NCBI RefSeq assembly: GCF_022919175.1
Contig: NZ_CP095043.1
Span: 3,224,001 to 3,288,000 of the forward strand
Length of the DNA: 64,000 bases
Reading direction: 5' to 3'
From: Leucobacter rhizosphaerae
GTDB lineage: Bacteria > Actinomycetota > Actinomycetes > Actinomycetales > Microbacteriaceae
Shown: positions 1 to 64,000 of the stretch, piece after piece
Layout of the letters: each line of letters starts with the position of its first letter
How positions within the stretch are numbered: position 1 is the stretch's first letter
Program-made: the position numbers and the translations under genes
Notes under the pieces: generated by a model
Seen by the model: only the letters and a program-made list of their open reading frames with translations
What the model was told of the DNA's origin: nothing
Database searches by the model: none

Positions 1-1085
1 ATCGACGGGGCGCACTTCGGTTCGACACCCGTGGTGCCGTGGGCGACCGTGAGGAGCGGCAGGGGAGCGGATCCCGCGGCCCCCTCGCTCGGCGCGATGA
101 CCGTGCCGCTCGAGATCGCGGGGCTGCCGTCGGGGTGCGTGGTCGTGTAGAGGATCTTCCAGGCGCGGGCGCCGGCCGGCACCCCGGTGGTGAGGGGCTC
201 GCTGCGGATCAGCTGCCCGGGGGAGTCGGGCACCTCGGCGGGCGCCGTGTAGAACGCGCCGGGGGCCGGCAGCGGGACGCCGCCGAGGATCGAGCCGCTG
301 CCGTAGGCGAGCAGCACGGCGAGCACCAGCGAGACGGCGGCACCGGCCGTGCGCGCCCAGCGGGCGAGACGGCCGCGGTGCGGTGCACGGTCCGCGGGCG
401 TGTGGTCCGCGGATGCGCGGTCCGTGGGTGCCCCGGTCGATGCGGTGCCGTCGCCGTGGCGGAGCGCGGCGCGGTGACGGCGCCACCGCACGAGCGTCGT
501 GACCAGCAGCTGCAGCCCGAAGAAGACGAACCAGGCTCCGACGCTCAGGCGGAACACCACGAGCGTGAGCACCGGCCACGAGAAGGTGACGACGCCGACG
601 ATGATCGTCGCGGCGGCGCCGATGAGGGCGGCGACCCGCTGATCCGCCGACCCGCGGATCGCACGGACCGCGGAGGTGACGCCGTGGACGATCAGTCCCG
701 CACCGACGAGGAACGCGAGCCAGGGAGCCCCGGCGTCGGGCCAGAGGGCGATGACCGCACCGATCGCCACGCTCGCGGCCGCGACCGCGCCGCGGAGCAG
801 GGTGCGACGGGTCGCGCGCGGTGCTTCGGCGGCTCCGGGGTCACCGGATCCCGACGCCGAAGCCGATCCGGGTCCCGAGTCCGGTCCCGAGTCCGCCGGA
901 GCCTCGACATCGACCGGCACCACGAGCGCGGCGATCCCGAGCAGCGCGATCCCGACGCCGGTGATGACCGCGATGGTCTGCACGGGCAGCGCGGCGACGA
1001 TGAGCAGCACGCCGACCGCGAGCGCCGCCAGGCCCACGACGATCGAGAGCGGGGCGCCCCAGCGCGCCCGAGTGTGATGTCGCAC
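1..1085 (-). CDS. Membrane protein with DUF308-like helices fused to a secretory-lipase (LIP) domain, C-terminus outside window
   Basis: I translated this minus-strand frame by hand; it stays open from a GTG at 1085 to the window edge (about 361 residues). A purine-rich ribosome site (plus-strand tccccc at 1091-1096) precedes the GTG. The N-terminal ~240 residues hold six or more hydrophobic segments with a Pro/Ser/Gly-rich loop, resembling HdeD/DUF308 membrane modules. After one more hydrophobic segment comes a typical secretory-lipase start: GQLIRSEPL, then ARAWKILYTTT, then GTVIAPSE and VAHGTTGVEPKCAPS. The last motif matches the conserved HGTTG..CAPS segment of the LIP family of alpha/beta hydrolases. 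The catalytic Ser-Asp-His lie beyond the window. Likely a membrane-anchored extracytoplasmic esterase/lipase; substrate unknown. Confidence 0.75.
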   Translation of the reverse strand, partial: MRHHTRARWGAPLSIVVGLAALAVGVLLIVAALPVQTIAVITGVGIALLGIAALVVPVDVEAPADSGPDSGPGSASASGSGDPGAAEAPRATRRTLLRGAVAAASVAIGAVIALWPDAGAPWLAFLVGAGLIVHGVTSAVRAIRGSADQRVAALIGAAATIIVGVVTFSWPVLTLVVFRLSVGAWFVFFGLQLLVTTLVRWRRHRAALRHGDGTASTGAPTDRASADHTPADRAPHRGRLARWARTAGAAVSLVLAVLLAYGSGSILGGVPLPAPGAFYTAPAEVPDSPGQLIRSEPLTTGVPAGARAWKILYTTTHPDGSPAISSGTVIAPSEGAAGSAPLPLLTVAHGTTGVEPKCAPS

Positions 1086-1138
1086 GGATGTCCCCCTCGC
1101 AGCCTCGCCTCAGCCTAGCGAGTGGGGGCGCGCCGCGG

Positions 1139-2956
1139 CTACTTCCCGAACAGGCCGTCTCCGTAGGTCGTGAGCACCTTGTAGGCCGCCGCGAACGTCT
1201 TCGGTGGGTCCGCCTTCTCCGCCGCGGTGCCGTACAGCTCGATGAGGAGCCCGATCAGGCCGCGCGCCGGCGGGCTCAGGGGGCGGTCCGGGAACGCGTC
1301 GGCCGGGTGCGGTCCCGCCTCCGGGTTCGGCGGCACGTAGGCGGGGGAGGTCTGCGGCCAGTCGGCGATGTGGCGCGGCACCTTCCGGTTGAACGAGTCG
1401 AACAGCGTCGGAGCGCCGTGGTCGCGGCGCGTGAGCGACTCGATCCCGAACCGCTCAGAGAGGGTCGAGGCGAGCGAGCCGTGGTGCATGCGGTGGGTGA
1501 ACACCGTGCCCCGCTCGACGTGCGCCGACACGAGGACCGCGGGCACCCGGCATCCGAGGCGGTCGAACGTGAAGCCCATCTCGCCGGCACCGCTGTCGTC
1601 GGGCGGCGTCGCGGCGGGCGGGGGCACGTGGTCGTAGGTGCCGCCGTGCTCGTCGAACGTGATGAGCAGCGCCGTGTTGAGGTAATTGGAGCCGTGCTCG
1701 GAGGTCGAGGTGCGGATCGCCGAGTAGATCTCGTGGATCAGCGCGTCGCCCGCGCGCACGTCGGAGACCGCGCCGTTGAACACCTCCTCGCCGTCGATCT
1801 CGCCCTCGCGGACGACGCCGACCGGCGGGTGGAAGTCGTTGTGGTTGAAGATCATGCGCGGCTCGACGAAGGCGTAGTCGGGCAGCGTGCCGTTCTCGAC
1901 GTCCGTGTGGAACTGCGCCATCGTCGCGAAGCGCTCGGTCTTCCAGTACTTCCGGAGCACCGGGGCGTGGATGAACCCGGTGAAGGAGACGAGCTGCATC
2001 TCGTCGAAGTAGATGCGCCAGCTCCGGCCCGCCTCCTCGAGGCGGTTGAAGACCGTCGGGGTCGGGGCCGCATCGAGCCACTTCCGGTAGCCGCCGCCCT
2101 GCTGGTTCGTGACGAAGCCGTGCGACGTCGAGGCGTGGAAGAAGCTGCGGTTGCAGAAGGTCTGGCTCGGGACCGCGCAGAACCAGTGGTCGTAGACGCC
2201 GAACTCGCGCGCGAGGGTCGAGATCACCGGGAGCATCCCGGGGGTGAAGGAGCCCATGATCTGATCGCGCTCGCGCGCCGTCGGCTTCTTCCCGCGCTGA
2301 TGCTCGAAGTCGACCTCGTAGTCGAGCACAAAGCCGCCCATCTCGGCCTTGGCGCCGGGTTCCGGCGCGTTGTAGGGCGCCGTCATGTCGGCGACCTCCT
2401 TGCCCCGGTTGTGATCGTCCATGCGGCCGAAGAGCTGCGTGTTCACGTGCGGGTACTCTTCGCCGGGATCGGGATCGGGCCGGCCCATGATGTGGTCGGT
2501 CGTGCCGCGATAGGGCTGCGCGGGCACCACCGTGCCGTCGGACGCGGTGTTCGCGTAGTCGCCGAACGCGAGCCCCTCGAAGGTGCCGGCGGCCGGGGGT
2601 GCGTCGGGGGTGTAGACGTACCCGAGCAGGTTGTCGAAGGAGCGGTTCTCGCCCATCACCACCACGAGGTGGTCGAACCCGGGCTCCGAGCGCGGCTTCG
2701 GGATCGCGAATTCCTCGGGGATGTACGGGGTGCCGACCTCGGGCCGGTGGGTCGCCGCGACCGCGGCGGCGCCGATCCCGCCGCCGACCGCGAGCCCCGC
2801 GGCGAGGATCCCGCCGCCGCGGAGGAATCCGCGCCGACTGGGCTCACTCGGACGATCGGCGCCGGTGCCGGTCGTGTCGGTGCCAGACGAGTCGGTGCCC
2901 GACGTGTCAGGGCCGGATGTGTCGGCGCCGGAAGCGTCCTGGTCTGCAGTGCTCAT
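1139..2956 (-). CDS. Tat-exported phosphoesterase (phospholipase C / acid phosphatase family)
   Basis: 605 residues. The N-terminus is a Ser/Thr/Asp-rich stretch followed by a twin-arginine signal, SRRGFLRGGGILAAGLAVGG, so the protein is predicted to be folded before export. The mature part begins with the phosphoesterase motif FDHLVVVMGENRSFDNLLGY; the Glu-Asn of GENRSFD contribute the metal/nucleophile site in this family. Further family motifs are FCNRSFFHAS, HNDFHPP and ITFDEHGGTYDHVPPP (metal ligands Asp/Glu/His). Members hydrolyse phosphodiesters or phosphomonoesters (phosphatidylcholine, nucleotides, inositol phosphates); which one cannot be read here. It is not in an obvious operon: the lipase-like gene downstream is 53 bp away on the same strand and could be co-transcribed, which would give two exported hydrolases side by side. 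Confidence 0.85.
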   Translation of the reverse strand: MSTADQDASGADTSGPDTSGTDSSGTDTTGTGADRPSEPSRRGFLRGGGILAAGLAVGGGIGAAAVAATHRPEVGTPYIPEEFAIPKPRSEPGFDHLVVVMGENRSFDNLLGYVYTPDAPPAAGTFEGLAFGDYANTASDGTVVPAQPYRGTTDHIMGRPDPDPGEEYPHVNTQLFGRMDDHNRGKEVADMTAPYNAPEPGAKAEMGGFVLDYEVDFEHQRGKKPTARERDQIMGSFTPGMLPVISTLAREFGVYDHWFCAVPSQTFCNRSFFHASTSHGFVTNQQGGGYRKWLDAAPTPTVFNRLEEAGRSWRIYFDEMQLVSFTGFIHAPVLRKYWKTERFATMAQFHTDVENGTLPDYAFVEPRMIFNHNDFHPPVGVVREGEIDGEEVFNGAVSDVRAGDALIHEIYSAIRTSTSEHGSNYLNTALLITFDEHGGTYDHVPPPAATPPDDSGAGEMGFTFDRLGCRVPAVLVSAHVERGTVFTHRMHHGSLASTLSERFGIESLTRRDHGAPTLFDSFNRKVPRHIADWPQTSPAYVPPNPEAGPHPADAFPDRPLSPPARGLIGLLIELYGTAAEKADPPKTFAAAYKVLTTYGDGLFGK

Positions 2957-3199
2957 TCATGTCCCCCGAGTTCGAACGGCGTGCTGGATCTACTGTGGCA
3001 TATTTCGGGCGCCCTCAGGGGCCGTGCGAACGATCGACTACGCTGGAGGTCGGCGGGGGATCCGGGGCACGGCCCGTGGTCATCCCCTCGACGTCTCCTC
3101 GGTTCGCCGGCCGCGATCCGCCCCCGACCCAGCTGCAGCGCACCGCTGCGATCCCACGCACCGCCTGACCATCAGGCAGAAACGAGCTCTCGGACCCTC

Positions 3200-5056
3200 A
3201 TGGCGCATCTTCTCGGGGCTGAGGCCCTCCACCTCGAGGTTCCGACCAAGGTCGTATTCGATGCCGTCACGCTCGGCGTCGGCGAGGGCGACCGCATCGG
3301 CATCGTCGGCCGCAACGGCGACGGCAAGTCCAGCCTGCTCATGATGCTCGCCGGTCGGCGGGAGCCCGACGGGGGTCAGGTCACGATGCGCGGTGGCACC
3401 ACGATCGGGGTGCTGGATCAGGCCGACGTGTTCCCCGCGGGTGAGACCGTCGGGCACGCGGTGGTCGGCGAGCGCCCCGAGTACGAGTGGGCAGGGGATC
3501 CCCGCACCCGCGACGTGATCGAGGGGCTCGTGGGCGACCTCGCGTGGGACGCGCCGGTGGATGCGCTCTCCGGTGGGCAGCAGCGCCGCGTCGCGCTCGC
3601 GCGAGTGCTGGCGGGTGACGACGAGATCCTCTTCCTCGATGAGCCGACCAACCACCTCGACGTCGAGGCCATCGCCTGGCTCGCGAACCACCTGAAGCGG
3701 CGCTGGCCGCAGGGGCAGGGCGCCCTGCTCGTCGTGACCCACGATCGCTGGTTCCTCGATGAGGTGTGCACCACCACCTGGGAGGTGCACGACCGCATCG
3801 TCGAGCCGTTCGAGGGCGGGTACGCCGCGTACATCCTGCAGCGCGTGGAGCGGGATCGCCAGGCCGCGACCATCGAGCAGAAGCGGCAGAACCTCGCCCG
3901 CAAGGAGCTCGCGTGGCTGCGTCGCGGGGCCCCCGCGCGCACGTCCAAGCCGAAGTTCCGCATCGACGCGGCGAACGAGCTGATCGCCGACGTCCCCGAG
4001 ATCCGGGATCGTGTGTCGCTCCAGTCGATGGCCGTCGCGCGACTCGGCAAGGAGGTCGTCAACATCGTCGAGGCCGGAGTGGCGTACGGCGATCGCGTGG
4101 TGCTCGAGGACGTCGAGTGGCTGCTCGCACCAGGGGAGCGCACCGGGATCCTCGGCGTGAACGGCGCCGGGAAGTCGACGTTGCTCGGGCTCATCTCCGG
4201 GGCGGTCGAGCCGACGTCGGGGCGGGTGAAGCGCGGCAAGACGGTGCAGATCGCCACGCTGACGCAGCGCCTCGACGAGCTCGAGGAGCACCTCAACGAC
4301 CCAGTGCGCGTGGTGATCTCGCGGCTGCGCACGAGCTTCACGGTGGGCACCGGATCGAAGGCCCAGGAGCTCACGCCGGGGCAGCTGCTCGAGCGCATGG
4401 GGTTCACGAGCGCGCAGCTGTCGACGCCGGTGAAGGATCTCTCGGGTGGCCAGAAGCGTCGTCTGCAGCTGCTGCTCATCCTGCTGAACCAGCCGAACGT
4501 GCTGATCCTGGATGAGCCGACCAACGACCTCGACACCGACATGCTCGCCGCGATGGAGGATCTTCTCGATTCGTGGCCGGGCACCCTCATCGTGGTGTCG
4601 CACGACCGGTACTTCCTGGAGCGCGTCACGGACCAGCAGTACGCGATCCTGCAGCGGCATCTGCGGCACCTGCCCGGCGGGGTCGACGAGTACCTGAAGC
4701 TGCGGGCAGCGGAGGATCGGGATCGCGCGGCGACCGGGCCCCGCGGGGCCGTGTCGGTGCCGGGTGGTGGGGCTGGTGGTGATGCCGGATCCGGAGCCGG
4801 CTCGGGATCGGGGTCGGGTTCGGGATCCGCGCTCAGCGGTGCCGAGCGTCGCTCCGTCGAGAAGGAGCGCCAGGCGGCCGAGCGCCGGCTCGCGAAGCTC
4901 GACACCGAGATCACGGCGCTGCATCAGCGGATGGCGGATCACGATCAGAGCGACTACGAGGGTCTCGCGGGGATCGGCGAGGAATTGCGCGCCCACGAGG
5001 CCGAGGTGGACGCGCTCGAAGAGCGCTGGCTGGAGCTCTCCGAGCAGCTCGGGTAG
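3200..5056 (+). CDS. ABC-F family ATPase (Uup/EttA-like translation factor)
   Basis: 618 residues from the ATG at 3200. The open frame extends far upstream but has no homology there. Two nucleotide-binding domains lack membrane segments: Walker A GRNGDGKS (about 37-44), signature LSGGQQRRVALARVL, Walker B ILFLDEPTNHLD; then GVNGAGKST, LSGGQKRRLQLLLIL and LILDEPTNDLD. The inter-domain linker is charged, as in ABC-F proteins that enter the ribosomal E site. A Gly/Ser repeat linker (about 527-545) leads to a C-terminal coiled-coil segment (ALSGAERRSVEKERQAAERR), the Uup-type tail. Role: a ribosome-associated ATPase, either housekeeping or antibiotic protection. No clear Shine-Dalgarno precedes the ATG, so the start or a leaderless message is uncertain. 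It stands alone. Confidence 0.85.
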   Translation: MAHLLGAEALHLEVPTKVVFDAVTLGVGEGDRIGIVGRNGDGKSSLLMMLAGRREPDGGQVTMRGGTTIGVLDQADVFPAGETVGHAVVGERPEYEWAGDPRTRDVIEGLVGDLAWDAPVDALSGGQQRRVALARVLAGDDEILFLDEPTNHLDVEAIAWLANHLKRRWPQGQGALLVVTHDRWFLDEVCTTTWEVHDRIVEPFEGGYAAYILQRVERDRQAATIEQKRQNLARKELAWLRRGAPARTSKPKFRIDAANELIADVPEIRDRVSLQSMAVARLGKEVVNIVEAGVAYGDRVVLEDVEWLLAPGERTGILGVNGAGKSTLLGLISGAVEPTSGRVKRGKTVQIATLTQRLDELEEHLNDPVRVVISRLRTSFTVGTGSKAQELTPGQLLERMGFTSAQLSTPVKDLSGGQKRRLQLLLILLNQPNVLILDEPTNDLDTDMLAAMEDLLDSWPGTLIVVSHDRYFLERVTDQQYAILQRHLRHLPGGVDEYLKLRAAEDRDRAATGPRGAVSVPGGGAGGDAGSGAGSGSGSGSGSALSGAERRSVEKERQAAERRLAKLDTEITALHQRMADHDQSDYEGLAGIGEELRAHEAEVDALEERWLELSEQLG

Positions 5057-5184
5057 GACGGGAGTCCCACTGCGGGACTTCGCCCCCCTCCCGCCCCCTC
5101 CGCGCGTGAACGCACACGCACCCTGAAGCCGAGAGACGCACGCTGCCAGACCCTTGCGGGGCCGGCGCCGGGATCACTAGGCTT

Positions 5185-5207
5185 GCATTAGAACACTGTT
5201 CTAATGC
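5185..5207. promoter_or_regulatory. Perfect palindrome, probable repressor operator for the MFS gene
   Basis: Two 10-bp arms, gcattagaac and gttctaatgc, flank a 3-nt centre (act). It is AT-rich compared with its surroundings and lies 44 bp upstream of the MFS start codon. Size and symmetry fit a TetR-family operator. The nearest TetR gene (6407-7123) is immediately downstream of the MFS gene in convergent orientation, so it is the leading candidate to bind here; that is inference. Confidence 0.6.
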
Positions 5208-5250
5208 TCGGAGTGCACGATACCCGGGCACCCGCAGTCGAGAGGACCCC

Positions 5251-6492
5251 ATGACGACACCCTCGGACGACGCTGCGCGCCGGCCCCAGATTCCGCTCCT
5301 GCTCGGCACCGTCTTCCTCGTCTATCTCGGCCAGATGACCCTGAACCCGATCATCGCGCCCCTCTCGCGCGAGGTCGGCCTCGCGGAGTGGCAGATCGGC
5401 GTGACGATCAGCGTCGCGGCGCTCATGATCGTCGTGACGAGCCAGTTCTGGGGTCGCAGGTCGCAGTCGTGGGGCCGCAAGCCCGTGCTGGTGAGTGTGC
5501 TCGCACTCGCAACGCTCACGATGGCGGGCTTCGCCTGGGTCGCGTCGCTCGGGATCTCGGGGGCGCTCGCCGGCCCCGCGCTGTTCGCGCTGTTCGTGCT
5601 GCTGCGCGGCGTCGGCTTCGGATCGGCCGTCGCCGCGGTCGCGCCGACGGCCCAGGCCTACATCGCCGATGTCACGACCGACGAGGCGACCCGGGTCAAG
5701 GGCATGGCCGGGATCGGCGCCGTGCAGGGCATCGCGATGGTCGCGGGCGCCGTGCTGGGCGGAGCGCTCTCGGTGCTCGGGCTGCTATCGCCGCTGATCG
5801 TGGTGCCGATCCTGCTCGCCCTCGGTCTGGTCGCCGTCGTGTGCGTCCTGCGCCGTGAGTCACGGGCCGAGCTCATCGAGCGCCCCGCCCGGGTGCGCCC
5901 ATTCGACACCCGGGTCTGGCCGTTCCTGCTCGCCGGCTTCGGCATGTTCACGGCGCTCGGGTTCATCCAGGTGATCACGGGGTTCATCGTGCAAGATCGC
6001 CTCGGTCTTGACGCCCGCACCACGGGACTCGTGACCGGGGGAGCGCTGCTCGCGGCCGGGCTCGGCATGGTCGTTTCGCAGGCGGTGATCGTTCCCCGCT
6101 CGCGGTGGACGCCGCCGACGCTGCTCCGGGTCGGCTCCGGGATCGCGCTCATCGGTTTCGTCGCGCTGATCCCGGATCTCGGTGCGGTGCCGCTGTTCCT
6201 CGCGATCCTGCTCATCGGCGCGGGGCTCGGCCTCGCCATGCCGGGCTACACCGCGGGCCCCTCCCTGCTCATGCACCGCGACGAGCAGGGCGGCCTGGCC
6301 GGGCTGATCGGCGCCACGAACGGGCTCACGTTCGTGATCGCACCGACCGCCGGCACGGCGCTCTACGGCCTCGCCCCCGCGCTTCCGATCGCGATCGGGG
6401 CCGGGATCATGCTGGTCGTCGCGGTGTTCGTGTGGGTGCATCCGCGGTTTCGAGCCATGACTCGAGTCCCGCAATCGTCGTCTCCACGTTGA
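5251..6492 (+). CDS. MFS transporter, drug/metabolite exporter type
   Basis: 413 residues with about 12 hydrophobic segments. The loop after helix 2 carries the motif-A-like GRRSQSWGRKPVLV, the proton-coupling hinge of major facilitator transporters, here with the second Gly-Arg in place. Helix 5 contains GAVQGIAMVAGAVLGGAL, reminiscent of the antiporter motif C (Gly-rich), which favours an exporter. A palindromic operator lies just upstream and a TetR repressor gene converges on its 3' end, an arrangement typical of substrate-induced efflux. The last 86 bp overlap the 3' end of that TetR gene on the other strand. The substrate cannot be inferred. Confidence 0.85.
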   Translation: MTTPSDDAARRPQIPLLLGTVFLVYLGQMTLNPIIAPLSREVGLAEWQIGVTISVAALMIVVTSQFWGRRSQSWGRKPVLVSVLALATLTMAGFAWVASLGISGALAGPALFALFVLLRGVGFGSAVAAVAPTAQAYIADVTTDEATRVKGMAGIGAVQGIAMVAGAVLGGALSVLGLLSPLIVVPILLALGLVAVVCVLRRESRAELIERPARVRPFDTRVWPFLLAGFGMFTALGFIQVITGFIVQDRLGLDARTTGLVTGGALLAAGLGMVVSQAVIVPRSRWTPPTLLRVGSGIALIGFVALIPDLGAVPLFLAILLIGAGLGLAMPGYTAGPSLLMHRDEQGGLAGLIGATNGLTFVIAPTAGTALYGLAPALPIAIGAGIMLVVAVFVWVHPRFRAMTRVPQSSSPR

Positions 6493-7123
6493 ACCGGTAG
6501 TACGCGGCCCGCGCAGATTTCGCGTCCTCGCCGCCGCGAGCGTAGGGGGCGAGGAGCGTGCGGGTCAGCGTCTCGAGGCCGGGCCCGGGCGCCGCGAGGT
6601 GCGCGAACTCCTGCAGCATCGCGACGTGATCCCGCGGCCCGTCCTCCTCCAACTGCTGCCGCTCGTCGTGCACGGACAGGGTGAGCATGGCGTTGTTCAG
6701 CAGCACCCCGTAGGCGGAGCCGATCGCGTCGCCGAACCCGGCGCGGCGCAGGGACTCGATGCCGGCCTCGATCATCGGGAGCGCCGCGGGGATGGTCGGC
6801 CCGTGCATCACGAGCCACCGGGCGACGCCCGGGTAGCGGTGGGCGACCGGCACCGCCGAGAACAGCAGCTCGCGGAACCAGTCCTGCCACGGCAGCGCGG
6901 GGTCGGGCACCGGCAACTCCGCCATCGCGCGCTCGACGACCCGCCGGCAGAGCAGATCCTTGCCGCCGACGTGGTGGTAGATCACCGACGGGGTGACGCC
7001 GAGCCGCTTCGCGAGATCCCGGATCGACCACGAGAACAGCCCGGATTCGCGCGTCAGGTCGCTCGCGGCGTCGACGACCCGGTCCGGGGTCACGCCGGCG
7101 TGGAACGAGGGCGACGTCGGCAT
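6407..7123 (-). CDS. TetR/AcrR-family transcriptional regulator
   Basis: 238 residues. The N-terminal helix-turn-helix is clear: FSWSIRDLAKRLGVTPSVIYHHVGGKDLLCRRVVE, with the family's Y-H-H-V/F...K-x-x-L ending. The C-terminal ligand domain is of the TetR_C type and unspecific. The ATG start at 7123 gives a normal length. It lies 43 bp downstream of the AraC gene on the same strand and may be co-transcribed with it. Its 3' end overlaps the MFS gene. The palindrome at 5185-5207 is a plausible target, making this the likely repressor of the exporter. Confidence 0.85.
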   Translation of the reverse strand: MPTSPSFHAGVTPDRVVDAASDLTRESGLFSWSIRDLAKRLGVTPSVIYHHVGGKDLLCRRVVERAMAELPVPDPALPWQDWFRELLFSAVPVAHRYPGVARWLVMHGPTIPAALPMIEAGIESLRRAGFGDAIGSAYGVLLNNAMLTLSVHDERQQLEEDGPRDHVAMLQEFAHLAAPGPGLETLTRTLLAPYARGGEDAKSARAAYYRFNVETTIAGLESWLETADAPTRTPRRPA

Positions 7124-7166
7124 GGCAGCAGTCTATCGAGCGCGATGCCTGAGATCGCCCGGCGCG

Positions 7167-8126
7167 TCACGCGGCGGTGCGGAGCGTCGAGAGGCGGTAC
7201 TCCCGCGGGCTGCGGCCGTACGTCGACTTGAAGAGCCGGCTGAAATGGCTGAGATCGATGAACCCGGAGGCCTGCGCGATCTGCAGCACCGACTGCGCCT
7301 GGAGCGCCGGATCCTCAAGGTCGATCCGCGCCCGCTCCAATCGGCGTCCCCGAACGTAACTCGACACGGTGAGCCCCTCCTCCTGGAAGAGGTACTGCAG
7401 GTGGCGGGTCGAGACGTAGTGGGCGCGGGCGATCGCGTCGGTGTTGAGCTCCGGGTCGCCGAGGTGCGAATCGATGAAGTGGCGCACCGACTCGAAGGTG
7501 AGTGCGGCGGGATCGGTCTCGGTGGCCGATTGGATCTCGGAGGAGAGCAGTGCGGTGATGAGCTCGAACGCGCTGTGCATGATCCGCGAGCCGTTCACCC
7601 CGTCGAGCTGCTCCATGTTCTCGGCCAGGTGCTGCATGAACGGGCAGATCACTCGCCCGATGCCGGTGTCACCCGCGAGGCGGACCGCCGTCACGGTGTG
7701 CACCATGTTCGCTGACAGACCGAGCATGGCGTGCGGGAACAGCATGACGAGCGAGCGCATGTTGCTCGCGTACTCGAGCGTGTACGGCCGGGACGTGTCG
7801 TAGATCGCCGCGTCGCCCGGGGCCAGGTGCGCGCTGCGCCCGTCCTGCATCACGAGGCCCGTGCCCTCGAGCTGGAGGCTCAGTTTCAGGTGGTCGCTGT
7901 GATCGCGCCGAATCGCGTGCGCCAGCCGGTGCACGCTGTGGGACGACGCGGAGATGTCGGTGAGGCAGGTCCCGCCGACCACGCGCGTGCGCAGCGTTCC
8001 CGAGAAGTCCTCGGGTGATCCCGAGGAGATCGACAGCGGGACGAACCGGTTCCCGACCAGTTGCACCCACTCGGTGAACCCCACTGACTCATGCGTCTCC
8101 ATGGACAACCGGGACACTTCAGACAT
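7167..8126 (-). CDS. AraC-family transcriptional regulator
   Basis: 319 residues from the ATG at 8126, chosen because AAGGAGG lies 9 nt upstream; the frame continues further 5' but without homology. The N-terminal ~190 residues resemble the AraC-binding-like (PF14525) sensor domain found in regulators of aromatic or hydroxyl-acid catabolism. The C-terminal ~100 residues hold two helix-turn-helix units: TDAIARAHYVSTRHLQYLFQ, then the canonical ending IAQASGFIDLSHFSRLFK...YGRSPREYR. It is divergent from the five-gene TRAP operon beginning at 8347, with a 220-bp shared promoter region, so it most likely activates that operon in response to its substrate. Confidence 0.85.
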   Translation of the reverse strand: MSEVSRLSMETHESVGFTEWVQLVGNRFVPLSISSGSPEDFSGTLRTRVVGGTCLTDISASSHSVHRLAHAIRRDHSDHLKLSLQLEGTGLVMQDGRSAHLAPGDAAIYDTSRPYTLEYASNMRSLVMLFPHAMLGLSANMVHTVTAVRLAGDTGIGRVICPFMQHLAENMEQLDGVNGSRIMHSAFELITALLSSEIQSATETDPAALTFESVRHFIDSHLGDPELNTDAIARAHYVSTRHLQYLFQEEGLTVSSYVRGRRLERARIDLEDPALQAQSVLQIAQASGFIDLSHFSRLFKSTYGRSPREYRLSTLRTAA

Positions 8127-8346
8127 CTCGTCCGCCTCCTTGCACGACGTGAATGTTCTCGCTCGCCCCCAGCGTAGAGCATCGTCCGCGGGTTGGTCAG
8201 GCCGTGAGACGTCTGCTCTGAGGCCCGTGCGCCGATGGCCGGTTTGTGTGCGGCAGCAGACAAGCTGCACCCCACCGGCATCCACAACACTGAGTGGCAT
8301 GCCGGGATCGGGGATCCCGTGCACCCGGACCCCAAAGGAGTGGAAT

Positions 8347-8763
8347 GTGATTCTCGACAATGCGTACGACCTCGGCCTGGGGCAGCGCCGTGTGATGTTC
8401 GGATCCGCGGGGGCGGAGGATCAGGTCGAGCACACGACGGACCTGAACGACAAGCTGCAGGACTTCGTGACCCGCGTCTGCTTCGGCGACATCTGGCAGC
8501 GCGACGGGCTCTCCTATGCTGAGCGGAGTCGGATCACGTTCGCCATGCTGATCGCGCAGGGCAAGTCGCACGAGCTCCGGGTGCACGCCCGGGGGGCGCT
8601 CGCCAACGGGGTCAGCGTGCTCGAACTCCGCGAGGTCGTGGTCCACTCGATCCTCTACTGCGGCATCCCCGCGGCGGTGGAGGGACTGCGGGCGCTGGAG
8701 GAGGTGCTCGTCGAGCAGGACCGGTCGTTCGACCTCGACGGCGAAGCCTCGCGCGACCACTGA
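8347..8763 (+). CDS. Carboxymuconolactone decarboxylase (CMD) family protein
   Basis: 138 residues. The start is a GTG at 8347 preceded by AAAGGAG with 6-nt spacing; the larger open frame upstream overlaps the AraC promoter and has no homology. The sequence has the PcaC/CMD core: DFVTRVCFGDIWQRDGLSYAERSRITFAMLIAQGKSHELRVH, then LREVVVHSILYCGIPAAVEGLRALEEV. In the protocatechuate pathway PcaC decarboxylates 4-carboxymuconolactone. In this family the fold is also used for other decarboxylations and peroxidatic reactions, and no other pca gene is nearby. First gene of the TRAP transporter operon, so it probably acts on the imported carboxylate or a product of it. Confidence 0.8.
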   Translation: MILDNAYDLGLGQRRVMFGSAGAEDQVEHTTDLNDKLQDFVTRVCFGDIWQRDGLSYAERSRITFAMLIAQGKSHELRVHARGALANGVSVLELREVVVHSILYCGIPAAVEGLRALEEVLVEQDRSFDLDGEASRDH

Positions 8764-8790
8764 ATCTCTGAGGGGAAAGGAACACCCACC

Positions 8791-9678
8791 ATGCACACAC
8801 CGCTCACACGAGTCGGATTCATCGGGCTCGGCGTCATGGGCGAGCCGATGGCGTCGAACATCGCGGCCTCCGGGACGTTCGACCTCGCACTCTTCGATGT
8901 CGACACCGCCCGCGCGGCGGAGCTCGCTGCGCGACTCGGGGTCTCGGCCGTCGCCGATATCGCGGGTCTTGCCGACCGGGACGTCATCGTCACGATGCTT
9001 CCGACGAGCGCGATCGTCCGCGGCGCCCTGCTCGACGACACCGGCCGACCCCGGATCCCCGCGGCACCCGGCACCGTGTTCGTCGACATGAGCTCGTCCG
9101 ATCCCCTCGAGACCGTCGAGACCGGTCGGCTCCTCGCCGAGGCGGGCTATGCGCTCGTCGATGCGCCGGTCTCGGGAGCGCGGGAGCGGGCGATGACCGG
9201 CACCCTCGCCATCATGCTCGGCGCCGACGACGACGCGGCCGCCGAGCGCGCGATCCCGGTGATCGACACGATGAGCTCGCGCATCTTCCGCACGGGCGGG
9301 CTCGGTACCGGTGACACCATGAAGGCGCTGAACAACTTCGTCGCCGCGGCCGCGTTCACCGCCGCCTCGGAGGCCCTCATCGCGGGACAGGACTTCGGGC
9401 TCGATCCCGCCGTCATGACCGAGATCTTCAACGCGTCGACCGGGCAGAGCTTCGTCACGACGCACGTGCTGCCGGATCACGTTGTCGGTGGAGCCTACGG
9501 GAGCGGGTTCGCACTCCCGCTCTTCACGAAGGACGTGCGGATCGCGCAGCGCGTGCAGCAGGCCGCGAACCGGAGCGCGCCCGTCTGCGATGCGGTGACG
9601 GGGGCGATGGGCGACGCGCTCGAGGCGCTCGGCAACGTCGACCACACCCATGCCTTCGAGTTCTGGCGGGATCGCTGA
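8791..9678 (+). CDS. Beta-hydroxyacid dehydrogenase (3-hydroxyisobutyrate / tartronate-semialdehyde reductase family)
   Basis: 295 residues, a normal length. The N-terminal Rossmann motif is GFIGLGVMGEPMASNIA. The substrate loop DAPVSGARERAMTGTLAIMLG and catalytic Lys segment GTGDTMKALNNFVAAA (Lys of MKALNN) are intact. The enzyme should oxidise or reduce a small beta-hydroxyacid/semialdehyde with NAD(P). A strong ribosome site (ggggaaagga) sits in the 27-bp gap after the CMD gene, and the next gene starts one base after its stop. The operon link to a TRAP carboxylate transporter suggests a hydroxy- or keto-acid substrate taken up by that transporter; the precise substrate is unknown. Confidence 0.85.
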   Translation: MHTPLTRVGFIGLGVMGEPMASNIAASGTFDLALFDVDTARAAELAARLGVSAVADIAGLADRDVIVTMLPTSAIVRGALLDDTGRPRIPAAPGTVFVDMSSSDPLETVETGRLLAEAGYALVDAPVSGARERAMTGTLAIMLGADDDAAAERAIPVIDTMSSRIFRTGGLGTGDTMKALNNFVAAAAFTAASEALIAGQDFGLDPAVMTEIFNASTGQSFVTTHVLPDHVVGGAYGSGFALPLFTKDVRIAQRVQQAANRSAPVCDAVTGAMGDALEALGNVDHTHAFEFWRDR

Positions 9679-9679
9679 C

Positions 9680-10267
9680 ATGTCCACGTCACCTGTTCCC
9701 GACTCCACGGCGCTCGCCGCCGGGGCACCTGGCACCGCGGCCGCCGCGACCGGCATCGACCGGGCGCTGCAGCGCCTGAGCGCCGGACTCGGTGTGCTCG
9801 CCGCGAGTGCGCTCGTCGTGCTGATGCTCGCCACGGTCGTCGACGTGCTCGTCCGCTGGATCTCGCGGTCCAGTGTGCCCGGCATGATCGAGGTCGCTGA
9901 GACCGCGCTCGTCACCTCGGTGTTCCTCGGCCTCGCCTGGACCTCGATGCAGGGCGGCCACGTGGCCGTCACCATCGTCACCGACCGGCTCCGCCCGCGG
10001 ATGGCGCGGATCGTCTCCTCGCTGATCTGGCTGCTGAACGCCGGCATGCTCGCCTGGATGACGGTCGCCTCCGTGCTGCGCGCGATCCAGTCGACGACCC
10101 TCAACGAGACACGGTTCGGGCTCGTGCAGTGGTCGGTCTGGCCGCTGCGCTGGATCATCGCGGTCGGCCTGCTCCTCTGGACGGTCGTCGCGATCGTGAA
10201 CCTGGTCCGCGTGCTCGGCGGCCGAACCGCCTACGGCGAAGACACGGAGGTCATCGCAGATGTGTAA
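9680..10267 (+). CDS. dctQ: TRAP transporter small permease subunit (DctQ)
   Basis: 195 residues from the ATG at 9680, one base after the preceding stop. Four hydrophobic helices follow the DctQ pattern: LGVLAASALVVLMLATVVDVLVRWI (the VDVxxRW motif near helix 1), ETALVTSVFLGLAWTSMQGGHVAVTIV (the HVxV motif), then two more helices. It pairs with DctM to form the membrane complex of a sodium-driven tripartite transporter. The N-terminal 30 residues are Ala/Thr-rich and unlike the family core. It lies between the dehydrogenase and dctM, all co-directional. Confidence 0.85.
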   Translation: MSTSPVPDSTALAAGAPGTAAAATGIDRALQRLSAGLGVLAASALVVLMLATVVDVLVRWISRSSVPGMIEVAETALVTSVFLGLAWTSMQGGHVAVTIVTDRLRPRMARIVSSLIWLLNAGMLAWMTVASVLRAIQSTTLNETRFGLVQWSVWPLRWIIAVGLLLWTVVAIVNLVRVLGGRTAYGEDTEVIADV

Positions 10268-10300
10268 TTCCCCGCACACCATTGTGAAAGGACGCACCCC

Positions 10301-11812
10301 ATGCTGATCTCGATGATCGTGCTGACGATCGTGGTGCTGCTGATCGTGCTGCTGATGCTCCGGATGCCAGTGGCGCTCTCGCTCGCGCTCTCGGGGGCTC
10401 TGGGTCTCGGGATCCTGCAGGGCACCAACTACGCCACCAACGTGCTCGGCTCGGTGCCGTTCACCGCCACAGCGAGTTTCTCGCTCACCATCATCCCGAT
10501 GTTCATCCTCATGGGCATGCTCGCCATGCGGGCGCGCATCGCGGAGCACGTCTTCGCTATCGCCAACCACGTCGTGAGTCGGTTCCCGGGCGGGCTCGGC
10601 GTCGCCACCGTGATGGCGTGCGCGGGCTTCTCCGCGGTCTCCGGATCGAGCATCGGCACGGCCGCGACGATGTCGAAACTGTCCGTCGGGCAGATGCGCG
10701 CGTACGGCTACCCGGCCGCGCTGGCCACCGGCATCGTCGCGATCGCTGGCACGCTCGGGGTCGTGATCCCGCCGAGCACGTTCCTCGTGCTCTACGCGAT
10801 CATGACGGGCGAATCGGTCGCGCAGATCCTGGCCGCGGGCATCATCCCGGGGATCCTATCGGCGCTCGGCTACATCGTCTACATCCTCGTCGTGGGGCAC
10901 CGGCAGATCGTGCGGCCGGAGACGACGCTGCCCGAGGTCGTCTCGGTGGCGCACGCGGACGCCGCGGTGCGGGCAGGGTCGCGCGAGGCCGCGGCAACCG
11001 GCGCGACGTCAGGGGCGGGGTCGGCGGGATCGGGGTCCGGGTCGGGATCGGGATCCTTCGGCGCCGCACCCGCCACGGTGCTCCCGAACACCCCGAACAC
11101 CACCGCGGTGAAGCAGGCCTACGGGCGCACGGTGCGGAATCTGCCCTGGCGCGGGCTGTTCCGTCTCGGGATCATCTTCCTGATCATCCTCGGCGGGATG
11201 TTCTCGGGGGTCTTCACCTCGACCGAGTCGGCCGCGATCGCGGCGTTCGTCGCGCTGCTGATCCTGCTCTGGGAGTTCCGGCGCGACGGCTGGAACACGA
11301 TGTGGTTCAACGTGAAGGGCGCCCTGCTCGACACCGCGCAGACCACCTCGATGGTGTTCATGATCCTCGTCGGGTCGAGTGTGTTCTCGACGTTCCTGAT
11401 CGCGGCGCACGTGCCCGACACCGTGACCACCTGGGTCGCCGGGCTCGACATCCCGCCGTTGCTCACCATCGGGCTGCTCCTCCTACTGCTCCTGCCGCTC
11501 GGCACGGCCCTCGACGAGATCTCCGTGCTGATCATCACGATCCCCATCATCTACCCGATTGCGATGGAACTCGGCTTCGACGGCATCTGGCTGGGGCTGA
11601 TGATCGTGAAGCTCACGGCCATCGGCATGGTGACTCCACCGGTCGGCATGACGTGTTTCGTCGTATCCGGAACAACGGGGGTGCCCACGGAGACGGTCTT
11701 CAAGGGGGTGCTGCCGCTCATGCTGATGGACCTCGCCGTCTCGGCGGTGCTGTTCTTCGTTCCGGCGATCACGCTCTTCCTGCCCTCGCTCGTCGCCCAG
11801 AGCGCGGGCTGA
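10301..11812 (+). CDS. dctM: TRAP transporter large permease subunit (DctM)
   Basis: 503 residues, about 60-70 longer than most DctM proteins. Family motifs are present: the N-terminal membrane anchor with LRMPVALSLALSGALGL, FSAVSGSSIGTAATM, GTLGVVIPPSTFLVLYAIMTGESVAQILAAGIIPG, and the C-terminal LTAIGMVTPPVGMTCFVVSG. It is the ion-coupled transport subunit. The extra length comes from an insertion at about residues 205-262, between transmembrane blocks. The insertion contains a Gly/Ser repeat (about 239-252) and Thr/Pro-rich sequence, probably a cytoplasmic or periplasmic loop. The start ATG at 10301 follows gaaagga. Confidence 0.88.
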   Translation: MLISMIVLTIVVLLIVLLMLRMPVALSLALSGALGLGILQGTNYATNVLGSVPFTATASFSLTIIPMFILMGMLAMRARIAEHVFAIANHVVSRFPGGLGVATVMACAGFSAVSGSSIGTAATMSKLSVGQMRAYGYPAALATGIVAIAGTLGVVIPPSTFLVLYAIMTGESVAQILAAGIIPGILSALGYIVYILVVGHRQIVRPETTLPEVVSVAHADAAVRAGSREAAATGATSGAGSAGSGSGSGSGSFGAAPATVLPNTPNTTAVKQAYGRTVRNLPWRGLFRLGIIFLIILGGMFSGVFTSTESAAIAAFVALLILLWEFRRDGWNTMWFNVKGALLDTAQTTSMVFMILVGSSVFSTFLIAAHVPDTVTTWVAGLDIPPLLTIGLLLLLLLPLGTALDEISVLIITIPIIYPIAMELGFDGIWLGLMIVKLTAIGMVTPPVGMTCFVVSGTTGVPTETVFKGVLPLMLMDLAVSAVLFFVPAITLFLPSLVAQSAG

Positions 11813-11815
11813 CCG

Positions 11816-11845
11816 GCGGCGTCCGCGCTCGTGCGCGAACGCCGC
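11816..11845 (+). other. Intra-operon hairpin between dctM and dctP
   Basis: Outer arms gcggcgt/acgccgc enclose an inner stem gcgc-tcgt-gcgc. No T-run follows. It begins 4 nt after the dctM stop, in the only long gap (158 bp) of the operon. It could protect the 3' end of the upstream message or partially stop transcription, letting the binding-protein gene be expressed at a different level. Confidence 0.45.
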
Positions 11846-11970
11846 ACCAGCGTGCGCCGTTCAGCAACCTCGGGCGACCCGCACCACCCAAGAATGAAAT
11901 CACCCCGCCGTTCCGATCGGCGCCTGGCGGCCCCGGATCCCCGGCGGCGGGACACCACGAAAGGACAACG

Positions 11971-13137
11971 ATGTTCTCATCACCCACACACACCCGGCGG
12001 ATCGGCCGCCTGAGCGCCGCGGCCGCGATGATGGCGGTCGCGGGCCTCGCCCTCGCGGGATGCTCCGGCATCACCAACGCCGGCGGCGGCTCGGGCGACG
12101 GCTCCGGCGGCGGTTCGGGGGAGACGGTGACGTTCACCCTCGCAACGGGTGCCCAGGCCGACACCCCGAACGCCGCCGTGCAGGAGTGGTTCATGGATCG
12201 GGTCGAAGAGGTGACCGAGGGACGGATCACCTTCGAGCGCACCGCAACCGAGGCGCTGTGCAAGGCGGCGGAGGTCGCCGACTGCGTGCGCGACGGACGC
12301 GCGCAGATCGGGGTCACGGTCCCGGACTACACCCCGCAGTACTTCCCCTCGACCAGCATGGTCAGCATCCCGTTCCTGAGTCAGAACGCGCAGGCGGCGA
12401 TGCAGTCGATCTACGATCTCCACAACGACTACGAGCCGGCCGTGGAGATCATGGAGCGCAACGGGCTGCACCACGTCGCGACGTGGCCGGTCGGTCGATT
12501 CCTCCTGGGCGGCCACGACCCCATCGAGAGCACGGAGCAGTTCTCCGGGGCTCAGGTGCGGGTGTCGGGGCCGATCATCCAGCAGGCGATCGGCGATGCC
12601 GGGGCGAACATCGTGGCGATCACCGCACCCGAGACCTACGAGGCGGTGGAGCGCGGGGTGGTGTCGAACGTCGGGGGAGCCATCGACTTCCCGGTGAACT
12701 ACAAGCTCATGGAGCTGCTGCCCGCCTGGACCGACCCCGGGATCGGACAGTACTCGACCTTCGGCATGTGGGTGAACGCCGAGGCGTACAACGGGTTGCC
12801 GGATGACCTGCGCGAGCAGTTCGATCAGGTGGCGGAGGAGCTCAACACCGGTGCCGGGATCGAGGCGTTCAACGAGGTGGCCGCGGGCCAGTGCCAGCAG
12901 ATGCTCGACTCGCCGTCGGTGGACTCGCTCTCCGCGTGGTCGGACGACGCGACGCAGGCGTGGAAGGACGCGCTCGGCGAATCGGGGCAGCAGATGTGGA
13001 TCGACCTCGCGACCGAGCAGGGGCTGCAGGACGCGGAAGGGGTGCTCGACGAGTACATCGCCGGACTCGAGCAGTACGACGACGTCGCCTACGACGACGC
13101 GACGAGCGCCTGCGTGGCCTCGTTCGCGGACCGCTAG
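11971..13137 (+). CDS. dctP: TRAP transporter solute-binding lipoprotein (DctP)
   Basis: 388 residues from the ATG at 11971 (aaaggacaacg upstream); the frame upstream of it overlaps dctM and is not real. The N-terminus is a lipoprotein signal, with lipobox LALAGC placing the acylated Cys near residue 30, then a Gly/Ser tether, as expected for a Gram-positive-type binding protein. The mature domain shows the DctP pattern: AVQEWFMDRVEEVTEGRITFE, then GAQVRVSGP with the conserved Arg that usually salt-bridges a substrate carboxylate. Three Cys in the mature part are unusual for the family. It is last in the operon, whereas P-Q-M order is more common. Confidence 0.88.
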   Translation: MFSSPTHTRRIGRLSAAAAMMAVAGLALAGCSGITNAGGGSGDGSGGGSGETVTFTLATGAQADTPNAAVQEWFMDRVEEVTEGRITFERTATEALCKAAEVADCVRDGRAQIGVTVPDYTPQYFPSTSMVSIPFLSQNAQAAMQSIYDLHNDYEPAVEIMERNGLHHVATWPVGRFLLGGHDPIESTEQFSGAQVRVSGPIIQQAIGDAGANIVAITAPETYEAVERGVVSNVGGAIDFPVNYKLMELLPAWTDPGIGQYSTFGMWVNAEAYNGLPDDLREQFDQVAEELNTGAGIEAFNEVAAGQCQQMLDSPSVDSLSAWSDDATQAWKDALGESGQQMWIDLATEQGLQDAEGVLDEYIAGLEQYDDVAYDDATSACVASFADR

Positions 13138-13179
13138 GCCCTCGCTTGGGGCGCGCCGGCCACAGCCCCCCTCCCATCG

Positions 13180-13231
13180 AGTGAACGCAAGTGCACCGTG
13201 TGATCGTCCGCACGGTGCACTTGCGTTCACT
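13180..13231. terminator. Perfect 21-bp inverted repeat between convergent genes
   Basis: Left arm 13180-13200 and right arm 13211-13231 are perfect complements around a 10-nt loop (tgatcgtccg). It lies between the stop of dctP (13137) and the stop of the HtaA gene (13227), which ends inside the right arm. The position suits a bidirectional, Rho-independent-like terminator, but no T-run follows on either strand. The arm sequence (gtgaacgca...gcacc) recurs as a half-site at 5106-5122, suggesting a dispersed palindromic repeat. Confidence 0.6.
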
Positions 13232-13748
13232 TGTGAGTGGGGTGCGCGGGGGTGGGCGGTGTGTCGACGATCTCGAAGTCGTCGAGCGGGGTGCCCTCCA
13301 CGTAGGGGCCGAAGAAGAGGTCCGCGCCGTCCGCCGTGAGCGCGAGGCCGGATCCGATGCACTGCTGGCCCGATGGATGGAACGCCGCGATCGTGGCGAG
13401 GTCGACACGTGCGTCCGGGTCGTAGGGGTCCCGGATCGAGAGCACCCACCCTCCGGCGCGCGGTTCGACCGCGGGGTCGGCGATCCGGAGGTCGAGCACC
13501 CCGCCGTGACCGAGAAATCGCACGGTGCCGCGGAAGCGCCGGCTCCCGGTCGTGTGCGCGCTCGCCGCGGGAACACCCGCTCCTGCACTGGTTCCCGCAC
13601 CCGCATCGCCGCTCGGCGCCGCAGCGAGCGGGAACACCGCGCCAGACTCCTGCAGCTCCGCACCCGCCTCCGCGGTCACCGAGCCGTCGGCCATCGCGCG
13701 GATGTACCCGAGGAACGACGCCTTGATGCCCCAGTGCAGCGCGCTCAC
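13227..13748 (-). CDS. Stand-alone HtaA-type haem-binding domain protein, predicted cytoplasmic
   Basis: 173 residues covering one HtaA domain (PF04213): ALHWGIKASFLGYIRAMADGSV at residues 3-24, then FRGTVRFLGHGGVLDLRIADP. The conserved Tyr (GYI) and His (LGHGG), which bind haem in corynebacterial HtaA, are both present. HtaA proteins are normally secreted or membrane-anchored. This one starts directly with the domain (GTG at 13748) and has no signal peptide or transmembrane segment. The GTG overlaps the stop of the LysR gene by 4 bp, so the two are translationally coupled. Next to a P450 operon, a role in haem delivery, storage or sensing for that enzyme is a reasonable inference, not proven. 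Confidence 0.8.
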   Translation of the reverse strand: MSALHWGIKASFLGYIRAMADGSVTAEAGAELQESGAVFPLAAAPSGDAGAGTSAGAGVPAASAHTTGSRRFRGTVRFLGHGGVLDLRIADPAVEPRAGGWVLSIRDPYDPDARVDLATIAAFHPSGQQCIGSGLALTADGADLFFGPYVEGTPLDDFEIVDTPPTPAHPTHK

Positions 13749-14668
13749 GCGGCTCCCGGCCAGGCGATCGATCCGGCGAACTCGATGAGCGCGGAGACCC
13801 GATCCGGCGTCTCGGACGACGACGACCAGACGACGTCGATGCCCACGGGCGCGACCGGCGGCGAGATCTCGCGCGTCACGACCGGAGTGCCCTCGTAACT
13901 CCGATCATTCGCGACCCGCTGCACGAGCACGCCGTACCCGAGCCCGCGCCCCACGAGCGTGCGCACCGCCTCGAAGTTCGCGGTACGGTGCCGGATCCTC
14001 GGGGTCAGGCCCCGGTCGGCGAACATGGACAGGGTGTGCTCGCTCGACGGCGGGGCGTCGAAGAGGATCAGGTCGTCGTCGACGAGTTCCTGCAGCTCGA
14101 TGGTCCCGTGCGCAGCGAGCCGGTGGTCGGCGGGCAGGAGCACGTGCGCGGGCACCTCGTAGAGCCGCCGACGCAGCGGTGCGCCCGGTACCAGCGTGCT
14201 GTAGACGAACGCGAGATCCACCTCGCCGGACTCGATCCTCCCGCGCAGCTGATCGTGCGTCACCTCGGAGATCTCCAGTTGCACGAGCGGGTGCGCGCCG
14301 CCGAACTCCGCGAGCAGCGGGGGCAGGATCACGGGCGCGAGTGTGGGGTAGCAGGCGATGGTGATCGGCCCCGCGAGCTCACCCGCGGGCGCCTGCACGC
14401 CCGCAGCGAGCGCGGTGGCCGACTCCAGAAGACGCCGCGCCTGCGCGAGGATCGCCTTGCCGCTGCTCGTGAGGGTGAGGCCGTGCGCGCGTCGGCGCAC
14501 GGTCAGGGGGGTGCCGAGGGCGCGATCCAGCTCGGAGAGCGCCTCCGACAGCGCGGACGGCGACACGTGCAGCGCTGCGGCGGCCGCCGCGATGCTCCCC
14601 GCGTCGGCCGCCGCGACGAGATACGACAGCTGACGCAACGTGTAATCGGGTGCGCGCGTGTGAGACAT
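13745..14668 (-). CDS. LysR-family transcriptional regulator
   Basis: 307 residues, typical length. The N-terminal winged helix is TLRQLSYLVAAADAGSIAAAAAALHVSPSALSEALSELDRALG, followed by the linker helix and a substrate-binding-protein-like effector domain (PITIACYPTLAPVILPPLLAEF). It is divergent from the P450 fusion with 106 bp between start codons, the classical LysR position, so it is expected to control that operon and itself. A 10-bp direct repeat, catactcgga, occurs at 14666-14675 (over its own start codon) and 14730-14739. The HtaA-domain gene is coupled to its 3' end. Confidence 0.9.
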   Translation of the reverse strand: MSHTRAPDYTLRQLSYLVAAADAGSIAAAAAALHVSPSALSEALSELDRALGTPLTVRRRAHGLTLTSSGKAILAQARRLLESATALAAGVQAPAGELAGPITIACYPTLAPVILPPLLAEFGGAHPLVQLEISEVTHDQLRGRIESGEVDLAFVYSTLVPGAPLRRRLYEVPAHVLLPADHRLAAHGTIELQELVDDDLILFDAPPSSEHTLSMFADRGLTPRIRHRTANFEAVRTLVGRGLGYGVLVQRVANDRSYEGTPVVTREISPPVAPVGIDVVWSSSSETPDRVSALIEFAGSIAWPGAA

Positions 14669-14739
14669 ACTCGGATCTTCCGTTCTCTTTGATCGACAAT
14701 CCCCGCTTTTGCCGATGTGTTGGGACGATCATACTCGGA
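14666..14739. promoter_or_regulatory. Divergent promoter region with 10-bp direct repeat
   Basis: The repeat catactcgga appears at 14666-14675 and 14730-14739, 64 bp apart, bracketing the lysR-P450 intergenic region. The spacing is about six helical turns, so both copies face the same side of the DNA. The first copy overlaps the lysR start codon, as expected for an autorepression site. I do not see a convincing -35/-10 pair. Confidence 0.4.
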
Positions 14740-14774
14740 AGGGAGCGCTGTGCACTCGAGGATGAGGAGACATC

Positions 14775-17700
14775 ATGGCCGCACGACCCGCACCCGTCGC
14801 CGACTGGGTGACCATCGCCGAACTGCATCGCGATCCGTTCCCGATCTACGAGCGTCTTCGCGCCGAGGGCGGCGTGCACTGGGTGCCGGCCGTCGGGCGC
14901 TACCTCATCACGAGCTACGCCGCCGTGCACGAGACCGAGCTCGACCAGGAGATCTACTCCGCGAACGAGGAGGGGTCCCTCCAGATTCGGGCGATGGGAC
15001 ACTCGATGCTGCGGCGGGACGATCCCGAGCACTACGTCGAGCGTCGCGCCTGGCAGCCCGCGCTGCGCCCCGGCATCGTGAAGCGCACGTGGACCGGGGT
15101 CTTCGAGCGCAACGCCGACCGGTACCTCTCGGAGCTCGCCGAGAAGGGACCCGGGGCCGATCTCATCTGGGACTTCGCCGCTCCCTACGCCGCCGAGAAC
15201 CTGCGGCAACTGCTCGGTCTGCACAACGCCGATCAGTCGGACCTGCAGCGCTGGTCGCAGACCATGATCGACGCGACCGGCAACTACGCGGACGACCCCG
15301 AGGTGTGGGCGCTCGGCAAGGCGTCGTTCGACGAGGTCGACATCGCGCTCGACGAGATGCTGGCCTGGCACGCCGCGCACCTCGACGACAACCCGACACT
15401 CATCGCGCAGCTCCTCCGCGCCCCGGGTGAGACGATGCCGCTCGAACGGATCCGCGCGAACATGAAGATGTCGATCGGGGGCGGCCTCAACGAGCCCCGC
15501 GATGCCATCGGGGTGGCGGCCTGGGCGCTGCTGAGCCACCCGGAGCAGCGGGACGCCGTGCTCGCGGACGCGGGTCTGTGGCCCGCCGTGTTCGAGGAGA
15601 CGATCCGGTGGGTCGCCCCGATCGGGCTCTACTCGCGCCAGGTGACGCGGGACACCGAGCTCGCGGGTGTGCACCTCCCTGCCGGTGCGCGTCTCGGGAT
15701 CTGCATCCTCTCGGCCAACCGCGACGAGCGTATCTGGCCGGACCCGGACCGCTTCGACATCCACCGCGAGGTCGCCCCGCACCTGGCCTTCGGCAAGGGA
15801 GTGCACGTCTGCCTCGGCGCCTGGGTGGCGAAGGCCGAGGTCGCCGCGGTCGGGCTCCCCGAGCTCTTCGGGCGCTTCTCCGGGCTCGCGTTGCGGGAGC
15901 AGGATCCCGCGGAGATCGCGGGGTGGGTGTTCCGCGGCATGACGAAGCTCCCGGTCACCTGGGACGCGGTCACGGCCGGCTCGGCACCGCGGGCGGCCGC
16001 CGCGGTCGAGGCCGCACCGGAGCGCGCAGCGCGCATCACGATCGTGGGCGCGGGGCCTTCGGGATGCTTCACCGCCCAGGCGGTGCGGCGGGCGCTGCCG
16101 AACGCCCGGATCGACCTCATCGACGAGCAGCCGGTTCCGTTTGGTCTCGTGCGCTACGGCGTCGCCGCCGATCACCAGGGCACCAAGTCGGTCGCGCGGC
16201 AATTCGAGCGCGTGTTCGACGACCCCGACGTGCGCTTCCACGGCAATGTGCGGGTCGCCGCCGACGGCTCAGGAGACGCCACTCTGGAGCAGCTCGCCGC
16301 GTGCAGTGACGCGGTGGTGGTGGCAACCGGGCTCGCGGGTGACCGGGTGCCCGAGATCCCCGGCATCGACACGCCGGGCGTGCGCTGCGCCGGAGAGCTG
16401 ACGCGCCGGCTGAACGGACACCCCGATGCCCCGCCCGCCGAGCCGCTCGGCCGCTCCGCCGCGATCATCGGCCACGGCAACGTGGCGATGGACCTCGCGC
16501 GCCTGACGGCGAGACGAGACTTCACGGGCAGCGACATCGATGACGCCGCGCACGAGCGGTTGGCGCAGGGGCTCCGCGAACTCCACCTCATCGGGCGGAG
16601 CGCTCCCGACGAGGCGAAGTTCGACCCGGTCATGGTGCGGGAGCTCGCGTCATTGCCGGGCGTCGCCCACACGGTGCACGGCGTCGATTTCGGCGCCGCC
16701 CCGGTCGGCAAGCACGCCCGGCTCGACGCGATCCGGGATCTTGCCGAGCAGCCCGATCCGGCATCGCCGACGCTGCGGGTGGAGTGGTGGTTCGGGGCCC
16801 GACCGGTCGAGGTGCTCGGCGGCGATAGCGTCACCGGGGTGCGGATCGCGACCGCCGACGGGGAGCGGACCCTCGGGGTCGACGCGGTGATCACGGCGAC
16901 CGGCTTCGCGGCCACGGCTGCGCAGGTGGCGGCGATCCCGGTCGCGGCGGGCGCGCACCCCGACGGCCGCGCCGGCGACCGGCGCTACACCGCGGGATGG
17001 CTGCGCCGCGGACCGCGGGGAACGATCCCGGATCAGCGCGACGACGCCAGGCAGCTGGCGCGCCTCATCGCCGAGGAACTGGCGCCGACGCTGCGGGGCA
17101 CGGCCGACCCCGGCGGGTTCACGCCGCCCGCGCACGCCGTCGACTTCACCGGCTGGCGGCGCATCGACGTGCTCGAACGCCTCGGAGCCGCCCCGGGCCG
17201 CGTGCGCGCCAAACTGCCGAGCCGCGCGGAGCAGGTCGCGGCGGCAGGCCGCACGGACCTGGAGCTGCCGCCCGCACCCGCGCACCGTGGCAGCGCGCAC
17301 GCCTGGGAACGGCCGGTCACGATCCTCTTCGCCACCGAGTCGGGCGGCGCCGAGCTCGCGTCCGAGGACCTGCGGCGCCAGTTCGCTCCGGGTGCCGACG
17401 TCCGGGTGCTCGACGCGTCCGAGACGGAACCGCACGACCTCGATCCCGACCGCCTGCACCTCGTGCTCTGCTCGACGTACGGCGACGGAGAGCTGCCGAC
17501 GGGCGCGCGAGCGCTGCACGCGGCGCTTCTCAAGAGCGAACTGGACCTCGCCGGCCTTGCATATGCCGTCTTCGGCATGGGCGATCGCAGCTACGCCCAC
17601 ACCTACTCCCGCGGCAGCGAGCTGCTCGACGCGGCGCTCGCCGAGCGCGGCGCTCAGCGGGTCGGGGAGTACGGCCGTCACGACGCCGGCGGCTCGACGG

Positions 17701-17795
17701 ACGCCTCCGATGCCGCGGTCGAGTGGCTCGAGGGTGTGCTGGGCGCCGTGGACGAGCAGGGATCCCCAGCCCACGATCCAGCGCGGGTCGGCTGA
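14775..17795 (+). CDS. Self-sufficient cytochrome P450: P450 / adrenodoxin-reductase-type flavoprotein / flavodoxin triple fusion
   Basis: 1006 residues from the ATG at 14775 (gaggaga upstream). Residues 1-400 are a class I-type P450: ExxR at 275-278 (ETIR), and haem loop FGKGVHVCLG at 339-348 with Cys346 as thiolate ligand. Its I-helix reads IGGGLNEPRDA (234-244), with Glu-Pro where most P450s have the acid-Thr pair. Its N- and C-terminal segments (RDPFPIYERLRAE, GWVFRGMTKLPVTW) resemble the guaiacol O-demethylase GcoA (CYP255A) as I remember that sequence. Residues 418-800 are an FprA/adrenodoxin-reductase flavoprotein: FAD motif IVGAGPSG (423-430), PFGLVRYGVAADHQGTKSV, NADPH motif IIGHGNVAMD, GWLRRGPRGTIPD. 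Residues 847-990 are a flavodoxin: ATESGGAE, STYGDGELP, FGMGDRSYAHT. Electrons should flow NADPH-FAD-FMN-haem in one chain. First gene of an operon with formaldehyde dehydrogenase. Confidence 0.93.
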   Translation: MAARPAPVADWVTIAELHRDPFPIYERLRAEGGVHWVPAVGRYLITSYAAVHETELDQEIYSANEEGSLQIRAMGHSMLRRDDPEHYVERRAWQPALRPGIVKRTWTGVFERNADRYLSELAEKGPGADLIWDFAAPYAAENLRQLLGLHNADQSDLQRWSQTMIDATGNYADDPEVWALGKASFDEVDIALDEMLAWHAAHLDDNPTLIAQLLRAPGETMPLERIRANMKMSIGGGLNEPRDAIGVAAWALLSHPEQRDAVLADAGLWPAVFEETIRWVAPIGLYSRQVTRDTELAGVHLPAGARLGICILSANRDERIWPDPDRFDIHREVAPHLAFGKGVHVCLGAWVAKAEVAAVGLPELFGRFSGLALREQDPAEIAGWVFRGMTKLPVTWDAVTAGSAPRAAAAVEAAPERAARITIVGAGPSGCFTAQAVRRALPNARIDLIDEQPVPFGLVRYGVAADHQGTKSVARQFERVFDDPDVRFHGNVRVAADGSGDATLEQLAACSDAVVVATGLAGDRVPEIPGIDTPGVRCAGELTRRLNGHPDAPPAEPLGRSAAIIGHGNVAMDLARLTARRDFTGSDIDDAAHERLAQGLRELHLIGRSAPDEAKFDPVMVRELASLPGVAHTVHGVDFGAAPVGKHARLDAIRDLAEQPDPASPTLRVEWWFGARPVEVLGGDSVTGVRIATADGERTLGVDAVITATGFAATAAQVAAIPVAAGAHPDGRAGDRRYTAGWLRRGPRGTIPDQRDDARQLARLIAEELAPTLRGTADPGGFTPPAHAVDFTGWRRIDVLERLGAAPGRVRAKLPSRAEQVAAAGRTDLELPPAPAHRGSAHAWERPVTILFATESGGAELASEDLRRQFAPGADVRVLDASETEPHDLDPDRLHLVLCSTYGDGELPTGARALHAALLKSELDLAGLAYAVFGMGDRSYAHTYSRGSELLDAALAERGAQRVGEYGRHDAGGSTDASDAAVEWLEGVLGAVDEQGSPAHDPARVG

Positions 17796-17893
17796 CACGC
17801 CTCCCGATGGCCATCGATCATCGATAGCCTGGAGACAGATCCTCCTGCGCGGCGGCACTCCCGCTGCGCAGCCGCGTCACGAAAGGAATCCAC

Positions 17894-18979
17894 ATGGTGT
17901 ACCGAGTTCAGGGTGTTGTCGTTCGCGAGAAGAACGCCCCCGCGACCATCGAAACGGTGATCGTGCCGGATCCGGGCCCGGGCGAGGCCGTCGTCGACGT
18001 GCTCACGAGCGGCGTCTGCCACACCGACCTGCACTACCAGCAGGGCGGCATCAACGACGACTTCCCCTTCCTCCTCGGCCACGAGGCGACGGGCCGCGTC
18101 GCCGCGGTCGGCGAGGGCGTGACCGAGGTCGCGGTGGGGGATCGCGTCATCCTCAACTGGCGCGCCGTCTGCGGCACCTGCCGCGCGTGCGCGAAGGGCC
18201 AGCCCCAGTACTGCTTCGCGACGCACAACGCGACGCAGAAGATGACCCTGGAGGACGGCACCGTGCTGTCGCCGGCGCTCGGGATCGGTGCCTTCATCGA
18301 GAAGACGCTCGTCGCTGCCGGCCAGTGCACGAAGATCGACGAGGAGTCGGACGCGGCGGCCGTGGGGCTGCTCGGCTGCGGGGTGATGGCCGGGATCGGC
18401 GCGGCGATCAACACGGGCGAGGTGCAGCGCGGCGAGTCGGTGGCGGTCATCGGGTGCGGCGGCGTCGGCACGGCCGCGATCGCGGGCGCGCAGCTCGCGG
18501 GGGCGACCACGATCATCGCCGTGGATATCGACGACGCGAAGCTCGAGCAGGCGAAGCGCTTCGGCGCGACCCACACCGTGAACTCGCGGCAGCAGGACGC
18601 GGTCGAGGCGATCCGCGAGCTGACCGGTGGCCACGGCGCCGACGTCGTCATCGACGCGGTCGGCCGGCCCGAGACCTACACGCAGGCCTTCTACGCGCGT
18701 GATCTCGCGGGTCGTGTGGTGCTCGTCGGAGTGCCGACGCCCGACATGCAGCTCCAGCTGCCGCTCCTCGACGTCTTCGGGCGCGGAGGATCGCTGAAGT
18801 CCTCCTGGTACGGCGACTGCCTGCCCAGCCGCGACTTCTCCATGCTGATCGACCAGTACAAGCTCGGCCGCCTCGACCTCGACGGGTTCGTCACCGAGCG
18901 CATCGGCCTCGGCGACGTGGAGGCCGCGTTCGCCCGCATGGGCGAGGGCACCGTGCTCCGATCGGTGGTCGTGCTGTGA
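17894..18979 (+). CDS. mscR: S-(hydroxymethyl)mycothiol dehydrogenase (mycothiol-dependent formaldehyde dehydrogenase)
   Basis: 361 residues, the exact family length. Zinc-dependent alcohol dehydrogenase signatures are intact: catalytic zinc ligands in [13 protein letters not shown] and [15 protein letters not shown]; structural zinc Cys in [23 protein letters not shown] motif [20 protein letters not shown]. The segments [17 protein letters not shown] and [23 protein letters not shown] are hallmarks of the mycothiol-dependent class rather than general alcohol dehydrogenases. It oxidises the spontaneous adduct of formaldehyde and mycothiol with NAD. Its position 98 bp after the P450 fusion, with its own gaaagga site, indicates that the P450 reaction releases formaldehyde, i.e. 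O- or N-demethylation. The next gene overlaps by 4 bp. Confidence 0.92.
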
Positions 18980-19617
18980 GCGGGGTCGAGCCGGCAGCGC
19001 GCATCGAACGCCTCGTCACGAGCGGCACCTTCTCGCTCGACGGCGGCACGTGGGACGTCGACAACAACGTGTGGATCGTGGGGGACGACACCGAGGTCGT
19101 GGTGATCGACCCCGCGCACGATCCCGCCGCCATCGCCGCCGCGGTGGGGGACCGCATTGTTCGGGCGATCCTGCTCACGCACGGGCATGACGATCACGTC
19201 CGCGCCGCGCGCGAGACGGCCGAGCTGCTCAGGGCGCCGATCCACCTGCATCCCGCCGATCGCATGCTCTGGGACAGCGTGCACGACGCCGCCCCCGACG
19301 TCGAGCTCGCGGACGGTACTCGGATCACCGTCGCCGACGTGGACCTGCAGGCGCTGCACACCCCGGGGCACTCGCCCGGGTCCACCTCGTTCGTGGCCCC
19401 TCGGCTCGACGCGGTGTTCTCGGGCGACACCCTGTTCCAGGGGGGACCCGGGGCGACCGGCCGCTCGTACAGCGACTTCCCGACGATCATCACGTCGATC
19501 CGGGACCGCCTGCTCGCGCTGCCGGAGGAGACCGTGGTCTACACCGGGCACGGCGACACCACGACGATCGGTGCCGAGGCGCCGCACCTGCAGGAGTGGA
19601 TCGGCCGCGGGCACTAG
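18976..19617 (+). CDS. Metallo-beta-lactamase-fold hydrolase coupled to mscR
   Basis: 213 residues. GTG start overlaps the mscR stop (GTGA), so translation is coupled. The metal motif [11 protein letters not shown] is the family's HxHxDH with a Gly variant; later metal ligands appear in [19 protein letters not shown] and [12 protein letters not shown]. This is the glyoxalase-II-like subgroup. Genes of this type sit next to mscR in many actinobacteria and are proposed to hydrolyse the formyl-mycothiol product to formate and mycothiol. That role would complete formaldehyde removal in this operon, but is inference from position. Confidence 0.88.
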
Positions 19618-19623
19618 GCCGAA

Positions 19624-20307
19624 CTAGGGGAGCGTGGCCGCGATCGACTCGAGCACCGACTCGGGCGACGCGGCCGCGTCGTAGACGGCGACGACCACGC
19701 GGTGCGCCGCGGGATCGGCGTCGGGTGTGAGCCACGCGCGGTAGAGGGCCACGAGCTGGCGCAGATCCCGGCCGAGCGTGTGCACGGCGTCGGCGGTGCC
19801 ACCCTTCAGCCAGTCGCGCAGGGTGGCGTTGTGCACGGCGACGAGCCCCGCGGAGAGCGCCGGTGGAAGCCACGAGGCCGAGACCGATCCCTCGGGCAGC
19901 ACCGCGCGGAGGTACCGGGCGAACACTCGCTCGTAGCGGTGCGTGATGACCAGCTCGCGATCGCGCAGCGCCGGGGTGTGCCGCATGAGCTCGAAGCGCA
20001 AACGCGCCGCCTCGGGATCACGGGTGAGGAGGCGCAGCACGTCGCAGGTGCCCTCGACCAGGGCGTCGGGTGCCGGGAGCGCCGTGCCTCCGAGGAATGC
20101 TTCGAGCTGAGCGAGGGCGTGATCGTGGTCGGCGAACACCACGTCGTCCTTGCTGCCGTACCGGCGGAAGAAGGTGCTGCGGCTCATGCCGATTGCGTCC
20201 GCGAGGTCGCCTGCGGTGGTGGCATCGTAGCCCTGCTCCGAGAGGCGACGGATCGCGGCGATCGAGTTCTCGGGCGCCGGGCGGGCGCGAGCGGATGTCG
20301 AGGGCAT
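19624..20307 (-). CDS. TetR-family transcriptional regulator
   Basis: 227 residues. N-terminal helix-turn-helix: SEQGYDATTAGDLADAIGMSRSTFFRRYGSKDDVVFADHD, with the F-F-R-R-Y-G-S-K-x-D-V recognition-helix ending. The C-terminal ligand domain is unspecific. It is divergent from the acyl-CoA dehydrogenase gene (20472) with a 164-bp intergenic region holding a palindrome inside a probable promoter (20413-20427), and convergent with the formaldehyde operon 6 bp away. Probably represses the dehydrogenase gene and itself, with an acyl-CoA-like inducer. Confidence 0.85.
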   Translation of the reverse strand: MPSTSARARPAPENSIAAIRRLSEQGYDATTAGDLADAIGMSRSTFFRRYGSKDDVVFADHDHALAQLEAFLGGTALPAPDALVEGTCDVLRLLTRDPEAARLRFELMRHTPALRDRELVITHRYERVFARYLRAVLPEGSVSASWLPPALSAGLVAVHNATLRDWLKGGTADAVHTLGRDLRQLVALYRAWLTPDADPAAHRVVVAVYDAAASPESVLESIAATLP

Positions 20308-20406
20308 ACGCCGAAGCTAGCATATCTCGGAGAATGGCACCGGGTTTCATTGGCGCAGCGGCTGTCGGGTACTGCGATCTTGAGAGATTCGGAGCGCTTC
20401 GGTGAC

Positions 20407-20435
20407 TTGACGTGAGACTGCGTCTCAGTCATGCT
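20407..20435 (+). promoter_or_regulatory. Promoter with operator palindrome in the -35/-10 spacer
   Basis: A ttgacg -35 box (20407-20412) is followed 17 nt later by catgct at 20430-20435 as candidate -10. The spacer holds the inverted repeat tgagac-tgc-gtctca at 20413-20427. This is the classical place for a TetR-type operator, where repressor binding blocks RNA polymerase. It drives the acyl-CoA dehydrogenase gene at 20472. Confidence 0.55.
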
Positions 20436-20471
20436 CGAGGGAGCACGCTTCCACTCGAGAGAGGATCACCC

Positions 20472-21698
20472 ATGTCGAAGGACTCGCCGCGGCCGACAGC
20501 GCAGGGCACCGAGGAGCCGGAGTACCGGCTGTGGGAGCCGCTCGACCCCGATGTCGCCGGGGTGTTCCGCGACATCTCCGCCGAGGATACGGCGTACCGC
20601 GATCGCGCGCGGGCGTTCGTGCAGGACGAGGTCCGGCCGGTGATCGCCGACATCTGGGATCGCGCGGAGTACCCGCTGGATCTCGCGCGCCGCCTCGGCG
20701 ACCTCGACCTCCTCCGCGACGGCATCGACGTCCCGGGGTTCCCGCACCAGAGCCTCCTGGCGGCGAGCCTCACCATGATGGAGCTTGCTCGCGGCGACGG
20801 GTCGGTGGCCACGATCGCCGGAGTGCAGGGCGGACTCGCACTCCGCTCGATCGCGCTCTGCGGTTCGGACGCGCAGCGGGAGCGCTGGCTCGGTCCGCTC
20901 GCCCGCGGCACCGAACTCGGCGCGTTCGCCCTGACCGAGCCGACGCACGGCTCCGACTCCGTGAGCCTCGAGACCCGCGCCGAGACGGTGCCGGAGGGCT
21001 ACGTGCTGACCGGGCACAAGAAGTGGATCGGCTCGGGCAGCGTCGGGCAGATCTCCGTGGTGTGGGCGCGCGGCGACGACGGCAAGGTCCAGGGGTTCCT
21101 CGTACCGCAGGACAGCGAGGGCTATCGCGCGACGACCATCGAGGGCAAGGTCTCGCTGCGTGCGATCTGGCAGGCGCACATCGCGTTCGACGGGGTGCGG
21201 CTGCCCGCCGACGCGAAGATGCCGGGGGCGAACTCGTTCGCGGACACGGCACGGGTGCTCCAGGCGACCCGGCTCGGGGTGGCCTGGTCGGCGCTCGGCC
21301 ACGCGCTCGCCGTGTACGAGACCTCGGTGCACTACGCCGCGCAGCGGATCCAGTTCGGGCGGCCCCTCGCCGCGTCGCAGATCGTCCAGGCGCGGCTCGC
21401 TGAGATGCTGAGCCAGCTCACGTCGCTGCAGACGCTGCTCATGCAGCTCACCCGCGCGGAGGAGCGGGGGGATCTCTCGGGGCCGGGGGCGTCGCTCGGC
21501 AAGTTCACGGCGACCCGCACGGCGCGGTCGATGGCGGCGAACGCCCGCGATCTGCTCGGCGGCAACGGGATCCTGCTCGAGAATCGGGTGGCCCGCCACT
21601 TCGCCGACATCGAGGCGCTGCACACCTACGAGGGCACGGAGACCGTGCAGGCGCTGATCATCGGGCGCGAGATCACCGGGCTCTCGGCGTTCGCCTAG
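20472..21698 (+). CDS. Acyl-CoA dehydrogenase, glutaryl-CoA dehydrogenase-like
   Basis: 408 residues from the ATG at 20472 (gagagagga upstream); the longer frame begins inside the promoter. Domain order is N-terminal helical, beta, C-terminal helical. Motifs: GAFALTEPTHGSDSVSLETRAE (FAD/acyl binding), HKKWIGSGSVGQISVVWARG, and HTYEGTETVQALIIGREITG with the catalytic Glu of YEGT. This ending and the GNGILLENRVARHF segment place it near glutaryl-CoA dehydrogenases, which oxidise and decarboxylate glutaryl-CoA to crotonyl-CoA in lysine, tryptophan and some aromatic degradation. Related short-chain dicarboxyl-CoA substrates remain possible. Monocistronic, under the divergent TetR. Confidence 0.85.
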   Translation: MSKDSPRPTAQGTEEPEYRLWEPLDPDVAGVFRDISAEDTAYRDRARAFVQDEVRPVIADIWDRAEYPLDLARRLGDLDLLRDGIDVPGFPHQSLLAASLTMMELARGDGSVATIAGVQGGLALRSIALCGSDAQRERWLGPLARGTELGAFALTEPTHGSDSVSLETRAETVPEGYVLTGHKKWIGSGSVGQISVVWARGDDGKVQGFLVPQDSEGYRATTIEGKVSLRAIWQAHIAFDGVRLPADAKMPGANSFADTARVLQATRLGVAWSALGHALAVYETSVHYAAQRIQFGRPLAASQIVQARLAEMLSQLTSLQTLLMQLTRAEERGDLSGPGASLGKFTATRTARSMAANARDLLGGNGILLENRVARHFADIEALHTYEGTETVQALIIGREITGLSAFA

Positions 21699-21715
21699 GG
21701 CGCGGTCTCGCGTCG

Positions 21716-21753
21716 CGCTGCGCGTGGCGGCTGGTGGGCCGCCACGCGCAGCG
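21716..21753. terminator. Bidirectional terminator-like hairpin
   Basis: A perfect 16-bp inverted repeat (21716-21731 and 21738-21753) with loop tggtgg lies between the convergent acyl-CoA dehydrogenase and the first amino-acid permease, 18 bp past the former's stop. It is very GC-rich with no T-run. Confidence 0.6.
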
Positions 21754-21760
21754 ACGGCGC

Positions 21761-23215
21761 CTAGGCGTCCTCGCCGGTGCCCGGGATCGCGACGGCGGCG
21801 GTGAGGGGCTTGCCCTCCCGCGTCAGCCGGCGCTTCGTGACCTGCCACATGATGGCGAGCGCCACGAACCAGATCGGCGTGAAGACGAGCGGCATCCGAG
21901 TGTCGTCGGCGAGGGCGAGCGTCACGAGGATGAACGCGAAGAACACGAGCACCGCCCACGGCACGATCCGGGGGAGCGGGGTCTTGAATTTCGATCCCGC
22001 GTGCCGCTCCGGGTGCTTGCGCAGGTACTGGATGAAGCTGATCGCGATCATGCTCCAGATGAACAGGATGAAGGTCGACGCGACCGATGTCACGAACGTG
22101 AAGGCCTCGATCACGCTCTCGCCGAGCAGCAGGATCGGCACCGACGAGAAGACGAACACCGCGGAGAAGAACACGGCCCGGCGAGGCACGCCGCGGCTGT
22201 CGGTCAGCGCGAATCCGCCGGGCGCGTGCCCATCGTGAGCGAGCGCGTGCATCATGCGCGTGCCCGAGTAGAACCCGGAGTTCGCGCTGGAAGCCGCAGA
22301 GGTGAGCACCACGATGTTGATCGCGAATGCCGCGGCCCCGAAGCCGGCGTAGGCGAAGGTGGTCACGAACGGGCTCTGATCCGGATCGAGCTTGTCCCAC
22401 GGGGTGATCGCCATGATCACGGTGAGCGCACCGATGTAGAAGATGAGCACCCGCACGACGATCGAGTTGATGGCCCGCGGCAGATTCTTGTGCGGATCCT
22501 TGGTTTCGGCCGCGGCCGTGCCGACGAGCTCGACGCCGATGAACGAGAAGATCCCGAGCTGGAAGCCGAGCACAAAACCGCCGAGGCCGAACGGGAACAT
22601 GCCGCCGTGATCCCAGAGGTGCGCGAGCGAGGAGCGGGTGCCCGTGTCGGGGTTCTCGAACCCGATCATGAGCAGGACGATGCCGGTCACGATGAGCGCG
22701 AGAATCGCCACGATCTTGATGATCGAGAACCAGAACTCGAACTCGCCGAAGAAGCGCACCGGCTGCAGGTTCAGGATCGTGAGCACGGCGGCCGTGATGA
22801 GCGCGGGTACCCACGCGGGGATCGATGCGTTGATGTAGGCGACGTAGCTCGTGATCGCGATGATGTCGGCGACGCAGATCACGACCCAGGTGATCCAGTA
22901 CGTCCACGACACGAAGTAGCCGGCCCACGGGCCGATGAGGTCCTTCGCGATGTCGCCGAAGGTCTTGTAGTTGAGGTTCGACAGCAGCAGCTCGCCGAGC
23001 GCACGCATCAGGAAGAACATCATGCAGCCAATGACCGCGTAGATGAAGAGCACCGAGGGGCCGGTGAGGGAGATGACCTTGCCGGAGCCGAGGAAGAGGC
23101 CGGTGCCGATGGCCCCGCCGATCGCGATCAGCTGCAGGTGCCGGTTCGAGAGCCCGCGCTGGAGCTCCTCGCCGGGCGCGCTCGTTCCCGCGCCGGCAGG
23201 CGTGTGCTGTGTCAT
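21761..23215 (-). CDS. Amino-acid permease, APC superfamily, CycA-like (copy 1)
   Basis: 484 residues from the ATG at 23215, chosen for the GGAGGGG site upstream; an in-frame start 63 bp earlier adds no homology. About 12 transmembrane segments. The N-terminal motif QRGLSNRHLQLIAIGGAIGTGLFLGSGK is the amino-acid-transporter signature, closest to E. coli CycA (D-serine/D-alanine/glycine) and its AroP/LysP relatives. Other CycA-like stretches are FSFIGVELVGTAAAETKDP and VVLTSAASSANSGFYSGTRM. Proton-coupled import of small neutral or D-amino acids is likely. It is a tandem paralogue of the next gene, 84 bp apart on the same strand. Confidence 0.85.
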   Translation of the reverse strand: MTQHTPAGAGTSAPGEELQRGLSNRHLQLIAIGGAIGTGLFLGSGKVISLTGPSVLFIYAVIGCMMFFLMRALGELLLSNLNYKTFGDIAKDLIGPWAGYFVSWTYWITWVVICVADIIAITSYVAYINASIPAWVPALITAAVLTILNLQPVRFFGEFEFWFSIIKIVAILALIVTGIVLLMIGFENPDTGTRSSLAHLWDHGGMFPFGLGGFVLGFQLGIFSFIGVELVGTAAAETKDPHKNLPRAINSIVVRVLIFYIGALTVIMAITPWDKLDPDQSPFVTTFAYAGFGAAAFAINIVVLTSAASSANSGFYSGTRMMHALAHDGHAPGGFALTDSRGVPRRAVFFSAVFVFSSVPILLLGESVIEAFTFVTSVASTFILFIWSMIAISFIQYLRKHPERHAGSKFKTPLPRIVPWAVLVFFAFILVTLALADDTRMPLVFTPIWFVALAIMWQVTKRRLTREGKPLTAAVAIPGTGEDA

Positions 23216-23299
23216 GATCTCGTCCCCTCCGATGTCATCCGACCTGTGAACCGTAGCGAACCGGGTGCGGCAACGCAAACGTCGGCCGCACCCGGAAGC

Positions 23300-24739
23300 T
23301 CAGTCCTCGTCGAGCGGGTGCGGGATCGTCGGCACCGCCGCGGTCAGCGGGCGTCCGTCGCGGAGCAGCCGGCGCTTCCGCAGCTGCCACAGTGCGGTCA
23401 GGATCAGGAACCAGACGGGAGCCGCGAGGAACGGGGCGCGGGTGTCGTCGCCGTAGAGCAGCGTGCCGGCGATGAACACGAAGAATCCGAGCACGAGCCA
23501 CGGGGCGATGGTCGCGAGCGGCATCTTGAACTGCGAGGCCGCGTGGCGCTCCGGGTGGCGTCGGCGGTAGACGATGTAGCTCACGACGATCGACCCCCAG
23601 GTGAAGAGGATGAGCGTGGCGCACATCGACGACACGAAGGTGAACGCCGCGATCACCCCGTCGCCCGCGAAGAGCAGCGGGATCGCGGAGAACAGGAACA
23701 CGCAAGTGAAGAACACGGCCTTGCTCGGCACGCCCCGGTTGTTCGTCCACGCGAACGCACGCGGCGCGTGGCCGTCCTTCGACAGCCCGAAGAGCATGCG
23801 CGTGCCCGAGTACAGGCCGGAGTTCGCGCTCGACGCGGCGGAGGTGAGCACCACGAGCTGGATCGCGAACGCCGCGAGTCCGAAGCCCGCGACCGCGAGG
23901 GTGGAGACGAAGGGGCTCTGATCCGGTGCGATCTTCTGCCACGGGGTGACGCTCATGATGACCACGAGGGCACCCACGTAGAAGATGAGGATGCGGATGA
24001 CGATCGAGTTGATCGCCTTCGGGAGCGTCTTCCGCGGGTTCTCGGTCTCGGCGGCCGCGGTGCCGACGAGCTCGACGCCGATGAAGGAGAAGATGCCCAT
24101 CTGGAAGCCGAGTACGAACCCGCTCGCCCCCATCGGGAACATGCCGCCGTGCTCCCAGAGGTTCGCGATCGAGGCCACGTCGCCGTCCGGGCTCTGGAAT
24201 CGCGTCACGATGAGGATCAGGCCGACCGCGATGAGCCCGAGGATCGCGACGATCTTGATGATCGCGAACCAGAATTCGGTCTCCCCGAAGATCTTGACCG
24301 GCTGCAGGTTCAGCACGGTCAGCACGACCGCGGTGATGAGGGCGGGCAGCCAGCTCGGGATCGCCGGGTTGAACCACTGCACGTACGCCGTGATGGCCAC
24401 GATGTCGGCGACGCAGGCGATGACCCACGAGAACCAGTAGTTCCAGGACACGAAGAAGCCGGCCCACGGGCCGAGCATGTCCTTCGCGATGTCGCCGAAG
24501 GTCTTGTAGTGCAGGTTCGAGAGCAGCAGCTCACCGAGCGCGCGCATGATGAAGAAGACGAAGAATCCGATCACCATGTAGACGAAGATGATCGACGGGC
24601 CGGAGACGCTGATGAGTTTGCCGGAGCCGAGAAACAACCCGGTGCCGATCGCACCCCCGATGGCGATCAGCTGCAGATGCCGGTTCTTGAGACCGCGCTG
24701 CATCTCGCCGTGCGGCGCGGTGGTCTCGGTGGTGGACAT
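23300..24739 (-). CDS. Amino-acid permease, APC superfamily, CycA-like (copy 2)
   Basis: 479 residues, ATG at 24739. Same architecture as copy 1 and closely similar along its length: QRGLKNRHLQLIAIGGAIGTGLFLGSGKLIS, FSFIGVELVGTAAAETENP, VVLTSAASSANSGLYSGTRMLFGL. The latter ending and FVYMVIGFFVFFIMRALGELLLSNL match E. coli CycA particularly well. It lies between the decarboxylase gene (62 bp upstream on the same strand) and copy 1, so the three may form one transcript that imports an amino acid and decarboxylates it. Confidence 0.87.
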   Translation of the reverse strand: MSTTETTAPHGEMQRGLKNRHLQLIAIGGAIGTGLFLGSGKLISVSGPSIIFVYMVIGFFVFFIMRALGELLLSNLHYKTFGDIAKDMLGPWAGFFVSWNYWFSWVIACVADIVAITAYVQWFNPAIPSWLPALITAVVLTVLNLQPVKIFGETEFWFAIIKIVAILGLIAVGLILIVTRFQSPDGDVASIANLWEHGGMFPMGASGFVLGFQMGIFSFIGVELVGTAAAETENPRKTLPKAINSIVIRILIFYVGALVVIMSVTPWQKIAPDQSPFVSTLAVAGFGLAAFAIQLVVLTSAASSANSGLYSGTRMLFGLSKDGHAPRAFAWTNNRGVPSKAVFFTCVFLFSAIPLLFAGDGVIAAFTFVSSMCATLILFTWGSIVVSYIVYRRRHPERHAASQFKMPLATIAPWLVLGFFVFIAGTLLYGDDTRAPFLAAPVWFLILTALWQLRKRRLLRDGRPLTAAVPTIPHPLDED

Positions 24740-24801
24740 GACACTCCCTCGTGTGGCGGCCGGGTCCGGCCGAGTGTTCGGATGCGATGGATCGGGCGGG
24801 T

Positions 24802-26295
24802 TCAGGCGACGACGCGGAAGGTGTCGAGTGCGGGATCGCTCGCGCCTCGGACGTACCCGGACGGGGCTGCGGCGGTGGCGCGCAGGAAGGAGACGACCTC
24901 GGCATTCAGGATCTCACCCGGCAGCACGTTCGGCACACCCGGCGGGTACGCGGCGAGCGAGTCGGCCGAGACCCGGCCGACGGCCTCCGTGGCGGAGACG
25001 GTCTCGACGCCGCTGAAGAACGCCTCGCCGAGCCCCATGGCGCGCTTGCAGTTGCCGGGGAGCGCGATGGGCCGCTCCGGCTCGATCTCGGCCTCCGGAA
25101 GCGCCTGGAGCGCGTTCCAGAACCGGTCGACATCGAGCGGCGACGTCGCGCCGACGAGCAGCAGCAGGGCCGACGGCGTCGAGAGCTCGCAGTAGATCCG
25201 GTGGTCGCGCAGCAGCTCGTAGTGGGCGTCGCTGCCCGTGATCCCGGCTCCGCGGGTGTCGATGGCGATTTTGAAGGGGTCGTTGGCGATGGCGTCGGGA
25301 CTCGCCAGGATATCGGGCGTCGCGTCGCGGAATCGGCGATCGCCGCGCACCCGGGCGCGGACGTCCTCGGCGGAGGCGAGCGCGCGCTCGATCGCGTCGG
25401 GTCGAGTGGCGAGGTGGCGCCGCGCCTCGTCGAGCGAGGCGAGGAGGAGCGAGCTGCTGCTCGTCGACTGGTACGAGCGCATGACCCGGTCGACGAGGGA
25501 CTCGAGATCCTCGGCGAACGGGCCGTGGCCGAGGTGGAGCATCGCCGACTGCGTGAGGGATCCCGCAGCCTTGTGCGTGCTGGAGACGACGAGGTCGGCG
25601 CCGAGCCGGGCGGCGTTCGTCGGCAGCGCCGGGTGCATGCCGAAGTGGGATCCCCAGGCCTCGTCGACGATGAGCGGCACCCCGTGGCGATGCGCGACGT
25701 CCGCGATCGCGGCGACGTCGGCGACCGCGCCGAAGTAGCTCGGCGTGACGATGTACACGGCGGCGCTGGCGGGGTGCTCGGTGAGCGCCGCCTCGATCTG
25801 GGCGGCCGTGACCCCGTGCGCGGATCCGAGCCCAGTGTCCACGGCGCCGGTGACGAAGTGCGGTGTGATCCCGACGTGGGTGATGCCGTCGATCACACTC
25901 GAGTGCACGCTGCGCTGCACAACGAGCTCGGCGCCGAGGCCGCGCGCGACCGTCGTGGCGATGTGGTTGCCGCCGGATGCGCCGTTCGTGAGGAACCAGG
26001 TGCGGCTCGCGCCCCACGCGTCCGCGGCGAGCTGCTGGGCGCGCATGATCGGGGTGACTCGGCCGGGTGTCACGAGCCGCCAGGTTTGCTGGTCCACGCC
26101 GCTGAAGAGCATCGGGAAGTCCATCCGCAGGGCGTCGGCGCCCACGAGGCTCGCGACGCCGGGCGCGTTCTCCGCGTGCGCCTGGTGGGCGGGCACATGG
26201 ATCCGCTGCCAGTCGTGGGTCGAGAGCGACCTGAGTGCATCGGCGTACGGGGCCTCGAGCTGCGCGGGGTCGACGGGGGTGTGGGGCACAGGCAT
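24802..26295 (-). CDS. Orn/Lys/Arg decarboxylase-type PLP enzyme
   Basis: 497 residues. PLP-dependent fold-type I with the Orn/Lys/Arg decarboxylase major-domain pattern: HVPAHQAHAENAPGV (compare HxPGHxxG), FLTNGASGGNHIAT, IVDEAWGSHFGMHPALP, and the Schiff-base Lys in VSSTHKAAGSLTQSAML. The C-terminal domain ends with AYPPGVPNVLPGE, also typical. It lacks the N-terminal wing domain of large E. coli-type inducible decarboxylases, fitting the short SpeA/Bacillus-type class. Substrate (Lys, Arg or Orn) cannot be settled by eye. Divergent LysR gene 87 bp away; CycA-like permeases downstream. Confidence 0.87.
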   Translation of the reverse strand: MPVPHTPVDPAQLEAPYADALRSLSTHDWQRIHVPAHQAHAENAPGVASLVGADALRMDFPMLFSGVDQQTWRLVTPGRVTPIMRAQQLAADAWGASRTWFLTNGASGGNHIATTVARGLGAELVVQRSVHSSVIDGITHVGITPHFVTGAVDTGLGSAHGVTAAQIEAALTEHPASAAVYIVTPSYFGAVADVAAIADVAHRHGVPLIVDEAWGSHFGMHPALPTNAARLGADLVVSSTHKAAGSLTQSAMLHLGHGPFAEDLESLVDRVMRSYQSTSSSSLLLASLDEARRHLATRPDAIERALASAEDVRARVRGDRRFRDATPDILASPDAIANDPFKIAIDTRGAGITGSDAHYELLRDHRIYCELSTPSALLLLVGATSPLDVDRFWNALQALPEAEIEPERPIALPGNCKRAMGLGEAFFSGVETVSATEAVGRVSADSLAAYPPGVPNVLPGEILNAEVVSFLRATAAAPSGYVRGASDPALDTFRVVA

Positions 26296-26354
26296 GGTGA
26301 CCAGCGTAGGGAGCGCCCATCACCGTCGCTATATCAGGAATTCGGTTCATCTAA

Positions 26355-26367
26355 CATAGGCACTATG
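26355..26367. promoter_or_regulatory. Probable LysR-type operator
   Basis: Inverted repeat catag-gca-ctatg in an unusually AT-rich patch between the divergent decarboxylase and LysR genes, 15 bp before the lysR start. The T-N11-A-like spacing and location fit a LysR binding site. Confidence 0.4.
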
Positions 26368-26382
26368 ACATAGACTCGGCGC

Positions 26383-27294
26383 ATGATGACCCTGCAGCAG
26401 TTCCGCGTGCTGCTCGCCGTGCGGGAGACCGGCAGCCTGACCCGTGCCGCGGACGCGCTCCACTACGGGGTGCCCACGGTGACGCACCACCTGCGCGGAC
26501 TCGAAGCGCACCTGCGGGTTCGGCTCGTCGAGCCGAGTCGGAGCGGCACCCGGCTGACGCCGCTCGGGGAATCATTCGCCGATGAGATCGCACCCGTGCT
26601 GACCCGCATCGCGCGGGCCGAGCAGGCGGTCGCCGATCAGCGCGATGCCGGGGTGGTGACGCTCAGAGTCGGGACGTTCGCGTCGATCGGATCACGGCTC
26701 CTCCCCGCGGCGATCGCGCAGCTCCAGCAGCGCACCTCGGTGCGGGTCGAGGTGATCGAAGCGGAACCGACGGACGTGGTCCGCATGATCCGGAGCGGAG
26801 AGGTGCACGCGGGGCTCATCTACGACGTGTCCGAGGAACCCGTCTTCGTCGCGCCGGATCTCGCGCTCGAGACGCTCATCGCGGAACCGTACCGGGTGAT
26901 GGTGTCGCGGGACAGCCCGTGGGCCGCCCAGGAGACGGTCGACTTCGCGGCGCTCTCGGATGTGGCCTGGGTCTGCAGCCGCAGCGACGGCGAGGCCTCC
27001 GACCGGGTGCTGCGGCGGGTCTGCCACAGCCTCGGGTACTCCGTTCGGGAGCTCATGCGGACCGACGACCTCTACATGATCCACGGCCTCGTGGCGGAGG
27101 GGCTCGGATGCGCGCTGAGCACCGCCGCGGCGGTCGACACCGACTACGACGTGGTGCTGCGCCCGGCGGTGCAGGACCTGGGAGAGCGGCACGTCTCGTT
27201 CGCGACCCGCAAGGGCACGGTCCCGCCCGCGGCGGCGTGGCTCGGCGAGATCCTGCGCGGCATCGTCGCGGAGCGCGGCCTGGCGCGGGGCTGA
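26383..27294 (+). CDS. LysR-family transcriptional regulator
   Basis: 303 residues. The helix-turn-helix is TLQQFRVLLAVRETGSLTRAADALHYGVPTVTHHLRGLEAHL; the Tyr-Gly in the recognition turn differs slightly from the usual VSQPAVS pattern but the spacing is right. Effector domain begins TLRVGTFASIGSRLLPAAIAQLQ. Divergent from the Orn/Lys/Arg decarboxylase, so it most likely regulates that gene and the permeases behind it. Start ATG 26383; a second ATG follows immediately. Convergent with the next TetR gene, 5 bp between stops. Confidence 0.88.
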   Translation: MMTLQQFRVLLAVRETGSLTRAADALHYGVPTVTHHLRGLEAHLRVRLVEPSRSGTRLTPLGESFADEIAPVLTRIARAEQAVADQRDAGVVTLRVGTFASIGSRLLPAAIAQLQQRTSVRVEVIEAEPTDVVRMIRSGEVHAGLIYDVSEEPVFVAPDLALETLIAEPYRVMVSRDSPWAAQETVDFAALSDVAWVCSRSDGEASDRVLRRVCHSLGYSVRELMRTDDLYMIHGLVAEGLGCALSTAAAVDTDYDVVLRPAVQDLGERHVSFATRKGTVPPAAAWLGEILRGIVAERGLARG

Positions 27295-27299
27295 ACGGA

Positions 27300-27917
27300 T
27301 CAGCGACCCGACGTGCGGGTTCCGGGCCGGTGCGGCGCGGCGATCCCGAGCCCGACCAGGGCGTCCCGGACTGCGGCCTGCGCGTCGGCGGCCGTGAGCT
27401 GGCCGGTCAGCCAGCGGCCGGAGAGCCCCTCGACCAGCGAGGTCAGAATCAGCGCGAGGTGCGTGGCCCGTTGCGCGCCGAGGGTCGGATCCGCCTCCGC
27501 GATGAGGCTGTGCACCGAGGCCTGCCAATCCGCCGTCGACCGCGCGAGCGCCGCGGCGCTCGGGGGCTCGAACACGGCGACCGCGCGCAGCTCGTTCCAG
27601 GCGATCGAGCCCTCGCGGATCCCGGTCTCGTCGCCGAACTCTGAGCACAGCAGCAGGCTCAGACGCTCGGCGGCCGTCGTCGATTGATCTTCCGAGCCCG
27701 GCTGGGCGGCCAGGTCGGCGCGTGCGGCGGTGCTGGCGTTCACGTGGTCGAGGGCCGCCTGGAGGAGGCCCTCCCGATCGCCGAAATGGTAGGAGAGCAG
27801 CCCGATGGAGACGCCTGCTTCGCGCGCGACGTCCTGCATACGGAACCGATGCAGGCCCGCGCGCGCAATGGTGCGTGCGCACGCCTGCAGGATCCGGTCC
27901 TTCGTGTCCTCCGCCAC
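27300..27917 (-). CDS. TetR-family transcriptional regulator of the amidase gene
   Basis: 205 residues, GTG start at 27917. Helix-turn-helix: HRFRMQDVAREAGVSIGLLSYHFGDREGLLQAALDHV, a BetI/PsrA-like recognition helix (LLSYHFGDREGLL). The ligand domain is unspecific. It is divergent from the amidase gene with 110 bp between starts; that region holds a strong -35 box and a 6-4-6 palindrome at 27978-27993. Probable repressor of the amidase, released by its substrate or product. Confidence 0.87.
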   Translation of the reverse strand: MAEDTKDRILQACARTIARAGLHRFRMQDVAREAGVSIGLLSYHFGDREGLLQAALDHVNASTAARADLAAQPGSEDQSTTAAERLSLLLCSEFGDETGIREGSIAWNELRAVAVFEPPSAAALARSTADWQASVHSLIAEADPTLGAQRATHLALILTSLVEGLSGRWLTGQLTAADAQAAVRDALVGLGIAAPHRPGTRTSGR

Positions 27918-27955
27918 GTCGGTGCTCCTCTCGCGCGTCGATCCGGAACCCGCAC

Positions 27956-27993
27956 TTGACAGCCGGGGCTCCGAGAACTGAAACTATTTTCAG
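27956..27993 (+). promoter_or_regulatory. Amidase promoter and operator
   Basis: Consensus -35 TTGACA at 27956-27961 is followed at 27978-27993 by the palindrome ctgaaa-ctat-tttcag. The palindrome covers the expected -10 area (candidate hexamers tgaaac or aaacta), so repressor bound there would block polymerase. The divergent TetR gene is the natural candidate binder. Confidence 0.55.
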
Positions 27994-28027
27994 GATACGA
28001 CGTTTTGGGCACGGAATCGAGGACGAC

Positions 28028-29728
28028 ATGGTGGATCGCGCGGCGGAGTTCGAACTGATCGAGACGAGCATCGATGCGGTGCTCGACGCGTTCCGGCGCG
28101 GTGAGATCACGAGCACCTGGCTCACCGAGCGCTATCTCGCGCGCATCGCCGCCTACGATGTCGGCGAGCAGGGGCTGCACGCGGTGCCCGTGCCGAACCC
28201 GGAGGCGCTCGCCCAGGCCGCCGAGTCGGACCGTCGCTGGCGCGACGGCACCGCGCGGCCGCTCGAGGGTGTGCCGTTCACGGTGAAGGACTCGTACATG
28301 GTCGCGGGGCTCACGGTCGCCTCAGGCTCTCCGGCGTTCCAGCACCTGATCGCGCAGTGGGACGCGTTCTCGGTCGCGATGCTCCGCGAGGCGGGGGCGG
28401 TGCTGATCGGCAAGACGAACATGCCCCCGATGGCCGACGGCGGCATGCAGCGCGGCGTCTACGGCCGCGCCGAGAGCCCGTATAACCGAGACTTCCTCGC
28501 CGCCGCCTACGCCTCCGGGTCCTCGAACGGCTCCGGTGTCTCCACCGCGGCGAACCTCGCGGTCTTCGGGATGGGGGAGGAGACGGTGTCCTCGGGCCGT
28601 AGCCCCGCCTCGAACAACGGCCTCTGCGCGTACACGCCGAGCTGGGGCATCCTCAGCATCCGCGGCAACTGGCCGCTGTTCCCGGCACGGGACGTCGTCG
28701 TGCCGCACACCCGCTCGATGCCCGACATGCTGCGGCTCCTCGACGTGCTCGTGCAGGACGATCCCATCACTCGGGGCGACTTCTGGCGCAACCAGCAGGT
28801 CGTCGCGCTCCCGGCGCCGAGCGCGCACCGGCCCGCGTCGTACCTCGACATCCGGGACCCCGAAGCGCTCCGCGGTAAGCGGTTCGCCGTGCCGGCGATG
28901 TACCTCGGCCAGGAACCGAACTTCCCGATCGACGTCCGCCCCTCGGTGCTGGAGCAGTTCGCGCTCGCGACCGAGCGACTCGAGGCGCTGGGCGCCGAGG
29001 TCGTCGTCACCGACTTCCCGCTGATCGAGCGCTACGAGGGCACTCGCCCGGGCCAGGAGAACGTGGGCGCGCTGGGTGTGCTGCCCGAAGGTTGGATGGA
29101 CACCGAGTTCACGCACTTCCTCGGGTTCGGCTGGGACGACTTCCTCCGCGCGAACGGCGACCCCGCGATCCCGAATCTCGGCGTGGTCGACCCCGATCAG
29201 ATCTTCCCGCAGCCGCCCGGTGCGCTGCCCGACCGCTACGAGGAGATCGACGACTACGAGAATCGCTACCGCGCGACGGTGGCGGCGGCGCAGGCCGGGA
29301 TCTCGGACCCGCGGGAGCGCGCGGACTTCGCCGACGGACTGCGCGCCCTGGTGCGGCTTCGTGAGGAGCTCTTCGAAGCCTGGCTGGCGGAGCAGGGCTT
29401 CGACGCGGTGGTGTTCCCGGCGAACGCCGACGTCGGGGCCGCGAATGCCGACGTCGACCTCGCAGCCGCGGATCGCGCCTGGGCGAACGGCGTCTTCTTC
29501 TCGAACGGCAACTACGCGCTCCGCCACCTCGGGATCCCGACCGTGACGGTGTCCATGGGGCTGATGTCGGACATCGGCATGCCGATCGGGCTGACGTTCG
29601 CCGGCGCGGCCTACAGCGATCCCGCGCTGCTCGCGTTCGCGGACGCGTTCGAGCGCGGCGGCTCGGGCACGCTGCGGGTGCCGTCGGCATCCACACCCGC
29701 GCTGCCGGAGGATCGCCCCGCGGCGTAG
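28028..29728 (+). CDS. Amidase signature (AS) family hydrolase
   Basis: 566 residues from the ATG at 28028; the frame upstream overlaps the TetR gene and is not coding. The Ser-cisSer-Lys triad is visible: Lys in GVPFTVKDSYMVAG, Gly/Ser-rich loop SGSSNGSGVSTAANLAVFGMGEETVSSGRSPAS containing the cis-Ser and nucleophile Ser. It is longer than a minimal amidase (about 460-500), with extra sequence around residues 280-420. No signal peptide. It hydrolyses an amide to carboxylate and ammonia; could also be an aryl-acylamidase or allophanate-type enzyme. Single gene under a divergent TetR, no transporter beside it. Confidence 0.85.
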   Translation: MVDRAAEFELIETSIDAVLDAFRRGEITSTWLTERYLARIAAYDVGEQGLHAVPVPNPEALAQAAESDRRWRDGTARPLEGVPFTVKDSYMVAGLTVASGSPAFQHLIAQWDAFSVAMLREAGAVLIGKTNMPPMADGGMQRGVYGRAESPYNRDFLAAAYASGSSNGSGVSTAANLAVFGMGEETVSSGRSPASNNGLCAYTPSWGILSIRGNWPLFPARDVVVPHTRSMPDMLRLLDVLVQDDPITRGDFWRNQQVVALPAPSAHRPASYLDIRDPEALRGKRFAVPAMYLGQEPNFPIDVRPSVLEQFALATERLEALGAEVVVTDFPLIERYEGTRPGQENVGALGVLPEGWMDTEFTHFLGFGWDDFLRANGDPAIPNLGVVDPDQIFPQPPGALPDRYEEIDDYENRYRATVAAAQAGISDPRERADFADGLRALVRLREELFEAWLAEQGFDAVVFPANADVGAANADVDLAAADRAWANGVFFSNGNYALRHLGIPTVTVSMGLMSDIGMPIGLTFAGAAYSDPALLAFADAFERGGSGTLRVPSASTPALPEDRPAA

Positions 29729-29796
29729 TCTCGCCGGCGCGCTCGGGCCGGCCGCCCCTCACCTCTTCTGGTCCGGTCAGGCCGGGTCAGCTCGGG

Positions 29797-30336
29797 TCAG
29801 CTCAGGTCGGGCAGGATGATCGGCTCGGTGATCGGCTGCTCGAAGCGGTCGACGCTGATGGCGAGTCGACGCAGCAGTGCCGCGAGGCGATCCCGCTCGG
29901 ATCGGGGCAAGCCGCCGAGGAGGCGCTCCTCGGCGTCGCTCAGCCGGGTCATGGCGGCGTCGACGAGCGTCTGACCGAGCGGGGTCATCTCGACGAGCAC
30001 CCCGCGACCGTCGTTCGGGTCCGTCAGGCGCCGCACGAGTTCGCGCTCGGCCATGCGGTCGATCCGGTTCGTCATCGTGCCGCTCGAGACCATGGTCTGC
30101 TGCACGAGCGTCTTCGGACTCTGCCGGTACGGGGCGCCGCTGCGACGCAGCACGGCGAGCACGTCGAACTCCCACGAGCTGAGGCCCGATCGCTCGAAGG
30201 CGTGGGCGCGGGCGCGATCCAGGTGCTTGCCGATCCGGGAGAGGCGCGAGAACACCGCGAGCGGAGCGAGGTCGAGATCCGGGCGGGCGTTGCTCCAGTC
30301 CGCGATGATCCGGTCGACCTCGTCCTCGTGCTTCAT
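29797..30336 (-). CDS. MarR-family transcriptional regulator
   Basis: 179 residues from the ATG at 30336. The open frame continues upstream across the tRNA gene, so the longer start is ruled out. Winged helix: LSSWEFDVLAVLRRSGAPYRQSPKTLVQQTMVSSGTMTNRIDRMAERELVRRLTDPNDGRGVLVEMTPLG, with the DxRxxxV wing (DPNDGRGV). Preceded by GGGGGG directly against the ATG and an ataatg sequence, so ribosome binding is unusual. Convergent with the amidase, 68 bp apart. Its target genes are not evident. Confidence 0.87.
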   Translation of the reverse strand: MKHEDEVDRIIADWSNARPDLDLAPLAVFSRLSRIGKHLDRARAHAFERSGLSSWEFDVLAVLRRSGAPYRQSPKTLVQQTMVSSGTMTNRIDRMAERELVRRLTDPNDGRGVLVEMTPLGQTLVDAAMTRLSDAEERLLGGLPRSERDRLAALLRRLAISVDRFEQPITEPIILPDLS

Positions 30337-30417
30337 CCCCCCATTATCGGGGAGCCGCGGGCGTCCGCGCGAGCCCGGTCGATCTGGCAGACTGTAAGGC
30401 GTGCGAAATCGGCACGA

Positions 30418-30489
30418 TCCGCCTTGGTGTAATGGCAGCACGACAGCCTTTGGAGCTGTGAGGTCCAGGTTCGAGTCCTGGGGGCGGAG
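30418..30489 (+). tRNA. tRNA-Gln (anticodon UUG)
   Basis: 72 nt cloverleaf. Acceptor tccgcct pairs with gggcgga, discriminator G at 30489; D-arm ttggtgtaatggcagca; anticodon stem acagc/gctgt with loop ctttgga (anticodon ttg); T-arm ccagg-ttcgagt-cctgg. No CCA is encoded, as usual in actinobacteria. It precedes glmU by 133 bp. Confidence 0.95.
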
Positions 30490-30622
30490 CGGTCTTCGCG
30501 GAGCCATGCTCCGTTAAACCGCTCCGAAAACGGCGTCCACGGCGCCGAGAAATGAGGAGGCGCAGCCTCTCAGTGTGTTGGGAGCGAGGTGGGCCGACCG
30601 AATGCAAGAAGGAGAACAGCAC

Positions 30623-32080
30623 ATGACAGAACGTTCACTCGCGGTCGTCATCCTCGCGGCGGGCCAAGGCACCCGCATGAAGTCGTCGCTGCCGAAGGTG
30701 CTGCACCGGATCGGCGGCAGGTCCCTGATCGCCCACGTGCTCGACACCGCGGCGGGGGTGTCGCCGCAACAGGTGATTGCCGTGGTGCGTCACGAGCGCG
30801 AGCGCGTCTCTGAAGCGATCATCGATCACGCCCCCGACACGATCATCGTCGGGCAGGACGAGGTGCCCGGCACCGGCCGCGCGGTCGAGCAGGCGGTCGC
30901 AGCGCTGCCCGGTGACTTCGACGGCACGGTCGTCGTGCTGTCCGGCGATGTGCCGCTGATCGACGCCGTCACGATCGAACGCCTCGTGCGCGGGCATCTC
31001 GAGGGCGGTCGCGCCATGACGATGCTGTCGGCGATCTTCGACAACCCGACGGGTCTCGGCCGCATCCTGCGCGATCCCGACGGCGCCGTCACCGGCATCG
31101 TCGAGGAGAAGGACGCCACCGACGCGCAGCGCCGGATCACCGAGATCAACGGCGGCATCTACGTCTTCGCACGCCGCGCCATCGAGCAGGCGCTCTCCGA
31201 GATCGACACCAACAATGCGCAGGGTGAGAAGTACCTCACGGACGCGGCCGCGCGGATCCTCGCGGGCGGCGGCGCCGTCGAGGCCGTGGCGACGAATGAT
31301 CCGTGGCTCATCGCGGGGGTCAATGATCGCGTGCAGCTCGCCGAGGCGGGTCGTGAGCTGAACGCGCGTATCGTCCGCGACCACCAGCGCGCGGGGGTGA
31401 CGATCCAGGATCCCGCAACCACCTGGATCGATGCGGACGTCTCCATCGAACCCGACGTGGAGATCCTGCCCGGCACCACTCTGCACGGCGCGACGTCGAT
31501 CGCCACCGGCGCGATCATCGGCCCCGACACCACCCTCGTCGACTGCGAAGTGGGGGAGCGCGTGCGCGTGCGCCGGAGCGAGGCGACGCTCGCCGTGTTC
31601 GGCGCGGGCGCGGAGATCGGGCCGTTCACGTACATCCGTCCCGGCACCGAACTCGGCGACGGCGGCAAGCTCGGCGCCTTCGTCGAGACGAAGAACACGA
31701 AGATCGGCGACGGCAGCAAGGTGCCCCACCTCAGCTACGTGGGCGACACCGTGATCGGCACGGGCTCGAACATCGGCGCCGGCACGATCGTCGCGAACTA
31801 CGACGGCGTCGAGAAGCACCAGACCGTCATCGGCGACGGGGTGCGGGTCGGATCGAAGAATGTGCTCATCGCTCCGGTTACCATTGAAGACGGCACGTAC
31901 ACCGCGGCGGGAACCGTGGTGCGCAAGAACGTGCCGGCAGGGTCGCTGTCGATGAGCGTTGCACCGCAGCGGAACATCGAGGGGTGGGTCGCGGCGAACC
32001 GGCCGGGAACCCCCACGGCGGCCGCGGCGGAACGGGCACAGAACACCACGAACACGGCGAACGACGGCGAGAACGGCTGA
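30623..32080 (+). CDS. glmU: Bifunctional GlmU: glucosamine-1-phosphate acetyltransferase / UDP-GlcNAc pyrophosphorylase
   Basis: 485 residues from the ATG at 30623 (agaaggag upstream); an in-frame GTG/TTG extension is unneeded. The N-terminal nucleotidyltransferase domain has LAAGQGTRMKSSLPKV (11-27) and GDVPLID. The C-terminal left-handed beta-helix has hexapeptide repeats (GATSIATGAIIGPDTTL, IGPFTYIRPGTELGDGGKLGAFVETKNTKIG) and the acetyltransferase His in PHLSYVGDT. It makes UDP-N-acetylglucosamine for peptidoglycan. The C-tail is Ala/Thr/Asn-rich, common in actinobacteria. prs follows 18 bp later. Confidence 0.97.
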   Translation: MTERSLAVVILAAGQGTRMKSSLPKVLHRIGGRSLIAHVLDTAAGVSPQQVIAVVRHERERVSEAIIDHAPDTIIVGQDEVPGTGRAVEQAVAALPGDFDGTVVVLSGDVPLIDAVTIERLVRGHLEGGRAMTMLSAIFDNPTGLGRILRDPDGAVTGIVEEKDATDAQRRITEINGGIYVFARRAIEQALSEIDTNNAQGEKYLTDAAARILAGGGAVEAVATNDPWLIAGVNDRVQLAEAGRELNARIVRDHQRAGVTIQDPATTWIDADVSIEPDVEILPGTTLHGATSIATGAIIGPDTTLVDCEVGERVRVRRSEATLAVFGAGAEIGPFTYIRPGTELGDGGKLGAFVETKNTKIGDGSKVPHLSYVGDTVIGTGSNIGAGTIVANYDGVEKHQTVIGDGVRVGSKNVLIAPVTIEDGTYTAAGTVVRKNVPAGSLSMSVAPQRNIEGWVAANRPGTPTAAAAERAQNTTNTANDGENG

Positions 32081-32098
32081 GATGAGGAACACGCAGCG

Positions 32099-33076
32099 AT
32101 GAGCAATATCGAGATGGCGGGGCAGAAGAAGCTCGTCTTGATTACGGGCCGGGCCTATCCCGAACTTGCGGAGCAGGTGGCCGCGGAACTCGGCGCCGAG
32201 CTCGTGCCGACCGATTCGCGGACCTTCGCGAACGGGGAGCTCTACGCGCGCTTCGACGAGAGCGTGCGCGGGTCCGATGCGTTTGTGATCCAGTCGCACA
32301 CGAACCCGATCAACGAGTGGCTCATGGAGCAGCTCATCATGGTCGACGCCCTGAAGCGCGCCTCGGCGAAGCGCATCACCGTGGTGGCGCCCTTCTACCC
32401 CTACTCGCGCCAGGACAAGAAGGGCCGCGGTCGCGAGCCGATCTCGGCGCGGCTCGTCGCGGACCTGTTCAAGGCGGCCGGTGCGCACCGCATCATGTCG
32501 GTGGACTTGCACGCGTCGCAGATCCAGGGCTTCTTCGACGGTCCGGTGGATCACCTCTTCGCCATGCCGGTGCTGCTCGACCACTTCCGCAAGACGATCG
32601 ACCGCGACGACCTCACCGTCGTGTCGCCGGACATGGGCCGCGTGCGCGTCGCCGACGTCTGGAGCGACAAGCTCGGCGCGCCGCTCGCGATCATTCACAA
32701 GCGTCGCGATCCGCTCGTGCCGAACCAGGTCTCGGTGCACGAGATCGTCGGTGACGTGAAGGATCGCTGGTGCGTGGTCGTCGACGACATGATCGACACG
32801 GGCGGCACGATCGCGAAGGCGGCCGAGGCGCTGAAGGCTGCGGGGGCACGGGGTGTGACCATCGCGTGCACCCACGCGATCTTCTCCGGCCAGGCGACCG
32901 AGCACCTGTCGAAGGACTTCATCGACCAGGTGGTCGTCACCGACACGCTGCCGGTGGGTCCCGAGAAGCAGTTCGACAAGCTGACCGTGCTGCCGATCGC
33001 GCCGCTGCTGGCGAAGGCGATCCACGAGGTGTTCGAGGACGGTTCCGTGACCTCGATGTTCGAGGGCGCGGCGTAG
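32099..33076 (+). CDS. prs: Ribose-phosphate pyrophosphokinase (PRPP synthase)
   Basis: 325 residues. Family motifs: SRTFANGELYARF, ATP-binding FPYSRQDKKGRGREPIS (here FYPYSRQDKKGRGREP), the metal-binding VDLHASQIQGFFDGPVDHL and PRPP loop CVVVDDMIDTGGTIAKAA. Converts ribose 5-phosphate and ATP to PRPP for nucleotide, His and Trp synthesis. In an operon with glmU and closed by a strong terminator. Confidence 0.97.
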   Translation: MSNIEMAGQKKLVLITGRAYPELAEQVAAELGAELVPTDSRTFANGELYARFDESVRGSDAFVIQSHTNPINEWLMEQLIMVDALKRASAKRITVVAPFYPYSRQDKKGRGREPISARLVADLFKAAGAHRIMSVDLHASQIQGFFDGPVDHLFAMPVLLDHFRKTIDRDDLTVVSPDMGRVRVADVWSDKLGAPLAIIHKRRDPLVPNQVSVHEIVGDVKDRWCVVVDDMIDTGGTIAKAAEALKAAGARGVTIACTHAIFSGQATEHLSKDFIDQVVVTDTLPVGPEKQFDKLTVLPIAPLLAKAIHEVFEDGSVTSMFEGAA

Positions 33077-33096
33077 CGCGCAAGGCTTCCGCGCGA

Positions 33097-33132
33097 CGGG
33101 GCGGTGCACCTTCGGGTGCGCCGCCCCGTTTT
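33097..33132 (+). terminator. Intrinsic terminator of glmU-prs
   Basis: A 14-bp GC stem (33097-33110 with 33115-33128) closed by a ttcg tetraloop and followed by tttt, 20 bp after the prs stop. Confidence 0.9.
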
Positions 33133-33460
33133 CGTGTGCCCGGGGGCTCTGTGCCCCGAGTGGGGCTGCTTCGCCCGGGGCGGCTGCGGTGCCCGCCACC
33201 CCCATTCCCGAACCCCGCGTGAGCGATATCCGTGGAACGTGAGGCAAGCGGCGCGGGATCGCCGCGCGCTCCCATTGCACACGCGCCGAGGGGGACGGGA
33301 CGTGTGACGAACTGTGTCGCTGCGTGACGCCGAGCCGGAGAAAAGTGACGCTCACGGCGTAACAAACAAGAGGCTGGAGTTATGACTCCCATACGCTGAG
33401 GTTCTGGATCAGGGTCGGTGCGTGTTCGCACCGCGCCCCCGCAGAGCAAGGACAGCAGAC
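33133..33460. other. Intergenic region before the aldo/keto reductase
   Basis: No gene seen. It contains GC-rich short inverted repeats around 33139-33185 and, nearer the next gene, the palindrome ggagt-tatg-actcc at 33376-33389 directly followed by tacgct (33392-33397), a plausible actinobacterial -10 box. The palindrome could be an operator for the aldo/keto reductase gene. Confidence 0.4.
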
Positions 33461-34432
33461 ATGAGCGCAGACACCCTCACGCAGACCGCCGCGACCACGC
33501 AGGCCTCCGGCACCCCAGGCGCCGCGCCGCACCCCGGCACGCTCGAACTCGCCGGCCGCACGGTCTCCCGCGTCGGCTTCGGCGCGGCTCGGCTCACCGC
33601 GGGTGACGGCTGGGGCGTGCCGGTGGATCCGGAGCAGTCGAAGCGCCTGCTCCTCGACGCCGTGAATGCCGGCTTCGGCTACGTGGACACCGCTGACGCC
33701 CTCGGCCCGGGTGTGAGCGAGCAGCTCATCGGCGATGCCCTCGGCGCCCGTGACGATGTGCTCGTAGCCACGAAGATCGGCATGCTCCGCCCGGCCGCGA
33801 ACCAGTGGGGCATCCTCGGCCATCCCGACTACCTGCGCCAGCAGATCCAGCTCAGCCTCCAGCGGCTGCGGCGCGAGCGCATCGAGCTGCTCTACCTGCA
33901 CCGGATCGACCCGAACTTCCCGCTCGAAGATCAGATCGGCGTGCTGCAGGACGCGCGGGATCGCGGCGATGTCGGTGCCATCGGCGTGAGTGAGCCGAGC
34001 ACCGAGCAGCTCGACGCTATCCTCGCGCTGGAGCCTCGCCTCGCCGCGGTGCAGAGCCTCTACAACCTCGCTGCACGCCAGAACGACCGCCTCATCGCGC
34101 GTCTGGGTGAGCGGGGGATCCCGTTCATCGCGTACTGGCCGCTGATCGGCCGCGGCCTGCGCCCCGAGCACAAGTCCCAGCTCTTCGCCGAGCTCGAGCG
34201 CATCGGTGCGCCCCTCGAACTCTCCGCGCACCAGCTCAGCCTGGCCTGGATCTTCACCACGCAGCCTCACGCACTGGCGGTCGTCGGATCCCGGTCGAGC
34301 GCGCACCTGGCGGAGAATCAGCGCGCCGCCGACGCGAAGCTCGATCCCGCGGTGGTCGCCGAGATCGACGCTGCGGTCACAGCCACGATCGGCGACACAC
34401 CGTTCGATCCCCGGTACCCCGAGCACGACTGA
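33461..34432 (+). CDS. Aldo/keto reductase-fold protein lacking the catalytic Tyr
   Basis: 323 residues from the ATG at 33461 (caagga upstream). The TIM-barrel aldo/keto reductase pattern is clear: SRVGFGAARLTAGDGWG, GYVDTADALGPGVSEQLIGDAL, VLVATKIGM, LLYLHRIDPN, GAIGVSE, AVQSLYNLAAR, and NADPH-site VVGSRSSAHLAEN. Of the tetrad, Asp76, Lys105 and His147 are present, but the usual Tyr (DTAxxYG) is Leu81, codon ctc at 33701-33703. Either a catalytically altered reductase, a binding/sensor protein, or one using another proton donor. First gene after the prs terminator; 116 bp before the M20 operon. Confidence 0.85.
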   Translation: MSADTLTQTAATTQASGTPGAAPHPGTLELAGRTVSRVGFGAARLTAGDGWGVPVDPEQSKRLLLDAVNAGFGYVDTADALGPGVSEQLIGDALGARDDVLVATKIGMLRPAANQWGILGHPDYLRQQIQLSLQRLRRERIELLYLHRIDPNFPLEDQIGVLQDARDRGDVGAIGVSEPSTEQLDAILALEPRLAAVQSLYNLAARQNDRLIARLGERGIPFIAYWPLIGRGLRPEHKSQLFAELERIGAPLELSAHQLSLAWIFTTQPHALAVVGSRSSAHLAENQRAADAKLDPAVVAEIDAAVTATIGDTPFDPRYPEHD

Positions 34433-34440
34433 CGGCACCA

Positions 34441-34515
34441 GGAATCGCTCACACCGACACCGGCACCAGAAATCGCTCACACCAGCACCAGCACCCGCTC
34501 ACACCAGCGCAGCAC
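34441..34515. repeat. Direct repeats related to the GTGTGAGCGATTT element
   Basis: Three irregular copies of a ctcacacc-containing unit (gaatcgctcacacc, aaatcgctcacacc at 34470-34483, acccgctcacacc), separated by gacacc/agcacc triplets. The second copy is the exact reverse complement of the arm ggtgtgagcgattt found at 57.8 kb. Confidence 0.6.
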
Positions 34516-34548
34516 CTGCCCACACCCCACCCCCCCACAGGAGCACCC

Positions 34549-35904
34549 ATGACCCGCACCGGCACCGACCCGCTTGAGGTCTACACCGCCTACGCGTCGG
34601 CCACACCGTCCACACCCGCGTCCGACGTCGCACCCGTCGCCGCGTTCCCGGGCGCCGCGCCCGAGGTCCACGCCCGCATCGCCGAGCGCGTCGAAGGACT
34701 GCGCGACGAACTCCGCGCGCTCGCCATCGCACTGTTCGAGGATCCGGAGCTCGGCTTCGACGAGCACCGCAGTGTGGCGCGCATCGCCGAGGTGCTCTCC
34801 CGGCACGGGATCACCCCCGAGATCGGCACCTTCGGCCTCGAAACGGCCTTCGCCGCCTCGGTGGGCGCGGCAACCGCAGCACACACCTCCGAGACAACCG
34901 GAAGCGCAGCCCCCCACTTCGCGATCGTCGCCGAGTACGACGCGCTGCCCGAGATCGGGCACGCCTGCGGCCACAACATCATCGCTGCTCTCGCGACCGG
35001 CGCCTTCCTCGCGCTCGCCCCCGAGGTCGAGGCGCTCGGTGGCCGCCTGAGCATCATCGGCACCCCGGCGGAGGAGGGCGGTGGCGGCAAGGAGCACGTG
35101 CTCCGCGCCGGCGGGTTCGACGGCGTCGACGCGGCCGGCATGGTGCACCCCTCGGTGGGCAACCAGGTCTCGCCGATCACCGGTTCCGGCACCAGCGGGG
35201 TGCGCCGGATCCGGGTCCGCTACCGCGGCCGCGCCGGTCACGCCGCCGCGAGCCCCTACCTCGGCCTCAACGCCCTCGACGCGGTGGTCACGGCCTACCA
35301 GTCGATCGCGCAGCTGCGCCAGCACATTCTCCCGATCGACCGCATCCACGGCATCATCACGAACGGCGGCGTCGCGCCCAACGTCGTGCCGGAGCTCACC
35401 GAGGCGGAGTTCCTCGTGCGCTCCTCCGAGATCGAGACGCTCAAGGTGCTGACCGAGCGCGTGCTCGACATTCTCGAGGCCGCCGCCCTCGCCACCGGCA
35501 CGACCGCCGAGATCGATGCCGACTTCGAGCCGCCGTACCTCCCGCTCAAGCCGAACGTGCTGATGAACACGCACTGGGCCCGGCACCTCGAGACCCGCGG
35601 CCGCACCGTGCCGCTCGCTCCGGCGCGCCCCACGCAGGGCGGCCCCTCGACCGACATGGGCAACGTGAGCTGGGCGATCCCCGCGGTCCACCCAGCTCTC
35701 GGACTCGGCGGCGCCCCCGACGTGCTGCCGCACAACGCGGCCTTCGCCGCGAGCACGATCGAGCCGCCCGCAATCGACGCCCTCGTCGACGCAGCGATCG
35801 CCCTCGCCGGCCTCGCCGCCGACTACCTGGCCGATGCCGAGCTCCGGGCCGCGGTCCGCGACGAGTTCGACCGCAACGGCGGCGTGCGGAGGTGGGAGGA
35901 GTGA
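34549..35904 (+). CDS. M20-family metallo-amidohydrolase (AbgB/ACY1L2-like)
   Basis: 451 residues. Zinc-ligand motifs of the M20D class: AEYDALPEIGHACGHNIIAALATGA, GTPAEEGGGGKEHVLRAGGF, and the lid/dimer domain GRAGHAAASPYLGLNALDAV. Related enzymes cleave N-acyl amino acids, hippurate-like or p-aminobenzoyl-glutamate amide bonds. The N-terminal ~35 residues are a Thr/Pro/Ala-rich extension. Preceded by acaggagcaccc. Heads the ABC transporter/monooxygenase operon: the next start overlaps its stop by 4 bp. It probably deacylates the imported compound. Confidence 0.87.
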   Translation: MTRTGTDPLEVYTAYASATPSTPASDVAPVAAFPGAAPEVHARIAERVEGLRDELRALAIALFEDPELGFDEHRSVARIAEVLSRHGITPEIGTFGLETAFAASVGAATAAHTSETTGSAAPHFAIVAEYDALPEIGHACGHNIIAALATGAFLALAPEVEALGGRLSIIGTPAEEGGGGKEHVLRAGGFDGVDAAGMVHPSVGNQVSPITGSGTSGVRRIRVRYRGRAGHAAASPYLGLNALDAVVTAYQSIAQLRQHILPIDRIHGIITNGGVAPNVVPELTEAEFLVRSSEIETLKVLTERVLDILEAAALATGTTAEIDADFEPPYLPLKPNVLMNTHWARHLETRGRTVPLAPARPTQGGPSTDMGNVSWAIPAVHPALGLGGAPDVLPHNAAFAASTIEPPAIDALVDAAIALAGLAADYLADAELRAAVRDEFDRNGGVRRWEE

Positions 35905-36926
35905 GCCTCCCGACCCTCGACGAGACGAGCGGCGCGGACGTCCCGGAGCCGCGCTCCGGTGCTGCGCTCCGCACGCCCCGCGCGGGATCCGCGCCCCGCT
36001 GGGCGCGTGTGCTCGTGCGCAGCATCTTCGACCTGGTGCTGGTCGTGTGGCTCGCGGCGACGATCGCGTTCCTCGCGCTCCAGCTCATTCCCGGCAACCC
36101 GCTCGACGTGCTGCTCTCCGGTGTGCAGGACGCGACGCCCGAGATGCGCGCCGAGATCGCCGCGCACTACGGTCTCGACCAGCCGACCATCGTGCAGTAC
36201 TTCAATTACCTCTTCGGGGTCGTGCAGGGGGATCTCGGCACGAGCTACCACCGCGGCTCCCCGGTGACGCAGGTGCTCTTCAGCGAACTCGGCGCCACGG
36301 TCGAGCTGACCGTCGCGGCGATGCTCGTCGCCGTCGCCGCCTCGATCGCACTCGCGCTGCTCACCAGCGGGCAGCGCCCGGGGGTGCGGATCGTGGCGCA
36401 GGGCCTCGAGATCGTCGCGGTCTCGGTGCCGTCGTTCTGGCTCGGCATCGTGCTCATGACGATCTTCTCCTTCGGTCTGCGCTGGGTGCCCGCCTTCAGC
36501 GGCGACTCGCCCGCCGGTCTGATCCTGCCGGTCATCACCCTCGCGGTGCCGCTCGTCGGGGTCATCACCCAGATCCTCCGCGAGCGGATCGAGCACCAGC
36601 TCCACGAGCCGTTCGTCACCACGATCCGGGCCCGCGGGGTCAGCGAGTCCCGGCTCCGCTCGGGGCACCTGCTGCGGCACGCGAGTGTGCCGGCGCTGAC
36701 CCTCAGCAGCATCATCTTCGGCTCCCTGTTGACGGGCACCGTGGTCATCGAGACGCTGTTCGCCCGCCCGGGCATCGGCCGTGTCATCGTGATGGCACTG
36801 CAGGATCGCGACGTGCCCGTCGTGCTCGGCTTCGTGATCTTCGCCGCGCTCGTCTTCATCGTCATCAACACCATCGTCGATCTCGTGCTCCCGCTGATCG
36901 ACCCGAGACTGAAGGAGTCGCGATGA
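35901..36926 (+). CDS. Dipeptide/oligopeptide-type ABC transporter permease 1 (DppB/OppB family)
   Basis: 341 residues from the GTG at 35901, which overlaps the amidohydrolase stop (GTGA); a GTG at 35892 is also in frame but lacks better support. Six transmembrane segments with the BPD_transp_1 pattern: FLALQLIPGNPLDVLLSG near the N-terminus, YHRGSPVTQVLFSELGATVELT, the EAA-like loop TTIRARGVSESRLRSGHLLRHA, and ETLFARPGIGRVIVMALQDRD. Forms the membrane channel with the next permease. Confidence 0.9.
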   Translation: MSLPTLDETSGADVPEPRSGAALRTPRAGSAPRWARVLVRSIFDLVLVVWLAATIAFLALQLIPGNPLDVLLSGVQDATPEMRAEIAAHYGLDQPTIVQYFNYLFGVVQGDLGTSYHRGSPVTQVLFSELGATVELTVAAMLVAVAASIALALLTSGQRPGVRIVAQGLEIVAVSVPSFWLGIVLMTIFSFGLRWVPAFSGDSPAGLILPVITLAVPLVGVITQILRERIEHQLHEPFVTTIRARGVSESRLRSGHLLRHASVPALTLSSIIFGSLLTGTVVIETLFARPGIGRVIVMALQDRDVPVVLGFVIFAALVFIVINTIVDLVLPLIDPRLKESR

Positions 36927-37795
36927 CGCTGCAGGCCAACCGCAGTGCCGCGCCCGCGGCCCGTGCCGCCGTGCGACGGTTCGAGCTGCCCCCGCTCGGG
37001 GTGCTGCTCGCCCTGGTCGTCTTCCTGCTGCTCGTGGTCGCGGCCCTCGCGCCGAGTGTGTTCTCGGGCCAGGACCCCTACGCCAGTAACCCCGCGGACG
37101 CCTTCGCTGAGCCCAGCGCGGAGCACTGGCTCGGCACGGATCAGCTCGGTCGCGATCAGTTCACCCGGCTCGTGTACGGTGCCCGCTACTCGATCCTGCT
37201 CGGCGTCGGCGCGACCCTCATCGGCCTCGTCGGCGGCATCGCGCTCGGGGTGCTCGCGGGGTACGCCCGCGGCACCTGGGACCGGGTCATCACCCGCTTC
37301 CTGGACGTACTGCTCGCGTTCCCCGACGTGCTCGTCGCCCTCGTCACCATCACGGTGCTCGGTCCTGGCGAGTGGAGCCTCATCTGGGCCGTCGGGCTCG
37401 GGCGGATCCCGGGCTCCGCGCGCCTCGTGCGTGGTGAGGTGCTGCGGATCCGGGAGTCCGGCTTCGTGCGCTCCGGGATCGGCCTCGGCCTGCACCCGGC
37501 CCGCCTGATCATCCGGCACGTGGTGCCCAACAGCCTCGGCCCCGTGCTCGTGCACGCCGTGCTCGGCGTCGGCGTCAGCATCATCTTCGGCGCCTCCTTG
37601 AGCTTCCTTGGGCTGGGCGCGGTTCCGCCGACCCCGGAGTGGGGCCTCATGCTCTCCGAGGCCCGGCAGTACCTCAGCATCGCGCCGTGGATCGCGATCT
37701 GGCCGGGACTCCTCATCACGGTCACGGTCGTCTCGATCACGGTCGTCGGCCGCTGGTTCCAGCAGCGCTTCATCACGAAACGGAGTTCACTATGA
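36923..37795 (+). CDS. Dipeptide/oligopeptide-type ABC transporter permease 2 (DppC/OppC family)
   Basis: 290 residues; the ATG at 36923 overlaps the previous stop (ATGA). The DppC signature HWLGTDQLGRDQFTRLVYGARYSILLGVGAT is at about 70-100; the cytoplasmic EAA loop is FVRSGIGLGLHPARLIIRHVVPNSLGPVLV, and the end is SLSFLGLGAVPPTPEWGLML. About six transmembrane helices. Coupled by a second ATGA overlap to the ATPase. Confidence 0.92.
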   Translation: MTLQANRSAAPAARAAVRRFELPPLGVLLALVVFLLLVVAALAPSVFSGQDPYASNPADAFAEPSAEHWLGTDQLGRDQFTRLVYGARYSILLGVGATLIGLVGGIALGVLAGYARGTWDRVITRFLDVLLAFPDVLVALVTITVLGPGEWSLIWAVGLGRIPGSARLVRGEVLRIRESGFVRSGIGLGLHPARLIIRHVVPNSLGPVLVHAVLGVGVSIIFGASLSFLGLGAVPPTPEWGLMLSEARQYLSIAPWIAIWPGLLITVTVVSITVVGRWFQQRFITKRSSL

Positions 37796-39573
37796 CGGTC
37801 ACACCGCTCGTGCACGTCGAGGATCTGTCGGTGACCTTCGGCGACCTCACGGCCGTCCGCGGCCTCAGCTTCCAGCTCACCCCGGGCCAGTGCGTCGCGC
37901 TGGTGGGGGAGTCGGGATCGGGCAAGTCGGTCACCGCGCGCAGTCTGCTCGGCCTCGTCGGGCGCGGCTCGACGGTCTCCGCGACCACGCTTCGCCTGGG
38001 CGATCACGATCTCCTGAACCTGACCGAGCGCGAGTGGCGCGAGCTGCGCGGCAGCGAGGTGGGGCTGGTGCTGCAGGACGCGCTCGTCTCCCTCGATCCG
38101 CTCGCCCGGGTCGGTGCGCAGGTCGCCGAACCGCTCCGCGCGCACCGTCGACTGGGTCGCGCGGGCCGTGCAGAGCGCGCGATCGAGCTGCTCGAGAGCG
38201 CCGGAGTGCCCGACGCCTCGGTCCGGGCGCGGCAGTACCCCCACGAACTCTCCGGCGGGCTCCGGCAGCGCGCGCTCATCGCGAGCGCCGTCGCCGCGTC
38301 GCCCGGGGTGCTCATCGCCGACGAGCCCACGACGGCCCTCGACGTCACCGTCCAGGCGCAGGTGCTCGCGCTGCTGGATCGCCTCCGGCAGCAGGGCACG
38401 GGCCTGATCCTCGTGAGTCACGACCTCGCGGTCGTGTCGCAGCTCGCCGACGAGATCCTCGTGCTGCACCGGGGCGAGGTCGTGGAGCAGGGCGCGCCGG
38501 ATCGGGTGCTCGGCGCTCCGACCTCGGAGTACACGAAGCAGCTGCTGGCGGCGATCCCGTCGCAGCGCTCGCGCGGCCAGCGACTCTCGGCGACTCCCGC
38601 CTCGGCCGCCCCGGCGTCGACAGCCCCGGCGTCGACCGCCCCGCGACTCACGGAGGCGGCGGCACCCGCAGCAGCCTCCGAGGTCGACCGCGACACCCCG
38701 GTGCTCCAGGCGCTCGACCTCGTGAAGCACTACCCGCGCCCGGGCGGCGGGGAGACGACCGCGCTCGACCGGGTGTCGTTCGCCCTGCAGCGCGGCCGCA
38801 CGCTCGGCATCGTCGGGGAATCGGGGTCCGGCAAATCCACCGCGGCCCACGTGGTGCTCGGCTTCACGACTCCCGAGTCCGGTGAGGTGCTGCTCGACGG
38901 GCAGCCCTGGTCGTCGGCTCGGGAGCGGGATCGCCGCGCTCGCCGCCGCCGGATCCAGTCGATCTCGCAGGATCCGCTCGGGTCGTTCGACCCCCGCGCG
39001 TCGGTGCAGGCGATCCTCTCCGAGGCGCTCGACGCGATCGGAGTGCCGAGGAGCGAGCAGCGCGACCGCTCGGTGGCCCTGCTCGAGCAGGTCGAACTCG
39101 GCAGCGCGCACCTCGGCCGCAACCCGCTGGAGCTCTCCGGTGGTCAGCGGCAGCGCGTCGCCATCTCGCGCGCGCTCGCCACCGATCCCGAGGTGATCGT
39201 GTGCGACGAGGCCGTCTCGGCCCTCGACGTGTCGATCCAGGCGCAGGTGCTCGACCTGCTCGCCGACCTGCAGGAACGGCTCGGCGTTTCGCTCCTCTTC
39301 ATCTCGCACGATCTCGGAGTCATCCGGCACATCGCGCACGAGGTCCTCGTGATGCGCAGCGGCCGGGTGGTCGAGGCGGGTCACACCGAGGCCGTGTTCA
39401 CCGACCCGAGGCACCAGTACACGCGCGAACTCATCGACGCGATTCCGACGCTGCACGTCCCCACCGGGCCGCAGCATCCCGGGCTGCCGCGCGCCGCGCG
39501 CGACGCCGCACCCGGCCCCGCAGACGCACCACCCGTCGTATCCACATCAACCGAAAGCATCTCCCGATCATGA
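37792..39573 (+). CDS. Dipeptide-type ABC transporter ATPase, tandem DppD-DppF fusion
   Basis: 593 residues holding two complete nucleotide-binding domains in one chain, where Dpp systems often have two proteins. First: Walker A VGESGSGKSVTA, signature LSGGLRQRALIASAV, Walker B VLIADEPTTALDVTVQAQ. Second: VGESGSGKSTAAH, LSGGQRQRVAISRAL, VIVCDEAVSALDVSIQAQ (Glu-Ala instead of Glu-Pro in the D-loop approach, as common in DppF). An Ala/Pro/Ser linker (about 262-292) joins them. The ATG at 37792 overlaps the permease stop; the stop overlaps the next ATG. Confidence 0.93.
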   Translation: MTVTPLVHVEDLSVTFGDLTAVRGLSFQLTPGQCVALVGESGSGKSVTARSLLGLVGRGSTVSATTLRLGDHDLLNLTEREWRELRGSEVGLVLQDALVSLDPLARVGAQVAEPLRAHRRLGRAGRAERAIELLESAGVPDASVRARQYPHELSGGLRQRALIASAVAASPGVLIADEPTTALDVTVQAQVLALLDRLRQQGTGLILVSHDLAVVSQLADEILVLHRGEVVEQGAPDRVLGAPTSEYTKQLLAAIPSQRSRGQRLSATPASAAPASTAPASTAPRLTEAAAPAAASEVDRDTPVLQALDLVKHYPRPGGGETTALDRVSFALQRGRTLGIVGESGSGKSTAAHVVLGFTTPESGEVLLDGQPWSSARERDRRARRRRIQSISQDPLGSFDPRASVQAILSEALDAIGVPRSEQRDRSVALLEQVELGSAHLGRNPLELSGGQRQRVAISRALATDPEVIVCDEAVSALDVSIQAQVLDLLADLQERLGVSLLFISHDLGVIRHIAHEVLVMRSGRVVEAGHTEAVFTDPRHQYTRELIDAIPTLHVPTGPQHPGLPRAARDAAPGPADAPPVVSTSTESISRS

Positions 39574-41234
39574 ATCGAAAGAAACTCATCCTCCCGTCCC
39601 TCGCCATCGCGGCCCTCCTCGGGCTCGCGGGCTGCACGTCGAGCGGCGGCGACTCGGCCGCCAACGAGGTCGCCGCAGACGCCACCCCGGTCGAGGGCGG
39701 CACCCTCACCTACTTCGCCAACACCGAGCCGCCCGTGTGGGACGGCCAGCGGATCCCGAGCCTGAACGCGAACTCGATCAACAGCTCGATCTTCGACACG
39801 CTCATCGCTCAGGACGAGGACGGCACCTACAAGCCGGGCCTCGCCACGGACTGGGAGATCAGCGAAGACGGGCTGACCTACACCTTCACGCTGCGAGACG
39901 ACGTCACGTTCCACGATGGGACGCCGTTCAATGCCGAGGTGCTGAAGCAGAACATCGATCGCCCGATCAACGAGCCGGATCTCGCGACCGTGTCGAACGG
40001 CATCGTCGAGACCGAGGTCGTCGACGAGTACACCCTCGCGGTGAAGCTCGGCCGCCAGAACGCCGGGCTGATCCACGCGTTCTCGACGCCGCACTGGCCG
40101 ATCTACTCGGGCAAGGTGCTGACAGAGCACACCCCGGCCGAGCTCGCGGCCTCCCCGGAGCTCTCGATCGGCACCGGTGCATTCAAGGTCAAGGAGTACT
40201 CGAAGGGCGCGAAGCTCGTGCTCGAGCGCAACGAGGACTACAACTGGGCCCCGGAGACCTGGGACCACCAGGGCGCCGCCTACCTCGACGAGGTCACCAT
40301 CCAGTTCGTGCCGGAGACGCAGGCGCGCATCGGCGCCATCACGTCGGGGCAGGCCGACGCGATCGACCAGGTGCCGCCGCTCAACATCCCCGAGGTCGAG
40401 GGCGCCGGGCTCCAGGTACTCGAGAAGGACAACACGGGCACCCCGTACTACGTGGCGCTGAACCCGAACCTCGCACCGTTCGACGACAAGAACGTGCGGC
40501 TCGCCTTCCGCGAGGCGATTGACATCGACGGCCTGCTCGACGGCGTCTACGCCGGGGTCTACGACAAGGCCTGGAGCACCACTCTGCCCGGCACCCCGCC
40601 GGAGGGCGCCTTCGACGAGACGCTCGTCGACAGCTGGGGCTACGACGCCGACGCGGCCGTGGAGCTGCTCGAAGAGGCCGGCTATACCGAGGTCGACGAC
40701 GAGGGGTACCGCGTCAAGGACGGCGAGCGGCTCACGCTCAACTGGTACGTCGACAGCCTCTACCAGCAGACCGACCAGCGCCAGCAGCTGGGCGAGGCGA
40801 TCGCCTCCTCGCTGAAGGACGTGGGCTTCGAGGTCATTCGCACCCCGTTCGACACGGCGGCCTATGGTGTGGAGCTCGCGAAGGGCGAGCACCACCTCGC
40901 GGACTCGTCCCGCGGCTTCGCGGATGTCGGCACCTCGGTGTTCCCGTTCACGACGATCGCGATCCCGAGCTCGAACGGCGGCTCCGGCATCAACTACGGG
41001 CTGCTCAGCGACCCCACGATCGACGAGGCGTACGCGACGATCAGCAGCTCCCTCGACCCGGCCGAGCGCATCGAGGCCGCGAAGGTCGCGCAGAACCGGA
41101 TCATCGACGAGGGCTTCGCGGTCCCGGTCTACGTGCCCAAGAAGATCGTCGGCACGACCGACGAGGTGCACGGCTGGAAGTTCGACGCCGTGGGCTACAC
41201 GGACTCGTTCTACGACGTCTGGCTGCAGCAGTAG
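39570..41234 (+). CDS. ABC transporter substrate-binding lipoprotein (SBP_bac_5, DppA/OppA-like)
   Basis: 554 residues from the ATG at 39570 (ATGA overlap). Lipobox LGLAGC near residue 21. Family pattern: GGTLTYFANTEPPVWDGQR, then YKPGLATDWEISEDGLTYTFTLRDDVTFHDGTPFNAEVLKQNID. It captures the substrate for the preceding permeases and ATPase. This family binds peptides, but also opines, nickel chelates, glutathione and other amides, so the ligand is open; the M20 enzyme in the operon suggests an N-acylated compound. A hairpin (41268-41300) separates it from the monooxygenase genes. Confidence 0.92.
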   Translation: MNRKKLILPSLAIAALLGLAGCTSSGGDSAANEVAADATPVEGGTLTYFANTEPPVWDGQRIPSLNANSINSSIFDTLIAQDEDGTYKPGLATDWEISEDGLTYTFTLRDDVTFHDGTPFNAEVLKQNIDRPINEPDLATVSNGIVETEVVDEYTLAVKLGRQNAGLIHAFSTPHWPIYSGKVLTEHTPAELAASPELSIGTGAFKVKEYSKGAKLVLERNEDYNWAPETWDHQGAAYLDEVTIQFVPETQARIGAITSGQADAIDQVPPLNIPEVEGAGLQVLEKDNTGTPYYVALNPNLAPFDDKNVRLAFREAIDIDGLLDGVYAGVYDKAWSTTLPGTPPEGAFDETLVDSWGYDADAAVELLEEAGYTEVDDEGYRVKDGERLTLNWYVDSLYQQTDQRQQLGEAIASSLKDVGFEVIRTPFDTAAYGVELAKGEHHLADSSRGFADVGTSVFPFTTIAIPSSNGGSGINYGLLSDPTIDEAYATISSSLDPAERIEAAKVAQNRIIDEGFAVPVYVPKKIVGTTDEVHGWKFDAVGYTDSFYDVWLQQ

Positions 41235-41267
41235 TCCGCACCCACCCGTAGCGACCCTCAGCGCGGT

Positions 41268-41300
41268 CGGGCGGGCGAGCGCACACGCTCAGCCCGCCCG
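41268..41300 (+). other. Intra-operon hairpin after the binding-protein gene
   Basis: Stem cgggcgggc-gagcg with loop caca and a one-base bulge, no T-run, in the 95-bp gap between the transporter and monooxygenase genes. Likely message stabiliser or partial attenuator raising the level of the binding protein. Confidence 0.5.
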
Positions 41301-41329
41301 CCCGCACCCCACATGAAAGGACCGGGGCC

Positions 41330-42454
41330 ATGCCACGCATCGACCTCTTCTACTACGGCGACACCTCCCCGGGGCAGTCGCCCGCACAGCTCTACCGTGA
41401 GATCGAGGAGCAGATCGTACTGGGCGACCAGCTCGGCTACCACGGCGCCTGGGTCACCGAGCACCACTTCTCCGCGCGCGGAGAGGTGCCGGATCCGCTC
41501 ACGCTGTTCGCGCGGTTGAGCGGCACCACCCAGCGCATCCGGCTCGGCACCGCCATCGCCTGCGCCCCGTACTACCACCCGATCCGGCTCGCCGAGCAGG
41601 TCGCCCTGGTCGACGCCCTGTCCGGCGGGCGCCTCGACCTCGGCGTCGGGACCGGCATGACGACCCCCGAACTGGCGGCGGTGTGGGGGTTCACCCCCGA
41701 CGACGCGGCGCAGCGCGCTCGCGAGGTGCACGAGATCCTCGCGCAGGCATTCGATACCGGGGTCGTGGACTACACCGGCGAGTTCTACCGGTTCTCGAAC
41801 GTGCAGATCTCGCCGCCGCCTGGGCGGCCCGCGAAGGACCTGATCTGGACGGCCGCCGGTCGCAACGCGATCCCGCTCGCCACGGAGCACGGCTTCCGCC
41901 TCATGATCCCGCGCCCGCTGCCGCTCGCGCAGCGCCTGAAGATCAACGACGAGTACCGCGCGGCCGTGCCCGGGGGCGAGGTGATCCACCTCCGCTCCGG
42001 TCTCGTCGGCCCGACCCGGGAGATCGCGCGCGAGCGCGCTGTCGAGTTCCTGCGCGAGTACGCCGCGGTGTACCTGCGGACCCGGTGGACCGGTGGACCC
42101 GACAGCGCGGCCTTCGACGACATCGCGGAGAAGCTGTCGTTCGCCGTCGGCACGGCGAGCGAGGTCGCCGACAAGATCTGGGAGTGGACGGACCAGTTCG
42201 GCGGCACCGAGGAGACGGCGATCCAGTTCCACGGTCCGCACGTGCAGCACCAGCACGTGCTCGAGTCGATCGAGCTCTTCGCACCGCAGCTCGCCGAGCT
42301 CCAGGCCGACGCGCCGCAGACGAGCGTGCCGTGGGTGGATCGCGGGATCCCGGATCGCCCCGTCCCCGCCCAGCTCACCCCGTACGAGGACGGCGTGCGG
42401 GATCCCGACGTCAGTCAGCCCTGGCGCGAACCCGCGACGAGCGCCACGCAATAA
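41330..42454 (+). CDS. LLM-class flavin-dependent monooxygenase 1
   Basis: 374 residues, ATG at 41330 (gaaaggacc upstream). Bacterial-luciferase-like TIM barrel: EEQIVLGDQLGYHGAWVTEHHFSARGEVPDPLTLFARLSGTTQRIRLGTAIACAPYYHPIRLAEQVALVDALSGGRLDLGVGTGM is the canonical LuxA-like block (GAW.TEHH, LGTA, HP.R.AE, DxLSGGR..LGVG.G). These enzymes use FMNH2 supplied by a separate reductase to oxygenate or cleave C-S, C-N or C-C bonds. No flavin reductase is in the operon. Works beside a second LLM enzyme, the amidohydrolase and the importer. Confidence 0.88.
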   Translation: MPRIDLFYYGDTSPGQSPAQLYREIEEQIVLGDQLGYHGAWVTEHHFSARGEVPDPLTLFARLSGTTQRIRLGTAIACAPYYHPIRLAEQVALVDALSGGRLDLGVGTGMTTPELAAVWGFTPDDAAQRAREVHEILAQAFDTGVVDYTGEFYRFSNVQISPPPGRPAKDLIWTAAGRNAIPLATEHGFRLMIPRPLPLAQRLKINDEYRAAVPGGEVIHLRSGLVGPTREIARERAVEFLREYAAVYLRTRWTGGPDSAAFDDIAEKLSFAVGTASEVADKIWEWTDQFGGTEETAIQFHGPHVQHQHVLESIELFAPQLAELQADAPQTSVPWVDRGIPDRPVPAQLTPYEDGVRDPDVSQPWREPATSATQ

Positions 42455-42503
42455 CCCACCACTTTTCGCGGCGGAGCATCGCCGCAGATTCCAGGAGATT
42501 CCC

Positions 42504-43634
42504 ATGACCACTCAGCCCCTCCACCCGGTACTCGGCACCCGGAGCCCGCTCGGCAGCACCGACATCGGTGAGCGACTGCGCATCGGCTTCATCACCCACT
42601 TCGACCAGAGCGAGGACACCGCCACGATCTATCGCGAGAACATCCGTCTCGTGCAGGCCCTCGAGGAGCAGGGGTACGACAGCGCGTGGATCGCGACGCG
42701 CCACTTCGGCAGCGGGTGGGCCGCCGCGCCGAGCCCATACGGGGTGCTCGGCGCGCTCGCCGCCTCCACCGACCGGATCGGGCTCGGCACCGCCGTGCTC
42801 CCGATCATCTTCGACGACTCCGTGCGCGCCGCGGAGGAGCTCTCCGTGATCGACCATCTCTCCGGGCACCGGCTGCTCGTCGGGCTCGGCAAGGGCGTGC
42901 CGAGCGACTCGTACCAGGTATTCGAGGCGTACACCCCGGACCGCGACAAGAACTTCGAGGCGAAGATCGACACCCTGCACTGGGCGCTCGAGGGCCACCA
43001 GGTCGAGGGGGGCACGCAGTCGATCTACCCCGCGAACACCTCCCTGCAGGGCCGCCTCTTCCACGGCAGCTCGAACGACGCGACGATCCGCTTCGCCGCG
43101 CAGCGGGGCGACGGCTTCATCCTCGAACGCTTCGGCAACGGGCCCGAGCGGGAGCCCGGCGAGCGCCAGACCTTCCAGCGCCGGCAGCTCCGCACGGTGC
43201 TCGACTACCGTCGTGTGTTCCGCGAGACGTGGGGCGACACCCGCACCCCGTACGTGGTGACCTCGCGGAGCGCCTACCCGGGCGTGACGACCGAGGCGGC
43301 GCTCGCCGAGGCGTCGGTCACGGCCGCGCGCTGGAACGAGTACGCCGGGATCCTCGGCCGCGTGAACCCCGAGGACTCGCCCGCCGACCAGCTGCTCTCC
43401 GACAACTTCATCTGGGGCGATCCGGCGGCGCTCGCCGCCGACCTGCTCGCCGACCCGACGGTGCTGCTGACCGATGAGCTCGTGCTCGGAATCCACCCCG
43501 CGCTGCACACGATCGACGAGACCATCGCCAAGGCGAAGATCCTGCTCGACGAGGTCGTGCCGCTGGTGCGCGCGGGCTGGGCGACCGGACGCGCCGAGCT
43601 GCTGGCCGCGGAGGAGGCGGTGGTGGGCTCGTGA
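42504..43634 (+). CDS. LLM-class flavin-dependent monooxygenase 2
   Basis: 376 residues from the ATG at 42504 (caggaga upstream); the longer frame overlaps the preceding gene. Luciferase-like signatures: LVQALEEQGYDSAWIATRHFGSGWAAAPSPYGVLGALAASTDRIGLGTAVLPI, then DDSVRAAEELSVIDHLSGHRLLVGLGKGV. Diverged from monooxygenase 1, so they probably form a heteromer or act on successive intermediates. The next start overlaps its stop by 4 bp. Confidence 0.88.
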   Translation: MTTQPLHPVLGTRSPLGSTDIGERLRIGFITHFDQSEDTATIYRENIRLVQALEEQGYDSAWIATRHFGSGWAAAPSPYGVLGALAASTDRIGLGTAVLPIIFDDSVRAAEELSVIDHLSGHRLLVGLGKGVPSDSYQVFEAYTPDRDKNFEAKIDTLHWALEGHQVEGGTQSIYPANTSLQGRLFHGSSNDATIRFAAQRGDGFILERFGNGPEREPGERQTFQRRQLRTVLDYRRVFRETWGDTRTPYVVTSRSAYPGVTTEAALAEASVTAARWNEYAGILGRVNPEDSPADQLLSDNFIWGDPAALAADLLADPTVLLTDELVLGIHPALHTIDETIAKAKILLDEVVPLVRAGWATGRAELLAAEEAVVGS

Positions 43635-44458
43635 GCGTCGGTGCTGAGGTCGCGGCCGGAGTCGGTTCCGGGGCCGGAGCTGCGGTGGCGGCAGATGAGG
43701 CGTTCGCGCGCGACTGGCAGGGCTGGCAGGATCGCCGTCTCGCTGCGGCCGGTGCGCCGCACGGGCCCGCGTCGCTCACCCTGACCTTCTGGTTCGCAGA
43801 CGACACCCCGCAGTCGGTGCCCGGTCTGCCGGGTCAGTGGGCCGCCGAGGGGGAGCGGCTCGTCGCGACGGGCTTCGCGCCGGGCGAGGTCCGGTTCGCC
43901 GACGGCGCGGACGCGACGGCGCCACTGGTGCTCGACGCCACGACCGGCGACGTGCATGCCGGGGAGCGGATCCTGCGCCGCTTCGAGCGAGACGGGGTCC
44001 CCGCGCTGCGGATCTTCGATCCCGCCGCGGAGGGGCGCACGAGCCTGCGCGGGATCGCGGCGTTCGATCCGGATCCCGCGTGGCGGCTGGAGGCCCGGTT
44101 CGAGCCGGATCCGCGCGCACGCACCATCGAGCTCGCCGACGGCTACCAGAAGGAGACGGAGACCTCGGGGTCGATCGTGTTCACACGGGACGGGGTGGAG
44201 CGCCGCCTCACCGGCACCCTGCGCCCGGACGGCATCTCGGTGGTGTTCGGGGACACGACCAACGGCGACGAGAGCTACGGCTTCCGGTTCCTGACCGTGG
44301 GACTGCCCGACGCCGACGGTGCGACCGTCATCGATTTCAACCGGGCCTTCCTGCCGCCGTGCGCGTTCAGCGACCAGTTCGTGTGCCCGCTGCCGACGCC
44401 CGAGAACCGGTTGCCGGTGGCGATCCGCGCGGGGGAGCGGCTGACCGTCCGCGAGTAG
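43631..44458 (+). CDS. DUF1684 family protein
   Basis: 275 residues, GTG start overlapping the previous stop (GTGA). It has the DUF1684 pattern: FARDWQGWQDRRLAAA with SLTLTFWF, then the C-terminal hallmark IDFNRAFLPPCAFSDQFVCPLPTPENRLPVAI, whose N..PPCAF..CPLP..ENRL core is invariant in the family. Function unknown. It is translationally coupled to the second flavin monooxygenase, so a role as accessory or ligand-binding partner in that reaction is the simplest inference. No signal peptide or membrane segment. Confidence 0.85.
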   Translation: MSVGAEVAAGVGSGAGAAVAADEAFARDWQGWQDRRLAAAGAPHGPASLTLTFWFADDTPQSVPGLPGQWAAEGERLVATGFAPGEVRFADGADATAPLVLDATTGDVHAGERILRRFERDGVPALRIFDPAAEGRTSLRGIAAFDPDPAWRLEARFEPDPRARTIELADGYQKETETSGSIVFTRDGVERRLTGTLRPDGISVVFGDTTNGDESYGFRFLTVGLPDADGATVIDFNRAFLPPCAFSDQFVCPLPTPENRLPVAIRAGERLTVRE

Positions 44459-44466
44459 GATGCGGG

Positions 44467-44559
44467 CTGCCGCCCGCCTTGCTGCCGCCCGCCTTGCTGC
44501 CGCCCGCCGCCCGCCACCCGCCACCCGCCACCCGCCACCCGCCACCCGCCACCCGCCAC
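44467..44559. repeat. Tandem C-rich repeats
   Basis: About two and a half copies of a 15-mer (gctgccgcccgcctt) run into seven perfect copies of ccgccac (44511-44559). It lies directly after the DUF1684 stop and before the large palindrome. Likely variable in length between strains. Confidence 0.8.
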
Positions 44560-44560
44560 C

Positions 44561-44638
44561 ACTCACGGCGGAGATGTCACACATGCAGGATCCATGCGCC
44601 CGAATCGTTCCTGCATCCGTGACATCTCCGCCATGAGT
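44561..44638. repeat. Large intergenic palindrome, 30-bp arms
   Basis: Arms 44561-44590 and 44609-44638 are complementary at 27 of 30 positions around an 18-nt loop; the core is ggcggagatgtcac. It sits between DUF1684 and the lytic transglycosylase gene. It could be a terminator or a REP-like mobile palindrome; no T-run follows. Confidence 0.7.
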
Positions 44639-44728
44639 GACGTGTGGACGGGCCGCGGCGGCCGACTCGCGGTACCTTCCCACACTCCGCTGCTAGCGTG
44701 GTGAGCCGTGACCAGGGGAGCGAGGCGG

Positions 44729-45490
44729 ATGAGCGGCGGGAAGTGGCTGCTCATCGGTGCGCTCGGCACCGGGCTCGCCGGGGTGGCGCTGGTGGTCGGT
44801 GCGATCCTCTTCGGCACCGCCGCGGCCGGGCCTATGACGGCGGGAGCCGGTGAGGCTGACGGGACCGGCGGCACGGCTCCCCGCGCGGCCCAGCAGGCCG
44901 ACCCCGCCGTGCCCGTGGGGGATGGGCTCCGGGTGGATCCCGTCTGGGTGCAGGAGACCGCGGCGGCCACCGGCATCGGCGATCGGGCGCTCGCCGCCTA
45001 CACCCACGCGGTGACCCGCGTCGCCGAGGAGTTCCCGGAGTGCCGGATCGGCTGGAACACCCTCGCCGGCATCGGGTACGTCGAGTCGTATCACGGCACG
45101 ATCAACGGCAGCGCGCTCGATGCATCCGGCACGGCGACGCCGCCCATCCTCGGGATCCCGCTCGACGGCACGCAGCGCACGATGGCGATCCCGGACACCG
45201 ACGGCGGCGCCCTCGACGGCGACGCGGTGTGGGATCGGGCCGTGGGGCCGATGCAGTTCATCCCGTCGACCTGGGTGCTGTGGGGCGTCGACGGCGACGG
45301 CGACGGGATCGCGGATCCGCAGAACATCGACGACGCGAGTCTGTCGGCCGCGCGCTACCTGTGCGGGATCGGCGGCGACCTCGCGGATCCCGAGCGCTGG
45401 ATCGCCGCCGTCGCGGCCTACAACGACACCGTGGAGTACAACCACCGCGTCGCGGACGCGGCGACCCACTACGCCGGGGTGGTGGGCTGA
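44729..45490 (+). CDS. Membrane-anchored lytic murein transglycosylase
   Basis: 253 residues from the ATG at 44729 (gaggcgg upstream); a GTG at 44708 is in frame but without a ribosome site. A single N-terminal hydrophobic segment (about 7-30) anchors or exports it. SLT-like catalytic domain: WNTLAGIGYVESYHG with catalytic Glu119, VGPMQFIPSTWVLWGVDGDGDGIADPQNIDDASLSAARYLCG, and VAAYNDTVEYNHRV. It cleaves peptidoglycan glycan strands, for growth or remodelling. Stands alone upstream of rplY. Confidence 0.88.
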   Translation: MSGGKWLLIGALGTGLAGVALVVGAILFGTAAAGPMTAGAGEADGTGGTAPRAAQQADPAVPVGDGLRVDPVWVQETAAATGIGDRALAAYTHAVTRVAEEFPECRIGWNTLAGIGYVESYHGTINGSALDASGTATPPILGIPLDGTQRTMAIPDTDGGALDGDAVWDRAVGPMQFIPSTWVLWGVDGDGDGIADPQNIDDASLSAARYLCGIGGDLADPERWIAAVAAYNDTVEYNHRVADAATHYAGVVG

Positions 45491-45520
45491 GCGGTGCGGG
45501 AACCCGGGCGCGCCGTGGTG

Positions 45521-45684
45521 TAAGCTTGTGAGCTGTACTTCGGCGAGGGGCGTTCGCGCCCGTTATCGACGCGGGACGGGCTGCCGTTGCGGGCCATCTT
45601 GCTGCGTATTCACGCGAGTGCGAGACACCAATCCTGGCGGCACTGCCGCCCTCATTGGGCGAAAGCCCGTCTAGGAGAATCATC
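45521..45684 (+). promoter_or_regulatory. Promoter and structured leader of rplY
   Basis: A taagct -10 candidate (45521-45526) is followed by a leader of about 150 nt. It holds three simple hairpins: gggcg-ttcg-cgccc (45548-45561), ggcggc-act-gccgcc (45636-45650) and gggc-gaaa-gccc (45657-45668). The last sits just before the ribosome site taggaga. UUCG and GNRA-type loops indicate real RNA structure, so autoregulation of L25 or another cis control is possible. Confidence 0.5.
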
Positions 45685-46269
45685 ATGAGCGAAACCCACA
45701 AGCTGGTCGCCGCCAGCCGCGAGACCTTCGGCAAGGGCGTGGCACGCAAGCTCCGCGCTGCCGGCCGCACCCCGGCCGTCGTCTACGGGCACGGCACCGA
45801 TCCCGTGCACGTCTCGCTCGAGACGCACCCGCTCGGCCTGATCATCCGCCAGGCGAACGCCGTCATCGAGCTCGACATCGAGGGCCGCAAGGAGCTCGTG
45901 CTCGTCAAGGACGTGCAGAAGGATCCCGTGCGCCAGATCATCGAGCACGTCGACCTCATCGTCATCAAGAAGGGCGAGGTCGTCGAGGTCGAGGTCGCCG
46001 TGCACGTCACCGGCGAGCCGTTCTCCGGAACCAACGCGCTGCAGGAGCTCAACACGCTCCGTCTGAGCGTCCCCGCGACCTCCATCCCGGAGTTCGTCGA
46101 GGTCAACGTCGAGGGCTTCGAGGACGGCACCCAGGTGCTCGCCGGCGCGGTTGCGCTGCCCAAGGGCGCGACGCTGCTCGACGATCCCGAGCAGCTCGTG
46201 GTGCACGTCGTCACCCCGCGCGGCGCAGCCGAGGATGACGCCGCCGAGACCGAGGACGCGGCCGAGTAG
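45685..46269 (+). CDS. rplY: 50S ribosomal protein L25 (CTC/TL5 form)
   Basis: 194 residues from the ATG at 45685. The N-terminal domain binds 5S rRNA (LVAASRETFGKGVARKLRAAGRTPAVVYGHG); the C-terminal TL5 domain (about 95-180) follows, with an acidic Ala/Glu/Asp tail. The two-domain CTC form is normal for actinobacteria. It precedes pth, as in most of the phylum. Confidence 0.97.
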   Translation: MSETHKLVAASRETFGKGVARKLRAAGRTPAVVYGHGTDPVHVSLETHPLGLIIRQANAVIELDIEGRKELVLVKDVQKDPVRQIIEHVDLIVIKKGEVVEVEVAVHVTGEPFSGTNALQELNTLRLSVPATSIPEFVEVNVEGFEDGTQVLAGAVALPKGATLLDDPEQLVVHVVTPRGAAEDDAAETEDAAE

Positions 46270-46283
46270 TCCGCATACGCTCA

Positions 46284-46330
46284 ACCGGGCCCGTCGGGTC
46301 GGCACCAGTGGCCGATCCGACGGGCCCGGT
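46284..46330 (+). terminator. Terminator-like stem between rplY and pth
   Basis: accgggcccgtcgg at 46284-46297 pairs with ccgacgggcccggt at 46317-46330, extended by a gtcgg/ccgat inner stem. No T-run follows, so it may attenuate rather than stop transcription into pth. Confidence 0.6.
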
Positions 46331-46389
46331 CGTCTGCGTCGGCCCCGATGTCGGACGCACCTGCGATCATGGTGCACAAGGAGGACGCA

Positions 46390-47016
46390 GTGTTCTGGCG
46401 GAGCAACAAGAAGGTGGAGGACCGCGTGTCGAGTGACAGCTGGCTCATCGTCGGCCTGGGCAACCCGGGCGCGAAGTACGAGGCGACGCGGCACAACGTC
46501 GGCCAGATGGCGCTCGACGTGCTGGCCGAGCGCATGAGCGCGCGCTTCTCGCCCCACCGCACCCACGCGCGGATCGCGGAGGGGCGGAGCACTCCGGGCG
46601 GTCCGAAGCTCATCCTCGCGAAGTCGAACGGCTACATGAACACCTCCGGCGGCCCGGTCTCGGCGCTGGCACGGTACTTCGACGTGCCGGTCGAGCGCAT
46701 CATCGTGCTCCACGACGACCTGGACCTGCCCTTCGACACCGTCAAGCTGAAGCAGGGCGGCGGCCACGGCGGGCACAATGGCCTCCGCGACATCGCGAAG
46801 GCCATGGCATCACCCGAGTTCCAGCGCGTGCGCATCGGCGTGGGGCGTCCGCCCGGGCAGCAGGACCCGGCCGACTACGTGCTGCGCCCCTTCGCTAGCT
46901 CCGAGCGGGAGTCGCTCGCCGTGCTGATCGAGGACGCGGCCGACGCCGCCGAGATGCTCACGACCGACGGGCTGCTCGCCGCGCAGCAGCGCTTCCACGG
47001 ACGGGCCGCCCAGTGA
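46390..47016 (+). CDS. pth: Peptidyl-tRNA hydrolase
   Basis: 208 residues. I chose the GTG at 46390 because AAGGAGG lies 5 nt upstream; ATGs at 46348 and 46369 would place the ribosome site inside the gene. Core motifs: LIVGLGNPGAKYEATRHNVGQMALD with catalytic His in RHNVG, KSNGYMNTSGGPV, VLHDDLDLPFDTVKLKQGGGHGGHNGLRDI. Releases tRNA from stalled peptidyl-tRNA. The mfd start overlaps its stop. Confidence 0.95.
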   Translation: MFWRSNKKVEDRVSSDSWLIVGLGNPGAKYEATRHNVGQMALDVLAERMSARFSPHRTHARIAEGRSTPGGPKLILAKSNGYMNTSGGPVSALARYFDVPVERIIVLHDDLDLPFDTVKLKQGGGHGGHNGLRDIAKAMASPEFQRVRIGVGRPPGQQDPADYVLRPFASSERESLAVLIEDAADAAEMLTTDGLLAAQQRFHGRAAQ

Positions 47017-50000
47017 CGCTGCGCGGGATCGACCGCCTGCTCGAGGCCTCCCCGTCGTTCGCCCGTGCGCTCGACGCGAGCGGCGGCGACGCCGAGTTCT
47101 CCGTGACCGAGGGCCTCCGCGCCCCGCTCATCGCGGGGCTCGTGGCTCGGCGGCGCGCCGCCGGGGATCGCGGCCCGTTGCTCGTCATTGCGGCCACGAG
47201 CCGCGAGGCCGATGCGCTCCGCAGCGCCCTCGCGTCGTTGCTCCCCGACGCGGTGACCGCCGAGTTCCCGGCCTGGGAGACGCTGCCGCACGAGCGGCTC
47301 AGTCCCAGTGTGGAGACGGTCGGCCGTCGCGCCGCCGCACTGCGGGTGCTCCGAGACCACACGGGCGAGGTGCCCCTCGTGCTCGTGGCCTCGGTCCGGG
47401 CGGCTCTCCAGCCCGTGTCGCCGCACGCGGTCGACGCCCACTCGATCCTGCTCCGCGCGGGCGAGGCGTCCGTGCCCCTCGAGGAAGTGTCGCGCACCCT
47501 CGTCGAGCTCGCCTACACCCGCGTCGACATGGTCACGCGGCGCGGCGAGTTCGCGGTGCGCGGGGGCATCCTCGATGTCTTCCCGCCGACGGCCGAGCAC
47601 GCGGTGCGCGTCGACTTCTTCGGAGACGAGGTGGATCAGATCCGCCGATTCGCGGTCTCCGATCAGCGCAGCGCCGGGGATCCGCTCGCGGAGCTCGAGC
47701 TCTGGCCCGCTCGGGAGCTGCTGCTGACCGATCCGGTGCGGCTGCGCGCCGCGGAATTGCTGCCGCGCTATCCGGCACTTGCCACCCTGCTCGAGAAGAT
47801 GAGCCAGGGCATTCCGGTCGAGGGCATGGAGAGCCTGCTGCCGCAGGTGCTCGACGGGCTCCGGCCGCTCACCGCACTCCTGCCCGAGGGCGGGGCCGTG
47901 CTCGTGGCGTCACCCGAGCGGGTCGCGAGCCGCGCGGTCAGCCTCGCCGAGACGAACCGCGAGTTCCTCGAGGCGGCCTGGCACGCGGCCACCGCGGGGG
48001 CCGACGCCCCCGTGCCGGTCGACGACAGCGGGTTGCTCTCCGTCGGCGATCTGCGGGCCGCGTCTCACGGCCGCCCGTGGTGGTCCGTGTCGAACTTCGT
48101 GCGCGACGAGGCGCTGCCCGAGGCGGATGACGCCGAGGACGCCCCGAGCACCGACGACGATCCGGCGGTGATCGCGGTGCATGGTGGACCGGTGACCCGT
48201 GCCGCGGGCGCCGAGGCGACCGGCGCCGCCATCCGCCTGCTCAGCGATCGGCTCGCCGACGGCTGGCGCACCATCGTCACGGCGCAGGGCGTCGGACTCG
48301 TGGAGCGCGCCCGCGACGTGCTTGCCGAGGCCGGCGCCGCGGCGCGCATCGTCGACGAGATTCCCGAGGAGTTGGAGCGCGGGGTCGTCTACCTCACGAC
48401 CGGCACGGCGTGGTCGGGCTTCGAGAGCGCCGAGGCGAAGGTCCTGCTCGCGACGGAGGCCGAATTCTTCGGCCGGGCCGTCTCGAGCCAGGCCGCGAGC
48501 GGCCAGAAGCTCGCGAAGCGGCGCACGAAGAACGTCGTCGACCCCCTCAAGCTGGTTCCGGGCGACTACGTCGTGCACGAGACTCACGGCATCGGCCAGT
48601 TCGTGGAACTGACCCAGCGCATGGTGCCGACCGGCATCGGCCGCGACGCGACGAAGGCGCTCCGAGAGTACCTCGTGCTCGAGTACGCCTCCACGAAGCG
48701 CGGCATGCCCAAGGACAAGCTCTACGTGCCGACGGACCAGCTGGATCAGCTCTCGCGCTACGTCGGCGGTGAGGCTCCCGCCCTGTCGAAGATGGGCGGC
48801 AACGACTGGGCCAACGCGAAGAAGAAGGCCCGCAAGGCGGTGCGCGACATCGCGGTCGAGCTGGTGAAGCTCTACTCGGCGCGCGTCGCCTCCCAGGGGT
48901 TCGCGTTCTCGCCCGATACGCCGTGGCAGCACGAGCTGGAGGAGGCGTTCCCGTACGCCGAGACCCTCGATCAGCTCACCACGATCGACGAGGTGAAGCG
49001 CGACATGGAGCGCTCGATCCCGATGGATCGCCTCGTCGCCGGCGACGTCGGTTTCGGCAAGACCGAGGTCGCGGTCCGCGCCGCGTTCAAGGCGGTGCAG
49101 GACGGCAAGCAGGTCGCGATGCTCGTGCCGACCACGCTGCTCGTGAACCAGCACATCGAGACGTTCCAGGATCGCTTCGCGGGATTCCCGGTGCAGTTGC
49201 GCGCCCTCAGCCGGTTCCAGACCGACAAGGAGGCGAAGGAGACCATCGACGGCCTCGCCGCGGGGACCGTCGACGTGGTCATCGGCACGCACCGGCTGCT
49301 CGCGAGCAACGTGCTCTACAAAGACCTCGGACTCCTTATCATCGACGAGGAGCAGCGCTTCGGCGTGGAGCACAAGGACTCGCTGAAGAAGCTCAAGACG
49401 AACGTCGACATCCTCGCCATGAGCGCGACGCCGATCCCGCGCACCCTGGAGATGGCCGTCACCGGCATCCGCGAGATGTCGACCCTCGCGACGGCCCCTG
49501 AGGATCGGCACCCGATCCTCACGTTCGTCGGGCCGCGCAGCGACAAACAGATCGGCGCCGCGATCCGCCGTGAGATGCTCCGCGAGGGCCAGGTGTTCTT
49601 CGTGCACAACCGCGTGTCCTCGATCTCCCGCGTCGCCGCGCAGATCTCGGAACTGGTGCCCGACGCCCGGGTCGCCGTGGCGCACGGCAAGCTGAGCGAG
49701 CACCAGCTCGAGCAGGTCGTACAGGACTTCTGGGAGCGGAAATACGACGTGCTCGTCTCGACGACGATCATCGAGACCGGTCTCGACATCGCCAACGCGA
49801 ACACGATCATCATCGATGCGGCCGACAAGTACGGTCTGAGCCAGCTGCACCAGCTGCGCGGGCGAGTCGGTCGCAGCCGAGAGCGGGCGTACGCCTACTT
49901 CCTCTACGACCCGGACAAGCCGCTCACCGAGCACGCGCACGAGCGCCTCGATACGCTTGCCACGAACAACGAGCTGGGCTCCGGCATGCAGGTCGCCCTC

Positions 50001-50654
50001 AAGGACCTGGAGCTCCGTGGTGCCGGCAACCTGCTCGGCGGCGAGCAGTCGGGGCACATCGCGGGGGTCGGGTTCGACCTCTACCTCCGGATGATCGGCG
50101 AGGCCGTCAGCACGTTCAAGGGCGAGGACGTGCAGTCGAACACCGAGCTCGTGCTCGAGCTGCCGGTCGATGCGCATATCCCCGAGGAATACGTGGAGAG
50201 CGAGCGGCTGCGGCTCGAGGCCTACCAGAAGTTCTCGGCGGCCTCGCACCCGCAGGCGCCGGAGGATCACGTCACCCTCGTGCTCGACGAGCTCACCGAC
50301 CGCTACGGCGAGCCGCCGGCCGAGGTGCAGCGGCTCGCGGCGATCTCCGCGCTGCGACGCCGCGCGTCGCGGCTGGGGCTTTCGAAGGTGGTGGCCGCCG
50401 GACCGTCGCTCCGCCTCGAACCGGTGAAGCTGCTCGATTCCCGCCGCATGCGCATGAGCCGGATGTACCCCGGTGCGCGCTACACCGAGTCGACGCAGAA
50501 CCTGCAGATTCCGTTGCCGGGCGGCACCGCGTCCTCGAAGAGCCCGCTCGCCGGGGTCGGGCAACGCCACCTGGGCGACGAAGGAGATGTGGTGGCCTGG
50601 ACCGGGCGGGTGCTGTCGACGCTGCTCGAGGAGGATCCGCCCGCGGAGGGATAA
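47013..50654 (+). CDS. mfd: Transcription-repair coupling factor Mfd
   Basis: 1213 residues, GTG start overlapping the pth stop (GTGA). The N-terminal UvrB-homology module is followed by the RNA-polymerase-interaction domain (PGDYVVHETHGIGQFVELTQR), then the RecG-like translocase with Walker A GDVGFGKT (677-684), the DEEQ box (778-781), and motifs VSTTIIETGLDIANANTII and QLHQLRGRVGRSRERAYAYF. The C-terminal UvrA-gating D7 domain is present. It removes stalled RNA polymerase at lesions and recruits UvrA. An acidic insertion (about 367-385) lies in the N-terminal half. Confidence 0.97.
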   Translation: MTLRGIDRLLEASPSFARALDASGGDAEFSVTEGLRAPLIAGLVARRRAAGDRGPLLVIAATSREADALRSALASLLPDAVTAEFPAWETLPHERLSPSVETVGRRAAALRVLRDHTGEVPLVLVASVRAALQPVSPHAVDAHSILLRAGEASVPLEEVSRTLVELAYTRVDMVTRRGEFAVRGGILDVFPPTAEHAVRVDFFGDEVDQIRRFAVSDQRSAGDPLAELELWPARELLLTDPVRLRAAELLPRYPALATLLEKMSQGIPVEGMESLLPQVLDGLRPLTALLPEGGAVLVASPERVASRAVSLAETNREFLEAAWHAATAGADAPVPVDDSGLLSVGDLRAASHGRPWWSVSNFVRDEALPEADDAEDAPSTDDDPAVIAVHGGPVTRAAGAEATGAAIRLLSDRLADGWRTIVTAQGVGLVERARDVLAEAGAAARIVDEIPEELERGVVYLTTGTAWSGFESAEAKVLLATEAEFFGRAVSSQAASGQKLAKRRTKNVVDPLKLVPGDYVVHETHGIGQFVELTQRMVPTGIGRDATKALREYLVLEYASTKRGMPKDKLYVPTDQLDQLSRYVGGEAPALSKMGGNDWANAKKKARKAVRDIAVELVKLYSARVASQGFAFSPDTPWQHELEEAFPYAETLDQLTTIDEVKRDMERSIPMDRLVAGDVGFGKTEVAVRAAFKAVQDGKQVAMLVPTTLLVNQHIETFQDRFAGFPVQLRALSRFQTDKEAKETIDGLAAGTVDVVIGTHRLLASNVLYKDLGLLIIDEEQRFGVEHKDSLKKLKTNVDILAMSATPIPRTLEMAVTGIREMSTLATAPEDRHPILTFVGPRSDKQIGAAIRREMLREGQVFFVHNRVSSISRVAAQISELVPDARVAVAHGKLSEHQLEQVVQDFWERKYDVLVSTTIIETGLDIANANTIIIDAADKYGLSQLHQLRGRVGRSRERAYAYFLYDPDKPLTEHAHERLDTLATNNELGSGMQVALKDLELRGAGNLLGGEQSGHIAGVGFDLYLRMIGEAVSTFKGEDVQSNTELVLELPVDAHIPEEYVESERLRLEAYQKFSAASHPQAPEDHVTLVLDELTDRYGEPPAEVQRLAAISALRRRASRLGLSKVVAAGPSLRLEPVKLLDSRRMRMSRMYPGARYTESTQNLQIPLPGGTASSKSPLAGVGQRHLGDEGDVVAWTGRVLSTLLEEDPPAEG

Positions 50655-50702
50655 GCGCCGGCCGCGGGGTCGGTCGTTCCCAAACTCGTCGGCTCCGTGC
50701 GT

Positions 50703-51269
50703 CTACTTCGCGGCGGTGCAGGCCTCCTGCAGCGCGGTACCGGTCTGCTGCAGGGCCGGCAGCCGCTCCGACACGATCGCCGAGACGTCCTCGCCATACG
50801 TCTGCAGGTTGCCGAGCTCGCCGAGCGTGCCGAGGTCGCCGAGATCGATGCCGCTGAGGTCCGGTGTGCCGAGCCCCTGGATGTCCTCGCCGAGTCCGAC
50901 CCACTCCGTGCGTGCGTCGTCGATGGCGGCGATGACCGCGGGATCCGTCGCGCCCGAGCCCGCGGCGTCGAGCGAGGTGAACACCGGCTCGATGAGCGCG
51001 CCCGGGTCGATGGATTTCCCGGCGAGCAGGTCTTCGATCAGCTGCGGGGCGTTCTGCTGCGCCTCCGCGATGACCCGGTCGATCGTCTCGGCCGCGGCCT
51101 GGCAGCTGCCGTTGGCCGTCGTACCCGCGTCACCCGCGCCGTTCGGTTCCGCCGCATCACTCGACGACGGTGATCCGATGCCGAGTGCGCTGCACCCGGC
51201 CAGCGGCAGTGCAAGGCAGGCGAGTGCGGTGAGCGTGATGAGCGCGGGAGAGCGGCGGATGACCGGCAT
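50703..51269 (-). CDS. Small lipoprotein A (paralogue of lipoprotein B)
   Basis: 188 residues, unrecognised family. Lipobox LPLAGC near residue 25, then a Ser/Pro/Gly tether. The mature part is helical and Ala/Asp-rich, with Cys in GSCQAAAETIDRVIAEAQ and another in the C-terminal LQEACTAAK. The same Cys arrangement and ending occur in lipoprotein B at 51407-51886, so the pair arose by duplication; a disulphide between the two Cys is likely after export. Function unknown. Confidence 0.75.
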   Translation of the reverse strand: MPVIRRSPALITLTALACLALPLAGCSALGIGSPSSSDAAEPNGAGDAGTTANGSCQAAAETIDRVIAEAQQNAPQLIEDLLAGKSIDPGALIEPVFTSLDAAGSGATDPAVIAAIDDARTEWVGLGEDIQGLGTPDLSGIDLGDLGTLGELGNLQTYGEDVSAIVSERLPALQQTGTALQEACTAAK

Positions 51270-51354
51270 GGGGATCCTTTCGACGGGCGTCCCAGGAGTC
51301 TACGAGGCGCGTTGCGGAACCGGCTGAGTGCGTGGTGCGCCCCGACCGCAACGC

Positions 51355-51390
51355 AGTGGGGGCGGGTTCCGCTCGGAACCCGCCCCCACT
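51355..51390 (-). terminator. Terminator hairpin after lipoprotein B
   Basis: A perfect 16-bp GC-rich stem with a 4-nt loop (gctc), 16 bp past the stop of lipoprotein B on the minus strand. No T-run. Confidence 0.7.
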
Positions 51391-51406
51391 CGTCTCGCGC
51401 TGGAAC

Positions 51407-51886
51407 CTAGCCGGCGGCGCAGACCTCCTGCAGGTTGGTGCCCGCCTCCATGAGCGCCGAGGCGCGCGTCTCGAGCGACGCCGCGAGCTCCTCGGACTCC
51501 GCCTGGAGCGCCTCGAGCTCGGCCATCGCGTCGGGGTCGGTCGCGTCGATGCTGCTCATGTCGGGGAGCTTGTAGCCGGCGAGCTCCTCGCTCATGCCCG
51601 CGAACTCGTCGGCGACGGAGGCGAGCGCCTCGGAGACCTCGGGGTTGGTGACCTTGGCCTGTGCATCGTCGAGCGCCTTGTTGACCGGCTCGAACATGGT
51701 CGCGAGGTCGCCATTGCCCGACATCGCGTCGCTCATCAGCGACTGCATCTCGCTGTTGGCCTCGCTGACGGTCGTGTCGGCGATCTTGCAGGCGTCGGCC
51801 ACGCTCTGGCCGCCCGAGCATGCGGCGAGGGTCGAAGCGAGGGCGAGAGCGGCAACAACTGCGCCGATGCGTCGTGTGGACTTCAT
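51407..51886 (-). CDS. Small lipoprotein B (paralogue of lipoprotein A)
   Basis: 159 residues from the ATG at 51886 (aaggagtacacacgc upstream); the longer frame upstream overlaps the small membrane protein gene. Lipobox STLAAC near residue 22. Mature part: ADACKIADTTVSEANSEMQSLM near the N-terminus and TNLQEVCAAG at the end, matching lipoprotein A's Cys positions and tail. Predominantly helical. Unknown function; surface-exposed on the membrane. Confidence 0.78.
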   Translation of the reverse strand: MKSTRRIGAVVAALALASTLAACSGGQSVADACKIADTTVSEANSEMQSLMSDAMSGNGDLATMFEPVNKALDDAQAKVTNPEVSEALASVADEFAGMSEELAGYKLPDMSSIDATDPDAMAELEALQAESEELAASLETRASALMEAGTNLQEVCAAG

Positions 51887-51962
51887 GCGTGTGTACTCCT
51901 TGGTTCGGTGTGCGATCTCGTGTTCACGGGAATGCTCGATCCCCCCGAACCCCGGAAACAGC

Positions 51963-52205
51963 CTATCGGTCGACGGGAGCGAGCGAAATCGGGGCGGGGG
52001 CCTTGATCTTTGCGGTGATTGCTGCATAGGCTCCGGACCACCCGGATCCCAGTGCGGCTGCCGCTGCGCTCGCCGCGACCATTTGTCCACCAGATCCGGC
52101 CTGGGCGGCGAACACGAACCAGACTGCGGCGGCGACGATGCCCAGGATCGCGGCGGCGGAGATCCATTTCAGTGTGACTCGCAGTTTCGACGTGCGGTGA
52201 TCCAT
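51963..52205 (-). CDS. Small membrane protein
   Basis: 80 residues, ATG at 52205 preceded by gaaagaggg. Basic N-terminus (MDHRTSKLRVTLKW), then two hydrophobic segments (about 15-33 and 41-62) separated by a Gly-rich turn, and a Pro-rich tail. No family recognised. Upstream of lipoprotein B on the same strand, 76 bp apart, so may be co-expressed. Confidence 0.6.
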   Translation of the reverse strand: MDHRTSKLRVTLKWISAAAILGIVAAAVWFVFAAQAGSGGQMVAASAAAAALGSGWSGAYAAITAKIKAPAPISLAPVDR

Positions 52206-52365
52206 CTCGGGCCCTCTTTCCTTCGGCTGAACGGTGCGTCGAGGGTTCTATCGCACCACATCGGAACCGCCGTCACCTCCGCCGTGCGGGGGAACGTGCA
52301 CCGCCGCGAGGCGGAGGCGAGGCTCGGCACGGGAGCGACTGGGAACCGCTCGGAGACGCGATCAC

Positions 52366-52377
52366 TAGGCTGGTCGT
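52366..52377 (+). promoter_or_regulatory. -10 box implying a leaderless mazG message
   Basis: taggct at 52366-52371 ends 6 nt before the mazG ATG, and no Shine-Dalgarno precedes the ATG. This spacing puts the transcription start at or next to the start codon. Confidence 0.45.
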
Positions 52378-53193
52378 ATGGTCAGCGCGCGCGAGGAAGC
52401 CCAGGATCCATCGGCCGGCACGGCGAAGTCGGAGGCTGCGCACGACGCCGCGGGCCCCGCAGACACCACCGATGCCGCAGACACCACCGAGGCCATGGCA
52501 CTCACCGACGCCGCACGGGCGCTCGCTCGAGTGGCCGCGACGGTGCGTCGTATGGTGTCGCCCGGCGGCTGTGCGTGGCACGAGGAGCAGACCCACGCAT
52601 CGCTCACCCCGTTCCTGGTGGAGGAGACCGCCGAGTTCATCGACGCGATCGAGCGCGAGCTGCCCGCCGACGAGGTGCAGGGCGAGCTCGGGGACGTGCT
52701 CTACCAGGTGCTCTTCCACGCAACCATCGCCGAGCGGGACGGCGAGGGATACGACCTCGCCGCCGTCGCCGACACGCTGAACGACAAGCTCATAGCCCGG
52801 CACCCGCACGTCTTCGGCGATCGCGGGTACATGACCGTCGAGGAGTTGCATGCGGAGTGGGAGCGGCTGAAGGAGGACGCGGCGGGGGAGGAGCGCGGAT
52901 CCCGCAGCCCGCTCGAGGGGATCCCCGCGGGCATGCCGTCGCTCGCGCGTGCTGCGAAGGTCGTGGAGCGCCTGAAGCGCGCGCGCCTCATCGATCCCGG
53001 TGCCAGTGGCAGTTCGCCCGAGGATCCGCTGTCGACGGCGATCGGCGCCGACGAGCAGCGGCTCGCCGAGTTCGGGATCGGCGACGCGATGCTCGCGCTC
53101 GTCACCCGGGCCAACGCCGCGGGGGTCGATCCGGATCGCGCGCTGCGCCGTGCGGTCGACCGCATGGCCGCCCGTGTGCTGCATACCGAGTAG
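52378..53193 (+). CDS. mazG: MazG nucleoside triphosphate pyrophosphohydrolase
   Basis: 271 residues. A 40-residue Ala/Asp/Thr-rich extension precedes the first MazG domain: SPGGCAWHEEQTHASLTPFLVEETAEFIDAIE, with Glu ligands in EExxE, then GELGDVLYQVLFHATIAE with ExxD. The second half (HVFGDRGYMTVEELHAEWERLKE) is the degenerate C-terminal MazG region. It hydrolyses NTPs to NMP and PPi, cleaning the nucleotide pool or modulating stringent signalling. GCAWHEEQTH replaces the usual CPWDREQTH. Single gene. Confidence 0.92.
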   Translation: MVSAREEAQDPSAGTAKSEAAHDAAGPADTTDAADTTEAMALTDAARALARVAATVRRMVSPGGCAWHEEQTHASLTPFLVEETAEFIDAIERELPADEVQGELGDVLYQVLFHATIAERDGEGYDLAAVADTLNDKLIARHPHVFGDRGYMTVEELHAEWERLKEDAAGEERGSRSPLEGIPAGMPSLARAAKVVERLKRARLIDPGASGSSPEDPLSTAIGADEQRLAEFGIGDAMLALVTRANAAGVDPDRALRRAVDRMAARVLHTE

Positions 53194-53392
53194 CCTCGCA
53201 TCGGCACTGGCCGGGTGATGCCGGGGTGGTGCCCAGGGTGGTGCCCGGGTGACGCCCGCACCGACGAGTTGACAGCGAACGAGGCCCGCGCGTGACATAG
53301 GCTGGGAGCGGAAAGCGGTGCGCAGTGAAGCCGGAGCCAGCACGCAGGGCCAGGTCCGCACCGGATGATCACTCCGGAGAGGATGTCGCGTC

Positions 53393-55213
53393 GTGGCCAA
53401 AGCAGCAGGGTATCGGAAGCTCACGGTTGCGGTGGCCGCGATCGGTGTGGCATCCCTGACGCTCGTCGGGTGCGCCCCCGGCGGTCTCGGTGGTTCGAGC
53501 GGAGCGGCCGGTTCGGACGGCTGCACCCCCGTGGTGGTCGCCACCTCCTCCGAGAAGGTCAACCTCATGGAGGAGCTGGGCGAGGCGTTCACCGAGTCGT
53601 CGCATTACTCGGGGCTCGAGGAGTGCGCCACGGTGCTTCCGGTCAATGTCGCCTCGGGCAAGGCCGCTGAATACCTGTCCGACTCCACGGCCGAGTGGGC
53701 GCTCGGGGCCGACACCGCACCCTCGGTGTGGTCGCCCGCCTCCACGGTCTGGACCGACCGTGTCGCCTCGATCGCCGGGGAGAAGGTCGTCGCGGGCGCC
53801 GAGAGCTTCACGAAGACGCCGGTCGTGTTCGGCATGCCGGAGTCGATGGCGCAGGCACTCGGATACCCCGACACCCCGATCAGCCTGCAGCAGATCCACG
53901 ACCTCATCGCGAGCCCCGACGGCTGGGGTGCCGAGGGCAAGCCCATGTGGGGCACGTTCAAAATCGCGAAGACCAACCCGAACAGCTCGACCACCGGCCT
54001 GTCGATGCTGCTGATGCAGTCCTACGCCGCCTCCGGTAAGGCCGCGGACCTCACGGCGGCGGACGTCACGGCCGCGAAAGACTTCTCGCAGGGCTTCGAG
54101 TCCGGCGCGATCCACTACGGCGACACCACCGGCAAGGTGCTGCAGAACCTCGCCGATCGGGCGTCGGGATCCGGATCCTCCTATGTCAGTGCGATCGCGC
54201 TCGAGGAGACCTCGCTCTTCAACTACAACCTGGGCAACCCCGACTCGCACACGGTGCAGCCGGGGGAGACGCTCACGCCCCCCGACGAGAAGCTCGTGGC
54301 CGTGTACCCGAGCGAGGGGTCGATGTGGAGCGACAACCCCGCGGTCGTGCTGAATGCGGACTGGGTCACCCCGGAGCAGCAGACGGCCGCGACGGCGTTC
54401 GTCGAGTTCCTGCAGACCCCGGAGGCCCAGGCGATCCTGCCGAAGTACGGCTTCCGCCCGCTCGACGACTCGGCGGACGTCAGCGAGTATCTCAACGCGG
54501 ACGTCGGGATCGATCCCGCGCAGCCGACCGTGACCCTGCCGCGGCCCGCCCCCGACGTCGTCTCGACGGCGATCGACCAGTGGGCCTCGATCCGGAAGCC
54601 CTCGGCGATCCTGCAGCTCATCGACATCTCCGGGTCGATGGACGAGGGGATCGGCGACGGGCGCAGTCGCCTCGACGGCGCGATTGAGGGCTCGGCGGCG
54701 ACGCTCGGCCAGATCCGTCCCACCGATGAGATCGGCGTCTGGGCGTTCACGACCGGGTTGCGCTCGAGCATCGACGACCAGACGGTCGACGGCATCGGCG
54801 TCGTGCGCCCGTTCGGGGAGCTCGGCGGCGACAAGGAGGGCCTGCAGAACGACATCGAGGATCTCGCGAACAGCCAGCGCGCCGGGACCCCGATGTACGA
54901 CGCGATCTCCGCGGCCTACGACTACATGAAGACCCACGCCGAGGCGGGACGGATCAACGCGATCGTCGTGCTGTCGGACGGCGAGGACACGGACTCGCTC
55001 ACGCGCCTCGACACGCTGATCCAGAAGATCAACGCGGATCAGAAGGAGGGCGGCAACGATAAGCCGGTGCGCATCTTCGCGATCGCGTACTCGCAGTCGG
55101 CCGACGTCGAGTCGCTGGAGAAGCTGGCGCGGGCGTCGGGCGGCCAGGTCTTCGACGCCACCGATCCGGAAAAGATCACCGAGACCTTCCAGTCCGTCAT
55201 GAACAACTTCTAA
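53393..55213 (+). CDS. Lipoprotein combining a substrate-binding-protein domain with a von Willebrand factor A domain
   Basis: 606 residues, GTG at 53393. Lipobox TLVGC (Cys27). Residues ~45-375 resemble a type-2 periplasmic binding protein (molybdate/sulfate-like class): VVVATSSEKVNLMEELGEAF, AEYLSDSTAEWALG, AATAFVEFLQTPEAQAILPKYGFRP. Residues ~403-606 are a VWA domain with an intact MIDAS: DISGS (411-415), Thr499 in AGTP, and DGED (529-532). Exposed outside the membrane, it could present metal-dependent adhesion to a partner. A TTGACA box lies at 53269-53274. First of a three-gene unit with a membrane protein and TelA. Confidence 0.88.
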   Translation: MAKAAGYRKLTVAVAAIGVASLTLVGCAPGGLGGSSGAAGSDGCTPVVVATSSEKVNLMEELGEAFTESSHYSGLEECATVLPVNVASGKAAEYLSDSTAEWALGADTAPSVWSPASTVWTDRVASIAGEKVVAGAESFTKTPVVFGMPESMAQALGYPDTPISLQQIHDLIASPDGWGAEGKPMWGTFKIAKTNPNSSTTGLSMLLMQSYAASGKAADLTAADVTAAKDFSQGFESGAIHYGDTTGKVLQNLADRASGSGSSYVSAIALEETSLFNYNLGNPDSHTVQPGETLTPPDEKLVAVYPSEGSMWSDNPAVVLNADWVTPEQQTAATAFVEFLQTPEAQAILPKYGFRPLDDSADVSEYLNADVGIDPAQPTVTLPRPAPDVVSTAIDQWASIRKPSAILQLIDISGSMDEGIGDGRSRLDGAIEGSAATLGQIRPTDEIGVWAFTTGLRSSIDDQTVDGIGVVRPFGELGGDKEGLQNDIEDLANSQRAGTPMYDAISAAYDYMKTHAEAGRINAIVVLSDGEDTDSLTRLDTLIQKINADQKEGGNDKPVRIFAIAYSQSADVESLEKLARASGGQVFDATDPEKITETFQSVMNNF

Positions 55214-55222
55214 GCTGCGAAC

Positions 55223-56308
55223 GTGAGATTCCTCGAGACGATCCGCTCGGCGGCGGCCGCCACCGGGATCGCTGCGGCGTGCCTTGTGGGCGTCGCGGCG
55301 CCGGCGGTCGCGGCGCCCGTGCACGCCGTCACCGATGCGAACGAGATCGTCGAGGCCTGCGGCACGCAGTCGGTGTGCCTCTTCGACGGCGCCACGATCT
55401 CGAACGCCCCCGAGCTCGCGAGCGCGCTGCCCGAGGGCGTCCGGGTGATCGTGATCCCGGAGCCGAATCAGGCCGAGAGTGTGCAGTCGAGTGTCATCGC
55501 GACGCAGGTGCAGGCGGCGACCGGCGCCGAGACCGTGATCATCATCGAGGATCGTGCGAAGGATCGGTTCTCGGTCGCTTCCGACGGCGACGCGACCGCG
55601 ATCACGGAGGCGCTCTACTCACAGGGTGAATCGGATGGCGGGATCGCGGTGGCGGCGATCGGCGAGACGCTCGTGCCCGGCTCACCGGCGCAAGCCCCCG
55701 GCGTCGGATTCGACGGCACGGCCGTGATCTTCGGCGCCGTCGCGCTCATCGCGGTCGCGGGTGCGACCCTCGGTGTGATCCTCTTCGCCCGGCGGCGCCG
55801 GAACGCGCGCGGGCACACCTCGCGGGTGCGGTCGGCCCGGCTCGAGAAGGAGCTCACCGCGGCGCTGAACGGCGAGGACGGCGCGTACATCCAGGACTCG
55901 ATCGAGCAGCTCGATCGATGGTCGGCCCCGTTCCCCACGATCGGCCCCCGCGTGACCGGGATGACCCGCCACGTCTCCGAGCTGTTCGTGCGGGTGCACA
56001 AGCGAGGATCCGACCAGCAGCTCCGACTGCTGCAGTCGAAGTACAAGGACACGCTCTCCAAACTGCGCAAGGCGCTGAACGACGACTACTACGGCGACAT
56101 CGTGCAGAACCCGCAGTACTGGAGCAACCCCGAGGGTCGACTTGCCGAGGTCAGCCTCGCGATCGACTCCGTCGACCAGCAGGCCGTCGAGAACATCCGC
56201 CAGGTGAACGAGTCGCGGGATCTCGAGTTCAAGGTGGCACTCGACTCCCTCATCCAGACCGTCAATCAAGCCAAGCTGTCGGACGTCTACACCGACCGCG
56301 AGCAGTAG
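55223..56308 (+). CDS. Exported single-pass membrane protein of the VWA-TelA unit
   Basis: 361 residues, GTG at 55223, 9 bp after the VWA stop. Signal peptide (about 1-31, PAVAAP), an extracytoplasmic domain of ~130 residues with alternating beta/alpha pattern (VRVIVIPE...TVIIIEDRAKDRFSVASDG), one transmembrane helix (166-189), a basic RRRR stop-transfer, and a ~170-residue cytoplasmic helical domain. The outer domain looks TPM/DUF6676-like to me, at low certainty. It could transmit a signal from the outside lipoprotein to cytoplasmic TelA. Position 26 bp before telA supports one operon. Confidence 0.75.
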   Translation: MRFLETIRSAAAATGIAAACLVGVAAPAVAAPVHAVTDANEIVEACGTQSVCLFDGATISNAPELASALPEGVRVIVIPEPNQAESVQSSVIATQVQAATGAETVIIIEDRAKDRFSVASDGDATAITEALYSQGESDGGIAVAAIGETLVPGSPAQAPGVGFDGTAVIFGAVALIAVAGATLGVILFARRRRNARGHTSRVRSARLEKELTAALNGEDGAYIQDSIEQLDRWSAPFPTIGPRVTGMTRHVSELFVRVHKRGSDQQLRLLQSKYKDTLSKLRKALNDDYYGDIVQNPQYWSNPEGRLAEVSLAIDSVDQQAVENIRQVNESRDLEFKVALDSLIQTVNQAKLSDVYTDREQ

Positions 56309-56334
56309 TCCCACGCCCCACACAGGAGGAACGC

Positions 56335-57699
56335 ATGTCCGACGAACCGCAAACCGTGGCCATCGACTTCGCCGCGCTGATCGAGCCCGGTGACACGCAG
56401 GCGACCGAGGTGCAGGCGACGCCCCTGGAGCGCGCGATCGCCGACGCTCCGGGGACCGATGCGGCGGCCGCCCGCCCCGAGGATGCGGCGTTCACGTTCC
56501 GCAGCCTGCTGACCCCGAAGCAGCTCGAGGATCTCGAGCGCGGCGCGCCCGTGCTGGCGAAGAAGTTCATCGACGACGTGAACCAGATCGTGTCGTTCGG
56601 CGGGCCGGTCATGGAGAAGATGAACAGCGCCTCCGTGCAGCTGCTCGAGGCGCAGCGCGACATCAAGATCCCCGAGGCCGACGCCGTGGTGAACGACATG
56701 CTGCGCACGATGGACGGCTTCGAGAAGAAGTGGCGGTCGCAGAAGCTCGAGGACGCGGTGAACACCGTCGTCGGCTGGTTCAAGAAGACGAAGTACACGC
56801 TGTCGACGATGGTGCGCGAGTCCCGACCCATCTCCGACAAGATCGACCTCGCCGAGGTGAAACTGCAGGAGATGGAGTCGGCGCTCGCCGACAACATCGC
56901 TCGCGGGCAGCTGCTCCATGAGCAGACCCTCGCGCACATGGATGACGTCGTCGCGGTGCTCGCGGCGCTGGAGCAGGTGATCCAGGAACTGCGCGAGGAC
57001 TTTGACGAGGTCGATGTGCTGCTGCGCGACGCCGAGGCGGCGAAAGCCGAGTCGGTCGTCTACCGCGACGAGACCATCTCCGTGTCCGAGCTCCGCGAGA
57101 TCCACAGCAAGCTGTCGTTCGTGCTCTCCGAGACCGAGAAGTCGTGGTCGGACTGGCGCACCCAGTTCTTCCTGGGCTTCGCGCACGCGCCGGCCACCCG
57201 CAACCTCATCGTGACGACGTTCGCGCTGCGCCGTCGCCTCGCGACCTTCCGCACCATGGGTCTGCCGTCGGCCCGGCAGTCGCTCGTGATGTGGCAGCAG
57301 GCGGTGTTCGCCCGCGAGGGTGCCGAGCTCGGCACAGCGGTCCAGGAGGGCACGAACAAGCTCATCCAGGGGGCGTTCGCGGAGACCGCGAAGTCCGTCG
57401 AGGCCGTGGCGAACGCGTCCCAGGCTCCGGTCATCACCGAGGACACGATTTGGGCCGTCATCGATTCCGTGAAAGCGCAGTGCGCGGCGATCGTGACGGC
57501 GGATCGTGCCGGGCGGGCGCTCCGTGCGCGGAACCTCCAGGCGCTCGAGCGCGGCGAGGCCACCATCGAGGACGCCGTGATCGCGTCGCAGCGCGCCGTG
57601 GCGAATGCGAGCCGGTCGACCCCCGCGGTCGCGGCGGGGGATCGCGGTGCGGCGTCGGCCGACGCCGGTGACGACCTCCTCAACAAGCTCACCAACTAG
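56335..57699 (+). CDS. telA: TelA family protein (toxic anion resistance / envelope stress)
   Basis: 454 residues from the ATG at 56335 (aggagga upstream). PF05816 pattern: LTPKQLEDLERGAPVLAKKFIDDVNQIVSFG, then the coiled-coil core FEKKWRSQKLEDAVNTVVGWFKKTKYTLSTMVRESRPISDKIDLAEVKLQEME and LRRRLATFRTMGLPSARQSLVMWQQAV. No membrane segment. TelA proteins are linked to tellurite, cell-wall antibiotic and bacteriocin tolerance; mechanism unknown. Here it is the cytoplasmic member of a VWA lipoprotein / membrane protein / TelA unit, with no terC/terD genes nearby. Confidence 0.92.
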   Translation: MSDEPQTVAIDFAALIEPGDTQATEVQATPLERAIADAPGTDAAAARPEDAAFTFRSLLTPKQLEDLERGAPVLAKKFIDDVNQIVSFGGPVMEKMNSASVQLLEAQRDIKIPEADAVVNDMLRTMDGFEKKWRSQKLEDAVNTVVGWFKKTKYTLSTMVRESRPISDKIDLAEVKLQEMESALADNIARGQLLHEQTLAHMDDVVAVLAALEQVIQELREDFDEVDVLLRDAEAAKAESVVYRDETISVSELREIHSKLSFVLSETEKSWSDWRTQFFLGFAHAPATRNLIVTTFALRRRLATFRTMGLPSARQSLVMWQQAVFAREGAELGTAVQEGTNKLIQGAFAETAKSVEAVANASQAPVITEDTIWAVIDSVKAQCAAIVTADRAGRALRARNLQALERGEATIEDAVIASQRAVANASRSTPAVAAGDRGAASADAGDDLLNKLTN

Positions 57700-57731
57700 C
57701 AGGATCTCTGGGACTCCCGGGATCCTGTGAC

Positions 57732-57795
57732 CTTGGGGTCTTGGGGTCTTGGGGTCTTGGGTTCCTGGGTTCCTGGGTTCCTGGGTTCCTGGGTT
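57732..57795. repeat. Eight tandem 8-bp repeats
   Basis: Three copies of cttggggt, one cttgggtt and four cctgggtt, uninterrupted. The gradual change across units suggests slippage plus point mutation. Lies 33 bp after the telA stop in a 436-bp gene-free gap. Confidence 0.85.
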
Positions 57796-57799
57796 TCCT

Positions 57800-57927
57800 G
57801 GTGTGAGCGATTTCTGTTGCACCTCCCAGGATCCTGCCCCGAATTCGCTCACACCCGGGCTGCCTCGTCGCGGTGTGAGCGATTTTTGGGGTCTGGCGCG
57901 AGATTGAACCCCGAATTCGCTCACACC
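57800..57927. repeat. Two tandem palindromic elements with ggtgtgagcgattt arms
   Basis: Element 1 spans 57800-57855 and element 2 spans 57872-57927, 72 bp apart start to start. Each begins ggtgtgagcgattt and ends ccccgaattcgctcacacc; arms pair with one mismatch or a one-base asymmetry, the interiors differ. The arm also occurs, inverted, at 34470-34483. REP-like elements are the likely explanation. Confidence 0.75.
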
Positions 57928-57963
57928 CGCTTGGGCTGGGTCGGGAATCGGCGTGGGGCCGGC

Positions 57964-58135
57964 ACATCACGCGGATCCTGCACGTCCCGCGGTCAGGAAC
58001 CGTGGGATCCATCCGCGTGAACTGAAGGATCCGCTTGGTGTGCCCCCAGCCCACCCCACCCCACCCCAGCCCAGCCCAGCCCAGCCCCCGCCCCGCGAAC
58101 CGGCCACCGCGCGTCCGCATGAAAGAATGGATCCC
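57964..58135. other. Remaining telA-hisS spacer
   Basis: Contains a further imperfect palindrome (atcacgcggatcc at 57966-57978 against ggatccatccgcgtga at 58005-58020) and a C-rich run of ccacc and ccagc repeats (about 58046-58088). No gene or clear promoter seen. Confidence 0.45.
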
Positions 58136-59443
58136 ATGGCAACCCCCGTGAATCCTCCGCGCGGCATGCGCGATTTCCTCCCCGCCGACAAGGCCCGCCG
58201 CGAGCACGCGCTCGGGGTGATCCGCGGAGTGTACCGCGCGCACGGTTTCGACGAGATCGAGACCCCCGTGGTCGAGGACTACGCACGCCTGCACGCCGGT
58301 CTCGGCGGGGACAACGAGAAGCTCTCCTTCTCGATCCTGAAGCGGGGGATCCGGCCCGAGGCATTCGAGGCCGCCGCTGCATCCGGCGACGTCGAGCAGC
58401 TGGCCGACCTCGGTCTCCGCTTCGACCTCACCGTGCCGCTCACGCGATTCTACGCCTCGCACCGAGCCGAGCTCCCCGCCGTCTTCCGCGCTATCCAGAT
58501 CGCGCCGGTCTGGCGCGCCGAGCGCCCCCAAAAGGGGCGCTACCGCCAGTTCGTGCAGGCCGACATCGACATCATCGGCGAGGCCGGGCTGCTCGCCGAG
58601 ATCGAGCTCATCACCGCCACGTCGCAGGCGTTGTCCGAGCTCGGCCTCTCGGGCTGCGTCATCCGCGTCAACGACCGGCGCATCCTCTTCGGGCTGCTGG
58701 ATCACTGCGGGTTCGCCCCCGAGACCCACGACGGCGCCCTCATCACCATCGACAAGCTCGACAAGATCGGCGCCGCGGGAGTGGTCGAGGAGCTGCGCGG
58801 GATCGACCCCGCGGCGGCCGAGCGGCTCGGCGCCGTGCTCGGCGGGATCGAGCCCGCACTCGCCGGCGACGGGATCGCGCTCACCCGCGACGCCATCACT
58901 GCGGTGCTGCCCGATGGTGCGGCAGCGGACGGCATCGCCAATCTCGCAGCCCTGGGCGAGGCGCTCGCGGGCGGGCTGCCCGACGGGGTCGCGGTGCAGT
59001 TCGACCCGACCCTCGTGCGCGGCATGGGGTACTACACCGGCACGATCTTCGAGGTCGCCCACCCGGGGTCGGGCAGTTCGGTCGGCGGTGGGGGTCGGTA
59101 CGACGGCATGGTGGGTCGGTTCTTGGGGCAGGACGTCCCCGCCGTCGGATTCTCGATCGGCTTCGAGCGTGTGGTGGATCTCATCGAGCTCCCGGAGACG
59201 GATGGACCCGACGCCGTCGTGCTCGTCCACGATGCCGAGGCCGAGTTCGCCGACCTGTTGAGCCTGAAGCGCGAGCTCGTCGAGCGCGGTCACCGGGTCC
59301 GGCTCGAGAAGCGGCAGAAGAACATGAAGACGCTGCTCGCGCGCGTCACCGCGGAAGGTTTCGCGAGTTTCGCCGCGGTGCGCCCCGGCGTTCGCGACGT
59401 CGACGCGCTGGAATTCCGCCCGCTCGCCGACGAGCGCTCCTAG
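58136..59443 (+). CDS. hisS: Histidine--tRNA ligase
   Basis: 435 residues from the ATG at 58136; an in-frame ATG at 58127 is also possible. Class II synthetase motifs: PPRGMRDFLPADKARRE, GLRFDLTVPLTRFYA, motif 2 WRAERPQKGRYRQFVQADIDIIG, histidine-specific FDPTLVRGMGYYTGTIFEVA, and motif 3 GGRYDGMVGRF...GFSIGFERV. A C-terminal anticodon-binding domain follows (AVVLVHDAEAEFADLLSLKRELVERGHRV). The segment between motifs 1 and 2 is of the shorter actinobacterial type. Confidence 0.93.
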   Translation: MATPVNPPRGMRDFLPADKARREHALGVIRGVYRAHGFDEIETPVVEDYARLHAGLGGDNEKLSFSILKRGIRPEAFEAAAASGDVEQLADLGLRFDLTVPLTRFYASHRAELPAVFRAIQIAPVWRAERPQKGRYRQFVQADIDIIGEAGLLAEIELITATSQALSELGLSGCVIRVNDRRILFGLLDHCGFAPETHDGALITIDKLDKIGAAGVVEELRGIDPAAAERLGAVLGGIEPALAGDGIALTRDAITAVLPDGAAADGIANLAALGEALAGGLPDGVAVQFDPTLVRGMGYYTGTIFEVAHPGSGSSVGGGGRYDGMVGRFLGQDVPAVGFSIGFERVVDLIELPETDGPDAVVLVHDAEAEFADLLSLKRELVERGHRVRLEKRQKNMKTLLARVTAEGFASFAAVRPGVRDVDALEFRPLADERS

Positions 59444-59543
59444 GCGCTCGCCGACCCCCCACTCCGCCCGCGAGAAACGCTTGACGGGGGAGAGGGCCGA
59501 CTGGCACTCTGTACTCCTCATTGTGTGAAATTAGGGAGTTCCT

Positions 59544-59978
59544 ATGAGTACCTCGATCTTCGTCAACATCGCCACCGCCGACCTCGAACGCGCCAAGGCG
59601 TTCTACACCGCGCTCGGGTGCGAGATCAATCCGCTCTTCACCGACGAGAACGCGGCGTGTGTCGTCTGGGACGAGCAGGTCTTCTTCATGGTGCTCACGC
59701 GCGAGTACTTCGCGACATTCACCGACAAGGTGCTCGCGGACACCGCGACCACGGCCCAGGTACTCATCGCACTCTCCCGCGAGTCGCGCGAGGCCGTGGA
59801 CGCGGTGCTCGAGGCGGGTTTGGCCGCGGGCGGATCGGAGCCCAAGGCGGCTCAGGACTACGGCTTCATGTACTCCCGCGACCTGGAGGATCCCGACGGC
59901 AACATCCTCGAGTTCCTCTACATGGATCCCGCAGCTGTGGAGCAGGGCCCCGAAGCGTTCATGGCGGACTCCGAGTAG
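59544..59978 (+). CDS. VOC-superfamily (glyoxalase-like) protein
   Basis: 144 residues, ATG at 59544 (ttagggag upstream). One pair of beta-alpha-beta-beta-beta units: IFVNIATADLERAKAFYTALGCEINPLFTDENAACVVWDEQVFFMVLT and GFMYSRDLEDPDGNILEFLYMDP, with a metal-ligand-like Glu in the last motif. The lactoylglutathione-lyase relatives of this type often lack a known substrate. Monocistronic; a ttgacg sequence lies about 60 bp upstream. Confidence 0.85.
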   Translation: MSTSIFVNIATADLERAKAFYTALGCEINPLFTDENAACVVWDEQVFFMVLTREYFATFTDKVLADTATTAQVLIALSRESREAVDAVLEAGLAAGGSEPKAAQDYGFMYSRDLEDPDGNILEFLYMDPAAVEQGPEAFMADSE

Positions 59979-61391
<1,413 letters not shown>

Positions 61392-61418
61392 CCCGCACCC
61401 CACGGAAACGACGACACG

Positions 61419-61958
61419 GTGACACGCTGGACCGAGGACCTCGGGGCCTGGGTCTCGAGCCTGCGCTTCAGCGGATTCACCGTGCTCGTCGTGATCCTGG
61501 TGCTCGCGGGCGCCGTGATCGTGAGCCCGAGCCTCTCCACGTTCGTGCAGCAGCAGCGCGAGATCGCCGAGCTGCGCGAGAGCGTGCGGCTGAGCCAGGA
61601 GGCGGTCGATGAGATCGACGCGGAGCGTGCGAAGTGGAAGGATCCGGTGTACGTGCGAGCGCAGGCGCGGGATCGCCTCTTCTACGTCCTTCCCGGCGAG
61701 ACCCAGCTGAGTGTGATCGACGACATCATCATGCCCGTGGAGTCCGTCGAGGATACCGATCCCGAGCTGTCGCGCATTCAGGGCAACTGGGCGCAGGGGC
61801 TCGTGGTGTCGTTCTTGAGCGCGGGCACCACGGACGCGACGGCCGACGAGCTCGCCGCGACCGATCCCGCGGCCGTGGATCCTGCGGCCGATCCCGCGGC
61901 CGCCGATCCCGCCGCGACCGAATCTTCCACGACTGAATCAGAGGAGACCAGCCCATGA
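61419..61958 (+). CDS. ftsB: FtsB/DivIC-family cell division protein
   Basis: 179 residues, GTG at 61419. Short cytoplasmic N-terminus, one transmembrane helix (about 17-38), then a coiled coil (QQQREIAELRESVRLSQEAVDEIDAERAKW) and the family motif DPVYVRAQARDRLFYVLPGE. The C-terminal ~45 residues are a repetitive Asp-Pro-Ala-Ala tail. Acts with FtsL/FtsQ in the divisome. Stop overlaps the DUF501 start. Confidence 0.88.
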   Translation: MTRWTEDLGAWVSSLRFSGFTVLVVILVLAGAVIVSPSLSTFVQQQREIAELRESVRLSQEAVDEIDAERAKWKDPVYVRAQARDRLFYVLPGETQLSVIDDIIMPVESVEDTDPELSRIQGNWAQGLVVSFLSAGTTDATADELAATDPAAVDPAADPAAADPAATESSTTESEETSP

Positions 61959-62437
61959 GCCGGCCACCGTACACCGAGCCCACTGCCGCCGACATCGCCG
62001 CGGTGAGCGAGCAACTCGAGCGCCAGGCACGCGGGGTGGTCGGGATCGCGGCCCGCGCATCCGATGGCAGCCCGACGGTCGTCGCCACCGCTCCGCGGCT
62101 CCCGGACGGGTCCCCGTTCCCGACCTTCTACTACCTGTCGCACCCGGAGGCGGTAGCAGCGGCGTCCCGGTTGGAGGCCGCCGGGGTGATGGCGGAGTTC
62201 AACGCACTGCTCGCCGAGGACGAAGAGGTGCGCGCCCAGTACCAGCGCGCGCACGAGCAGTACATCGCGGACCGCGAGACCGTCGGCGAGGTGCCCGAGC
62301 TCGTCGGTGTGAGTGCCGGGGGGATGCCGACACGGGTGAAGTGCCTGCACGCGCTCATCGGGCACGCACTGGCTGCGGGGCCCGGAGTGAACCCCATCGG
62401 GGATCTCGCGCTCGAGCGCAGCGGATGGGTGGCGTAA
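61955..62437 (+). CDS. DUF501 family protein
   Basis: 160 residues, ATG overlapping the ftsB stop (ATGA). Pattern: QLERQARGVVGIAARASDGSPTVVATAPRLPDGSPFPTFYYLSHPEAVAA and VSAGGMPTRVKCLHALIGHALAAGPGVNPIGD, the conserved C-terminal block with Cys-Leu-His. Function unknown. In actinobacteria it regularly follows eno-ftsB and precedes ppx; here ndh follows instead. Confidence 0.92.
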   Translation: MSRPPYTEPTAADIAAVSEQLERQARGVVGIAARASDGSPTVVATAPRLPDGSPFPTFYYLSHPEAVAAASRLEAAGVMAEFNALLAEDEEVRAQYQRAHEQYIADRETVGEVPELVGVSAGGMPTRVKCLHALIGHALAAGPGVNPIGDLALERSGWVA

Positions 62438-62438
62438 G

Positions 62439-62497
62439 CAGAGGAAAGCACCGGTTCTGTGCCAGTTTCGGACAGAATCATCGATTTTCTTCCTCTG
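62439..62497. repeat. Imperfect palindrome after DUF501
   Basis: cagaggaa (62439-62446) pairs with ttcctctg (62490-62497), and ggttctgt (62453-62460) with acagaatc (62472-62479) allowing one G-T, around an 11-nt loop. Begins 2 nt after the stop codon; probable operon-end structure. Confidence 0.5.
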
Positions 62498-62534
62498 GGC
62501 CGTGGAATGCGCGTCGGGAGCTCTGAGACCGGTC

Positions 62535-62571
62535 TACAATAGAGGCATGGGCGATCCTCGCCCTGTTTTTT
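62535..62571 (+). promoter_or_regulatory. -10 box followed immediately by an intrinsic-terminator-like hairpin upstream of ndh
   Basis: tacaat (62535-62540) is a consensus -10, with no good -35. From 62549 the hairpin gggcga-tcc-tcgccc is followed by tg and six T, a classical intrinsic terminator on the plus strand, 56 nt before the ndh start. It either ends the eno-ftsB-DUF501 transcript or attenuates ndh. Confidence 0.55.
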
Positions 62572-62626
62572 CTGTGCCCGCGACGGGCATGGAACCGATC
62601 CTGACTTGCATCAAGGAGACCGCTTC

Positions 62627-63958
62627 GTGGCGAAGAAGATTCTGATCGTTGGTGGTGGCTACGCTGGCTTCTACACCGCATGGAAGCTCGAGAAGCTTCT
62701 TCGCGCCGGCGAAGCAGAGGTGACGATCGTCGATCCGTTGCCCTACATGGCCTACCTGCCCTTCCTCCCCGAGGTCGCCTCGGGATCGATCGAGCCGCGC
62801 CACGCGGTGGTCGCGCGCCGTCGCCACCTGAACCGCACGGCGAACATCTCGGGCAAGGTCACCGGAATCTCGCACGCGACGAAGACCGCGACGGTCACCC
62901 CGAACGAGGGGGAGCCCTTCGAGTTCGCCTACGATCACATCGTCGTCACCACCGGGTCGGTGTCGCGCACCTTCCCGATCGCAGGCATCGCGGACAACGC
63001 GATCGGCATGAAGACGATCGAAGAGGCCGTCGCGGTGCGCGACCGCCTCGTCGGCAACTTCGAGCGCGCCGCGTCGCTGCCCGCCGGTTCGGCCGAGCGC
63101 GCCCGCCTGCTCACGATCACCGTCGTCGGCGGTGGATTCGCCGGCATCGAGACGATCTCCGAGCTCCGCTCCTTCGCAACCTCGCTGCTCCGCCGCTACC
63201 CCGAGATCACCTTCGACGAGACGAAGTTCCACCTCGTCGAGGCCATGGGCCGGATCATGCCCGAGGTGTCGCAGGAGACCGCGAACTGGGTGGTCAAAGA
63301 CCAGACCCGTCGCGGCGTCGACATCCACCTCGACACGCAGCTCTCCTCCGCGGTCGACGGCAAGATCGAGCTCTCGACCGGTGAGACCTACGAGTCGGAC
63401 CTCATCGTGTGGACCGCGGGCGTCATGCCCCGTCCGTTCCTGCGCGGCACCGACCTCCCGATCGGGCCTCGCGGTCACGTGGTTGCCAGCCCGAACCTCC
63501 GCATCACGACCGAAGAGGGCGAGGAGCTCGTCGGAGCGTGGACCGCGGGCGACACGTCGCAGGTTCCCGATATCTCCCCGACCCCCGGTCCCGGCGGATT
63601 CTGCGTGCCGAACGCGCAGCACGCGGTGCGCCAGGGCCGTCTGCTCGCGAAGAACATCGTCGCGGATCTGCGCGGCGAGGGCGCGGCGGACTACAACCAC
63701 AAGAACGCCGGCGCGGTGGCCGGACTGGGCGTGAACACGGGTGTGTTCCAGTCCGGCAAGTTCGCGATGAAGGGCTACTTCGCGTGGCTCGCGCACCGCT
63801 TCTACCACGGTCTCGCGATCCCGACGTGGGAGCGCAAGTGGCGCGTGTTCGGCGGTTGGGTCGGGCACTTCTTCCTCGGCCGTGACATCGTCAACATCGA
63901 GGCCGTGCAGCAGCCCCGGGCGATCTTCGAGGAGTTCGCGTCGCGCCCCAAGGCGTAG
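62627..63958 (+). CDS. ndh: Type II NADH dehydrogenase (NDH-2)
   Basis: 443 residues; GTG at 62627 has AAGGAG 8 nt upstream. Two Rossmann motifs: FAD KILIVGGGYAGFYTAWKLEK and NADH ITVVGGGFAGIETISELRSF, with FAD motif VGAWTAGDTSQVPD (TAGD). C-terminal membrane-association region: GKFAMKGYFAWLAHRFYHGLAIPTWERKWRVFGGWVGHFFLGRD, as in mycobacterial Ndh. Non-proton-pumping electron entry to menaquinone. Monocistronic, closed by a hairpin at the window end. Confidence 0.92.
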   Translation: MAKKILIVGGGYAGFYTAWKLEKLLRAGEAEVTIVDPLPYMAYLPFLPEVASGSIEPRHAVVARRRHLNRTANISGKVTGISHATKTATVTPNEGEPFEFAYDHIVVTTGSVSRTFPIAGIADNAIGMKTIEEAVAVRDRLVGNFERAASLPAGSAERARLLTITVVGGGFAGIETISELRSFATSLLRRYPEITFDETKFHLVEAMGRIMPEVSQETANWVVKDQTRRGVDIHLDTQLSSAVDGKIELSTGETYESDLIVWTAGVMPRPFLRGTDLPIGPRGHVVASPNLRITTEEGEELVGAWTAGDTSQVPDISPTPGPGGFCVPNAQHAVRQGRLLAKNIVADLRGEGAADYNHKNAGAVAGLGVNTGVFQSGKFAMKGYFAWLAHRFYHGLAIPTWERKWRVFGGWVGHFFLGRDIVNIEAVQQPRAIFEEFASRPKA

Positions 63959-63974
63959 CAGTTCTCAGCGTGTG

Positions 63975-64000
63975 GCCCGCAGCGATGATTCGCTGCGGGC
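63975..64000 (+). terminator. Terminator stem of ndh, cut by window end
   Basis: Arms gcccgcagcga (63975-63985) and tcgctgcgggc (63990-64000) are perfect complements around tgat, 17 nt past the ndh stop. Any T-run is outside the window. Confidence 0.7.

Follow-up and report, generated by a model that had tools for sequence, protein, structure and literature searches.

Natural one-chain P450s are prized, as they need no added redox partners. In section 2.1 of PMC11173547, which sets out ten P450 classes, CYP102 has a CPR-type reductase and the class of CYP116B3 a reductase with FMN and [2Fe-2S]. A sequence-only reading that preceded this analysis gave CYP102 a CPR-type and CYP116B a phthalate-dioxygenase-type reductase. 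A single P450-FprA-flavodoxin chain is not among the ten classes of that section. The part of PMC9405906 that concerns linking modes includes 'flavodoxin fused to both the P450 and a flavodoxin reductase domain', with CYP116B3 as the example, and its entry on CYP176A1 of Citrobacter braakii describes an operon with a flavodoxin and a flavodoxin reductase. In XplA/XplB, the flavodoxin lies N-terminal to the P450 and the reductase is a separate gene, the layout that the sequence-only reading had described; the neighbour gene of XplB is XplA by its near-identity to 2wiv.

Three redox modules in one chain

The window, which is the whole stretch of DNA that was analysed (64,000 nucleotides from Leucobacter rhizosphaerae), carries at 14775..17795 on the plus strand one intact ORF of 1006 amino acids. 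It starts with the ATG at 14775, is preceded by the ribosome-binding-like GAGGATGAGGAGA, and has a codon-position GC content of 0.77/0.52/0.90, which is coding-like for the window. Pfam recognizes in the chain, from the N to the C terminus, p450 (E 1.9e-18), Pyr_redox_2 (1.1e-9) and Flavodoxin_1 (2.8e-21), every one over its cut-off, and all the cofactor motifs quoted in the earlier reading were located. The single-chain P450-FprA-flavodoxin architecture is confirmed. A sequencing frameshift or a chance joining of genes is excluded because the 119 other listed homologues are all full-length with the same three domains, which were also found in 55 of 64 loci.

All parts of the enzyme are encoded on the plus strand. 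The haem domain (residues ~1-399, 14775..15971), recognized by identity to 6g71 and by motif positions, contains the I-helix motif GGGLNEP (15477-15497) and the haem motif FGKGVHVCLG (residues 339-348, 15789-15818), whose Cys346 is invariant across the 32-row alignment A1. An Ala/Pro-rich linker of variable length in homologues (residues ~400-418, 15972..16028) leads to the FAD domain of the FprA/adrenodoxin-reductase type (residues ~419-825, 16029..17249), with its FAD motif at residues 423-430 (16041-16064), its NAD(P) motif at 564-573 (16464-16493) and GRSAP at 16593-16607. A second linker, also variable among homologues (residues ~826-846, 17250..17312), precedes the flavodoxin (FMN) domain (residues ~847-990, 17313..17744), the FMN loops of which are at residues 853-860 and 900-908 (17331-17354 and 17472-17498). 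The predicted model of the full chain, for which the folding input was alignment A2 of 53 fused proteins and the two separate proteins of locus L021, has a pTM of 0.71 and a pLDDT below 50 at residues 405-413 of the first linker.

The top structural match of the haem domain is CYP1232A24 (PDB 6g71), to which it is 59.9% identical over 392 aligned residues. P450s are assigned to a family when they are more than 40% identical to a member, and this identity places the haem domain in the CYP1232 family. CYP1232A24 reportedly O-demethylates 3,4-dimethoxyphenylacetate/homovanillate in papaverine catabolism. This close solved relative had been overlooked earlier. By both sequence and fold, the aromatic O-demethylases GcoA and SyoA come next, at about 26-30% identity in structural alignments; GcoA has been solved with guaiacol and SyoA with syringol, and the GcoA entries are titled O-demethylase. 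The usual acid-alcohol pair (D/E-T) is absent from the P450 domain and NE stands in its place, as it does in CYP1232A24, while GcoA has QE.

The reductase domain matches FprA 1lqt (phmmer E 2e-39; Foldseek rank 2) and is 41% identical to XplB. The best PDB match of the flavodoxin domain is Cindoxin 4oxx (E 3.4e-18). These matches and the Pyr_redox_2 and Flavodoxin_1 hits rule out a CPR-type or phthalate-dioxygenase-type reductase, and no Fer2 domain is among the Pfam hits of the chain. The FAD and FMN motifs are conserved across the fused homologues of alignment A1. The motif IIGHGNVAMD, which had been read as an NADPH site, is present at residues 564-573, but motifs of this type do not discriminate NADPH from NADH. 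The use of NADPH as the electron donor is not assured by the sequence because one of the two arginines of M. tuberculosis FprA (RR in GRRGP) is a serine here, RS being found in the window protein and the other fused rows (24 of the 24 examined).

Distribution and origin of the fusion

At least 120 homologues are listed, one of which is the protein of the window itself; the remaining 119 are 60-88% identical to it and 979-1077 amino acids long. The P450, FprA and flavodoxin domains, a combination for which the sequence-only reading had proposed a search, are present in all of them. Counting the window's genome each time, 11 of the 299 genomes sampled from the family have the full-length fusion, as do 10 of 396 from the order. 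The 55 three-domain loci (of 64 from named genomes) include eight of Gammaproteobacteria, and the fused order is kept in two phyla. The other nine are without a complete three-domain ORF in the gene calls: L080 is at a contig end, L084 has an incomplete reductase part, L087 and L090 have the P450 part out of frame with the rest, only the flavodoxin is called in L100 and only the P450 in L095, L097 and L098, and L104 has a distant P450. In the counts that follow, the 56 fused loci are the 55 complete ones and the window, and the 58 comprise also L022 and L028, the latter from the same species as L082. Flanks of up to 10 kb per side were examined (less than 9 kb on one side in 11 of the 56; longer in the window). 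Three long-frame loci were fetched as candidates for other FprA-type fusions; two appear to encode proteins of the FprA kind that lack both flavodoxin and P450 motifs, and in the third, L141, no FprA-type fusion frame passed the motif filter.

The P450 tree includes 42 fused rows, drawn from 21 of the 120 listed proteins and from 21 loci. All 42 fall into one clade (100/97), which also takes in four truncated or broken-looking rows. These belong to the 55 'alone' rows, which were picked by length and number from 120 listed proteins, plus loci; two of the four end in a reductase domain, one is partial by its source name and one has an unrelated tail. The tree gives four changes of the fused label because these four rows sit in the fused clade. 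GcoA forms a very long branch. In the reductase tree, the 24 fused reductase domains are on one side of a branch (99/99). The fusion probably arose once or very few times, in a lineage of P450s among whose unfused relatives many would depend on a [2Fe-2S] ferredoxin together with a PdR-type reductase.

A [2Fe-2S] ferredoxin (Fer2) gene is near seven of the ten unfused loci, directly downstream in six and across a LysR gene in L139, and a PdR-type reductase gene occurs alongside it in six; both were identified by Pfam in L135 and L139 and by BLAST to L135 in the other loci. BLAST with the L135 protein found no Fer2 gene near any of the 58 fused loci, and among these the PdR-type query matched in the window only, at 62627, with 27% identity. 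Because of this distribution of Fer2, the redox partners have probably been exchanged in this P450 lineage. Three unfused loci (L036, L097 and L098) have neither the ferredoxin nor the PdR-type gene, and in L073 the fusion adjoins another CYP1232-like P450, which has a flavodoxin of its own; the partner history may therefore be less simple.

Gene neighbourhood and proposed function

The enzyme gene is divergent from that of a LysR-type regulator (13745..14668, minus strand; Pfam), which is likely to regulate it; in 38 of the 56 fused loci a member of this regulator's family is encoded at most two genes away, on the strand opposite to the fusion. The 106-bp region between the two genes (14669..14774) is the presumed promoter/operator; no sigma-70 consensus site was found in it, and the promoter/terminator scan gave nothing useful. 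Beyond the regulator, 13227..13748 (minus strand) encodes a single-domain HtaA-like protein of 173 amino acids (Pfam HtaA, E 1.8e-18). Such a protein is encoded no more than two genes away in 29 of the 56 fused loci and, by protein clustering of the loci, in none of the eight from Gammaproteobacteria; that it may be a cytosolic haem-binding accessory is a guess. PF04213 was counted in 26 hand-picked genomes, taken from the fusion-bearing family genomes, some genus mates and others. Some of the counts speak against a link between this protein and the fusion. Among genomes with the fusion, G020 lacks any match, both matches of G255 lie elsewhere in the genome, and no match adjoins the fusion in G014, G291 and G096; 5-6 matches were counted in G158 and G253, genomes of the window's genus that lack the fusion.

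A block on the plus strand (8791..13137) consists, by Pfam, of a beta-hydroxyacid-dehydrogenase-like gene (8791-9678) and the TRAP transporter genes DctQ (9650-10267), DctM (10301-11812) and DctP (11971-13137). Aromatic-acid uptake is a possible role. The same block adjoins the fusion in L022, L043, L060 and L085 and also in L045, where it is on the other strand; the transporter types differ among the fused loci (TRAP, MHS). Downstream of the enzyme gene, also on the plus strand, is an S-(hydroxymethyl)mycothiol dehydrogenase for formaldehyde oxidation (17894..18979; TIGR03451, 651 bits, cut-off 512.9), the single copy over that cut-off in the window's genome. The following metallo-beta-lactamase-fold hydrolase (18976..19617, plus strand; Pfam Lactamase_B) may be an S-formylmycothiol hydrolase, since its gene overlaps that of the dehydrogenase. 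The dehydrogenase is not supported as a conserved partner: it is downstream of the fusion in one of the 58 fused loci, the window, the two other dehydrogenase matches being only 33-36% identical, and it could be there by chance.

The homoprotocatechuate context of the relatives had also been overlooked earlier. In the stretch examined, hpaD, the homoprotocatechuate dioxygenase gene, is near the fusion in 21 of the 56 fused loci, with all 21 products above the HpaD cut-off, and is absent from 35, the window included. The positive loci include nine of Agrococcus, four of Microbacterium and six of the eight from Gammaproteobacteria, whose clusters have a different hpaG-type gene, and none from Brevibacterium or a named Leucobacter; given this clumping, few independent events are behind the 21 positives. 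An hpa cluster is present in the window's genome, away from the window. In a hand-picked sample of 60 genomes (11 with the fusion, some genus mates and others), HpaD was found in 11 of 11 fusion-bearing family genomes and in 25 of 49 others (one-sided p 0.0018, with relatedness uncontrolled).

The kinship with CYP1232A24 and the homoprotocatechuate context are pointers to function. The enzyme is probably a self-sufficient CYP1232 P450 acting as a homovanillate-type O-demethylase, the fusion having arisen once or a few times. To judge from the intact motifs, electrons from NAD(P)H would pass one at a time from the FAD of the FprA-type domain to the FMN of the flavodoxin and on to the haem, all in a single chain. 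The haem domain would activate O2 and hydroxylate a methoxylated aromatic acid at its methoxy carbon, and the resulting hemiacetal would split into a phenol and formaldehyde. The likeliest substrate would be homovanillate (4-hydroxy-3-methoxyphenylacetate), and its product homoprotocatechuate would feed the meta-cleavage pathway encoded by hpa genes.

The same self-sufficient P450 might instead act on vanillate, veratrate, guaiacol or another methoxyarene, the hpa genes marking a general aromatic-catabolic island. GcoA and SyoA, with their guaiacol and syringol structures, come next by fold, neither the window nor the loci of Brevibacterium have hpaD close to the fusion, and the transporters are of differing types (TRAP, MHS); however, hpaD recurs in two separate lineages with differing hpaG types, and the nearest structure, CYP1232A24, reportedly acts on phenylacetates, so that a different methoxyarene seems rather unlikely. 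For hydroxyphenylacetates, the hpa pathway requires a hydroxylase, and a fusion beside hpaD in 21 of the 56 loci could be this ring hydroxylase, converting 3- or 4-hydroxyphenylacetate to homoprotocatechuate, rather than a demethylase. This is improbable in view of the nearest structures, which are O-demethylases (CYP1232A24 reportedly), and of the formaldehyde dehydrogenase downstream in the window; moreover, 13 of the 56 fused loci have a phenol 2-monooxygenase-type flavin monooxygenase (a family named from one member) and therefore possess a hydroxylase already.

There is an equally small chance that the modules, though in one chain, are poorly coupled and that electrons come from another reductase/flavodoxin or cross, within a dimer, from one chain to the other. 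In contrast to P450 BM3, flavodoxin and P450 are at opposite ends of the chain; the linkers are short and variable, and the genome has another reductase/flavodoxin pair. However, 55 of the 64 loci, from two phyla, keep the order, the FAD and FMN motifs are conserved, and the kind of ferredoxin gene found with unfused relatives is near none of the 58 fused loci. A reductive P450 like XplA, or a mainly peroxide-driven one, is very improbable, as GcoA (QE) and CYP1232A24 (NE) are both O-demethylases, the latter reportedly. It would suit the relation of the reductase domain to XplB and the replacement of the D/E-T pair by NE, a pair which XplA also lacks according to the part of PMC8081977 that deals with it.

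Tentatively, the homovanillate demethylase may represent an additional class among the natural self-sufficient P450s. A demethylase lineage within CYP1232 would have dropped its [2Fe-2S] ferredoxin system and, in a single event, gained a C-terminal XplB-like reductase and flavodoxin. As the entry enzyme for homovanillate, the fused form would then have passed between Actinomycetota and Gammaproteobacteria of the Halomonas type, and in many Actinomycetota a dedicated HtaA-domain protein of the cytosol would supply its haem or keep it. A one-chain P450 of this kind would add an architecture of FprA-type and flavodoxin modules with more than 100 natural variants listed and a solved relative of the haem domain. 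It would also offer a demethylase ready for use on lignin-derived aromatics, and it would exemplify the exchange of redox partners in a P450 lineage whose unfused ferredoxin-type relatives exist for comparison.

Comparison with known P450 systems

CYP1232A24 of Arthrobacter resembles the haem domain over nearly its full length and has the same GGGLNEP motif, but its PDB chain is a P450 only (405 amino acids); in the P450 tree it is just outside the fused clade, among unfused rows (80/88, unsure). The PDB chains of GcoA and SyoA are likewise P450s without FprA or flavodoxin modules. CYP102/P450 BM3 (class VIII) and CYP116B (class VII) are self-sufficient single chains, as the enzyme of the window would be. 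The reductase of CYP102, however, is a CPR-type diflavin enzyme and that of CYP116B, C-terminal to the P450, has FMN and [2Fe-2S], as the class descriptions in PMC11173547 have it, whereas here it is of the Pyr_redox_2/FprA type. XplA/XplB (class VI) shares the flavodoxin and the FprA-type reductase, but its flavodoxin is N-terminal and its reductase separate, whereas in the window the reductase is in the chain and the flavodoxin C-terminal.

The sequence-only reading had taken XplA/XplB for the only system with the same module types. This does not hold, since class III (CYP176A1, with separate proteins) also has them, and so does the window's genome, which contains a split set of FprA-type reductase, flavodoxin and P450. 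A trio on a Klebsiella plasmid was considered as CinA/B/C and rejected, the best PDB matches of its P450 being XplA. The same reading had called the enzyme an undescribed class. The arrangement is indeed widespread and absent from the ten classes in section 2.1 of PMC11173547, and no description of such a single chain was found in a literature search that mostly lay outside subscription literature, so 'undescribed' is unproven; the parts themselves are already known from class III. Class III systems, like the window by its Pfam and PDB matches, combine a P450 with an FAD reductase and an FMN flavodoxin. In CYP176A1, which belongs to another P450 family, the partners are separate proteins of one operon, whereas the window, like the 55 of 64 loci, has them in one ORF.

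Architecture and distribution of the fusion

The host genome is a single contig of 3,337,834 bases, in which the window occupies positions 3,224,001-3,288,000. The gene of the P450-FprA-flavodoxin fusion (14775-17795, forward strand) is an intact reading frame with typical codon use. Its 1006-residue product carries the Pfam domains p450, Pyr_redox_2 and Flavodoxin_1, in this order, which confirms the single-chain, three-module enzyme proposed in the sequence-only reading, and all the cofactor motifs named there are found in the protein.

A protein search with the fusion scored 7,995 candidates, of which 271 matched at E 0.001 or lower. The 120 matches listed, one of which is the window's own protein, are all 979-1077 residues long, cover 96-100% of the query and contain all three domains. 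Full-length fusions are present in 11 of the 299 genomes sampled from the family Microbacteriaceae and in 10 of the 396 sampled from the order Actinomycetales. A scan of named genomes yielded 64 loci, 55 of them with a complete three-domain ORF; Leucobacter, Agrococcus, Microbacterium, Brevibacterium, Arthrobacter and Serinicoccus are represented. Eight loci of Gammaproteobacteria (Halomonas, Larsenimonas, Kushneria, Terasakiispira) show 53-55% best-segment identity. At loci L087 and L090, the gene calls place the P450 part out of frame with the reductase-flavodoxin part, owing to broken genes or sequencing errors. In Pseudoclavibacter (L095, 8909-11170), the P450 is the C-terminal part of a 753-residue ORF whose first half has no Pfam match, which may be a start-site error. 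The 55 complete loci and the window constitute the 56 fused loci, taken with flanks of up to 10 kb a side (less than 9 kb on one side in 11).

The predicted substrate

The haem domain shares 59.9% identity with PDB entry 6g71, titled CYP1232A24 of Arthrobacter; the GcoA structures and then SyoA are the next nearest. The AlphaFold model of the fusion (mean pLDDT 82.8, pTM 0.71) has 6g71 as its first structural match, followed by FprA and adrenodoxin reductase. CYP1232A24 reportedly O-demethylates 3,4-dimethoxyphenylacetate and homovanillate.

The homoprotocatechuate dioxygenase gene, hpaD, of the homoprotocatechuate meta-cleavage (hpa) pathway lies within the stretch examined in 21 of the 56 fused loci, and all 21 products pass the HpaD cut-off. 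These loci belong to Agrococcus (nine), Microbacterium (four), other Actinomycetota (two) and Gammaproteobacteria (six), a taxonomic clumping which means that they represent far fewer than 21 independent events. HpaD-bearing genomes have one or two copies, so that proximity to the fusion by chance is estimated at roughly 1%. HpaE is also over its cut-off in a representative cluster, where HpaH and HpaI match below theirs. The hpaG-type genes of the clusters differ between Actinomycetota and Gammaproteobacteria, which argues against one inherited block. HpaD is found in 11 of 11 fusion genomes versus 25 of 49 hand-picked others (p 0.0018, relatedness not controlled).

There are no hpa genes near the fusion in the window; a cluster elsewhere in this genome, at 1.03 Mb, has HpaD over the cut-off and matches to HpaE, HpaH and HpaI below theirs. 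The genome's sole over-cut-off mycothiol-dependent formaldehyde dehydrogenase is encoded 98 bp downstream of the fusion stop codon, together with a metallo-hydrolase gene. Both agree with demethylation, yet this arrangement is unique to the window locus. Taken together, the hpa context, the downstream dehydrogenase and the chemistry ascribed to CYP1232A24 make homovanillate O-demethylation the best single guess for the function of the fusion.

Origin, redox partners and neighbouring genes

The P450 tree, built from 99 sequences, groups 42 fused sequences and four apparently truncated or broken ones in one clade (100/97). CYP1232A24 falls just outside, among unfused sequences, in a position that is unsure (80/88). 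In the reductase tree all 24 fused domains lie on one side of a branch (99/99). A [2Fe-2S] ferredoxin gene accompanies the P450 in seven of the ten unfused loci examined: in six it lies immediately downstream, and in L139 it is on the far side of the LysR gene. Six of these seven also have a PdR-type reductase gene; the other three of the ten have neither. Among 58 fused loci (the 56 with L022 and L028), no ferredoxin gene of the unfused type was found, and the sole match to the PdR-type query is in the window, 45 kb away and 27% identical. These patterns are most simply explained by a single fusion event and a swap of redox partners. L073 of Arthrobacter terricola (8829-14011) is a caveat: shortly before the fusion it has another CYP1232-like P450 as well as a free flavodoxin, and an HtaA-like gene lies in between.

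The paired arginines (RR) of FprA hold the 2'-phosphate of NADPH. This RR is replaced by RS in 24 of 24 fused sequences and in XplB. A review (PMC8081977) names NADH as the reductant in XplB assays. NADH or dual cofactor use by the fusion is possible.

A divergent LysR gene is within two genes of the fusion in 38 of the 56 fused loci, and a LysR neighbour is common to several unfused loci too. A single-domain HtaA-like protein (13227-13748, reverse strand, in the window) is encoded equally close in 29 of the 56 and in none of the ten unfused loci. Three fusion genomes of one genus each carry a single HtaA domain, located at the fusion, and two fusion-free genomes of that genus carry none; in a second genus, HtaA is present in one fusion genome and absent from two fusion-free ones. 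Against such a link, HtaA domains are frequent in genomes of the window's own genus whether or not they carry the fusion, and the HtaA domain search gave no match at the fusion in G020 and G255, fusion genomes of genus g20. Three residues of the HtaA-like protein, Tyr15, His81 and Tyr149, show no variation in 32 of 32 sequences; from the HtaA name, we guess that the protein handles haem. Elsewhere in the window (21761-26289, reverse strand), an Orn/Lys/Arg decarboxylase-family gene is adjoined by two amino acid permeases.

Comparison with known P450 systems

Sequence searches relate the reductase domain to FprA of M. tuberculosis (E 2e-39) and the flavodoxin domain to cindoxin (E 3.4e-18). The earlier proposal of an undescribed class stands in part: the architecture is absent from the ten P450 classes of the review PMC11173547, but the parts and the haem family are already known.

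Split relatives occur in the window's own genome (L021, 8262-10043 and 6788-8017), where an FprA-type reductase (425 residues) and a flavodoxin (164 residues) adjoin another P450, which is divergent and a distant relative only. Plasmid searches found reductase-flavodoxin pairs in Alphaproteobacteria, and the trio of reductase, flavodoxin and XplA-like P450 as three genes on enterobacterial plasmids. An MFS transporter accompanies the latter (L133); the pair on a Nitratireductor plasmid (L132) is beside ectoine transport genes, and the retrieved stretch has no annotated P450. The same searches led to the XplA/XplB system of an RDX degrader, whose reductase is 41% identical to that of the fusion and adjoins a P450 that is essentially XplA (2wiv). 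From these relatives on plasmids and in the window's genome, the class III parts are widespread as separate genes and are joined into one chain in the fusion.
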